Source: Sphaerolaimus hirsutus (Eukaryota; Nematoda; Chromadorea; Monhysterida; Sphaerolaimidae). Taken from it: a stretch of DNA of 64,000 bases. The stretch is from positions 1,302,001-1,366,000 of the forward strand of contig OZ038452.1 in NCBI GenBank assembly GCA_964036195.1. Reading direction: 5' to 3'. The notes beneath the pieces were generated by a model. The model had not been told where the DNA came from. It did no database searches and was given only the letters and a program-made list of their open reading frames with translations. The position numbers were made by a program, and so were the translations under genes. Positions 1-64,000 of this stretch are shown piece by piece (the stretch's first letter is position 1; each line of letters starts with the position of its first letter).

Positions 1-390
1 TATATGGGGTGCTGAATTGCACATAAGGCATAGACACCTTTGACCGATTCAGCACAAAAGCACCATTTTTTAAAACACGGCAACAGCGCGGCCCAGATCC
101 GGGCTTTGCTGCTTGAACAAAGGCCAGAAAAGCTTCGTGGGCATTTTTGGCCGCGCCGTGGGCATTTTCGTGTGCATTTTTCGAATCTGATCTTAATTTA
201 CCTTTATGATTTTAGATTTGTGTATGTTACTACATGCTTACCTGCCCAATGTTACATTAGTGACCATTAGTGAGCCCATTGTTACATTCGGCACTTTACA
301 TGACATTTTTACTGATATGACATGGCGCCCCCGGTACCCGGTTCGGCAAAAAGTCGGGACTGGGGTGGTCCCGATGGCATTTGCTGTTTA
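1..390. other. gene-free AT-rich leader
   Basis: No convincing exon or repeat boundary is seen. Near 285-330 it carries a short stretch (cggcactttacatgacat) that also occurs near 4913-4950, so it is probably transposon-derived. Confidence 0.4.
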
Positions 391-1253
391 GTTCACAATT
401 ATTTCGAATTCCTCCCCACTCCCGTTAACTGGGCAAAATTGTCACAGAAAGCCAAACTACACCAACAGAAATGTGGCCCTGGAGCCACATCGCGGTGACT
501 GGCAACTTGCCAGCGGTAGTGCGTATCTGCCACGCGGATTCCAATGTGTCCCATCTGCGGGGGAATTTGCTAAAATGGTTTGCAAACGCTTCACAGAATT
601 ACAATGCGCCGGGCAATGCTTTGTAGCCATACACACTATCTCGTCGGTGGCTACCGTATTTCTTCTAATAGAATTAGAGGTGCCGTTCTATTGGAGGCTG
701 CCGTTCTATTTTCTTCACAAATTTTTTTCACGTTTCATTTGAACAATGTTTTTAATGAGAGATGAGGAACATTCGAATATCTGAAGCTTAACTTCGAACA
801 AAACCAAATGTGAAAACAACCCTGAATCATAGTTCTGAACACCTTCGATGTTCTCACCACCTATTCTTTTAACATTTTTTTGTTTTGGCACTCTGCCGAT
901 GTAATTTCTACCTGCCGTTCTATTGGAGGCTGCCATTCTATTGTTTCCAAGAGTGTAAAAACGTGCAGATTGAAGGTTTTAGAATGCTGTTCTACTGGAA
1001 AATTCCTATTAGAATTAGGTATGCCGTTCTATCAGAAAAAATACGGTAATTGAGAAGCATTTTTACACTTTCATAAAAACCTTCACAAATGTCTTGGTGA
1101 TCTGCCAACATTTGTCAACAACACGATTAGACTATCAACCATTCAACCAGCACGTGCAAAGCATTTCGGTCAACTCAATTCCAATTTCCAGTTGACAGGA
1201 CTAACTGCACGCAGCGCAGCACCATGCCGCAGTTAAGGCGGCGCAGCACAGCC
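391..1253. repeat. dispersed direct repeat, copy A
   Basis: About 860 bp nearly identical to 7644-8541 in the same orientation. Shared sequence runs from the tagttcacaattatt region to gcggcgcagcacagccgcat. It contains a MITE-like unit bounded by ccgtatttcttctaatagaa and an inverted, mutated copy of it near 1030-1050, with repeated gccgttctattggaggc motifs inside. No coding function is recognised. The two copies differ by small indels, for example an extra block around 7935-7985. Confidence 0.75.
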
Positions 1254-1414
1254 GCATCTAAAATTCATAACTCACAATACAATTAAAATACCTAAACTCA
1301 TGAGCTTTGGACACAAGAAACGTCTGCATTTAAGCTTTCTTTGACTGGAATAACAATGCTGTATCTTTATCCACTCATCTGTGATTAATTTTACGCCCAA
1401 GCTGTAATCACAGC

Positions 1415-1615
1415 ATTAGCGCGATTAAGTTAGCCCAACACTTTTCTGCCGCTATTCCACTCGTTATTCTGCCGCTAATTGCACAAACTTCAAGGACAGT
1501 GAAAGTATATTGCAGTAAGTAAACTCACTTTGCTGCTTTGAATAGAAGTTTAGTCGCTTGCGGAATTTTTCACCGATGTAGGTAGGCACCGCATAATTTT
1601 GGACAAAACGAAGGT
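1415..1615. repeat. inverted dispersed repeat (partner 13575-13790)
   Basis: The stretch with cactcgttattctgccgcta, then the gcttgcggaatttttcaccg part and the aaaacgaaggtaggta end reappears in reverse complement at about 13575-13790. The paired end gtaggcaccgctgccgctgc at about 2030 also reappears there inverted. Probably two copies of one transposon in opposite orientation. Confidence 0.6.
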
Positions 1616-2967
1616 AGGTACAGTGCGCGCAGAAATTCCTGTGCGTATTGGCACCGACCCAAGTGCCACTGTTACTCCGCGCACTCGCGCCAGCCTACAT
1701 CTTAAAACTGCACGCGAATTTTGCTCGACTAGGCGCGTCGTTTTCCCAATACAAACTTGTGATTTTTACGAACTTTTCGAGGCCCACCACGCGCTTGAAA
1801 ATGGGAATTGTGGGTCGAGCGTACGCACAGGGGGCTAAAATTATGTGCGTTCTCTGTCAAATGTAAAAAATCGTAGAAATTTGACTGTCGTTATTGAGCT
1901 CACACACAAAAAAGGCGAGCCTGACGGAACGTTCGTGATTTTTGGGGTTAGCGCTAGTGGGCATTTACACGAAAGTGGGCGGAGCTTACGCTGACCGCCG
2001 CATGCAAAGCAAAATATTTGCGCGCACTGTAGGCACCGCTGCCGCTGCCGCACATGCTAAAAAATTGCACTCATGCGGCAAGTAGACACGTCTGAAAACG
2101 CTGCTGAAAACTGGCCACTGTCCATGTGAATCGATCAAAATAACAGACGACACGAAAAGCATGATTAAATGGGCACAAGATGGCCATCGTTGCCAATCAC
2201 ACAGCACGATTGCATGATCACATAAAATATTGCATGAATAGATGCAACTGGGCAAAAAACGGATGCCCGGCATTCAAAAACGATTAAGTAGAAAACATTT
2301 AGACGACAGTTTTGTGACGAAATAGGAACTGGACGTGACATATGAACATGAGCGCGCCGGCAGCCAGCATCGCTGCAGCGGGTCTGTATTTACCGCTTGG
2401 CATCTAAACCGTTTGGCATATAGAAAACGGATCAGGGGTTTCCGAGGTTTTGACCCTCGCGGGGGCTTCATAGATAGCAAATCCCTCCTCAGGAAACATG
2501 AATAGGCATTCTGGGGGCTCGCTGTGGCAAAATAGATATGATATACATGGCAAAATTGACAAAATGGTGCAAAATTTAGCGATTTTCGGTAAAAATTGCA
2601 GAAAATCGGTCAAGGTTTGCTCCACATAGATAGTAGATGGTTGAGTGATTTGGGGGAGGCTTAGGGGATAGTAGTCTCGCGATGAAAGATGGTTGAGCAG
2701 CCCTCCCCCATGAGACCCCCACAATGGGTCTAGGGGCATCTCCTGGCGACCCGGATCCACTTCCACCTGGGAGGAGAACCGCCAAACATTTCAACCTTTT
2801 ATTGTGATCGATTCTAAAACTGGTTCTGTGCCTTCTGTGATAATTGTATCGCATAACTGTAATGCCCAAAAATAACAACTCTCAGAGGTGCGACTCTTAA
2901 AACAGCACCGTGTAAAACACATGTCCGCCATGTTGATACATGCGTGTGAAGTCGCAAAACCTAATGT
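1616..2967. other. gene-free stretch
   Basis: Apart from scattered repeat pieces I see no exon with good splice sites or recognisable protein similarity. Open frames on the minus strand around 2400-2880 are low-complexity and have no homologue I recognise. Confidence 0.4.
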
Positions 2968-2973
2968 GCCTAC

Positions 2974-3209
2974 ACACACTAGTTTTCACCGTGACTTCGT
3001 GTGAAAACTGAAATTTTTTCAAATGCAAATTAATGAATTCGGTTGAATGATTTGATAAGTATTAAATTTGAATTTAAATAAATGAAAGTTAAAGTTTGAA
3101 AATTTGAAAACTAAAACACGTATAGCCTACAATAAGAGTAGGCTGAATGTCGCCATGTGGCCATTTCAGTGTTCACATCAGTCACGGTGAAAACTAGTGT
3201 GTGTAGGGC
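2974..3209. mobile_element. MITE with 28-bp CCTACACACACTAG ends
   Basis: Terminal inverted repeats begin cctacacacactagttttc and end gaaaactagtgtgtgtagg. The interior is about 180 bp, AT-rich and non-coding. A second copy lies at 16490-16715. I could not define a target-site duplication, so the superfamily is unknown. Confidence 0.75.
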
Positions 3210-3951
3210 CAATAAAACTACAACTGCAAAAAAAAATAAGCTACCCGAAAAAAAACAACAATTTTTCGGCCAATGTTTGTAGCGCAAAAGCTATGCTCAT
3301 TGAATAAATATGTGAATACATAGTCTTTTCATCGCAGCGTTGCAAATGGTGTCCTTTGAACGCGAGCCACCAGAAACTGCCACAGAGAAGGAAGCTTACC
3401 GTAGACTCAGGTGAATTTTGGAAAAGTTTTTATATTTTTTTTACTTTGTGACAAGTTCTGCTGTCAAAATGTGATGCTGTTTTCAGGGCGGAAATGAATT
3501 CGACCAAGTGATGTATATTCGCAGATGATTCCAATTTGTATTTCATAATACATTTGCAAAAATATTTATAAATATTTACAAAATACCCATAATCACGCAA
3601 TCATTCCAATCTCAGATTTTTTACATTGATGCATTTTTTTGTTTAAATTTTACATCCAGTGCAAATAATAGTACACGTGATTCTTTCTGCACAGAGTGAG
3701 ATTACCTCAAAAAGTAAATAATTCTACTTACCCACGTTGAAATGGTGAATTCCTGAGCAATTAAACGCAGAATATGCAGTAAATGTAGGTAATTTTGTGA
3801 ACTTATTATAGCCACAAGTGAATCGACAAACAACATCAAAAAGTGATACACTTGGCACCCGCGTGGAATAAATACATGAAACGGGTTCGATTTCCGCCAA
3901 TGATGTGCAATTTTGCACTCTAATTTTACGACCACTTGCGCACCTCGTGGC

Positions 3952-4810
3952 TAGTGATGTAAAAGCGCCATGGCGCTGGCGCCTGGCGCTAGCGCCAAAG
4001 CGAAAAGCGCCATGGCGCTTTTGGCGCTTGGCGCTAAAATGCTCTGGCGCCATTGGCGCTCGGCGCCATGCATCCGAAAGGCGCCATGGCGCTTTTGGCG
4101 CTTGGCGCTATTTTCCGGTGGCGCCATTGGCGCTTGGCGCTAGCCTTTTTAAAAGCGCCAAAAAAGCGCCAGAGAATGAAAACTTTACGCTGCGATAACT
4201 GACTGCGAATTGTGAAGCTCTATGGCCAATTCATTTTATGGCTATTTTTATTCTTATGAATGAGGTGTGCATCATACTACCTGTCGTAAAAGTCTTAAAA
4301 GTCATGTAAAATGCCCTGTAAAATGTGAAACATATTGAAATTTGGCATTCTACGGGTCTTTCAAATGACATTTTACAGAATATTTTACATGACATTTGAC
4401 ATTTTACAGGGGGGTTTTTTACAAAACTTTTGGCATTTTACTGGTAATTTGACACTTAACAGAGTTTTACAACGTCTGGGAGTGTCCCCAGGTAGAATTT
4501 CTACCTTAAGTGTTAAGTAAGAAAGCTTTTTGGCTTTCATTTAGCTTTTATTACGTTCTGGGAGACGATGGAAGTCATAAGGTGATGAAACTGATAGGTG
4601 AACTGTGCGTGCGTCATTAAAGGACAATATTTTGGCGCTGGCGCCATTGGCGCTTGGCGCCATAGCCTCATGGCGCCATTGGCGCTTGGCGCCGTGGTCT
4701 GGAAAAGCGCCATGGCGCTTGGCGCTATTTTGTCGTGGCGCTATTGGCGCTGGACTTTGAAAAGCGCCATGGCGCTTGGCGCTAAAATCCTGGCGCTTTT
4801 TACATCACTA
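3952..4810. mobile_element. hAT-like MITE with GGCGCC-array core
   Basis: Ends are tagtgatgtaaaa and ttttacatcacta. Flanks are a perfect 8-bp duplication CTCGTGGC (3944-3951 and 4811-4818), the hAT signature. The core is a dense array of overlapping palindromes built from gcgcc, ggcgcc and catggcgc that could form many hairpins. A piece resembling the intron-forming element (3' end gggagtgtccccag near 4480) is nested at about 4290-4495. Related copies are at 5366, 37622 and 38598. Confidence 0.85.
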
Positions 4811-5084
4811 CTCGTGGCTCTTCCAGACCATGTAAGATGTCATGTAAACTGTGAAAATTCCTGTAAAATGTCAATTTTTTTTGTCTTTAATTTCCACTTG
4901 GCAATTGATATTCGGCACTTTACATGACATTTTTACTGATATGACATGGCGCCCGCGGTTGAACGTCAGAACACAACTTCGACACATTCAAATCCAATAC
5001 ACAAAATAATCACAAAGCAACAACTACAAATCACCGGGCAGCTTGAGTACGTGCCTCGCGTAGTGCCGCACTTCCATGGTCCAC

Positions 5085-6650
5085 GATTACCGGGATTTAT
5101 CCCCCGATGGACTTCTTACCCCGGGGGATGATATAGTCCTCGAGGACTATATCGGCCGACAGCCCTTTTTGTATGAGGACTATATCAACCCATTATACAT
5201 ATATTACCTACTGTGTGTGTTACAGTGACCCGCGGCACGCGGCCTTGCGTTACATTGACCCGCGGCACGCGGCCCGGCCTTGCTTTTAATTTACCCATTG
5301 ACCCATTGTTGACCCGGCATCTGTTGATGGGAATGTGTTTGATATTTCCTCTTATTTATAGTGATTAGTAATGGAAAAGCGCCAGGAAAAATGGCGCCAA
5401 TGGCGCCATGGCGCCATTCCAAAAATTGGCGCCGGGCGCCACAGGGCGCCAGAGAAAATGGCGCCAGGCGCCTATGGCGCCACGGCGCCATCTGAAAAAA
5501 ATGGCGCCGGGTGCCAAAGAGCGCCAGAAACAATGGTGCCAGGCGCCAAAATGGTGCCAGGCGCCAAAATGGCGCCAACAAAAAAATCCCATATTTCAGT
5601 CTGTATATCATTACGGAAGCATTTATAGAGGAGTAACGTACGATACCATTTTAGGGCGCTAGCGCCATGGCGCCATTCCATCACTAATTGTGATGCAAGA
5701 ACACTGCTTGCATCAGATCAAAAATATTTATTGACGCGTGGCACGCCAATATTATCCACGCGTCTGTTTGGCCTATTGGCATCGATTATCGATTGCGTGC
5801 GTATACAAAGAACAATGCATGCAACTAGGAAACTCAATTTCTCGGCCATTTCTCAGCCGATTTTCACCAATGAACACTTAAAATGATCAGAATCACATGG
5901 AGATTGCATTTTTATGTTCAGATTATTAAGAATTTGGTAAACTCATGGTAATCATGACAGACAAATCGCCAATATACTACAGACAAAATGCCAATGCAAC
6001 ACAGACAAAATGCCAATGCAACACAGACAAAACGCGAATGCAACACAGACGAAACACCAATGCAACACAGCAAAATGCCAAAGCATTTTGTCTGTGATCC
6101 ATTGGCGTTTTGTCTGTGTTGCATTTGCGTTTTGTCTGTGTTGTATTGGCATTTTGTCTGTAGTATATTGGCGATTTGTCTGTCATGATTACCATGAGTT
6201 TACCGAATTCTTAATAATCTGAACATAAAAATGCAATCTCCATGGATTCTGATCATTTTAAGTGTTCATTGGTGAAAATCGGCTGAGAAATGGCCAAGAA
6301 ATTGAGTTTGTAAGTTGCATGCATTGTTCTTCATTTACCCACGCAATCGATAATCGATGCCAATAGGCCAAACAGACGCGTGCATAATATTGGCGTGCCA
6401 CGCGTCAATAAATATTTTTGATCTGATGCAAGCAGTGTTCTTGCATCGCAATAAATAAAAGGAAATATCAAACACATTCCCATGGCCCAACAGATGCCCC
6501 AAAAGTGTAATTATATATTTTGTATGGAGGACTACATCATCCCACGTTATAAAAGTCGGGTCGAAGTAGTCCTCGGGCTGATGTAGTCCTCGAGGGCTAT
6601 ATCAACCCAGGGGGTAAGAAGTCCATGGGGGGATAGGGTACGTAAGCCAT
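5085..6650. mobile_element. 1.5-kb foldback (palindromic) element
   Basis: Two long arms are inverted around about 6075. The left arm carries gatggacttcttacccc, the gatatagtcctcgagg block, then acgcgtggcacgccaatatt and repeated acacagacaaaatgccaatg. The right arm carries their reverse complements (about 6090-6630). The left arm is interrupted by the hAT-like element at 5366-5686. No protein is encoded; open frames in the centre are translations of the short tandem repeat. Confidence 0.8.
5366..5686. mobile_element. hAT-like GGCGCC-core element nested in the foldback
   Basis: Ends are tagtaatggaaaa and ttccatcacta. The 8-bp flanks ATAGTGAT and ATTGTGAT differ at one base. The core is a gcgccaggcgcc array. 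The uninterrupted right arm of the foldback shows the pre-insertion sequence, so this is a later nested insertion. Confidence 0.8.
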
Positions 6651-7143
6651 GGTCCACTTATCTGCACCCTTTTCGTCAGTTTCATGTATCCTAATCACAT
6701 GAGCATTCCTCCACTTGTCCTCGTCATCAAACGGCTGGTCGGGCACCAGCGGCGGGATTTAATTTGCCCGACATGGTTTTTTCGGGCATCCCGATTCTAG
6801 TTGTGTTTGGGATTGCCTAAACGCTGCCCGGTTGAAATATCGTTCGGGCCCGGTCCTGAATCCTGTAAAATGTCAGATAATATTTGTAAAGTGACATGAT
6901 AAGACTCAATCCTGGAACAAAGCATTAGAAAAATCGACTGTTTTACTGTTTTATACAGCACTTTGTACAATTTACACATATTTATGATACACACTTTGAC
7001 AAATTTGGACGACATTTTACAGCACTAGGAACAGTGTAAATATGTTAGGTGTCAAACAGAAGCACATAACAACAGTAATTTCCGACACAACTAAAAATCG
7101 GGCTGCCCAACAAAAGCCCAATCGGGCAAATGCTACCCCGCAC

Positions 7144-7325
7144 CAAATCGGCCAACAAAGCGCAGTAGGTGCCGTGCAGCTTGCCGACCGACTGCTCGTC
7201 CGACTCGAGGCCGAGCTCGCCGGTGCCGTCGCGCAGGCGCACCTCGCACGTGTCGTCGCCGATGTCCGGCCGCGGGGACACCTGGCACAGGGGTTTGGTG
7301 CCATCAGTGGTGGATTGGGGGCGAT
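7144..7325 (-). CDS. single putative exon of an unassigned gene
   Basis: A GC-rich 182-nt open segment on the minus strand is bounded by an acceptor (cacattttag|at) and a possible donor (gatttg|gtgcgg). In the open frame it reads as two bases plus 60 codons, including CEVRLRDGTGELGLESDEQ and GKLHGTYCALLADL. Base composition and codon use resemble the ALDH3 and ADPGK exons and differ sharply from the surrounding repeats. I do not recognise the family. It lies about 2 kb beyond the ALDH3 stop codon on the same strand and may belong to the next gene. An inner acceptor at ctgtgccag would shorten it. Confidence 0.45.
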
Positions 7326-7479
7326 CTAAAATGTGGCAAAATGGTGAGGAAAGTGATGGGTGCTGAGCTATTTAGGTAACTTGCAAGTGAGGAGTACTTC
7401 TCTTGACGAGTGTTCGTTTCTACTTGTCAGTTAACCTGTCACGTGGCTTACCACTTATAACCTAAAGCTTATGTCCTCA

Positions 7480-7600
7480 AGAAATGTACTGTATTTCCTC
7501 GGAATACCCCCCTCCCCTCGAGGGGTTTATTTTTCAGAATGAGAACTTTGAGGGGGTTAAACGAGGGGGGGGGTATTTCGAGGATATACGGTTCATTGAA
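7480..7600. repeat. short element with cctcgaataccccc ends
   Basis: Inverted ends (ctgtatttcctcggaatac and ttcgaggatatacgg) bracket C/G-run sequence. The same end motif recurs at 22328, 28410, 42035, 51085 and 58696, so this is a widespread family of G-run-bearing non-autonomous elements. Confidence 0.55.
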
Positions 7601-7643
7601 GTATCTGTAATTTTCCAATTCCAACAGAACCTTTCCCGATGGC

Positions 7644-8541
7644 ATTTGCTGTTTAGTTCACAATTATTACGGATTCCTCCCCACTCCCGTTAACTGGGCA
7701 AAATTGTCACAGAAAGCCAAACTACACCAACAGAAATGTGGCCCTGGAGCCACATCGCGGTGACTGGCAACTTGCCAGCGGTAGTGCGTATCTGCCACGC
7801 GGATTCCATAGTGTCCCATCTGCGGGGAAATTTGCTAAAATTGTTTGCAAACGTTTCACAGAATTACAATGCGCCTGGCAATGCTTTGTAGCCATACACA
7901 CTATCTCGTCGGTGGCTACCGTATTTCTTCTAATAGAAGAGCGCCGTTCTATTTTTTTCGTCAACTTTTTCCTTTTCCGTTATATTGGAGGCTGCCGTTC
8001 TATTTTCTTCACGTTTCATTTGAACATTATGTTTTTAATGAGAGATGAACAACATTCGAATATCTGAAGCTTAACTTCGAACAAAACCAAATGTGAAAAC
8101 AACCCTGAATCATAGTTCTGAACACCTTCGATGTTCTCACCACCTCTTCTTGTAACATTTTTTTGTTTTGGCACTCTGCCGATGTAATTTCTACCTGCTG
8201 TTCTATTGGAGGCCGCCATTCTATTGATTCCAAAAGTGTAAAAACGTGCAGATTGAAAGTATTAGAATGCCGTTCTACTGGAAAAATTCCTATTAGAATG
8301 AGGTATGCCGTTCTATCAGAAAAAATACGGTAATTGAGAAGCATTTTTACACTTTCATAAAAACCTTCACAAATGTCTTGGTGATCTGTCAACATTTGTC
8401 AACAACACGATTAGACTATCAACCATTCAACCAGCACGTGCAAAGCATTTCGGTCAACTCAATTCCAATTTCCAGTTGACAGGACTAACTGCACGCAGCG
8501 CAGCACCATGCCGCAGTTAAGGCGGCGCAGCACAGCCGCAT
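7644..8541. repeat. dispersed direct repeat, copy B
   Basis: Direct copy of 391-1253 (see that entry), lying between the unassigned exon and the 3' end of ALDH3. No coding content is recognised. Confidence 0.75.
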
Positions 8542-9085
8542 TTGTGCCGCTATCAGCTGCCATGGCTGCAACTGCAGTCGGATGGATACGAGGGCGAGAT
8601 TTTGAGCTGAGCAAAGTTGCCTCAATTGGGGGACACTTTGTTGCTTCAGTTGACTTCTTTGCTTGGTGGAAATAATTTCATCTCTTTGTAGGATACAAAG
8701 CGGATGGATTTCGCCACCATTTATCAAGTTTTCATCGCAAAAAAATATAGGAAAATTAATATATTCATCCCAAAACCAAAAAAAGCGAAAAACTAAAAAG
8801 TCACTAAGCGACCCCTCCGATCAGGTAACGGTGTTATAAAAAAAGTAACAAAAATCAGACTATGGTAGAATATTGTGAGAAATAAATAAATAGAATTACA
8901 ATCACATCATCACCGGAATCACATCCAAGGTTACTCCGCAAATGGACAAGTAACACAAGAATCGTGAGCTACATAGGTATATAAATACATATAGGTAAAG
9001 TGATAAATAAACTGACAAGTGAAAAGTATTTTCATTTAGAAATGTACCTGTCACATTCAATTTATTATCATTTAAGTTTTACCTG

Positions 9086-9257
9086 GGGGCAGTCCCAAGC
9101 CCTGTAAAGTGTAAAGTCAAATGCAAAGTAAAGTGTCAGCAAAACAAAAAAGAAAAGGTTTCATTACTGAACTTTGCATGACAATTGACACTTTACTTTG
9201 CATTTGACTTAACATTTGACACTTTACTTTACACTTTACAGGGCTTGGGATTGCCAC
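9086..9257 (-). mobile_element. stand-alone introner-type MITE
   Basis: Read on the minus strand it begins GTGGCAATCCCAAGCCCTG and ends cagggcttgggactgcccc, flanked on both sides by CAG. This is the end structure of the elements forming ALDH3 intron 5 and ADPGK introns 6 and 8. It lies just downstream of the ALDH3 stop and is about 172 bp long. The interior is a hairpin of aaagtgtcatgcaaa-like motifs. Confidence 0.75.
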
Positions 9258-9364
9258 CTGTTGCTCATTTACCACTAAATATACTTTTCGCTTTTCCACC
9301 AGCGGAATCTGCACCAATACCGATGCGCTTATCATATACACTTTTATCTCTAGTAGACAGCACC

Positions 9365-15516
<6,152 letters not shown>

Positions 15517-15519
15517 CTG

Positions 15520-15716
15520 TGGGGGGGGGCTGATTGACCCGACAGGGGGGGTTGATTGACCCGACAGGGGGGGGGGGTTGATTGACCCGACAGGGGGGGG
15601 GGTTGATTGACCCGACGGGGGGGGGGGTTGATTGACCCGACACGGGGGGGGGGGGTTGATTGACCCGACAGGGGGGGGGGGTTGATTGACCCGACAGGGG
15701 GGGGGGGGGTTGTCGG
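15520..15716. repeat. G-rich minisatellite abutting an ALDH3 splice acceptor
   Basis: Seven to eight tandem units of about 22-28 bp, ttgattgacccgaca plus a run of 7-12 G. On the minus strand the last unit supplies the C-rich tract and the CACAG acceptor used by the first recovered ALDH3 exon. Run lengths vary between units, so copy number is probably unstable and may be misassembled. Confidence 0.9.
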
Positions 15717-15851
15717 GCAGTCCGATTGGATGAAAATGGGTTGTGGTTTTGGGCGACAGCCGCGCACCATGTAATATGTTAAATGTGAATATTTGTCGGA
15801 TGTTATCCAACTTTGCATCACACTTGCAGATTGAGCATGTTCATATTAGGG

Positions 15852-16410
15852 TGTCAACAAAAACTTTTTGGCGGAAAACGGAAACGGAAACGGAAAATTT
15901 CTTGCACATGCCGGAAAACGGAAACGGAAACGGAAAATTTTTTGCACTTGCCGGAAAACGGAAAACGGAAAAATTGAAGGCCGGAAAACGGAAACGGAAA
16001 CCGAAAAATTTGCTGAAATTATGCCGGAAACCGAAAAAATTTGCTGAAATTTTGCCGGAAACGGAAAAAAATTTGCGGAAATTTATCCTGAATTAAAAAA
16101 ATGTGCAGAAATCTCACTAGAAATAGGAAAAATACACTTCATTGAGAACCTGCGTGCATTTTTACCAGTTTGGCTGAAACAGAAAACAGAAAATTGAGCT
16201 GGAAAGTGGAAAATAGTTTGAAAAACAGACAATTGAACCGCAAAACGGAAAAAGGCGGAAAAACTGAAAAAAATTGCCGGAAAACGGAAAATGTACCGGA
16301 AAAACGGAAACGGAAAAAAAATTTAGCAGCCGGAAAACGGAAACGGAAAAAAATTAGCCTGCGGAAAGCGGAAACGGAAAATGGAAAACGGAAAGTTGAC
16401 ACCCTATTCA
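15852..16410. mobile_element. TAGGGTGTCAAC-ended element with ggaaac array
   Basis: Ends are tagggtgtcaac and gttgacaccctat. Flanks share TTCATA. The core is many iterations of ggaaaacggaaac with short spacers. It resembles the TAGGGTT-ended hAT-like group but has a different simple-repeat core. Confidence 0.65.
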
Positions 16411-16489
16411 TAGTTGACAACCGAGATTTCCGCAACTGATAAATCTATTTTGTAAATATTTTGGTTTACCAGAATGAAACATTGACCCT

Positions 16490-16715
16490 ACACACACTAG
16501 TTTTCACCGTGACTGATGTGAAAACTGAAATGGCCACATGGCGACATCCAGCCTACTCTTTTGTATGCTGTGTTTTAGTTTCAATTTTTTTAATTTTAGC
16601 TTTCATCTAAATTCCAATTAAAATTATATAAAATAATTCAACCGTGTTCATTTATTTGCATTTGAAAAAATTTCAGTTCTCACACGAAGTCACGGTGAAA
16701 ACTAGTGTGTGTAGG
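16490..16715. mobile_element. MITE, second copy of CCTACACACACTAG family
   Basis: Ends are ctacacacactagttttcac and gtgaaaactagtgtgtgtag. The core is inverted relative to the copy at 2974-3209 and diverged. Confidence 0.75.
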
Positions 16716-16883
16716 CACATTGTTGACCTCTGTCAACAGTAGTTGACGAGCCTCATTCCGCCAAATTCAAATGTTTAAACCAGATTTATCAGCTCAAAAA
16801 ATTTCAGTCATCGGCCCCAGTGCACACCACTGGATTGAATTCCAAAACAAGCAATTATCGACGATTTTAAAAGACCTTACGAG

Positions 16884-17261
16884 CAGGGCCGTATCCAGGG
16901 GGGGGGGGGCTGCAGCCCCCCCCCCTTCCCGGGGCGAGACCAGAATATGACCGAAAAATGCGACTTTTTCACCGTCAGCGTAAACATTTTTGCGCGCTAG
17001 CGCGCATTCTTCACCGGACATAAGGTATTATCATCAGATCTGCTCCATGTGGCCGCAAATCGTTATAAATACACTCAATGTTGTACTTTTTGCTGTTGTG
17101 TATGTATATTTACATACATATACAGTGTTCCATGGCGCTGGCGCCAACGCCAATGGCGCCATTATGTAGCAAAAATTTTAGGGGGGGGGGGCTGAGCCCC
17201 CCCCTCGCCGGCCTCCGTAAACAAGCAGCCCCCCCGCTCAAAAATCCTGGATACGTCCCAG
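16884..17261. mobile_element. hAT MITE, CAGGGCCGTATCCAGG family
   Basis: Ends CAGGGCCGTATCCAGG and CCTGGATACGTCCCAG, with a perfect 8-bp duplication CTTACGAG on both sides. Inside are long G/C runs, a tatgtatatttacatacata palindrome and a ggcgctggcgccaacgcc hairpin. The CAGGG end and 8-bp duplication are diagnostic of hAT. Other copies lie at 25127, 30827, 54912 and about 60783. Confidence 0.85.
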
Positions 17262-17480
17262 CTTACGAGCACATGAAAAATTGACCAATACCGAAAAGCG
17301 CCGTTTGGGCGGGTAAAAAATAGGTTCGGTAAAAAACTAACGCTGTGAAAGCCTTCAGACATGTTGCGGCAATGATTTTGATAGCCGCAGTGTGATCACC
17401 CTAGAAATTCAGAAATAAATGCGATACTTATATTCATGAATGGATATCCTAGAGGAAATGTGATTTCCGGAGTCTAGGCC

Positions 17481-18930
17481 TAGGGATGGCAAAGGTTTTT
17501 TTCAATGTATTTACTATATTTTTTACAAATTCACGGCTTTTGCAATTTTTTACACGCGAGCGTAAAAGTGTAAAAAAATTCACACATGCCAGTTTTACAC
17601 TTTTGAAAAAGTGTAAAACTACAAAAAAAATTGAACAAGAACGTGTGTCAAAAAACTGCACGTGTTCAATAACTAACTGAAAACAGCGATAGAAAATATA
17701 AATTGTGTCTAGGGTTGACCGATGTTTTTTTTTTAAACGTTTTTTTTTTTTAAACGTTTTTTAAAAAACAACAACATGACGTCCGAAATGTTTGTTTTTT
17801 TAAAAAAACATCGACCGAAATTTTTAGTACTAAGCACTAGGTATTTTGCAAAATTTTTGCGCGCAAGCGCGCAATTTCACACACAAATTGACATTGGTGG
17901 TTGTTTTCATTGGTTTTGTGGCATTTTTTGTATCAAAGTATCCATTTCTATGTGCTACCATGGGTTAATAAGCCGCCATTTGCTGCTGTACTATATAATA
18001 TTGAGGTAATATGCTTCCATGTACCTTCACAGTGTGTCACTTCACTCCCAAAGTAACAAGCTTCTTTTATAACCTTGTTTGATCACTATTCCGTGCCAAA
18101 CTTTACCTGAAGTCACAAACATTCGACTATAAGGCGATATACGAACGATATGTTGACGAAAAATGGATATTTTTGACACAAATCACCACTTATAATGCTA
18201 TCCCATGGCTCCACAGCCATTATATGGTCATATATAACATCACAGAGTATTGCCACTGTCTGAGATACCTATATATGTTGACACAAGGTCATATCTGGGA
18301 ACTTTAAAAAAAAAACGTTTTTTATTAAAAAAAACGTTTAAAAAAACGTTAAAAACAAACAAACATCAAGTTGAAAAAAACGTTTTTTTTCCAACCCTAA
18401 TTGTGTCAAAATATAAGTGTGTTGTAAAAAAATGTCTCTTAGATATTATCGTGGCGTCAGATTGTGAATTTTGGGTCGGATGATGGATTCCGACGATGAT
18501 GTTTTGATGATTGTGTTTAATGAGAATAATGTGAAAAATGAATGGAATGATCATTAAATTCATCTAAAATTTACAGGAAGTCCGATGCTCAACAGCAAGA
18601 GCACGTTCTTAAAAAAAATTTACGCTTACACTTTTTTTTACACATTCCTTGGTATTTAAAAAATACCTTACGCTTACAGTATCCATACTCAAGATTTGGA
18701 AAGTGCATTTACGCTTACGCTTACACTTTCCAAAAATACCAGTATTTTAACAACTCTGGTATTTACTGCCGCTTGTCTGATATAAATAACTGCATAAATA
18801 TGTGACTCATAACCATATTCGGGTAATAAAATACTTTTAAAATACGTTTTTTTATATAAACATTTTAACAACGCTTCTCATCAATAGTTTGAAAAAATCT
18901 TGTGTTTGAAAAACAATCTTTCCATCCCTA
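17481..18930. mobile_element. TAGGGATGGC-ended element carrying a nested relative
   Basis: Ends are tagggatggcaaagg and ctttccatcccta. It is interrupted by the 17710-18399 element. No clear 8-bp duplication remains. Confidence 0.6.
17710..18399. mobile_element. hAT-like TAGGGTTG element, AAAACGTTTT core
   Basis: Ends TAGGGTTG and CAACCCTA with a perfect 8-bp duplication ATTGTGTC (17702-17709 and 18400-18407). The termini carry reiterated aaaacgtttt tracts; a central unique part includes gcgcgcaagcgcgc and tatatgttgac motifs. Related copies: 19637-20341, 30026-30678, 59980-60633, and a deleted one at 27558-27775. Confidence 0.85.
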
Positions 18931-19314
18931 GCGAAGTCACATGAAAATCGGCGCAATCTCGATCGCATGAATAAACATAAACAAACATCGATGGCGGTTT
19001 TTATTGGATTCATGAGATAAGTAAAATGCTAATGTTATAAAATGTGGCAATGCCTTCACAAATAACAATATCAAATCAATAACGTGAAAAATCCCTATTT
19101 ACATGAATATACTGAACGGATACATAAGCTCCAAGGAGAATGTTACCGTATACCGATGAATACAGTTACTTATTTGAAAAAATTATACACAAAGTTTCAT
19201 CATAATGAAAGCTATGTTACGTGGAATTGTGTCTACATGGACTTTAGTTTATAGCCGAGGTTTCGGAAACGGATAAATCTGTTATGAATACATTTGAGTT
19301 ACAACGGGCACCAG

Positions 19315-19420
19315 GTGCCAACGTAAGTTTGCCATTTTGCAGGGCATTTTCCATGACTTTTGACACTTTGCATGACATTTGACATTTGACACGGCTTTTT
19401 ACAGGGTCTGGGAGTGCCCT
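19315..19420 (+). mobile_element. stand-alone introner-type MITE (plus orientation)
   Basis: Flanked by CAG on both sides. It begins GTGCCAACGTAAGTTTGCC and ends gggtctgggagtgccct, about 106 bp. It has a donor-like start and an acceptor-like end but lies in gene-free DNA. Confidence 0.65.
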
Positions 19421-19636
19421 CAGAAACACTATGTAGTTCACAACGGGTTAACTAATTTTTTATAGTAAACTCTGAAATAAGCTTTGAACGGTATCTGAAT
19501 TTATCGGAATGAAGCGTGAACCAACTGCAGTTGACGGAGATGAACAATAAAAACTCATTCTAGTGAACTCAAATGGGTTCAAAACCAACTTAAGTTACCA
19601 AGTTTTGTTGAAATTTCAGTAGTTAACTTGTGTGCC

Positions 19637-20341
19637 TAGGGTTGGAAAAAAAACGTTTTTTTTAACTCGATGTTTTTTTTTAAAAAAAAACGTTTTTTTT
19701 TAAAAAAAAACGTTTTTTTTTTAATAAAAAACGTTTTTTTTTAAAAGCTCCCAGATATGACCTTGTGTCAACATATATAGGTATATCAGACAGTGGCAAT
19801 ACTCTGTGATGTTAAATATGACCATATAATGTCTGTGGAGCCATGGGATAGCATTATAAGTGGTGATTTGTGTCAAAAATATCCATTTTTCGTCGACATA
19901 TCGTTCGTATATCGCCTTATAGTTGAATGTTCGTGACTTCAGGTAAAGTTTGGCACGGAATAGTGATCAAACAAGGTTATAAAACGAGGTTGTTACTTTG
20001 GGAGTGAAGTTACACACTGTGGAGGTACATGGAAGCACATTACCTCAATATTATATACTACAGCAACATATGACGGCTTATTAACCCATGGTAGCACATA
20101 GAAATGGATACTTTGATACTAAAAATGCCACAAAACCAATTAAAACAACCACCAATGTCAATTTGTGTGTGAAATTGCGCGCTTGCGCGCAAAAATTTTG
20201 CAAAATACCTAGTGCTTAGTACTAAAAATTTCGGTCGATGTTTTTTTTAAAAAAAAAACATTTCGGACGTCATGTTTTTTAAAAAAAAAAAAACGTTTTT
20301 TTTAATAAAAAACGTTTAAAAAAAAACATCGGCCAACCCTA
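19637..20341. mobile_element. hAT-like TAGGGTTGG element
   Basis: Perfect 8-bp duplication TGTGTGCC (19629-19636 and 20342-20349). Same core as the 17710 element, in opposite orientation. Confidence 0.85.
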
Positions 20342-22203
20342 TGTGTGCCTGATGAATTTCGATATCCATCAACAGCATTATTCTTCTGATTAACGGAAAT
20401 ACATCCAAAGCTAGTTTATAAGTTTACGAAATTTAGGCGCCAAATTAGTTTATGTTGGAGGAACCCACGTGAAAGACGCCTCAATTGACTATATTTTGTA
20501 GCACACACACACAATTTACAAGCTTTTCATAAACTTAAACCACTAGTAATACTAATAACAGTAATCACAAAAGTGTATTATTCCCAGCGATACCAAAGTG
20601 CTTATTTATTTCATTACACCAGAGTTGTTAAAGTACCGAACTTCTTTCAAAGTACACGTAAATTTAAAGTATTGTTTTTACTCACCCCAGGTACAGAAAA
20701 CCTGACGTAATTTTTTTTACTTTTACTCGAAGAGTAAACGTGAGTAAAATACTTTCCCCCTTGGAAAAAGTAATAGTGAGTATTTTTGAGAAACTTTGCC
20801 CCAATTTTCATTCAAAATCACGAATTTTCATATTTTTGATCGATTTTCACCTTCAAATTTGCCCATTTTCATATCTTTTGGCTATATATGATCTTATATA
20901 ACCATTTTGTCTATTTTTCTCTATTTTGAGCTTTTTATCACCCTTTCCTCCCTTCTATACCTTGAAAAACCTACAAAAACGCCTATAAAAATACGTTTTC
21001 TGCACTCGAGTACTTTCAAAAACTATACGTAAAAGCGAGTACACGAACGTTTTCGGAGGAAACGTAACCATATTTACTCTGTACTCGTGTGTACGTATTT
21101 ATCGAGTAAAAGTAAATACAGTTTACAAACTATGCATTACACTATGATTTTTTACCACTGAAATTATGAGATGAAATGGGGTAATGATAGTGTGCACTTT
21201 GTTGGGATGTTTTTTTAACATTTTGGTTTAAAGTAAACATGTAATGATATTATTTATAACGCACATAAACACAATGTACATGGACGAGTGATTTTTTATC
21301 GTAACGCTAAATCAGCGCAAATTTGCGACAGCGAAAAAAAACATTTTCATGCGCGACCGCTCCTACATTAATTTTACTTTTTCAGTTTGCGCGATGGCAA
21401 TTTCCTACAGCAGAACCCGTGCAGTGAATCACTCAAAAGTTCCTAATTGTCGTCGAAACAAATCCATATCATATAATCGATACATACATTATCATAAATA
21501 CAACATTATTTACATCTAAAAGTGTCATGAAACGTACATATTTATCACTAATAAAGCTCCAATGAGAAGTGTAATATGTATAATTTTTGACAGATATGTT
21601 ACCTGAATTACGCGGCTATTTCCAAAATGCGGAAAATCATAATTAAAGGTTTCAGGAATTTTTCAAATTACCACTGGAAATGCATCCAACGTTGAGAATG
21701 ACGTCAGAAGATGGCCAAAATATTGTCAAACGTGTGTTATTTTGTGCGTTCACAAACCAGATTTTTTTCGGGTCAATCGAAATCGGGTGATAAAAATGAT
21801 CGATAAAAGGAACTCGTGCCTGCCCCGCACCTTGCAAAATGTCATGTAAATTGTAAAATATCATAGAAAAATCCAGTACTATTTTACCGGCAATTTGTCA
21901 TTTTACATGACGCGTGACATCAATATTGACATTTTACATGGCATTTTACTTTTGCATGGCATGTAACAACATGTGATAATGGCCTTTGGTTCCAGCGTAA
22001 AATGACTGCTGTGTGTCCGTGGCAAACGTTAATTCTATCTAAAGTTCGACTGAAATCTATTTTTTGACTCCGCGGGTGAACACAAACGCGGTATATAAAC
22101 AGTCGGCACATAAAATTCGAAAAAGATAAAAAACCCAACCTCTAATGGAAGACATCAGACCTCTAGATTAAAAATCATTTACCTACATAGTTACTGTACC
22201 TAT
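20342..22203. other. gene-free repeat-rich DNA
   Basis: No exon is recognised. The 20640-21120 part has reiterated agtaaa/tactcg motifs, probably a further element. About 21826-21970 contains tgtcatgtaaaatg motifs like the interiors of the introner-type elements. Confidence 0.45.
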
Positions 22204-22327
22204 TTATAAATAAATATGCAACACAACGAAAGGAATAAAAAACAGTTCTAAAACGTTTCAACGCCTTTTAAAAATTTCCTATGGGTTGGAAATATACATA
22301 AATTTGCCTAATAACCGAATACCATAT

Positions 22328-22735
22328 TACCTCGAAGATACCATATTACCTAATATTACCCCTTGAATTAACCCCCCCTCGAATAACCCCCCCTCAAAAT
22401 GGGCTGGGGAAATAATAAACCCCCCTCGGAATGATGTACGTCATGTACAAAATAAATCCGTCATGTATGCAATGTACATGACGTATATTACTGTTAATTT
22501 GCATTGCAACTTCACATAGACTAGTTTGTGTAGCTATCAACGTTTTATTGTACATATGTCTCCTGTTTGGACACATTTATTACCTGTTTTGGGTATGCAA
22601 ATGGTATTTACTACGAAACTTACGAAAATTTCTGGCGAAAAAATTAAACCGCCCCCCCCCTCGAATTAACCCCCCCTCAAATTTTGCTGGCGAAAAAATA
22701 AACCCCCATGGGGGTATTTCAAGGTAACACGGCAT
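22328..22735. repeat. accatattacctcgaa / G-run element
   Basis: Runs of C (aaccccccctcgaataacc) and inverted cctcgaagataccat / ggtatttcaaggta ends define it. It matches 51079-51485 in the second block and, in inverse form, 28410-28850. Confidence 0.6.
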
Positions 22736-22771
22736 ACACTTTTTCAAAAATCTGATATCCAGGTGTGACAG

Positions 22772-22941
22772 GAGCAGTCCCGCACACCGTCAAGTGTCAT
22801 GTAGAGTGTCAAATTTCGCCATAGAAATAGAAATTTGTCAAATGTCATGAAAAAGTCAAAGGTTCAGTTATAAATGTTTTACACTCTGTACGACCCTTGA
22901 TACCCGATACCCGACACACTTTACAGGGTGCCGGACTGCAC
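22772..22941 (-). mobile_element. introner-type MITE downstream of ADPGK copy 1
   Basis: Minus-strand start GTGCAGTCCGGCACCCTG, end cggtgtgcgggactgctc, flanked by CTG on both sides. The duplicate is at about 51522-51691. It lies beyond the ADPGK stop codon, so it is not an intron border here. Confidence 0.6.
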
Positions 22942-23230
22942 CAGGTGATGATACGTAACGGTGCAAATTGCCATTTAGCGTCTAGTCCCAGTGCAGTAAT
23001 ATACATATAATTACATCAACGGCTAATTTTACATCCTAATCGCGTTTCAGGTTTCATCCTAACCGTAAAATGAGCAGGTTTCATCATTGATATTCGACAT
23101 GACGAAAATGTCAGCGAAAATTACACGTCAAACGACGAAATGTAAACGAAAATATACACCTTCAAGCTCACTCACCCTCAAAAAAAGCCACAAACTCTAA
23201 CCAATCAAAAAAGACTCAAGCTCCGCCCAC

Positions 23231-26200
23231 TCAGGTGGGGGGCACCTCGGGCGTGCGCCTTGCGCCCTGCACCCTATAAAACTGTGAGTAAACCAGCCCG
23301 ACCGAGCTGATGGCGTCGCCGATGCCCACCGTCTTGCTGGGGTGCTTGCAGACGAGCGCCGGCGTGAATACGAACACAACGTCGTTGCGCATCCACGAGG
23401 TGAGGGGGCTGAACGGGGGGGGGGGTGTTCAATTTGGGGTTCAAACGATACCGTGGTCAAGCTTTCGATAAGTTGATATTTTAAGGGCCGGTCTCGAAAA
23501 AAGGCGTGCCTCCAAAAGTGCCAGTCGACATTTTTGCAAAAAAAATTGTTTAACACATACTTAATTTTCCGGCAATGCTACTTGTAATAAAGAAAATCGA
23601 ACACCTAACGGGCAGGACATACACCGATAAGCAAAAAGAACACTAAAACATTCTCCAAAAAATTAGCAATTGTTTTACCGATATCTCAATGCATTTATAA
23701 CTAGTTTCATCAAAACCTCCCATCAACCTCGCACACGCACCAACCTATGCGGGTTGAACCTATACACCCTGCCGATCTCCTTGTCGAGCACGAACGTGTA
23801 GCCGATGCGGATGTCGACCATGTCGGACTCGATGCGCGCCGCGTTGCCGCACGCCTGCCGCGCCGCCACTCGCGCGCCCGCCGCCAGCGACGCCGCCAGG
23901 TTCGACCAGTCGGCGCCTCTCACTGCCTGGGGGGGGGGGGGGTACCGTACCGTAATGGATGGATCCGAGAATTTGGGAATTTATCCTACCGTAGCGGGGA
24001 TTGGAATTTACCGTACTGTAACGTTTACCGAACTTTTCAGAATTAAAGTACCGTAACGTACCGTACCGTTTTCCTTAAAAATTGAAGGTTTACCGTACCA
24101 TACCGCTTATAGAGGTGTACCGGTTGCCACTATAGGAGGGCGCTATTTGAGTATACTTGGTAAGGCGGTGTAAACGTGAATAATGCGGTCACACCTGAAT
24201 ACCATCCAAAGTGACACGTTTCAGGCAACATTTTGAATGCTCTGTGAAGAAATCACGTGAAAATTCAGAATCCCCAACAAAACGGTTCGCTGTTCGAAAT
24301 CGTAGCCATACGCTACGAATAGCAAAAACCAGCAAAATACAAAAAACGAGTCACGCACCAAAAGATGATAAGTGAGACAATGAAAATGAATCCTCTGCAG
24401 TCGATTTCCGCTCTTCACTGGATCATCCCTATCATAGCCATAATTACTCAGGAGCCAATACAAAATCTCCACAGCCTTGTGCACATGAATGGTGCCAGCG
24501 GTGACAGGGAACAATTTCTCGGCTGATAAAGCGCCGCCGACTTGCGCTAGGAAGGCGAGCTCCTGTTCGTTTAGACCGAGCGAGTCCACGTAGGGCAGAA
24601 TCTGAGTAGGGGTAGGGCGAAATGTTCATGGCGGGGTAGGGATCGTCGGCGTTTTAAACCGTATTTTTGAACGCAGTTTAAAAGGACGGAGCCAAAAAAG
24701 GTATGCAATCAAATATTTGGCCAAAAATACCTGAAAAATAGGCAGATTAACTTTAAAAAATCAACAGGAAAAAAATTATCAATCAAAAATACAACAGGAA
24801 AAATCAAGTACGTTGCCAAATGTACCCGTAACTCAAACACACCCTACTCATGAGATTCCTAGCGTACAAATGGTCCGAAATGGAAGCCATCTCCAAATGC
24901 ATGGGTATATGCGAACTCAGCTGGCCAATATACCGCCTCAGCTGTCTCAATTTCTCCTCCCACAATTCTCGCGGTTGGTTGTCCAATAAGTGCAGTCCGG
25001 ACAAAATGACCAAATCTGAGGCCATTCCCGCACCCGGTAAAATTTCTATTTGAGAGTAAAATTTCATGTGAAATGTCATGCTAAATGTTAAATTCCCAGT
25101 AAAATGGAATACAGTATCACTGGGCACAGGGCCGTATCCAGGGGGGGGCGGGGGGGGCTGCAGCCCCCCCCCCTCCCGGGGTGAGACCAGAAAGTGGCCA
25201 GAAAATGGCACTTTTCCAACATCAGCGCGCATTTTTCGCCAGACATAATGTATTATCGGCAGATTTGCTCCCTGTGACCGAAATCATTATAAATATACTC
25301 AATTATGTGCTGTTTGCAGTATTTGTATGTATATTTACATACATATACAGCGTTCCATGGCGCTGGCGCCAACGCCAATGGCGCCATGGCGTTGCGCCTA
25401 CTAGTGGCGCCAGCGCCATGGCGCTATTCCGCCACTCTGGGTACGTAAAATTTTAGGGGGGGGGGCTGAGCCCCCCCCCCCCGCTCGCCGGCCTCCGTCA
25501 ACAAGCAGCCCCCCCCCCCGCTCAAAAATCCTGGATACGTCCCTGACTGGGCAGTTAACATTTTGCATGGCATTTAACATGATGCTTTATGTTCCGCGTG
25601 ACATTATCCAAGGTGCGGGACTGACACCTGGCTTCTGCGTGGTGATTGTGTTGAACAACATGTCGATCACCATTGAACTGCCGCTGAAGTGGGGGAGGGG
25701 GGCAAATAATTTGGTAGGCCTAGTTTTAGAGGAATAGCATGAACACATATATTTTTAATTTTTGTCGTTGAAATATTCGAAATATTTTTCAAATTCATGT
25801 TGAGATTGAGTTGTGCAGGTTATTCCCACTTTCATTAGAAAACTTTGTCCTTGTAGAAAAACCGTGTGAACGGAGTCAAGTAATGTTTTTTCTGGCAGAC
25901 ACCTAATATTTCCAGACAATATCCCCTGTCCCAACGCACCTGAACATATCATGACTGGTAATAAATCTAGACGATGTGGGCGCCACATAATCGCCCCAAA
26001 TTTCGCCCTGCCGATACTCCATGATGACGTGAAGTTCGTCCTTGCCAATGCGAGTAGAATTTTGCGTCACAATTCTGGGGCCAGATTCAATTTGAACGTT
26101 AGGCGCCCGACAGGCGAGCAAGAAATTATGTGCGTTGTGTGGGGAAAATGGCCCAACCCACATAGGGTTCAAACGGGATTGACTTTTCGGGATCGGGATA

Positions 26201-29200
26201 GGGATTGGTTTTTTGAAATTTCGGGATCGGGATAGGGATTGGCCGGGATTGGGGTCACGGGATCGGGATCGGGATTGGCATTTTTTCGGGATCGGGATTG
26301 GGGTCCTGGGATAGAGATTTTGGCCAATGTTTTGGCATCCACAGTTGTTCATAAAGGTCTAAAAACACTGTTGGATGCCAGAAACGTGGCATAAAATGAA
26401 CGCGGGGGGTTTGCGTTCACATTTTTGCATGCAAAAACGTCGTTTTTACACTTTTGATAATTTCCAGTAATTTTTCCGGGATTGGGATCCCGGACTTTGG
26501 AGTTTCTCGGGATCGGGATCGGGATTTGAAAAGTTTCGGGATCGGGATCGGGACTGCTAAATCCCGGAATTTCACGGGATCCGGGATCGGGATCCCGTTT
26601 GAAACCTAAAAACACACTAGTTTACCACAGGTTTGGAGAACTCATTTTTCAGCTTCGAACACAATGGTTTTTCCAGAATGAGTCATTTTTATCAAATACT
26701 TCGCTGAAAAGTCGCTGAACAAGTTTATAAACACCAGTAAACTCAAATCTGAGTACTCATAAATCAGCTTTGAACCTATTTGGGTTTAATTTTCAAATTG
26801 CCTTTTAGTTGACGTAGATTAAAAAGCAAATTCAAAATAAAACTCGAATATGTTCAAAACCGATTGATGAGCATCCAATCTTTAATTTACTGGTGTTTGT
26901 AAATTATGGCGCGTCGCGCCATTCCAGCAAACTTTAAATGATTTCACGAATTTTTGAAATGTCATTAGCAAGCTACTGTATGGAATATGGACACAATTTG
27001 ACGCGCGAGCGCCTGACACTCAAATTGGATCTGACACCTGGGGTGGAGCAGCGCTTTGGAACGGGGCCCGATCGGCCCCACCAGAACCACGTTGTAATTG
27101 GGATACGTCGCAGCGATTTTAGTCGCCATTAGCGCCGCGTTGCCGCCGATTGCCAGCTGCCAAATTGGGGGTATATTTGCATTTTTACAAGATAATAATA
27201 ATAATAAGCGTTGTCACGTGAACGGGGGCACCGCTAACAACTATTTTATATACGACATCGATTGTCGAGTATTGCTCACGTCACATTTTTTCAAAAATCA
27301 CATCTTTTTTTTTGTAAAAAGATTTTTTGGATATCGGACACATTTTTATTGAGCAAAAATGAGGTATTTCATTAAGCATTTTCATCTATAGGACAGCAAA
27401 AATATCGAATATCGACATCGAAAACGATATCGTAATAAATACTGTACGACATATTGAACCGCAGTTTGGGGTTAGTAATACACTTGAAAAAAAACAATTT
27501 GCAGCTTTCCGGATATTCGTTGCCATTCGTCACTTGATTCTCATTTCGCATCATGACTAGGGTTGGCCGATGTTTTTTTAACGTATTTTATTTAAAATCT
27601 TGACGTCTGAAATGTTTTTTTTTTTAAAACATCGACCGAAATTTTTAGTACTAAGCACTAGGTATTTTGCAAAATTTTTGCGCGCAAGCGTTTATTTAAA
27701 AATACGTTTTTTATTTAAAAAAAAACGTTTTTTTTTAAATATCGAGTTTAAAAAAACGTTTTTTTTTCAACCCTAATCATGACTGCTCTTTTAAAGAACG
27801 CAAACGAATGAAGGCGTGAAATATGGCTCAAACAAGACCTTCAGGGTAAGCAATTTCACAAATACAGATAAGAGTGAGATTCTATAAACACTAGTTGACG
27901 GTCGATCAGGGGTCAACTGAAAACACTCATTCACTCAAAAGCGGGTAAACAGTTTCAGAAAACGTTCAAAACCGCAAAAAAAAACTGGACATATTTGAGC
28001 CATTGAATGGAAAGCACAGGGAGAAATGAACCCAGTGGAACAGAAATTATATAAAAAACAAAAGGCATGCTTGTCCTAAATAAATAAAAACACGATGCAA
28101 ATGTTCATACCCTCCATGGCTGAGTAGAATGGCAATGGGGGCGTGATTTTCGGAAAATAAGAAGAAAAAAATAATAAAAAAATCGAACAATATAAATAAT
28201 AAGTATTCAAAATGCAATGTGATATTTATACTCACTTCACGCTGCAGCATATCTTCCGCTACTTTGAGCGCCACATCAAATGAAGATTTGTCAGAGTAGT
28301 ATCTAAAATAAAATTGAGTATCCAATCCAGTTTAACATACCTATATAAATATCCATAAATAGAAAATACTTGAAAAAATCCATTGAAATTATTTCTCATG
28401 GGTGAAATACCATATTACCTCGAAATACCCCCATGGGGGTTTATTATTTCGCCAGCAAAATTTGAGGGGGGGTTAATTCGAGGGGGGGGTTTATTCGAGG
28501 GGGGGTTTATTATTTCGTCAGAAATTTTCGTAAAAATTGTAGTAAATAGTGGGCATTTGCATACCCAAAACTGGTAATAAATGTGTCCAAACACATATAT
28601 TTGGACATAAACACGTAGATAGCTACACAAACTACTCTATGTGTAGCTGCAATGCAAATTAACAGTAATATACATCATGTACATTGCATTCATGATGTAT
28701 TTATTATGTACATGACGTACATCATTCCGAATGGGGGGGGTATTTCGAGGGGGGGGGGGTTTATTATTTCCCCAGCCCATTTTGAGGGGGGTTTAATTCG
28801 AGGGGGGGTCAATTCAAGGGGGGGGGGGGATAATTCGAGGTAATACGGTAATCTGGTTTGCCGATTTTGGATATCATAAACTATTTAATGCTTATGGTCC
28901 AACATTCAGTCGTTACGTCGTTCACTTCGAAAATTCATGTCACTGGAAAAAAGTATCGTCAACTAGTTGTCGGGGATCAAAAATGCTACATTCCGGCAAC
29001 TCAGATGCGTGGAAATGGATGTACGACTATTCCCATGAGGATTTCGGTGGGAAACTAATAGTGAGGAAACTTGAGAAGCGACAAGTTTCAGTCTCGATTC
29101 TCGAAGCAAACACTTCACACAAATTGGAAACTTTCCATAAAATCCGTCACTTTAAACAGACCGCCCCTCCACACGCAACATCCCCCCCAAACCACAAGCC

Positions 29201-32200
29201 CAAAACCATTCACAAACCTTTCCGCCGGTGCGCCGGAGCCAAAAAAGTGCGCAAAAGTCTCCTGCAACTGCTGGAAATCGTCGACTTGCTTGTGGTCCTG
29301 CACGGTGCCGGTCGGGGTGATGTTCAGCCGCGACAAAAAGGCGGTGCCTGGCACGATAACGTCCACGTTGCAGTTGATGCTGTTATATTGGGGGGGGTTT
29401 GGGGGAGGATTTTTTTTGGGTGGAGTCGAGTGAGCCGTTTTTTGTTGGATATCTATCTACGAGTTATACTGTGTGCAAATGGCGCTCCACACGCTGGAAA
29501 CGCTGGAATGTCAACTGGTTTGGAGTCAACTCATTTTAGCTGAAGTTAGGTAGCAGGATTATTTTCAAGTGGATATGTGGCAATGTCGAAAAGGAATCAA
29601 TATTGCCATGTGCATTTGAACAAGGTTTCGCGACCCATAAACTTAAATCTTGATGAAAACCATTCGACCAGTTGACATTGGGATGTCAACTGATGTCAAC
29701 TGCACCAACCGGTTTTCATCAAGATTTCAGTTTATGGGTTGCGAAACCAAGTTCAAATGCGCATGGCAAATTGATTCCGTTTCGACATTGCCGCATGTGC
29801 ACTTGAAATTGTCATGCAACCAAAATTGAGCTAAAATCGAGTTGACACTGAAACCAGTTGACATTCCAGCGTGTGGAGCGCCAATAAATATAACTGTGTG
29901 CAAAGGATATATGCCAGTGATGTTTATTTTTATGTATACTGAGAAGAATATAACAGTCCACTCAGCCACTGACCGAACTTTTCTATGAATTCAATTTACC
30001 AAACTCTTCATGTTGTTGTCATGGCTAGGGTTGGAAAAAAAACGTTTTTTTTTAACTCGATGTTTTTTAAAAAAAAAAACGTTTTTTTTAAAAGCTCCCA
30101 GATATGACCTAGTGTCAACATATATAGGTATATCAGACACTGGCAATACTATGTGATGTTAAATATGACCATATAATGGCTGTGGAGCCATGGGATAGCA
30201 TTATAAGTGGTGATTTGTGTCAAAAATATCCATTTTTCATCAACATGTCGTTCATATATCGCCTTATAGTCGAATGTTCGTGACTTCAGGTAAAGTTTGG
30301 CACGGAATGGTGATCAAACAAGGTTATAAAAGGAGGTTGTTACTTTGGGAGTGAAGTTACACACTGTGGAGGTACATGGAAGCACATTACCTCAATATTA
30401 TATATTACAGCAACATATGTCGGCTTATTCACCCATGGTAGCACATAGAAATGGATGTTTTGATACTAAAAATGCAACAAAACCAATGAAAACAACCACC
30501 AATGTCAATTTGTGTGTGAAATTGCGCGCTTGCGCGCAAAAATTTTGCAAAATACCTAGTGCTTAGTACTAAAAATTTTGGCCGATGTTTTTTAAAAAAA
30601 AAAACATTTCGGACGTCATGTTTTTTTAAAAAAACGTTTTTTTTTAAAAACGTTTAAAAAAAACATCGGCCAACCCTAGTCATGGCATTACATTTTTCTC
30701 AGTATCTGTCAATTCAAGCCCCCCCCCCCCTGAGCGAGACACAAAAGATACCAGGAAAGGCGCGCATTTGCCGCGCAATATTTATAAACATAATTCACAT
30801 TTATGAATCAAAACAACAAAGACCACCAAGGACGTATCCAGGGGGGGGGGCGGGGCTGCAGCCCCCCCCCTCCCGGGGTGAGACCTAAAAAGTCCCGGAA
30901 AATGCAACTTCCTATATATTTTTTGATGTGTTCGCGCAATTTCTTCCCCATCCTTGGAAATGAACACATTTTTGCGAATTTCGCTATATATGTATGCATT
31001 TTTACATACATACATATGGATCGGTTCCTGGCGCCAACGCCAATAGCGCCATGGCGTGGCGCCTTTGTATGGCGCTAGCGCCAAAACGCATTCCCGCCCC
31101 TATATAGAGAAAAACTTTAGGGGGGTCTGAGCAAGCAGCCCCCGGTCAAAAACCCTGGATACGTCCCTGAACACCGCTATGAATGTAAATACTCGTCACA
31201 ACAGTTCACCCAGTTTGCAGTAAAAATCGCACCGACCCGACAACAATCTTTTTGAACTGCATCGGCGGCAGTTCTATGATGCGGCTCCACGCTTCCACCA
31301 CTGCCATTTCATCGGTGAACGATTGACTTTTGCGCGACCGCATGTACCTGCGATTGGGGTGCGCTAAAGGCCTTACACATACTGGGTGTCCGACCCTTCC
31401 CGGGTCGGACAAGAAAATATACCCGAAATGGTGCTCACGTAAAGCGATTTTGTCACCAGTCCGGAAAAATTTTGCGCGCAAGCGCGCATTTCGGCACCGC
31501 ACAGTATATTTTAGTTATACCTGTGGTTTATGACCAAAAAAGCACTGAAAATTCGCCCCCGTCGCTGTATATGTATGTAAAATACATACAGGGGTGGGCA
31601 TCTTCAGTTACCGCTGGAAAAACGCGATAGCTTGAGCTACAGTTGAGCTATCACAATGAAATTTTAACACAATAGAGTAGACTCCATAGGACACCTATGC
31701 TAAAGTTTGCAACCCAAACGGCCACAGTTTGGAGGAGTTGTGGAACACACAGTTTTTAGTGTAATTTTGTGACTTCACCCCCCTTATCTCGGGACTGGGG
31801 GACTATTCGAGTAAAAAAAGAATTTGGTAGTAGGCGCGACCACAACATACTCAAAGGGCATCAAAATCGGCCGATGTACGACAGAATGGGACGACACCAA
31901 CGACCGATGACCCCCCCCCCCTCAAATGCCACCCTCGATTTATCCTATGGGTGACGCCAAGTCACAAAATTACACTAAAAACCGTGTGTTCCACAACTCA
32001 CCCAAAATGTGGCCGTTTGGGTTGCAAACTTCAGAATAGGTGTCCTATGGAGTCTACTCCATTGTGTTAAAATTTCATTCTGATAGCTCAACCGTAGCTC
32101 AATCTATCGCATTTTCCCAGCGGTAACTGAAGATGCCCACCCCTGTACAAGTACAGCACTATTTGGCGCCAATGCCAACGCCAATGGCGCCATGGCGTCG

Positions 32201-35081
32201 CGCCTACGAATGGCGCTGGCGCCAAGGCGCCATTCCTTTACCACAGGGGTCAAATTTAGGGGGGGGGGGGGGCGCCGCCCCCCCCGTTCGCCGAGCTCCG
32301 TATACAATCCGCCCCCCCCCCGCTCAAAAAGCCTGGCTACGTCTAGGGTTCAAACGATATGACTTTTCGATATCGATATTCGATATTCGATATTTTTTCA
32401 AAATTTTCGATATCGATATTCGATATTCGATATTTTTTTCTGAAACTCGATATTCGATATCGATACGATATGGAACCTCGATATCGATATTCGATATTGA
32501 AAAATGGTCGATATTCGATATTCGATATTTCGATATTTTCGATATTCAATATTGTGATATGCTTTTGGTATAGCAAGGCATATTTCAAGTGGCATATTGT
32601 ATTTTCATGTGGTTGCACACATGTTTAATCATCATCATGACTCATGTAGCCACCCGTGGTATCGTTGTTGAAATGAAATGAAATGAAAAATGAAATCTCT
32701 TTACTGAAATTTGAATGGTACAAGTGACTTTAACAAGCTTTACATCACTCAATGGTAGAAAATAGAAGAAAAACATGATGAATCAAAGTGTATCAGACAA
32801 ATAACCATTGGTAGATATTACAGTTCATCCTTATAACCTAATTGCTTAAGGGCATGTTGCAAAAAAAGTATATCAGCGTTTTCTGGCTTCAAATTTAGCA
32901 CTCCAAAAAAATGACATTATAAATACTGTACTTTTACTCATCAAATACAATACTATAAGCACATCAGATCTCAGACTATAAACATCTCAAAATGAAAATG
33001 AAAAGTACATTTGGGGACATAAGTCAGGTTTGATATATCGAAAAAATGGTTGATATTCGATATCGATATTCGATATTTTTTCAAAATTTTCGATATCGAT
33101 ATTCGATATTCGATATTTTTTCAAAATTTTCGATATCGATATTCGATATTCGATATTAAAAAATGGTCGATATCCGATATTCGATACGATATATCGTTTG
33201 AACCCTAGCTACGTCCCTGTGATAAGTCAACATAAAACGGATATTTTTGACAGAAATCACTACTTATAATGATATCCCATGGCTCCACAGCCATTCTATG
33301 GCTATATATAACATCTCAAAGTACTGTCACCTGTCTGATTTACCTGTATATGTTGACTCATGACCATATCTGGGAGCTTTTGAAGAAAAAAAACGGTTTT
33401 ATTTTAAAATAAAACCCTTTTTTTAGAAACGGTTGTTGTTTTTTTAAAAACCTTGACGTTGAAAAAAACATTTTTCGACCATCCCTACATTTGACATTTT
33501 ACAGGGTCTGTGATTGGCACCTGGTTGCCATGCAGGGGGTTATAGATTTGAACAATAGCGGGGGTTCATATAAGTGTTCAAAACGGGTCAGACAACGGTC
33601 CCAGTATCTTCTTTGGAAAATTTCCGGGATGGAAGTCGGTCCCGATGCCTCAGTTGGTATCCATAAAAAACTCCGGTCTCGGCCCAGATCGACCAGTTTC
33701 GGAATTCTTCAGTGGTCCGGGGGGCAGTCCCAGACCCTGTAAAGTGTAAAATGTCATGCAAAGTGTCAAAAGTCATGGAAAATGCTCTGCAAAATGGCTA
33801 CTGGTTGCCATTTTGCAGGGCTTTTCCCATGACTTTAGACACTTTGCATTAGGGTTGGGAATTTCAAAATTTTCGGTTCCGGTTCTCGGTTCCAAAAGAT
33901 TTCGGTTCGGGTATCGGTTCTCGGTTTCTGAAAATTTTCGGTTCCGGTTCTCGGTTCGGTTCTCAAACTCGGTTCCGTTCTTTCGGTTCTAAAATGATCA
34001 AAATTTCGGTTCCGGGTAATGAAATAACCGGGTATCGGGTAATAATCGGCTAAACAACAGAAAAACAATATACCCAAGTTTACATGTGTAAGTATTTACA
34101 TTGGTTGGATATTTCATACTACAGGAGCATATCACAGCTTATTATTTCATGGTAGAATGCAGAAATCAGAGTTGTTATAATAATACTGGTATTTAAAAAA
34201 AGTGTAAAAGCAAACATATACGTTTTCTGTACTCGCGTACTTTCAAAAAGTACACAAGTAAATGAGTACTGGTATTTTTTTCTGGAGGAAACATAAATGT
34301 ATTTATGTAGTACGCAAGTGAGTACGCGTATTATTTTGAGTACAAACATAAATAACTTTTGCCAACTACAGTTAAAACTACCAGTGATAATGTGTATACT
34401 GCAGCGACATTACGCCTTACAATGAAATCTACCATATCCCATCTGAATAAATGAACATACATAAAAAATTTCATCATATTTATCAAAGCAATTTGATAAA
34501 TATGATGAAAATTTTTTATGTTTGTTCTTTTATTCAGGTGGGATATGGTAGATTTCATTGTAAGGTGTAATGTCGCTGGAGTATATGTGAAATTACACGC
34601 TCTCGCGCAATCATTTTGCAAACAGATGAATTTTGCAATTCTGAACACGCACCAAGATGTTCAGCTGCTGTTTAAAGGCTTAGATGTAGGTGTTGAAAAA
34701 ACGCGTTTTAAAAACTTTAAGATTCCTAGAAAATTTCGGTTCTTTCGGGTATTTACTTCGGTTCCGGGTATAAGTGCCGGTTCTCGGTTCCGGTTCGGTT
34801 CTCAAGCTCTGTTCCGGTTCTCGGTTCTCGGTTCCAAAATAGTGCTCGGTTCTCGGTTCGGTTCGGGTCGGTTCGGTTCCCCAACCCTACTTTGCATGAC
34901 ATTTTACACTTTACGGGGCGTTTTACAGGGTCTGGGACTGGCACCTGATGAGACAACAATACGGTCTCATTCCAACCCATCGGGCTAGTTAAATTGCGAA
35001 CCTGGAGTACAGATAAGCGGCGCTTCCAATAAGTATGGCCAGATGCAGCCATGCGTGTTTAGACCACGAAAATAGGAACAT
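23231..35081 (-). CDS. ADPGK: ADP-dependent glucokinase, copy 1
   Basis: Phosphorylates glucose using ADP, giving glucose 6-phosphate and AMP; animal forms are ER-associated. Exons (minus order): 35002-35081, 33521-33706, 31237-31347, 29218-29379, 28236-28302, 27038-27156, 25940-26074, 25628-25683, 24843-25015, 24359-24601, 23745-23926, 23231-23408. All are GT-AG, phases agree throughout, 563 residues. Seen: N-terminal MFLFSWSKHA then hydrophobic WLHLAILIGSAAYLY (signal or anchor), LAIGGNAALMATK, VVLVGPIGP, EYRQGEIWGDYVAP, SSRFITSHD, PDLVILSGLH, LEMAS, DSLGLNEQEL, RIHFHCLTYHLL, LAAGARVAARQAC, FTPALVCKHPSKTVGIGDAIS (the GXGD catalytic motif). The gene is longer than the roughly 500 residues usual in vertebrates, mainly because of exon 2. 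Exon 2 (33521-33706) is chosen from phase, splice sites and an open frame but has no clear homology. A likely 5'-UTR acceptor lies at 35169. Confidence 0.95.
25016..25627 (-). mobile_element. introner forming ADPGK intron 8 (copy 1)
   Basis: The exon ends AAGCCAG; the intron starts GTGTCAGTCCCGCACC and ends GGTGCGGGAATGGCCTCAG. The two ends are inverted repeats (GTCCCGCACC / GGTGCGGGAATGG) and CAG lies at both borders. Joining the exons gives QKP-DLVILSG, as expected for ADPGK. A hAT MITE (25127-25545) is inserted inside. The same intron in copy 2 is 54801-55941. Confidence 0.88.
25127..25545. mobile_element. hAT MITE nested inside the intron-8 introner
   Basis: CAGGGCCGTATCCAGG ... CCTGGATACGTCCCTG with perfect 8-bp duplication ACTGGGCA. 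Contains a GC-run hairpin and the ggcgctggcgccaacgcc palindrome. Present at the same site in copy 2, so it predates the duplication or allelic split. Confidence 0.9.
26075..27037 (-). mobile_element. introner-like ADPGK intron 6 (copy 1), hAT inside
   Basis: The exon ends CACCCCAG; the intron starts GTGTCAGATCCAATTTGAGTG-type sequence and ends TTCAAATTGAATCTGGCCCCAG-type sequence. The ends are inverted (CAGATCCAATTTGA / TCAAATTGAATCTG) with CAG at both borders. Splicing joins LLHP to RIVTQNS in phase. The internal family differs from the intron-8 element, so a second introner family is likely. A TAGGGTTC-type hAT-like element is nested at 26163-26608. Confidence 0.75.
26163..26608. mobile_element. 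hAT-like TAGGGTTC element, cgggatc-array core
   Basis: Ends TAGGGTTCAAACGGGAT and ATCCCGTTTGAAACCTA, core of reiterated cgggatcgggatt. The copy-2 counterpart (56481-56890) keeps a perfect 8-bp duplication AACCCACA; here the right flank has two mismatches. Confidence 0.85.
27558..27775. mobile_element. deleted hAT-like TAGGGTTGG element
   Basis: Perfect 8-bp duplication ATCATGAC. Same terminal aaaacgtttt tracts as the 17710 family but with most of the centre missing. Lies in ADPGK intron 5; counterpart at about 57921-58140. Confidence 0.85.
28410..28850. repeat. G-run element in ADPGK intron 4
   Basis: Ends accatattacctcgaaatac and ggataattcgaggtaatacg flank many G runs. In copy 2 the site (58696-58900) carries a different, shorter accgtatttactcgaataat element, so this position has turned over since the copies split. 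Confidence 0.6.
29481..29882. mobile_element. foldback MITE ggcgctccacacgctgg
   Basis: Ends ggcgctccacacgctgg and ccagcgtgtggagcgcc, inner inverted arms of catttgaac / gttcaaatg and tgatgaaaacc / ggttttcatca. Related sequence (ctgtgtgcaaa) flanks both sides. In ADPGK intron 3; counterpart 59435-59836. Confidence 0.75.
30026..30678. mobile_element. hAT-like TAGGGTTGG element in ADPGK intron 3
   Basis: Perfect 8-bp duplication GTCATGGC on both sides; aaaacgtttt-tract ends. Counterpart 59980-60633 at the same site in copy 2. Confidence 0.88.
30827..31169. mobile_element. hAT MITE, CAAGGACGTATCCAGG variant
   Basis: Ends CAAGGACGTATCCAGG and CCCTGGATACGTCCCTG, core with ggcgccaacgccaatagc palindrome. 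Flanks AAGACCAC / AACACCGC agree at six of eight positions. In ADPGK intron 3; counterpart about 60774-61129. Confidence 0.75.
31589..32146. mobile_element. hAT-like foldback CAGGGGTGGGCATC
   Basis: About 210-bp inverted arms from caggggtgggcatcttcag to ctgaagatgcccacccctg, with inner arms gtcacaaaattacactaaaa. The loop has a C run. The CAGGGGTGGGCA end is typical of hAT elements; a target duplication is not clear. Confidence 0.75.
32344..33207. mobile_element. hAT-like TAGGGTTC element, cgatatt-array core
   Basis: Ends TAGGGTTCAAACGATATG and ATCGTTTGAACCCTA, perfect 8-bp duplication GCTACGTC. The core near both ends is reiterated cgatatcgatattcgatatt; the centre (32570-33030) is unique and non-coding. 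Open frames rich in Ile-Glu-Tyr are translations of the repeat. Confidence 0.88.
33850..34889. mobile_element. hAT-like TAGGGTTGG element, cggttct-array core
   Basis: Ends TAGGGTTGGGAATTTC and GGTTCCCCAACCCTA, perfect 8-bp duplication CTTTGCAT. The terminal arrays are cggttctcggttccggttc. A 180-bp hairpin (34402-34578, arms tctaccatatccca) is nested inside. The whole element sits in the introner-type element of ADPGK intron 1 and is absent from copy 2. Confidence 0.88.
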
Positions 35082-35168
35082 TTTCGTGGATCCTATGTTG
35101 TCGGCAGATGAGATTTTTGACCGTTTTTCTTTTTTGATTTATCACTGTGATTTCCTGAGGAACGTCCA

Positions 35169-35520
35169 CTGTAAAACAGTGAGAATTACAAAAATTGTTT
35201 AGATTAAGGCGGAGCCGAATAAAAATAGGCCAAACTGATAAGCTGGCAAGAAGCCAATCACATTTGTGCGATGTAACTCCACGATATAAACCTTGCCAAT
35301 CAGGAAAAAACACGTAAAATGAGAAAGTAAAAGCATCCACGAACTTCCACCACGAAAACTTGAAAAGAATGGAAATCTACCAAAATCCCACAAAGAGGTA
35401 AAATTCTAAAAAAAATTCGAATGGACCGGCCAGAATGGCCAGTGGAATCATTAAAGTGAGCCCCATCTCAATTTTTTTGCGACAACAACCGTCACACTTA
35501 AATAATACCCCCCCTCATAT
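35169..35520 (-). promoter_or_regulatory. region between ADPGK exon 1 and a divergent ORF
   Basis: Upstream of the ADPGK exon-1 acceptor (tttacag|TGGACG), conserved between copies with few changes. It may hold a 5' non-coding exon and a shared promoter. No TATA box or initiator is convincing. Confidence 0.3.
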
Positions 35521-35524
35521 GTAG

Positions 35525-35954
35525 ATGGCTGTTAATTACGCTGGTAATTATAACGGTTTTGGTCCAGATGTACTGCATTTACCTGGGCGTTATGCAAATG
35601 TATCATACGCACCAACGTCAACAACAGAGAAAAATAGCACACAAGGTTGTAATTGTTGTTGTATTTTAATTGAAAATGTTTTAAATTTCTGTAAAGCAAA
35701 TTAAAAATTGTTTTTAGCGTTCGAGTGGCTTTTAATGCAAACTTTGATATGCGAAAACGACACATTTGCAAAATTGAAAATGTTTGACCCTAGAAATTGC
35801 CTTGAATTTTTTCAGCGTTTACAAAACTGTTGAAATGCTCACAAGCGTTGGTGATTTGCGACGTTTAAATTTGGAAACTACAAAATCCTATGTATTTTTG
35901 GAAAGTCCAAGTTTTGAAATCGCAGTGAAGGCAAAACAAAAAAATATCAGTTAA
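35525..35954 (+). pseudogene. small unassigned plus-strand ORF, broken in copy 1
   Basis: Starts MAVNYAGNYNGFGPDVLH and corresponds to 63365-63785. In this copy a 2-nt difference (gaaaatg instead of gaatg) and a stop in the second segment break the frame that is open in the other copy. I do not recognise the protein. It may be a young gene, a remnant, or chance. Confidence 0.3.
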
Positions 35955-36027
35955 ACCAGAGGCCAATACCTCAAACGGACAAGTAACAAAAAAACTGTTT
36001 AGTTAGCAATAAGTTTACATATAAGTG

Positions 36028-36998
36028 GCAGATACCATATTTCTTCTAATAGAAGAGCGCCGTTCTATTTTTTCGTCAACTTTTTTACCTGCCATCCTAT
36101 TGGAGGCTGCCGTTCTATCTTTTCACCAATTTTTCAGATTTCTCATTTGAGCACTGTTTTATTTTGAATGGAACTTGAGCAGCATTTTAATATCTGAGCA
36201 TCTATTTGAGGCCTCTACTTCTAAAAGTCGACAAGTCCACAAAATGTTATTTTGAGTAAATCGCATTTTAAGCTTCCGATCCAATTCCAAACCCATGGTG
36301 CATGTCTAATTTGGCTCTCTCATGCTTTCCATTAAGTTCCATATGTTGACAATAAAGTGTCACATTTTCAGCCCCTGCTCTCAACCTATATGTGAAAAAT
36401 GGGCTGTCCATAAATTTCCATTCGGTCAGAGCAAAACTGTTTTTGGGAGGGAAATGGACTTGTCGACTTCTTGCACTCGCGAACATTTTTGTTCCCGCCC
36501 AGGTTGCGCCTGCCTTATGGGCAACTTATGGACTTGTCAACTTTTAGAAGTAGCTGTCCATGACGAACTTATCACATTTCTTGCTTTTTTTACGATAAAA
36601 AATGAAGGCGAAGGGTGGACTTGTCGACTTCTTGCCCGAAATTTTTGCATTTTTCCCAAAAAATGTCAAATTTGGCACTGCCATATGGGCATGTGAATGT
36701 GAGGTCAAAAAATTTATGGAAAATGATTTAAAAAATGTGCGGAAGTATCGCCAGATGACGTTTCCGGGTTTCCTAACTCGAAATTTTCATATTTTGGACT
36801 TGTCGAGTTTAAGAAGTAGACGCCTCATTAGTAGTTTAATGTCAAAATTTGAATGCCATCCAACGTAATGTTTTCCTGCCGTTCTTTTGGAGGCTGCCGT
36901 TCTATTGTTTTCGTGAGTGCAAAACGTGCCAAAACCTGCCGTTCTATTGGAGGTGCCGTTCTATTGGAAGTATGCCGTTCTATTAGAAGAAATACGGT
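36028..36998. mobile_element. element with accatatttcttctaatagaa ends
   Basis: Inverted ends atttcttctaatagaa and ttctattagaagaaat bound about 970 bp containing gccgttctattggaggc units at each end and acttgtcgacttctt repeats in the middle. Shorter relatives lie at 650-1050 and 7915-8335, and another starts at 63870. Confidence 0.7.
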
Positions 36999-37316
36999 AT
37001 TCACTATCTGCACATTCAATGGAATACTACACGTATGTACCATTAGCAGCAAGCCAAACTAGCGAATCCTGGCCGCTAGCCAAAATTTCGAACATCGCTC
37101 TGCGACGCATGAAGTGGAAATCTGAGTTTAAACAGACCAGTTGACATCCATTTCCGGTCGCTTAATTGCATTCAGTGGTCATGATCGGCGACGCAGAAGG
37201 AAATCCTGCGTCCTTGACTTTTTTCGTATAATACGTAACCGGAAAATTGGGTTTGGGCCAATGGTATACTCGGTGGACATGATACTCTGCCCTCGCACTC
37301 ATTTATGTCTCAAGTT

Positions 37317-37470
37317 GGAAGCGTGCCAATGATAAACCATGCGATTTTAGTATAAAAGGTGAAAAAATCATTGTTGTGAATTAGTTAAAGTTTAGCATTA
37401 TAACAACGATTACTTATGCAACTTTTTATGAAAATCGCATGCAGAACAAAATCGTTGGCACGCTTCCAGC
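37317..37470. repeat. hairpin ggaagcgtgccaa
   Basis: Arms ggaagcgtgccaatgat / ttggcacgcttcc and ccatgcgatttta / aaaatcgcatg inverted around about 37395. Non-coding. Confidence 0.65.
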
Positions 37471-37621
37471 GGGAACCACGCGTGCAGGGTGTAAAGTAAC
37501 TGGCGTATACATACGAGGTCCGATCCCATTCAATTGTTACTTAACTCCTGCCACTTTCAATTTCACTTTCCACTTTTCATGTGACTTGTCAACTTGCGGA
37601 ATCGGCCCTACACCCCATGAC

Positions 37622-38532
37622 TAGTGATGGAAAAATGCCAGAAAAAAGGGCGCCAGGCGCCAATGGCGCCATTCAGAAAGTGAGCGCCAAGGGCGCCACA
37701 GAAAAAGGGCGCCAGGCGCCAAGGGCGCCATGGCGCCATTCGGAAAGCGGGCGCCAGGCGCCAAGGGCACCACGAGAAGAGGGCGCCAAGCGCCAAGGGC
37801 GCCATGGCGCCATTTGCAAAATAGGGCGCCAGGCGCCAAGGGCGCCAGGATAAATAAGTGCATACAAAACCCTGCGTGTGCTAAAAGTGTTTCTACAGCA
37901 CCCTAGTACATGCATTCACTACTTAATTTGCATTCTCCAGGGTGTATTGAACAAAGACAACACATGCAACAAAAAAATTCAAGTAAAATTCACATGACAA
38001 TTCAAACACAATGGATATTGTCATTTGACAACAATCCATTCACTTCAAATTGACTTTTCCAATCATGTTTCCTCGAAATGGACAAAAAAACGGAATTGCA
38101 ACGATTTGAATCCGTTGATTTATTGTTTTTGCAAGTTCAACGTTCCATCATTCTCGTCTTCTGATCTGTCAGACACATCTGATGAACCGTTGCACAAAAG
38201 ATTTATACCCACTCACACCACTTCGTCCATTTTTCTGGTGAATTCAGATCATCCATGAATGCGTTTTTCATCTTTTTTTTCCATTTATACAGCACTCACC
38301 TTGAAACCCTGCTGGCGCCTTTTTGGCGCCCTTTAAAAGCAGGGCGCCAGGCGCCAAGGGCGCCACGGAAAAAGGGCGCCAAGCGCCAAGGGCGCCATGG
38401 CGCCTTTCAGAATGTGGGCGCCAGGCGCCAATGGCGCCACAGAAAAAGGGCGCCAAGCGCCAATGGCGCCATGGCGCGGCGCCCTTTGGCGCCCTCAAAT
38501 GGCGCCAGCGCCATGGCGCCATTCCATCACTA
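37622..38532. mobile_element. hAT-like GGCGCC-core element
   Basis: Ends TAGTGATGGAAAAATG and ATTCCATCACTA, perfect 8-bp duplication CCCATGAC. Two arrays of gcgccaggcgccaagggc flank a unique AT-rich middle (37860-38310). Confidence 0.88.
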
Positions 38533-38597
38533 CCCATGACATGGGTGTCAACTCGGCCTGCTGGCTTCCATTAAAATTTTAGTTAACGGGTCCCGGA

Positions 38598-39978
38598 TAG
38601 TGATGTAAAAAGCGCCAGGACTTTAGCGCCAAGCGCCAAAAGCGCCATGGCGCTTTTCCAAAGCCAGCGCCAAGCGCCAATGGCGCCACAGCAAAATGGC
38701 GCCAAGCGCCAAAAGCGCCATGGCGCTTTTCCAGACCATGGCGCCAAGCGCCAATGGCGCCAGAGGACAGTGGCGCCAAGCGCCAAAAGCGCCAGCGCCA
38801 AAATAACTTTACAGTTTGTATATGCAGCGGTGGTTATGAAACGCTTTGCGTTCAGTTCTATTTATTTTTTTCATTTGCAGCGAGGTAAAGCTTTTTAGAG
38901 CACTGGGATACGTTTAAGCAGCGTTTACACGCTTTCGTGTGCCGACAAAAAAGTTAGGTGAAAAAGTTTCATAATTCTGGAATTAAGTTTCATATCTGCG
39001 AGAAAAAACTGTGAATTGAGCTCACTAGTATAGTGTACACACATGCCAATTTGCAGATAATTTGAGCATGTCGTTCAAGAATTGTAGGCATTTGACAATG
39101 AAATTTAGTTGTCGGTTCGGTTTTCGTTTTGAAACCGAACCGACAATTGAAATTCATATTCAAATGCTTGTAAGTCTTGAACGACAGGCTCAAATTATGT
39201 GCAAATTGGCATGTGTGTAAACTTACCTAATGAGTATATTTCACTGGCTTTTCCCGCAGATACGGAACTTTATTCCGGAATAGTGGAACTTTCTCGCTTA
39301 ACTGTTTTGTCGGCACAAGAACCGTGTAAACGACCCTTAAGTTAAAATCAGATGTGATCATCTATAATTCTTTTAGCATCAATCAGCCAAAATGTTGCTT
39401 CTTCGGTAAGTTGGAGGCTGCAGTTATTAGATAAAATAATGAAACTCTTTGTGTGAGATATGATATTGCAACAGTAAATATGAGATTATAAATTTATTAG
39501 CCTTAAAGTAATTGCCTTACAGTGCAAAAATTAGCTATTTTTATATTAAAAGTTTTTGTAGCAAAAGTGCCAGTTTGCTCCAGATATATGTAGATAGTGA
39601 AGCAATTGGGGGAGGGGCATTCGGGTGATAATGGCCAAAACACAGTTTCCAAAAGCTCTTAAGATAAATATTACAAAATTTGGGGTCTTTATTAGATTGT
39701 TATTTTTGCAATTTACACATCTTTTTGCATCAATTGTTGCTGTGAATTTTAATCTGTGTGGCGCTTTTTTGGCGCTTTTCAAAACACTAGCGCCAAGCGC
39801 CAATGGCGCCAGAGCATTATAGCGCCAAGCGCCAAAAGCGCCATGGCGCTTTTCATAAGTCCAGCGCCAAGCGCCAATGGCGCCACAGCAAAATGGCGCC
39901 AAGCGCCAAAAGCGCCATGGCGCTTTTTGCTTTGGCGCTAGCGCCAGGCGCCAGCGCCATGGCGCTTTTACATCACTA
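38598..39978. mobile_element. hAT-like GGCGCC-core element with nested TTAA element
   Basis: Ends TAGTGATGTAAAAAGCGCC and GCGCTTTTACATCACTA, perfect 8-bp duplication GTCCCGGA. Arrays of gcgccaagcgccaaaagc lie at both ends. The middle carries the foldback at 38918-39336. Confidence 0.88.
38918..39336. mobile_element. foldback element at TTAA (piggyBac-type MITE candidate)
   Basis: TTAA lies immediately outside both ends. Ends GCAGCGTTTACACGCTTTC and, inverted, GGGTCGTTTACACGGTTC, followed by tgtgccgacaaaa in both arms. The centre is a strong hairpin (39040-39220) with arms cacatgccaatttgcagata and ttgtcggttcggtttt. TTAA flanks suggest piggyBac mobilisation. Confidence 0.7.
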
Positions 39979-40194
39979 GTCCCGGAACGATGCTCAAATA
40001 AATGCAAATAAACACCTTCTCGGACAAGTTCACCACCCATTTTTTAATTTCATTTCAGATGCAATATCTCTGGCTATGGGAGTCGTATAAAGCTAATATT
40101 TGGTGGGTATATAGTCCTAACACCATGCTACTCCGAATCAATGGGGGAAGGTGCGGCGACTCACTACAGAGTGGGTCGCCCTATATGAAGGGTG

Positions 40195-42560
40195 TGCTTC
40201 TAAAAGTACCGATCTACAAATTTTTCAATTTTGAGTTAGGACCATTTTCAGGGTCCCCATAGAAAAGTGCTTCAAAAAAATAATAAAAAGTAGAGGGTGT
40301 GAAAATTAATTTTGAGATATGGCGGGTCGAAAAATAACAAAAAATGGCAAAATACAATTTCTGAAATTTAAGAAGTACCGATCTACAAGCTTTTTCAGCT
40401 TTTGTATCTTACAAAGTACTGATCTATCGTATTGGCTTGTTTTGAACCACAGGGGTTGTATTTTTTCACAAGGGTCTTACAGTGGGGTTCTATTCGAGCA
40501 TGGTACTCAATTCAAGCATGGTATTGTATTATTTCATAAGACATTTAGTAAACACCTTCCCGGTCACGTCCGGCACCCTATTTTTGATCGTACTTGTGAC
40601 ACCCTATCTCCAGTTCTAGGGCGCGCCAGAAGCTGAAACTTGGGGGAGATATTGGCGCGACCCCCCTAATTCATGCGAGGTAGAGGGGGGTTGCGCCAAT
40701 ATCTCCCCCAAGTTTCAGCCTCTGCGGCACCCTAGAACTGGGTATAGGATGTGAGAAGTAAAATCAAAAAATGGGTGCCGGACGTGACCGGGAAGGTGTT
40801 TACATATTTCCATTCCATAATAAATAAATTTTCTGTTTTTACCAGCTTCCAAGTTAAATTAAGACAATGTAAATACGTATGTACACAATTAAAAATTTTC
40901 TGACGGTGCACATGCAGTGCACTTTGCCGCCGATGCCGGCCCATTAGCGAATTTGCGGGCAGCAGGGCGGCCTGCGCTTTTGAATTCGTGTGCCTTTGTT
41001 TCCCATGGCTCAATTGGGTGGCCAGATTAGGCCAAGTTTGCGGCTGAGCCGATCAGCTCAGCGCGTGTGACCGATAAGACCAATCGGTCACTTTGATCTG
41101 TTGTGATGCAACAGACACATTTTTCTAAGTGTATGTTTGCCTTTTGCATCATATCTGCACATTATTTTTTGTGCTTCTGAAAGTACCGATGTCAAATCGG
41201 CACTTTTCAGAGCACAAACTCATTTTGTGCTTTTTTCTATGGATAAAAGTGCCGATCCTCAATGAATTGAATTTGTGCTTCTGAAAGTACTGATGTTAGA
41301 TCAGTACTTTTGAATGCACAATTTTTTTATGTAGTTCTGACAGTTCTGCATGTAGATCGGTACTTTTATTTGCACAAATTTAAAAATTTTATTTTCCAGC
41401 GCTGTAGATCAGTACTTTTAGAAGCACATCTTAGAAAAAAGTATGTTTTTCATCAAAATTGAACCAAAACAGTATTTTTGAATGTACCGATCTGCATGTG
41501 GATTGGTACATTCATTTGCACAAATTTTAGAATTTTTTGCTGTAAATAAGTACTTTTAGAAGCACTGATTGGAGAAAAATATGATGAACTTGAATCGATA
41601 AGTGATAATATCTTTATATACTTGCAAATCGAAAATTCAAGTGTCATGTCATGTGCCAAATGAATATTATTAAAAAAAAATATTTTGAATTTCAATAAAG
41701 ATAAAATTTATGTCAAATCAAATTTTTGATTTGCTCGTGCAAATAGACATATTTTAGCAAATCGAAATTTCGTTTTGCACATGTAAAATGACGAGTTTTT
41801 TCGTCTATTACAGATCTTTGACAGATTAGTCTTTGACAAAATCTATTTGCATATCTAAATTGAAATTTCAATTTATGCAAATCAAAATCTCGATTTGCAA
41901 AAAAATTCATTTTACATGTGCAAATCGAAATTTTGATTTGCAAAAAGATATTCATTTCACAGGTGCAAAATCGAAATTTTAATTTGCTATAAAGGTTTTG
42001 AATTTTCAAGGTACAAATTATCTTCATTACCGTATATCCTCGAATAAGACCCCAGGGAAGTTATTTTTACGTCAGAGTTTTTGAGGGGGGGGCTTATTCA
42101 AGGGGGAGGAGTTATTCAAGGGAGGGCGTTATTTTTTCCTCAGAAACTTGACTGAATTCATTGTATGAATGCATTCTGTCAACTCATGTAATCCATGTAT
42201 TTAACAGTTCAACAACAATAAAAAGGTGTTTATACACTGTGTACATGTCATGTATCTGCTGTCGCTGCCATACCTTAACATTCTTTTGTATTTTCATCGA
42301 TCATTTTTGTAAATTTTATAGCATATTTTTCACCCAGAGGGGGGACTTATTCAAGAGGGGGGGGGGGGTTATTCGAGGGGGGAGTTATTCAAGGGGGGTC
42401 TTATTCGAGGATATACGGTATATTGAAATTTACAACGCGGTTTCTTTAAAATATTCAATTGCACTATATAAATGCAGTTCTTAAATAACCAATAAAGTAT
42501 TTGTGCTTTCATAAAGTACCGATGTACAATTTGTGCTTTTAAAAGTACTGATCAGCATAA
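40195..42560. repeat. domain of reiterated agtaccgatctac motifs
   Basis: At least ten copies of aaaagtaccgatctac or its inverse (gatcagtacttttagaagc), in both orientations, spaced irregularly. At 41750-42010 there is a second motif, caaatcgaaatttcgatttg. A perfect hairpin (40548-40803) and a G-run element (about 42030-42420) are embedded. No exon recognised. Confidence 0.6.
40548..40803. mobile_element. 256-bp hairpin element gtaaacaccttcccggtc
   Basis: Near-perfect inverted arms, gtaaacaccttcccggtcac to gtgaccgggaaggtgtttac. The inner arms are gggggagatattggcgc and its inverse. Short loop near 40675. Confidence 0.85.
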
Positions 42561-42621
42561 AAGTTTCCCGATTGTGCCTATTAAGGTAAAACCGATCGAC
42601 AGTAAATTAAGCATATCACTG

Positions 42622-42647
42622 TTATGACCGCAAAATTGCGGTCATAA
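42622..42647. repeat. 26-bp perfect palindrome
   Basis: ttatgaccgcaa aa... symmetric about 42634/42635 (ttatgaccgcaa and ttgcggtcataa). Isolated; possible tip of an element or protein-binding dyad. No function assigned. Confidence 0.6.
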
Positions 42648-42659
42648 TATTTTAATTCA

Positions 42660-43360
42660 GTTTTGTTGATTTTTTAAGGAGCCAAAGCCAACGGGTCCAA
42701 ACCGGCGCTTCATTTAGTGATATCGGTTCACAGGATATAAGTTGGGGGCGAAAATCATAGGTAGAACTTTAGGGAAAAATATTGAGTCAAAAAGATGAAA
42801 ACATTGACTGCCAGCCGATGGAAAAAGTCGGCTGGCGATGGAAAAATCAGGGAGGCCTACGAAGACGTGCGTCGACAATGCATGAAAAGCGCACAGATAA
42901 ATGCAAAACGCCCTTGTGCGCGGGCACTTATTTCGGTCACACGTGATGTTGCAGTACTACAGTGGCGCGTGTAAACAATAGGCGAGGGGGCATGAAAAAC
43001 AGGAATTTCAAACCTACAGTAGGAAACGAATGTAGATACACCTAAAATAAATGGCGCCGTTACCGCGGCATAACAGCCCCTCCCATGACAACAGTTACAC
43101 TACCTACAACTGGAAAAAAACTAGTGAAACTGGAAGTCAGATAAAAAAGCTTACATAAAAGCTACAAAAATTTCAACCACATAAAATTGCATGGAATTTT
43201 CAAGTTACCCAAATGGAAAATGATCATTAACTAAAAACATCCAGAATCACAAATGGATCAGATTGCAGTGTAATTGTAAAAAACAACTTGAAAGGTACAT
43301 TTTCACAATGGATAGTGTTTCAAAATTGCCAAAGCTACCCCCTAAAATCATGCTAGCACT
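42660..43360. other. gene-free stretch beside the retrotransposon
   Basis: Where reverse transcriptase, integrase or a 3' LTR would be expected for the adjacent gag-protease element I see no coding similarity and no repeated LTR. Confidence 0.45.
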
Positions 43361-44140
43361 CTAGCCTGGATTCCACTGGGTGCTGGAGCTAAGCCTTGCC
43401 TTGTGCTTGCAGCGCATGTAGGGCTTGCCCCGAGGGTTGGTCACCAGTTGACCATCGGATTTTCCAGGGTTCACCAACATGAACTCGGCATGTGGTGAAA
43501 CACATTTGGCAGAATTGTGAAAACATTTGGTGGCAGACTTTTTTCGTGGGGGCCTGCCGTAGACATCGCTGCCCTTGGCGCGTGGCAGTGTAGCGGGCTT
43601 CGACAAGTTTGATTTCGGAATGCCAGTTATTGGCGCCAATTCATGTGGTATTTTAGTGACCACTGATTGCGAAGGAATTGTCAGGGACTGGCGGATATGA
43701 GTCGATTCACCCATGGCTTTGGGCACAAAATTGGCCTCAAGTCGCTGGAGCTCAGAGATGGCCGTGCAATTCATTTTGAGTGTGCCGTAGAGTGCCTCAT
43801 AACCGAATAATAGCGGGCTCAATGTGTCCGGGAAGTGTGGTTTCCGTTTAACCACAGCCCAGATGTCTGCCGATTGCTGTTGTCCACCGGGTGTGGTATG
43901 CAGCAAATGCATTCTGTAGAGCGCCAGGTGATGCCCCGGAATCAGCTTGCCGGCAGTCCCCAAAGCTGAATCAGGGTATGACCGGTACTTTGCCTTCTCC
44001 ATGCTGGCATTGCACTGTGCATGTTTCCATATGTCCTCGAGCAGGTGTTCCTCGATGATGATCCCCTCCTCACAGCCACTATCGAGTGTGCCTGTGAGCG
44101 TGCAGCCCATGAAGTCCACCTTGGCCAGTGGTGATCACAG
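43361..44140 (-). pseudogene. retrotransposon protease-region ORF
   Basis: Open frame of about 258 codons following the gag frame but shifted relative to it. Near its start is LTGTLDSGCEEG, resembling the D-S/T-G active-site loop of retroviral-type aspartic proteases. The C-terminal part (RPPRKKSATKC, CKHKARL) is basic. No reverse transcriptase or integrase follows. The frame change from gag could be programmed frameshifting or decay. Confidence 0.6.
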
Positions 44141-45951
44141 TGGGCGTGTCGCACACTTGATGGGTTCATGGTGCAACCCATCTGCTTGTGAGCTGCGTAG
44201 CCACTAGGGAACCAAGTCTCAAAATCATCAGGCTTGGGCTCGGAATCGGATGACAAATTAGAAACCTTTTTAGTCAATTTAGTAGTCGGATTATTGGTAG
44301 GTTCATTATTAGATTCTGTAGCACTGTAGACGTGCTCGTCCAATTTCAGATTGAGTTTGTTGCACTCAATGCGCATATTCTCCTGAGCATCGTGCTCAGT
44401 CTTGCCGGCCTTTTGCAGGAAGTCTCGGGCCCGTTCCGCCCGATCCAGTCGATAGGCAGGAGAATCAGGGTTCAAATAACATTTTGCCGGCTCATGCGGC
44501 ATTGGGGCACGATGCATGAAAAAAGTGCACCATGGACCATGATGCATCATTGGGTCAAATCTTGACTGCCTATCCCAGCCATCGTTTCGACTACCAGATC
44601 GACCTGAGGCATTTCTGGATGCAGCCACCACTGGTGGGTCATTGGACCATCCAGCATTTCCACCCTTCGACAGATTCGGTGTATGATTAGCATTACACTG
44701 TTCATTTTGTTCAGCCCGATAATGCAGATTTTCCTTGCGTGTGATGTCGAGGCGTCCAACGGCATCAGCTAATTCGATCTGATCATCTTGCCATTTCTCG
44801 CGCCACGGATACCAAAGAGACATTGGCAGCATTCCTCCAATCTCGAGGAACAATTTATCGCCAATCATTTTCTCGCGCTGTGAGTCATCAATCTGCTCAC
44901 TAATATAGTGGAATGTGCTGCACAATCTGCTGTACAGCGTGGCCACAGAATCAGTAGGTTTAGCTGAAATTCAATACCACTCAGCAATGGAATGCGCCTT
45001 GCGGTCTACTCGAAAAACACGAGCCAATTTGTCGAGAACATATAGCACGGTGTTGCGCTTGTCCAGGCGAATAGAAATGTAGTGCGCCTGCGCGCTTCCC
45101 TTCAAACATTGCTGGAAAACATTGGTCCAGAACAAATGTTGGTATGGCGGGGGAACATTCAGAGCCTGTAGTGCCACATTGTGAAGCCAAAATTTAAAGG
45201 GCCCCGATGGCGCGCTCAAATCCCCATTGAATGGTGTCTGCTTGCTAGCAACAGTGGCTACATGGCCGCCACTCATGCGATCACTGGATGAAATTTGTGC
45301 CAGTGCATCCACAAGCAACGGAAAGCCATCGGCCGGGACCATGACATATTGGTCAATGTAGGCGGCAATTTGACCGATCAAACCGTCAGGCGATGATGAC
45401 ACAGCCTGCAACCTCGCTTCAGTTGAATCAAGTGGCTGGTTATTAGATGTAGTAGCAGGGGTCCTCAATGGACAATGATTGTTTGCGCCAGGTGCCGGTA
45501 TCGAGTGCAAACCCGCGGGCGCATTTTGGACCGGTGCCGTATGTGCCGGCACCGCTTGTGAAGCCAATTGTTGGGCGATTGCAGCCGGGAGTTGTTGGAT
45601 AGCCGACAAAAGATCAACCATTGTCGGTGCTGCAGTTGGCTGGGCAGCGGCGACACCTTGAGGCAGCGTGGGGTCGTCCCCAATGCCTCTGGGTGGTACT
45701 TGATCATCCAGGTCAAGCACCAATTCTAATATGGTGTTCGCATCTGTGAAATATAGATCCATGCACTGCCACACATGCCGAATCAATGGCCCAGTTCCGA
45801 GGCGGGGTGGATCACTAATCGTAGGCCACTCATTGTCATCAACTCGAAACTGCAAAAGCACACATAGCAAACGCAGCAATTTCTGCCACTCAGTGCGCTC
45901 GACCCACGACTCGACGATCGGTTCCAGTTCCACTCGCGTATATTGCGACAT
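43942..45951 (-). pseudogene. retrotransposon gag-like ORF, interrupted by TGA
   Basis: Two open parts in one frame (45951-44971 and about 44968-43942) are separated by a single TGA. The first has an acidic N-terminus, a Pro/Ala/Gln linker, and a capsid-like block FWLHNVALQALNVPPPYQHLF ending near KLARVFRVDRK. The second has a charged region and a Cys/His-containing segment (CTFFMHRAPMPHEPAKC) that could be a degenerate zinc knuckle. Most likely a Ty3/Gypsy-like LTR retrotransposon gag, now non-autonomous or inactive. Family level is an inference. Confidence 0.7.
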
Positions 45952-45954
45952 GTT

Positions 45955-46552
45955 AGAAAATGTGGGGTCACTAAATCTGCACTAGCACAATTTGGTGCAA
46001 ATATGGTGCAGGAGTGGCCACACACAACTGGAGCAGTCGAGCATTTGAGTGGCAAAGTACACTCAAAATTGATGCAACAATTGGCGCGTCCAGTGGTGCA
46101 CTGCAGCCCGCAAGTGGGCATGCAATTCCGTCACGCTGACGCAGCAAAAGCGTTTGGCACCAATGGCCAACAAATTGGAACAGGGCCAAGTGCCTACAAA
46201 ATTTGAAACTGGCCCCAGTGGCCAGTTAACGAGATGGCACTCAGCGCAGTGGCAAAATGTTGCTGGCCCCAGTGGCTCAGCGACAGGGAAAACCGAAAAT
46301 TTCCGATCAACCCCAGTGGCTGATCGGGGTCGGAAAATGTGCGGCAAAAACGTGCCGCGAAAACCGGGCAGAAATCGATCAGGGGGCCTGTCGAGTTGCG
46401 TGTCGCTGGCCCCAGTGGCTCAGCGACAAAAACGAAATTTTCTGGCCAGCCCCAGCGGCTGATCGGAATAGTGGTGCAGCACCTCGCTGGTCATTCGCTG
46501 GCCCCAGTGGCACAGCGAAAACCGTTGGGTTCGATCAGCCCCAGTGGCTGAT
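45955..46552. repeat. repetitive leader upstream of gag
   Basis: Tandemly varied motif ggccccagtggctcagcgac / ccccagtggctgatcgg recurs about every 40-90 bp from 46210 to the gap. It may be part of the element's leader or LTR, or a separate minisatellite. Truncated by the N run. Confidence 0.6.
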
Positions 46553-46752
46553 NNNNNNNNNNNNNNNNNNNNNNNNNNNNNNNNNNNNNNNNNNNNNNNN
46601 NNNNNNNNNNNNNNNNNNNNNNNNNNNNNNNNNNNNNNNNNNNNNNNNNNNNNNNNNNNNNNNNNNNNNNNNNNNNNNNNNNNNNNNNNNNNNNNNNNNN
46701 NNNNNNNNNNNNNNNNNNNNNNNNNNNNNNNNNNNNNNNNNNNNNNNNNNNN
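46553..46752. other. assembly gap (200 N)
   Basis: A block of exactly 200 N is usually a placeholder, so the true distance and content here are unknown. It lies at the edge of the satellite array. Confidence 0.98.
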
Positions 46753-49700
46753 CTCACATGCAATACAATCAACCCTTGATTGGGGCGCATTCCACGTTTT
46801 CAAATCTAATGTATAAAATCGTGACGGCGAACCTTCTGGAGAGTGGCAGTATCTGAAAGAGAATTGTCTAAGCTTTCCAATGGTATAGACCACAGCATTT
46901 AGTTTTCCTGGTTCCGGCCCCACATGCGATACAATCAACCCTAGATTAGGGCGCACATCACGTTTTGAAATCTTAGGTATAAAAATGCTAACGCGAGCCT
47001 CTGGGGAGGCTGTGGATTCTGAAAGAGGAGGTTCTCAGCTTCACAACGGTATCAAATATAGCCGTTACGTCTCCTTAGTTCCAGCCTCACATGTGATACA
47101 ATCGACCCTTGATTTCTGCACAAAGCATGTTTTGAAATCTTAGGTATAAAAATGCTAACGCGAGCCTCTGGGGAGGCTGTGGATTCTGAAAGAGGATGTT
47201 CTCAGCTTCGCAACGGTATCAAATATAGCCGTTACGTCTCCTTAGTTCCGGCCTCACATGCAATACGATCGACCCTGGATTTCTGCAAACCGCATGTTTT
47301 GAAATCTTAGGTATAAAATCGTGACGGTGAACCTTCTGGAGAGTGGTACTATCTGAAAGAGAATTATCTCAGTTTTTCAATGGTATGAATCACAGCATTT
47401 AGTTTTTCCTGGTTCCGGCCTCACATGCAATACAATCAACCCTTGATTGGGGCGCATTCCACGTTTTCAAATCTTATGTATAAAATCGTTACGGTGAACC
47501 TTCTGGAGTGGCAGTTTCGGAAAGAGAATTGTCTAAGCTTTCCAATGGTATAGACCACAGCATTTAGTTTTTTTTTGGTTCCGGCCCCACATGCAATACA
47601 ATCAACCCTAGATTATGGCGCACATCACGTTTTGAAATCTTAGGTATAAAAATGCTAACGCGAGCCTCTGGGGAGGCTGTGGATTCTGAAAGAGGAGGTT
47701 CTCAGCTTCACAACAGTATCAAATATAGCTGTTACGTCTCCTTAGTTTTGGCCTCACATGTGATACAATCGACCCTCGATTTCTGCACAAAGCATGTTTT
47801 GAAATCTTAGGTATAAAAATGCTAACGCGAGCCTCTGAGGAGGCTGTGGATTCTGAAAGAGGATGTTCTCAGCTTCGCAACGGTATAAAATATAGCTGTT
47901 ACGTCTCCTTAGTTCCGGCCTCACATGCGATACGATCGACCCTGGATTTCTGCAAACCGCATGTTTTGAAATCTTAGGTATAAAATCGTGACGGTGAACC
48001 TTCTGGAGAGTGGTACTATCTGAAAGCTAATTATCTCAGCTTTCCAATGGTATGAATCACAGCATTTAGTTTTTCCTGGTTCCGGCCTCACATGCAATAC
48101 AATCAACCCTTGATTGGGGCACATTCCACGTTTTCAAATCTTATGTATAAAATCGTGACGGTGAACCTTCTGGAGAGTGGCAGTATCTGAAAGAGAATTG
48201 TCTAAGCTTTCCAATGGTATAGACCACAGCATTTAGTTTTTCCTGGTTCCGGCCCCACATGCGATACAATCAACCCTAGATTAGGGTGCACATCACGTTT
48301 TGAAATCTTAGGTATAAAAATGCTAACGCGAGCCTCTGGGGAGGCTGTGGATTCTGAAAGAGGAGGTTCTCAGCTTCACAACGGTATCAAATATAGCCGT
48401 TACGTCTCCTTAGTTTTGGCCTCACATGTGATACAATCAACCCTCAATTTCTGCACAAAGCATGTTTTGAAATCTTAGGTATAAAAATGCTAACGCGAGC
48501 CTCTGGGGAGGCTGTGGATTCTGAAAGAGGATGTTCTCAGCTTCGCAACGGTATCAAATATAGCCGTTACGTCTCCTTAGTTCCGGCCTCACATGCGATA
48601 CGCTCGACCCTGGATTTCTGCAAACCGCATGTTTTGAAATCTTAGGTATAAAAATGCTAACGCGAGCCTCTGAGGAGGCTGTGGATTCTGAAAGAGGAGG
48701 TTCTCAGATTCGCAACGGTATCAAATATAGCCGTTACGTCTCCTTAGTTCCGGCCTCACATGCGATACGATCGACCCTGGATTTCTGCAAACCGCATGTT
48801 TTGAAATCTTAGGTATAAAATCGTGACGGTGAAACTTCTGGAGAGTGGTACTATCTGAAAGAGAATTATCTCAGCTTTCCAATGGTATGAATCACAGCAT
48901 TTAGTTTTTCCTGGTTCCGGCCTCACATGCAATACAATCAACCCTTGATTGGGGCGCATTCCACGTTTTCAAATCTTATGTATAAAATCGTGACGGTGAA
49001 CCTTCTGGAGAGTGGCAGTTTCTGAAAGAGAATTGTCTAAGCTTTCCAATGGTATAGACCACAGCATTTAGTTTTTCCTGGTTCCGGCCCCACATGCGAT
49101 ACAATCAACCCTAGATTAGGGCGCACATCACGTTTTGAAATCTTAGGTATAAAAAAGCTAACGCGAGCCTCTGGGGAGGCTGTGGATTCTGAAAGAGGAG
49201 GTTCTCAGCTTCACAACGGTATCAAATATAGCCGTTACGTCTCCTTAGTTTTGGCCTCACATGTGATACAATCGACCCTCAATTTCTGCACAAAGCATGT
49301 TTTGAAATCTTAGGTATAAAAATGCTAACGCGAGCCTCTGGGGAGGCTGTGGATTCTGAAAGAGGATGTTCTCAGCTTCGCAACGGTATCAAATATAGCC
49401 GTTACGTCTCCTTAGTTTTGGCCTCACATGTGATACAATCGACCCTTGATTTCTGCACAAAGCATGTTTTGAAATCTTAGGTATAAAAATGCTAACGCGA
49501 GCCTCTGGGGAGGCTGTGGATTCTGAAAGAGGATGTTCTCAGCTTCGCAACGGTATCAAATATAGCTGTTACGTCTCCTTAGTTCCGGCCTCACATGCGA
49601 TACGATCGACCCTGGATTTCTGCAAACCGCATGTTTTGAAATCTTAGGTATAAAATCGTGACGGTGAACCTTCTGGAGAGTGGTACTATCTGAGAGAGAA

Positions 49701-50650
49701 TTATCTCAGCTTTCCAATGGTATGAATCACAGCATTTAGTTTTTCCTTGTTCCAGCCTCACATGCAATACAATCAACCCTTGATTGGGGCTCATTCCACG
49801 TTGTCAAATCTTATGTATAAAATCGTGATGGTGAACCTTCTGGAGAGTGGCAGTTTCTCAAAGAGAATTTTCTAAGCTTTCCAATGGTATAGACCACAGC
49901 ATTTAGTTTTTGCTGGTTCCGGCCCCACATGCGATATAATCAACCCTAGATTAGGGCGCACATCACGTTTTGAAATCTTAGGTATAAAAATGCTAACGCG
50001 AGCCTCTGGGGAGGCTGTGGATTCTGAAAGAGGAGGTTCTCAGCTTCACAACGGTATCAAATATAGCCGTTACGTCTCCTTAGTTCCGGCCTCACATGCG
50101 ATGCGATCACCCAAGAGTAGTGTGCACAGCACGTTTTGAAATCTTAGGTATAAAAAAGCTAACGCGAGCCTCTGGGGAGGCTGTGGATTCTGAAAGAGGA
50201 AGTTCTCAGCTTCGCAACGGTATCAAATATAGCCGTTACGTCTCCTTAGTTCCGGCCTCACATGCAATGCGATCACCCAAGAGTAGTGTGCGCAGCACGT
50301 TTTGAAATCTTAGGTATAAAAAAGCTAACGCGAGCCTCTGGGGAGGCTGTGGATTCTGAAAGAGGAGGTTCTCAGCTTCGCAACGGTATCAATTATAGCC
50401 GTTACGTCTCCTTAGTTCCGGCCTCACATGCGATGCGATCACCCAAGAGTACTGTGCGCAGCACGTTTTGAAATCTTAGGTATAGAAAAGCTAACGCGAG
50501 CCTCTTGGGAGGCTGTGGATTCTGAAAGAGGAGGTTCTCAGCTTCGCAACGGTATTAAATATAGCCGTTACGTCCCCTTAGTTTTGGCCTCACAGGCGAT
50601 TTGATTGACCCAGATTAGTTCATGCAGTACATTTTGAAACCTTATGTATA
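46753..50650. repeat. about 167-bp satellite with 4-mer/5-mer higher-order units
   Basis: About 23 head-to-tail monomers, landmarked by cacatg every 166-168 bp. Four subtypes (P: ccccacatgcgatac; T: cacatgtgatacaatc; C: atacgatcgaccctgg; B: acaatcaacccttgattggg) run as P-T-C-B, P-T-C-B, P-T-C-C-B, P-T-T-C-B. A run of X-type monomers (gatgcgatcacccaagag) and a diverged final unit follow. Homologous B units are 667 bp (4-mer) or 835 bp (5-mer) apart. Most monomers carry a short dyad agcctc-loop-gaggct. Open frames here are artefacts of repetition. The array abuts the N gap and may be truncated or collapsed. Confidence 0.95.
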
Positions 50651-51994
50651 AACTTATGACATTGAACCTACTGGTCAGCAGTGGATAATGAAAGTTCACA
50701 ATTTCAGCTTTCCAATGGTATAAAATATAGCTATTATGTATTGATAGTTGGGCACCAAATAGCAAATTATGTCAGAAATGCCCAATTTTGGAAATATTCA
50801 CTTTCAAGTATATGCGATATATACGAATGAAAATTTTACATGTATTGCATAACTTACTGGACCCATTGGAGTACCTTAGGACCATTTTCACAATTTTCAT
50901 TTTTTTTTCGGTGTCCAGCTTTTGTTCCTGGAGTGGCTATTGACTCGTAGACTGACTCTTATAAATAAATATGCAACACAACGAAAGGAATAAAAAACAG
51001 TTCTAAAACGTTTCAACGCCTTTTAAAAATTTCCTATGGGTTGGAAATATACATACATTTGCCTAATAACCGAATACCATATAACCTCGAAGATACCATA
51101 TTACCTAATATTACCCCTTGAATTAACCCCCCCTCGAATAACCCCCCCTCAAAATGGGCTGGGGAAATAATAAACCCCCCTCGGAATGATGTACGTCATG
51201 TACAAAATAAATCCGTCATGTATGCAATGTACATGACGTATATTACTGTTAATTTGCATTGCAACTTCACATAGACTAGTTTGTGTAGCTATCAACGTTT
51301 TATTGTACATATGTCTCCTGTTTGGACACATTTATTACCTGTTTTGGGTATGCAAATGGTATTTACTACGAAACTTACGAAAATTTCTGGCGAAAAAATT
51401 AAACCGCCCCCCCCCCGAATTAACCCCCCCTCAAATTTTGCTGGCGAAAAAATAAACCCCCATGGGGGTATTTCAAGGTAACACGGCATACACTTTTTCA
51501 AAAATCTGATATCCAGGTGTGACAGGAGCAGTCCCGCACACCGTCAAGTGTCATGTAGAGTGTCAAATTTCGCAATAGAAATAGAAAGTTGTCAAATGTC
51601 CTGAAAAAGTCAAAGGTTCAGTTATAAATGTTTTACACTCTGTATGACCCTTGATACCCGATACCCGACACACTTTATAGGGTGCCGGACTGCACCAGGT
51701 GATGATACGTAACGGTGCAAATTGCCATTTAGCGTCTAGTGTCAGTGTAGTAATATACATATAATTACATCAACGGCTAATTTTACATCCTAATCGCGTT
51801 TCAGGTTTCATCCTAACCGAAAAATGAGCAGGTTTCATCATTGATATTCGACATGACGAAAATGTCAGCGAAAATTACACGTCAAACGACGAAATGTAAA
51901 CGAAAATAATCGAAAATATACACTTTCAAGCTCACCCACCCTCGAAAAAAGTCACAAACTCTAACCAATCAAAAAAGACTCAAGCTCCGCCCAC

Positions 51995-54900
51995 TCAGGT
52001 GGGGGGCACCTCGGGCGTGCGCCTTGCGCCCTGCACCCTATAAAACTGTGAGTAAACCAGCCCGACCGAGCTGATGGCGTCGCCGATGCCCACCGTCTTG
52101 CTGGGGTGCTTGCAGACGAGCGCCGGCGTGAACACGAACACAACGTCGTTGCGCATCCAGGAGGTCAGGGGGCTGAACGGTGGGGGGTGTTGAATTTGGG
52201 GTTCAAACGATACCGTGGTCAAGCTTTCGATAAGTTGATATTTTAAGGGCGGGTCTCGAAAAAAGGCGTGCCTTCAAAAGTGCCAGTCGACATTTTTGCA
52301 AAAAAATTGTTTAAAACATACTCCATTTTCCGGCAATGCTACTTGTAATAAAGAAAATCGAACACCTAACGGGCAGGATATACACCGATAAGCAAAAAGA
52401 ACACTAAAACATTCTCCAAAAAACTAGCAATTGTTTTACCGATATCTCAATGCATTTATAACGACGGTGTGTCGGTGCCCAAGTAAACCCGGTGCCCAAG
52501 TACGCCCGATGCCCAAGTAAAGTGCCCGTACTTGTGCACCGGGCGGATGTCTACTTGTGCACCGGGAGGCTTTTTACTTGTGCAGTACTTGGGCATCACT
52601 TGTGCACCGTGGCGGTTGGGTACTTAACACGCAGGGTCTACTTGAGAATCCAGGAATTGCTCACCCCCTCCCCGTAGCAGCCCGGACACTCACTCGTGAT
52701 GGCACTCGCGATGAATAGTGATGACACTAGCGATCACCTTCACAACCCGGAATGTTACCCGGACTCGATATTTTTTCTGGTCGTAAATATGAGCACTAGT
52801 CAACTAGCGCTTGTATTTACGACCCGATAAAATATCGAGTCCGGGTAACATTCCGGGTTGTGAACATGAAATGCTGGACGTTTCTGTGACTCGCTCGCAC
52901 AAGTATGGTGCACAAGTACCCCCACAAGTTTCTTGTGCACCGGGCGGGGCGCTTGCACCTGACCGGTGCCCAAGTAAACATCCGCCCGGTGCCCAAGTAC
53001 AGGCACTTTACTTGGGCACCGGGCGTACTTGGGCACCGGGTATTTAAATTTGGGCACCGGTCTTTTGCCTTTATAACTAGCTTCATCAAAACCTTCCATC
53101 AACCTCGCAGACGCACCAACCTATGCGGGTTGAACCTATACACCCTGCCGATCTCCTTGTCGAGCACGAACGTGTAGCCGATGCGGATGTCGACCATGTC
53201 GGACTCGATGCGCGCCGCGTTGCCGCACGCCTGCCGCGCCGCCACTCGCGCGCCCGCCGCCAGCGACGCCGCCAGGTTCGACCAGTCGGCGCCTCTCACT
53301 GCCTGGGGGGGGGGGGGGGTACCGTACCGTAATGTATGGAACCGCGAATTTGGAAATTTATCCTACCGTAGCGGGGATTGGAATTTACCGTACTGTAACG
53401 TTTACGTTTCAGAATTAAAGTACCGTAACGTACCGTACCGTTTTACTTAAAAATTGAAGGTTTACCGTACCATACCGCTTATAGAGGTGTACCGGTTGCC
53501 ACTCTAGGAGGGCGCTATTTGAGTATATTTGGTAAGGCGGTGTAAATGTGAATAATGCGGTCACACCTGAATACCATCCAAAGTGACACGTTTCAGCTTC
53601 AGGCAACATTTTGAATGCTCTGTGAAGAAGTCACGTGAAAATTCAGAATCCCCAACAAAACGGTTCGCTGTTCGTAATCGACTGAGGCCCTCTGTGCATG
53701 TTTAACCGCTGTGCATGTAGACCCTAATTTTCACACAAAATCGCTCATTTTCATACCATTTTGTACATTTTCTCCTTCAAAATCACTAGTTCATGTGTTT
53801 TATTGTCTATTTTCAGCTATTTCTTGTAGTATATGTGCTTATATACCCATTTTTAGTAATTTTTAACCTACTTTTAGCGATTTTTCTACCTTTTTTCCTC
53901 ATTATGAAAAAGCCTATACAATGAACCCCCACGAACCCCCAAACCCAAAAATTGATTTCTTCTAGCTATCTATCCCTCCAGATGAGCGATTAGCCATCTA
54001 TCCAACCCCCTGGAGGGTCAAAGTCTTGAATACTCCTGACATGCACAGCGGGTAAACATGCACAGAGGCACAGGCCCTTCGTAATCGTAGCCATACGCTA
54101 CGAATGGCAAAAACCAGCAAAATACAAAAAAACGAGCCACGCACCAAAAGATGATAAGTGAGACAATGAAAATGAATCCTCTGCAGTCGATTTCCGCTCT
54201 TCACTGGATCATCCCTATCATAGCCATAATTACTCAGGAGCCAATACAAAATCTCCACAGCCTTGTGCACGTGAATGGTGCCAGCGGTGACAGGGAACAA
54301 TTTCTCGGCTGATAAAGCGCCGCCCACTTGCGCTAGGAAGGCGAGCTCCTGTTCGTTTAGACCGAGCGAGTCCACGTAGGGCAGAATCTGAGTAGGGGTA
54401 GGGCGAGATGTTCATGGCGGCGTAGGGATGGTCGGCGTTTTAAACCGTATTTTTGAACGCAGTTTTAAAGGACGGAGCCAAAAAAGGTATGCAATCAAAT
54501 ATTTGGCAAAAAATACCTGAAAAATAGGCAGATTAACTTTAAAAAATCATCAGGAAAAAATCATCAATCAAAAATACAACAGGAAAAATCAAGTACGTTG
54601 CCAAATCTACCCGTAACTCAAACACACCCTACTCATGAGATTCCTAGCGTACAAATGGTCCGAAATGGAAGCCATCTCCAAATGCATGGGTATATGCGAA
54701 CTCAGCTGGCCAATATACCGCCTCAGCTGTCTCAATTTCTCCTCCCACAATTCTCGCGGCTGGTTGTCCAATAAGTGCAGTCCGGACAAAATGACCAAAT
54801 CTGAGGCCATTCCCGCACCCGGTAAAATTTCTATTTGAGAGTAAAATTTCATGTAAAATGTCATGCTAAATGTTAAATTCCCAGTAAAATGGAATACAGT

Positions 54901-57900
54901 ATCACTGGGCACAGGGCCGTATCCAGGGGGGGGCGGGGAGCCCCCCCTCCCGGGGTGAGACCAGAAAGTGGCCGGAAAATGGCACTTTTTCAACATCAGC
55001 GTAAAAATTTTTTGCGCGCGAGCGCGCATTTTTCGCCAGACATAATGTATTATCAGCAGATTTGCTCCCTGTGGCCGAAATCATTAAAAATATACTCAAT
55101 TATGTGCTGTTTGCAGTATTTGTATGTATATTTACATACATATACAGCGTTCCATGGCGCTGGCGCCAACGCCAATGGCGCCATGGCGTTGCGCCTACTA
55201 GTGGCGCCAGCTCCATGGCGCCATTCCGCCACTCTGTACGTAAAATTTTAGGGGGGGGGGGGGGGCTGAGCCCCCCCCCCGCTCGCCGACCTCCGTAAAC
55301 AAGCAGCCCCCCCCGCTCACAAATCCTGGATACGTCCCTGACTGGGTAGTGTACAGGGGTCTCGAATGGGGGGGGTTGGGGGGGGGGGGGGTTACCCCCC
55401 CAAACTGCCCAGCTATCTATCTATCCCGGAGGCCGCTCAGCTATCTATCTATCCCGGAGGCAAAATTTTGGGCTACTACCCCCTAAACCCCCCCCCCCCC
55501 CAAATCGCTCAGCTATCTACCTATCTGGAACGATTTTTCAGAAACTATACCCCAATTTTCGCTCAAAATCGCTATTTTTCATACCTATATATAGATTTCC
55601 ACCTTCAAAATCACTGGTTCATGCGTCTAACTGCCTAGTTTCAGCTATTTTAAGTACTATATGCTCTTGTATACCCATTTTGAGCTATTTCACACCTACT
55701 TTTAGCGATTTTTCTCCCTTTTCTTCCTTCTATGCCCCGAAAAAGCCTATATATCGAACCACCACAACCCCCCCCCCAGAAAATTTTTCAGCTATCTATC
55801 CCTCCGGAGGAGCGATTTGCTATCTATCGAACCACTCGGAGGGTCAAAATTCAAGATACCCCTGGTAGTGTACATTTTGCATGGCATTTAACATGATATT
55901 TTATGTTCCGCGTGACATTATCCAAGGTGCGGGACTGCCACCTGGCTTCTGCGTGGTGATTGTGTTGAACAACATGTCGATCACCATTGAACTGCCGCTG
56001 AAGTGGGGCAAATAATTTGGTAGGCCTAGTTTTAGAGGAATAGCATGAACACATATATTTTTAATTTTTGTTGTTGAAATATTCGAAATATTTTTCAAAT
56101 TCATGTTGAGATTGAGTTGTGCAGGTTTTTCCCACTTCCACTAGAAAACTTTGTCGTTGCAGAAAATGTCGTCAAGTAATGTTTTTACTAAGTACCTAAT
56201 AATACGTAGTATTTAAGTACCTAATAATTCCAGACAATATCCCCTGTCCCAACGCACCTGAACATATCATGACTGGTAATAAATCTAGACGATGTGGGCG
56301 CCACATAATCGCCCCAAATTTCGCCCTGCCGATACTCCATGATGACGTGAAGTTCGTCCTTGCCAATGCGAGTAGAATTTTGCGTCACAATTCTGGGGCC
56401 AGATTCAATTTGAACGTTAGGCGCCCGACAGGCGAGCAAGAAATTATGTGCGTTGTGTGGGGAAAATGGCCCAACCCACATAGGGTTCAAACGGGATTGA
56501 CTTTTCGGGATCGGGATTGTTTTTTTGAAATTTCGGGATCGGGATCGGGATTGGCATTTTTTCGGGATCGGGATTGGGGTCCTGGGATAGAGATTTTGGT
56601 CAATGTTTTGGCATCCACAGTTGTTCATAAAGGTCTAAAAACACTGTTGGATGCCAGAAACGTGACATAAAATGAACGCGGGGGGTTTGCGTTCACATTT
56701 TTGCATGCAAAAACGTCGTTTTTACACTTTTGATAATTTCCAGTAATTTTTCCGGGATCGGGATCCCGGACTTTGGAGTTTCTCGGGATCGGGATCGGGA
56801 TTTGAAAAGTTTCGGGATCGGGATCGGGACTGCTAAATCCCGGAATTTCACGGGATCCGGGATCGGGATCGGGATCCCGTTTGAACCCTAAACCCACACT
56901 AGTTTACCACAGGTTTGGAGAACTCATTTTTCAGCTTCGAACACAATGGTTTTTCCAGAATGAGTCATTTTTATCAAATATTAGGTTGTCAACTAAGTAA
57001 CCTTAATTTTTTGCGTATGTGTGATCGCAAAAAATTAATGTTACTTAGTTGACAACCTAATACTTCGCTGAAAAGTCGCTGAACAAAGTTTATAAACACC
57101 AGTAAACTCGAATCTGGGTACTCATAAATCAGCTTTGAACCTATTTGGGTTTAATTTTCGAATTGCCTTTTAGTTGACGTAGGTAGATTAAAAAGCAAAT
57201 TTAAAACTAAACCTCGAATATGTTCAACACCGATTTATGAGCATCCAATCTTTAATTTACTGGTGTTAGTAAATTATGGCGCGTCGCGCCATTCCGGCAA
57301 ACTTTAAATGATTTCACGAATTTTTGAAGCTAGTGTATGGAATATGGACACAATTTGACGCGCGAGCGCCTGACACTCAAATTGGATCTGACACCTGGGG
57401 TGGAGCAGCGCTTTGGAACGGGGCCCGATCGGCCCCACCAGAACCACGTTGTAATTGGGATACGTCGCAGCGATTTTAGTAGCCATTAGCGCCGCGTTGC
57501 CGCCGATTGCCAGCTGCCAAATTGGGGGTATATTTGCATTTTTACAAGATAATAATAATAATAAGCGTTGTCACGTGAACGGGGGCACCGCTAAGAACTA
57601 TTTTATATACGACATCGATTGTCGAGTATTGCTCACGTCACATTTTTTCAAAAATCACATCTTAACCGTTTTTTTTGTAAAAAGATTTTTTGGATATCGG
57701 ACACATTTTTATTGAGCAAAAATGAGGTATTTCATTAAGCATTTTCATCTATAGGACAGCAAAAATATCGAATATCGACATCGAAAACGATATCGTAATA
57801 AATACTGTACGACATATTGAACGGCGGTTTGGGGTTAGTAATACACTTGAAAAAAAAACATTTGCAGCTTTCCGGATATTCGTTGCCATTCGTCACTTGA

Positions 57901-60900
57901 TTCTCATTTCACATCATGACTAGGGTTGGCCGATGTTTTTTTAAACGTATTTTATTTAAAATCTTGACGTCTGAAATGTTTTTGTTTTTTTAAAAACATC
58001 GACCGAAATTTTTAGTACTAAGCACTAGGTATTTTGCAAAATTTTTGCGCGCAAGCGTTTATTTAAAAATACGTTTTTTATTTAAAAAAACGTTTTTTTT
58101 AAAACATCGAGTTAAAAAAACGTTTTTTTTCAACCCTAATCATGACTGCTCTTTTAAAGAACGCAAACAAATGAAGGCGTGAAATATGGCTCAAACAGGA
58201 CCTTCAGGGTAGCAATTTCACAAATACAGATAAGAGTGAGATTCTATAAACACTAGTTGACGGTCGATCAGTGGTCAACTGAAAACACTCATTCACTCAA
58301 AAGCGGGTAAACAGTTTCAGAAAAAGTTCAAAACCGCAAAAAAAAACTGGACATATTTGAGCCATTGAATGGAAAGCACAGGGAGAAATGAACCCAGTGG
58401 AACAGAAATTATATTTAAAAAAACAAAAGGCATGCTTGTCCTCAATAAATAAAAACACGATGCAAATGTTCATACCCTCCATGGCTGAGTAGAATGGCAA
58501 TTCGGAAAATTTCGGAAAATAAGAAGAAAAAAAGAAAAAAAAATCGAACAATATAAATAATAAGTATTCAAAATGCAATGTGATATACTCACTTCACGCT
58601 GCAGCATATCTTCCGCTACTTTGAGCGCCACATCAAATGAAGACTTGTCAGAGTAGTATCTGAAGTAAAATTGAGTATCCAATCCAGTTTAACATACCGT
58701 ATTTACTCGAATAATTCCCCCGGGGAATAATTTTTTCGTCAGACATTTTTGAGGGGGGGATTATTCGAGGGGGGTAATTATTCAAGTGGGGGAATTATTG
58801 TTTCCTCAAAACGTCTTAGTACGTTTCCATCACACGACATACACATTTACATCCTATCTCAATTGGTAGTGCACATTCCATTGCATTTTTCACACCAGAA
58901 AAAAGTATCGTCAACTAGTTGTCGGGGATCAAAAATGCTACATTCCGGCAACTCAGATGCGTGAAAATGGATGTACGACTATTCCCACGAGGATTTCAGT
59001 GGGAAACTAATAGTGAGGAAACTTGAGAAGCGACAAGTTTCAGTCTCGATTCTCGAAGCAAACACTTCACACAAATTGGAAACTTTCCATAAAATCCGTC
59101 ACTTTAAACAGACCGCCCCTCCACACGCAACATACCCCCAAACCACAAGCCCAAAACCCTTCACAAACCTTTCCGCCGGTGCGCCGGAGCCAAAAAAGTG
59201 CGCAAAAGTCTCCTGCAACTGCTGGAAATCGTCGACTTGCTTGTGGTCCTGCACGGTGCCGGTCGGGGTGATGTTCAGCCGCGACAAAAAGGCGGTGCCT
59301 GGCACGATAACGTCCACGTTGCAGTTGATGCTGTTATATTGGGGGGGGGGGTTTGGGGGAGGATTTTTTTTGGGTGGAGTCGAGTGAGCTGTTTTTTGTT
59401 GGATATCTATCTACGAGTTATACTGTGTGCAAATGGCGCTCCACACGCTGGAAACGCTGGAATGTCAACTGGTTTGGAGTCAACTCATTTTAGCTGAAGT
59501 TAGGTAGCAGGATTATTTTCAAGTGGATATGTGGCAATGTCGAAAAGGAATCAATATTGCCATGTGCATTTGAACAAGGTTTCGCGACCCATAAACTTAA
59601 ATCTTGATGAAAACCATTCGACCAGTTGACATTGGGATGTCAACTGATGTCAACTGCACCAACCGGTTTTCATCAAGATTTCAGTTTATGGGTTGCGAAA
59701 CCAAGTTCAAATGCGCATGGCAAATTGATTCCGTTTCGACATTGCCGCATGTGCACTTGAAATTGTCATGCAACCAAAATTGAGCTAAAATCGAGTTGAC
59801 ACTGAAACCAGTTGACATTCCAGCGTGTGGAGCGCCAATAAATATAACTGTGTGCAAAGGATATATGCCAGTGATGTTTATTTTTATGTATACTGAGAAG
59901 AATATAACAGTCCACTCAGCCACTGACCGAACTTTTCTATGAATTCAATTTACCAAACTCTTCATGTTGTTGTCATGGCTAGGGTTGGAAAAAAAACGTT
60001 TTTTTTTAACTCGATGTTTTTTTAAAAAAAAACGTTTTTTTTTAAAAGCTCCCAGATATGACCTAGTGTCAACATATATAGGTATATCAGACACTGGCAA
60101 TACTATGTGATGTTAAATATGACCATATAATGGCTGTGGAGCCATGGGATAGCATTATAAGTGGTGATTTGTGTCAAAAATATCCATTTTTCATCAACAT
60201 GTCGTTCATATATCGCCTTATAGTCGAATGTTCGTGACTTCAGGTAAAGTTTGGCACGGAATGGTGATCAAACAAGGTTATAAAAGGAGGTTGTTACTTT
60301 GGGAGTGAAGTTACACACTGTGGAGGTACATGGAAGCACATTACCTCAATATTATATATTACAGCAACATATGTCGGCTTATTCACCCATGGTAGCACAT
60401 AGAAATGGATGTTTTGATACTAAAAATGCAACAAAACCAATGAAAACAACCACCAATGTCAATTTGTGTGTGAAATTGCGCGCTTGCGCGCAAAAATTTT
60501 GCAAAATACCTAGTGCTTAGTACTAAAAATTTTGGCCGATGTTTTTTAAAAAAAAAAAACATTTCGGACGTCATGTTTTTAAAAAAAAACGTTTTTTTTT
60601 AAAAACGTTTAAAAAAAACATCGGCCAACCCTAGTCATGGCATTACATTTTTCTCAGTATCTGTCAATTCAAGCCCCCCCCCCTGAGCGAGACACAAAAG
60701 ATACCAGGAAAGGCGCGCATTTGCCGCGCAATATTTATAAACATAATTCACATTTATGAATCAAAACAACAAAGACCACCAAGGACGTATCCAGGGGGGG
60801 GGGGCGGGGCTGCAGCCCCCCCCCTCCCGGGGTGAGACCTAAAAAGTCCCGGAAAATGCAACTTCCTATATATTTTTTGATGTGTTCGCGCAATTTCTTC

Positions 60901-62914
60901 CCCATCCTTGGAAATGAACACATTTTTGCGAATTTCGCTATATATGTATGCATTTTTACGTACATACATATGGAGCGGTTCCTGGCGCTGGCGCCAACGC
61001 CAATAGCGCCATGGCGTGGCGTCTTTGTATGGCGCTAGCGCCAAAACGCATTCCCGCCCCTATATATAGAAAAACTTTAGGGGGGCCTGAGCAAGCAGCC
61101 CCCGCTCAAAAACCCTGGACACGTCCCTGAACACCGCTATGAATGTAAATACTGGTCACAACAGTTCACAGTAAAAATCGCACCGACCCGACAACAATCT
61201 TTTTGAACTGCATCGGCGGCAGTTCTATGATGCGGCTCCACGCTTCCACCACTGCCATTTCATCGGTGAACGATTGACTTTTGCGCGACCGCATGTACCT
61301 GCGATTGGGGTGCGCTAAAGGCCTTACACATACTGGGTGTCAACTGGGGGCACTCCCGGACCCTGTAAAAAGCCCTGTGAGATGTCAAATGTCATGCAAA
61401 GTGTCAAAAGTCATGGAAAATGCCCTGCAAATGGCAACCGAATCATTTTCCATGACTTTTGACACTTTGCATGACATTTGACTAGGGATGGCCAAGGGCT
61501 TTTTTCAAAGGTTTTTTTATAAAAAACGTTTTATTTTTAAAAAGAACCCGACCATCGAAACCGTTTTTTTAATTGTCCATTTGCTTCCATTTGTCCATGC
61601 TATTGTGTCATAATAAGCCGTGATATGTTAGCGTAGTGTAGAATACCCATTCAAAGTGCCTCCATATACTTGTACAGTGTGAAAAATCACTGTTAATAGA
61701 TTAGCCTTCTATTGTAACTTGATTTAAACACTGTTCAATAGCCTACTGCACTTTAAGTGACGAATGTTTGACAAAAGCCGATATACATGATAAGTCGACA
61801 TAAAACGGATATTTTTGACAGAAATCACTACTTATAATGATATCCCATGGCTCCACAGCCATTCTATGGCTATATATAACATCTCAAAGTACTGTCACCT
61901 GTCTGATTTACCTGTATATGTTGACTCATGACCATATGTGGGAGCTTCTGAAAAAAACGGTTTTATTTTAAAATAAAATCCTTTTTTTTGAAAAAACGTA
62001 GTTTTTTAAACCTTGACGTTGAAAAAAAACCTTTTCGGCCATCCCTACGTTTGACATTTTACAGGGTCTGTGATTGGCACCTGGTTGCCATGCAGGGGGT
62101 CTTATAGATTTGAACAATAGCTTGGGTTCATATAAGTGTTCAAAACGGGTCAGACAACCGTCACGGTATCTTCTTTGGAAAATTTCCGGGATGGAAGTCG
62201 GTCCCGATGCCTCAGTTGGTATCCATAAAAAACTCCGGTCCCGGCCCAGATCGACCAGTTTCGGAATTCTTCAGTGGTCCGGGGGGGGCAGTCCCAGACC
62301 ATGTAAAGTGTAAAATGTCATGCAAAGTGTCAAACGTCATGGAAAATGCTCTGCAAAATGGCTACCGGTTGCCATTTTGCAGGGCATTTTCCACGACTTT
62401 AGACACTTTGCATGACATTTTACACTTTACAGGGCGTTTTACAGGGTCTCGGACTGGGTGATTCAATTCATAGGCATTCTTTTTGCAACTTTTTTGATAA
62501 TGTGCAAAAAATTCGATTGGGATTATTGATTTGGATACGGTTTGTACTTCGCATTTATTTGGTTTGGATATGCTTTACATACACATTTGTAATATTTTTA
62601 CAATATTTTAGGCTCTGCTTAGGCTTAGGTACGGTTTGCTTAGGCTTAGGTCTGAGTGTTTTGGTGACACGCTCATTCTCTGGAAGGAGGTACGAGTGTC
62701 ACTTGGACCTAAGCCAATTAGTAAACGAACACTGAGAAATTGTTTGCCCGGGACTGGCACCTGATTAGACAGCAATGCGGTCTCATTCCAACCCAACACG
62801 CGACAGAAATTATCGGGCAAGTTAGATTGCGAACCTGGAGTACAGATAAGCGGCGCTTCCAATGAGTATGGCCAGATGCAGCCATGCGTGTTTAGACCAC
62901 GAAAATAGGAACAT
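51995..62914 (-). CDS. ADPGK: ADP-dependent glucokinase, copy 2
   Basis: Same 12-exon structure as copy 1: 62835-62914, 62081-62268, 61188-61298, 59169-59330, 58593-58659, 57395-57513, 56258-56392, 55942-55997, 54628-54800, 54145-54387, 53121-53302, 51995-52172. Outside exon 2 I find nine base differences from copy 1, all synonymous, so ten of the remaining exons plus exon 1 encode the same protein, including the GIGDAIS catalytic motif and the N-terminal hydrophobic segment. Exon 2 is two bases longer (tctataagaccccc versus tctataaccccc) and has several replacement changes. With the copy-1 splice sites this shifts the frame. An upstream acceptor at 61315 (cctttag|CGCACC) would restore it by adding about 16 bases to exon 3. 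So copy 2 is either functional with that acceptor, or a young pseudogene, or an allele assembled in tandem. Confidence 0.88.
52463..53069. mobile_element. copy-2-specific insertion with cccaagta-array core
   Basis: Perfect 8-bp duplication TTTATAAC (52455-52462 and 53070-53077); copy 1 has the empty site. Both ends carry reiterated ccggtgcccaagta units, and the centre is a hairpin with arms acaacccggaatgttacccg and gtcgtaaata. hAT-like, with yet another repeat core. Lies in ADPGK intron 11. Confidence 0.9.
53691..54077. mobile_element. copy-2-specific insertion with ctctgtgcatgttta ends
   Basis: Inverted ends ggccctctgtgcatgttta and taaacatgcacagaggc; flanks repeat TTCGTAATCG. Copy 1 has the uninterrupted sequence ctgttcgaaatcgtagcc. 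Non-coding core with agctatctatccctcc motifs. ADPGK intron 10. Confidence 0.85.
54801..55941 (-). mobile_element. introner forming ADPGK intron 8 (copy 2)
   Basis: Same borders as copy 1 (CCAG|GTGGCAGTCCCGCACC ... GGTGCGGGAATGGCCTCAG|AT). Two nested insertions: the shared hAT MITE (54912-55340) and a copy-2-specific one (55354-55864). Confidence 0.88.
55354..55864. mobile_element. copy-2-specific hAT-like insertion
   Basis: Ends CAGGGGTCTCGAATGG and, inverted, CAGGGGTATCTTGAAT; perfect 8-bp duplication GTAGTGTA. Contains long G and C runs and tagctatctatctatc microsatellite. Absent from copy 1. Confidence 0.88.
56393..57394 (-). mobile_element. introner-like ADPGK intron 6 (copy 2)
   Basis: Borders as in copy 1 (CCCCAG|GTGTCAGATCC ... 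CTGGCCCCAG|AATTG). Contains the TAGGGTTC/cgggatc element (56481-56890, duplication AACCCACA) and a mariner-type MITE at 56981. Confidence 0.75.
56981..57060. mobile_element. 80-bp mariner-type MITE at TA, copy 2 only
   Basis: Almost a pure hairpin with ends ttaggttgtcaactaagtaa and its inverse, flanked by TA on both sides. Copy 1 reads straight through (atcaaatacttcgctg). Ends of the TTAGGT type are typical of Tc1/mariner relatives. Confidence 0.92.
59980..60633. mobile_element. hAT-like TAGGGTTGG element (copy 2)
   Basis: Counterpart of 30026-30678 at the same site, duplication GTCATGGC, with only poly-A/poly-T length differences. Confidence 0.85.
61299..62080 (-). mobile_element. introner-type element in ADPGK intron 2 (copy 2)
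   Basis: The 5' border is ACCAG|GTGCCAATCACAGACCC. The inverted 3' end gggtccgggagtgcccc|CAG lies about 48 bp before the modelled acceptor, so the acceptor has shifted downstream of the element. A TAGGGATGG-ended hAT-like element (61483-62047, flanks CATTTGAC/CGTTTGAC) is nested inside. Confidence 0.7.
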
Positions 62915-63364
62915 TTTCGTGGATCCTTTTGTTGTCGGCAGCTGAGATTTTTGACCGTTTTTCTTTTTTGATTTATCACTTTGATTTCCTGAGGAACGTC
63001 CACTGTGAAAAAGTAAGGATTACAAAAATTGTTTAGATTAAGGCGGAGCCGAATGAAAATAGGCCAAACTGATAAGCTGGCAAGAAGCCAATCACATTTG
63101 TGCGATGTAACTCCACGATATAAACCTTGCCAATCAGAAAAAAAACACGTAAAATGAGAAAGTAAAAGTCTCCACGAACTTCCACCACGAAAACTTGAAA
63201 AGAATGGAAAGCTACCAAAATTCCACAAAGAGGTAAAATTATTTTAAAAAAATTCGAATGGACCGGCCAGAATGGCCAGTGGAATCATTAAAGTGAGCCC
63301 CATCTCAATTTTTTTGCGACAACAACCGTCACACTTAAATAATACCCCCCCCCCTCATATGTAG

Positions 63365-63785
63365 ATGGCTGTTAATTACGCTGGTAATTATAACGGTTTT
63401 GGTCCAGATGTACTGCATTTACCTGGGCGTTATGCAAATGTATCATACGCACCAACGTCAACGACAGAGAAAAATAGCACACAAGGTTGTAATTGTTGTT
63501 GTATTTTAATTGAATGTTTTAAATTTCTGTAAAGCAAATTAAAAATTTGTTTCTAGCGTTCGAGTGGCTTTTAATGCAAACTTTGATATGCTAAAACAAC
63601 ACATCTGCAAATGTTTGACCCTAGAAAATGCCTTGAATTTTTTCAGCATTTACAAAACTGTTGAAATGCCCACAAGCGTTGGTGATTTGCGACGTTTAAA
63701 CTTGGAAACTACAAAATCCTATGTATTTTTGGAAAGTCCAAGTTTTGAAATCACAGTGAAGGCAAAACAAAGAATATCAGTTTAA
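63365..63785 (+). CDS. unassigned small plus-strand ORF, divergent from ADPGK
   Basis: A first segment (63365-63528, MAVNYAGNYNGFGPDV..., with a CNCCC cluster) and a second (63557-63785, ending SFEITVKAKQRISV) would join in frame. That requires removing 28 nt that start gtaaag and end ttctag. Such a short intron would be exceptional in an animal, and copy 1 is frameshifted, so real coding status is doubtful. No family recognised. Confidence 0.3.
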
Positions 63786-63865
63786 CCAGAGGCCAATACC
63801 TCAAACGGACAAGTAACAAAAAAACTGTTTAATTAGCAATAAGTTTACATATAAGTGGCAGATAC

Positions 63866-64000
63866 CATATTTCTTCTAATAGAAGAGCGCCGTTCTATTT
63901 GTTCGTCAACTTTTTTACCTGCCATCCGATTGGAGGTGCCGTTCTATTGGAGGCTGCCGTTCTATCTTTTCACCATTTTTTCAGATTTCTCATTTGAGCA
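63866..64000. mobile_element. left part of accatatttcttctaatagaa element (cut by window end)
   Basis: Second-block counterpart of the element at 36028-36998, running off the window. Confidence 0.65.

Follow-up and report, generated by a model that had tools for sequence, protein, structure and literature searches.

An ADPGK gene within a 64,000-nucleotide stretch of genomic DNA, here called the window, contains an intron whose ends resemble those of a transposable element. Introners are a leading candidate source of new introns, few animal cases have been described, and a small transposon which apparently becomes a removable intron on landing in a gene bears on the question of intron origin. 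Is this intron an element that brought along its own donor site and obtained its acceptor from the duplicated target?

Borders of the ADPGK intron

The gene was identified as ADPGK on the minus strand by a Pfam match (PF04587) and by a match to a solved ADP-dependent glucokinase. The terminal part of the upstream exon (positions 25628 to 25679; ...SSMVIDMLFNTITTQKP) has CCAG as its last bases and terminates in CAGAAGCCAG at base 25628. Read on the minus strand from 25627 to 25016, the intron has the sequence GTGTCAGTCCCGCACC...GGTGCGGGAATGGCCTCAG, with GT at the 5' end and AG at the 3' end; sequence and frame place it in phase 1. The following exon (24849 to 25015, 3' limit approximate) opens with ATTTGGTC at 25015 and encodes DLVILSGLHLL. 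Joining the exons across 25628/25015 yields ...TTQKPDLVILSGLHLL and thereby QKPDLVILSG in frame, as had been predicted by an earlier reading of the locus made from the sequence only (the sequence-only reading).

On the minus strand the borders of the element read CAG|GTGTCAGTCCCGCACC ... GGTGCGGGAATGGCCT|CAG. The terminal repeat at the 5' side (25612 to 25627) is the source of the donor GT and has its counterpart at the 3' side at 25019 to 25034. A CAG is present at both borders, as expected of the 3-bp target duplication that had been proposed: the exonic copy is located at 25628 to 25630 and the intronic copy, source of the acceptor AG, at 25016 to 25018. The presumed introner and this 3' copy of the duplication together make up the intron. 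The ends had also been described as inverted repeats, and the arms, analyzed without a MITE nested between them, reached an inverted-repeat score of 41; 1000 dinucleotide shuffles averaged 14.5 and did not exceed 25. Hence, an introner taking its donor GT from a terminal repeat and its acceptor AG from the duplicated CAG, as suggested beforehand, is supported by the sequence, and the same layout recurs throughout the genome.

A large family of related elements

The genome to which the window belongs (348,482,957 bases or 348 Mb, 762 contigs) was searched with the element end, a check which the sequence-only reading had proposed. The 24-nt family terminal inverted repeat (TIR) GTGSCAGTCCCRGACCCTGTAAAA gave 3298 forward and 3211 reverse matches, i.e. 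6,509 with at most one mismatch, and the reversed control gave 0; these matches are ends, and a single element may count twice. Exact matches to CAGGTGGCAGTCCCRGACC (CAG followed by GTGG) were found at 42 places, to CAGGTGCCAGTCCCAGACC (CAG followed by GTGCC) at 850 places, and to CTGGTGCCAGTCCCAGACC (CTG followed by GTGCC) at 722 places, each with a control of 0. The family TIR had no exact match in the collections viral_contigs and genome_contigs. Among the loci examined, the elements have a median length of about 180 bp and mostly measure about 140-250 bp. One end begins with GTG, the other often with GGGG and sometimes with GTG.

A search with the whole ADPGK intron was swamped by the nested MITE, and the left outer part was then searched alone. 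This left half matched just 8 places genome-wide, two of them the window's own; therefore, the TIR, the target site duplication (TSD) and the palindromic layout are what link the intron to the family.

Target duplications were counted at 50 loci chosen regardless of TSD, with the ends paired without using it; after removal of seven unpaired loci and two duplicates, 41 elements remained. The flanking triplets were identical in 25 of these, namely CTG in 12, CAG in 11, CAT in one and CGG in one, so that 23 of the 25 identical pairs are CWG duplications. This count was used in place of an earlier one, in which all three bases matched in 64 of 111 pairs (33 CAG, 27 CTG, 2 CGG, 2 ATG) and which was biased by retained duplicate rows, by the use of the TSD in pairing and by some loci chosen for CAG. 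CGG/CGG or CAT/CAT duplications occur at loci L078 and L079 and at L056. Because of these few copies, the CWG target is to be regarded as a strong preference and not as absolute.

Three further family members are located in the window. The elements at 9086 to 9257 and 11518 to 11694 are both flanked by CTG/CTG as read on the plus strand; for the former, no exonic position was seen, and the duplication of the latter was read from its flanks. The third (22772 to 22941) is flanked by CAG/CAG on the plus strand, likewise read from the flanks, and has a duplicate at 51526-51695.

Family members in conserved coding sequence

Empty-site joins were translated, likely-coding peptides were picked by hand, and these were scanned against Pfam. 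With GTG on the 5' side, 11 of 28 peptides had matches that extended over the seam: above-cut-off matches spanning the seam were obtained for six of nine CTG-site peptides and five of nine CAG-site peptides, and the ten further peptides gave none above cut-off. At CTG sites the domains were Oscp1 (L058:1347), E1_dh (L085:1335; 22.4 bits at a cut-off of 22), Xan_ur_permease (L087), 7tm_1 (L039 and L032) and Srx (L083); at CAG sites they were Cation_ATPase_C (L095), E1_dh (L085:2118), Oscp1 (L058:2170, also in L059), LOR (L041) and a C2H2 zinc finger (L011). On the other strand, 11 ORFs (ten of those listed and that of L084) were scanned, and none had a Pfam match spanning the seam. At the 11 seams with spanning matches, as in ADPGK, the family ends coincide with the predicted splice sites, and removal of the element would restore the coding sequence exactly.

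On the other strand, a GDT1 match at L092 lay right of the seam only and below cut-off, and an ORF at L084 appeared coding-like by eye and had no Pfam match; both may possibly be exonic copies in the unfavourable orientation. Some elements of the scanned set carry GTG at both ends. By resemblance, beyond Pfam, the genes presumably include those for a Na/K-ATPase, BCKDHA (L085), SLC23 (L087), a tensin (L043) and a cyclin Y (L086). In three genes, E1_dh (L085), Oscp1 (L058) and the tensin-like one (L043), two family elements lie close to each other. Individual genes may thus have gained several introns from the family.

Orientation bias

Orientation was examined by codon usage, each locus being scored with itself held out. 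The test covered 68 of the 70 elements that have GTG at a single end (two were dropped for short flanks). The flanks scored as coding with GTG on the 5' side in 11 elements, as coding the opposite way in one, and as neither in 56; sorted by 5' triplet, 4 of 18 elements with CTG and 7 of 41 with CAG passed. Two of the 11 cases, L030 and L031, are near-duplicates, and the sole opposite case, L039, was mis-paired, its true ends both being GTG. By this bias of 11:1, selection appears to act on the donor GT, and RNA splicing is thereby indicated. Arm-to-arm identity, tried as a measure of age, was uninformative (means of 0.79 for 10 CAG-coding, 0.83 for 9 CTG-coding and 0.76 for 33 other elements).

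In C. elegans, splicing can proceed in the absence of a 3' AG, and transposons can be removed from mRNA by a hairpin-directed route termed 'SOS splicing'. Rushforth and Anderson are said to have described the removal of Tc1 by splicing in 1996. The inverted-repeat hairpins of the present family might likewise be removed outside the usual splice-site rules. They are indeed very stable, with z-scores of -12.3 for the ADPGK intron (20 shuffles; nested MITE included) and -13.8 for one family copy (200 shuffles), CTG copies are found in exons, and the route proposed for the introners of Amoebophrya provides a precedent (PMC7789003). However, such a route would require neither a 5' GTG nor a 3' AG, and both appear to be favoured; we therefore consider it unlikely, even if it has the best standing among the alternatives to an element spliced as an introner.

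Copies at CTG sites

The layout with CAG at both borders, on which the sequence-only reading was modelled, recurs in the genome; the model did not cover CTG targets in exons, which are equally common among the Pfam cases (six CTG and five CAG copies). On the coding strand of a CTG-site copy, the sole seamless removal is GT...TG, and no GT-AG pair at the element ends would restore the frame. The nearest AG, located in TTTTACAG of the TIR, would leave 19 nt behind and shift the frame.

Among the 41 elements, four had CTG as the 5' copy of the target duplication and CAG as the 3' copy (L071, L086, L093, L094), and none had the reverse arrangement; in seven of the nine pairs mismatched by a single base, the 3' copy was CAG. 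At L086, the only one of the four shown to be exonic, this arrangement results in a canonical GT-AG intron in the cyclin Y-like gene. The ratio of four to zero may reflect selection for an AG at the acceptor and suggests that exonic CTG copies get removed.

Furthermore, a tandem pair of Srx genes carries a CTG element in both copies. The exons are identical in 334 of 339 bases (191/193 and 143/146), and the elements in 156 of 168 aligned bases with 28 gap columns. The five exon differences amount to three changed residues and one silent change. The stretch directly downstream is identical in 242 of 374 positions and the next one in 749 of 777, so the divergence of the flanks is uneven. The pair suggests that exonic CTG copies are removed; in view of the three residue changes, this evidence is moderate.

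Alternatively, exonic copies, chiefly those at CTG sites, could be recent insertions which break the genes and are unspliced, many of them perhaps heterozygous. The lack of a GT-AG pair at the ends that restores the frame, with the AG of TTTTACAG leaving its 19 nt, would fit this explanation. Against it stand the strand bias, the one-sided CTG/CAG pairs, and the Srx genes, which have kept nearly identical exons around an element present in both despite the residue changes; moreover, the old ADPGK copy is present in two paralogues, and the exons flanking it are open in both. Broken genes are thus an improbable explanation, slightly more so than removal of hairpins outside the splice-site rules.

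If exonic CTG copies are removed, the observations are most simply read as the birth of an intron in two steps. An element would insert at CWG irrespective of the base at W. Exonic insertions at CTG would be tolerated through removal by the host at GT...TG, with a 3' splice site other than AG and maybe with the help of the hairpin; the canonical AG would arise afterwards, when the intronic CTG changes from T to A. We put this scheme forward as tentative, being inclined to doubt it rather than to accept it. If true, GT-TG introns would be numerous in the genome, and a visible series would connect newborn with mature introns. Two other routes were set aside. GC-AG splicing of CTG copies, using a donor at offset 2 and the AG of TTTTACAG, would remain in frame and add seven residues; it was dropped, by reasoning only, because several sites lie within GPCR or enzyme domains. 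Precise excision at the DNA level was dropped because excision requires no strand bias.

Proposed origin and relation to known systems

Taken as a whole, the ADPGK intron is very probably best explained as the insertion of a NuwaI-like MITE at a coding CAG, spliced as an introner. A short, non-autonomous, NuwaI-like MITE of the PIF/Harbinger superfamily would have entered a CAG of the ADPGK coding sequence, presumably moved by a NuwaI-type transposase, and its insertion would have duplicated this CAG. The element would supply the donor GT and a pyrimidine-rich 3' end, the duplicated CAG the acceptor. As one family TIR begins with GTG and the other often with GGGG, the typical pre-mRNA would read exon-CAG|GTG...CCCC-CAG|exon. 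The spliceosome would then take out the element together with one CAG and leave the protein unaltered, and an equal process would be at work in other genes.

NuwaI (PHIS, PIF/Harbinger superfamily) is described in PMC4482050 as an animals-only group with a CWG target duplication and a TIR usually starting with GGG, its hosts being 12 bony fish, a beetle, a crustacean, a mollusc and an anthozoan. Compared by TIR and TSD, the present family resembles NuwaI in its mostly CWG duplication and its animal host. One of its ends often begins with GGGG, the other with GTG, and it differs from NuwaI in this GTG, in its length of mostly about 140-250 bp and in its probable nematode host (PMC4482050). Introners derived from TIR elements, with a splice site recruited from the target duplication, are already known (PMC9860276; Gozashti et al. 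2022), and that survey places introners in only two animal groups, copepods among them. With these the present family shares a TIR DNA element and a target duplication, one splice site in the element and the other from the duplication, borders that coincide with splice sites, predicted ones in the present family, and many copies; unlike the introner cases compared here (PMC9860276), it shows CWG duplications and a CTG class. The GA/GG donor introns of the copepod Eurytemora affinis (PMC5714493) likewise represent many recent gains with a non-canonical site, which there is the donor and in the nematode family would be the acceptor (CTG). Introner elements of Amoebophrya also have inverted and direct repeats at the intron borders, hairpins and non-canonical borders, whereas this organism is a protist with highly varied motifs and the nematode family has one type of TIR (PMC7789003).

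The best named matches of the ADPGK protein were nematodes, the top one with 56% identity. In a tree of 41 rows, the ADPGK of the window fell within the nematodes. It did not belong to a group of 25 rhabditid-type rows, but branched closer to that group than Trichinellida do (support 99/90). The placement of the genome among nematodes is provisional, one gene having been used. A search of the literature yielded no report of nematode introners by title, most subscription papers being outside its reach. The Gozashti group reportedly presented a larger survey in 2025. The elements thus appear to constitute a new introner family in a probable nematode genome; introners of this kind are known, and the CTG class is the least expected part. 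A large introner family would thereby be placed in a probable nematode, i.e. in a phylum with model species, and be clearly linked to a transposon group whose choice of CWG targets can supply an acceptor AG. Its CAG and CTG insertions would provide a natural experiment on the strictness of the AG at the 3' splice site and on the improvement of newborn introns by selection.

Composite structure and tandem duplication of the ADPGK gene

The sequence-only reading had regarded the intron as one transposon from splice site to splice site. The outer borders of the element indeed match the splice sites; the 612 bp are, however, not a single element. Nested within the introner is a 419-bp MITE (25127 to 25545), which we take to be hAT-like from the features of its ends and duplication. 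Its ends are CAGGGCCGTATCCAGG (its TIR) and CCTGGATACGTCCCTG, and it is flanked by the 8-bp target duplication ACTGGGCA at 25119 to 25126 and 25546 to 25553. It has many copies across the genome. After subtraction of this MITE and one ACTGGGCA, a near-palindromic element of 185 bp remains. That an old ADPGK intron was filled by transposons later, its splice sites matching the repeat ends by chance, is the least probable explanation of all: a hAT-like MITE did enter the intron, but the outer repeat and the CAG duplication match both splice sites to the base, and the layout is found again in other genes, precisely where the coding sequence joins.

A second, tandem ADPGK copy 30 kb from the first contains the matching intron on the minus strand (54801 to 55941), which begins with GTGGCAGTCCCGCACC, ends with CAG, and includes the nested MITE (54912-55340) and an extra insert of about 0.5 kb. 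Since the second copy shares the intron and the MITE and has a further insert, the probable order of events is introner, MITE, duplication and second insert. According to the reading of the intron as a spliced NuwaI-like MITE, the hAT-like MITE would have inserted into the ADPGK introner, and the gene, intron included, would then have been duplicated in tandem.

Partial relatives of the nested MITE are located in the window at 16884-17259, 30827-31169, 32146-32343 and 60780-61129. The MITE itself contains GGCGCC-rich, partly palindromic simple sequence (25355-25428), which is repeated at other sites of the window. Comparison of the window with itself revealed a segmental tandem duplication (22204-36118 and 50959-63947) which contains the two ADPGK copies, with blocks about 92-98% alike and differing insertions, and a tandem array of units of about 167 bp at 46753-50721, adjoining an assembly gap of 200 N at 46553-46752.
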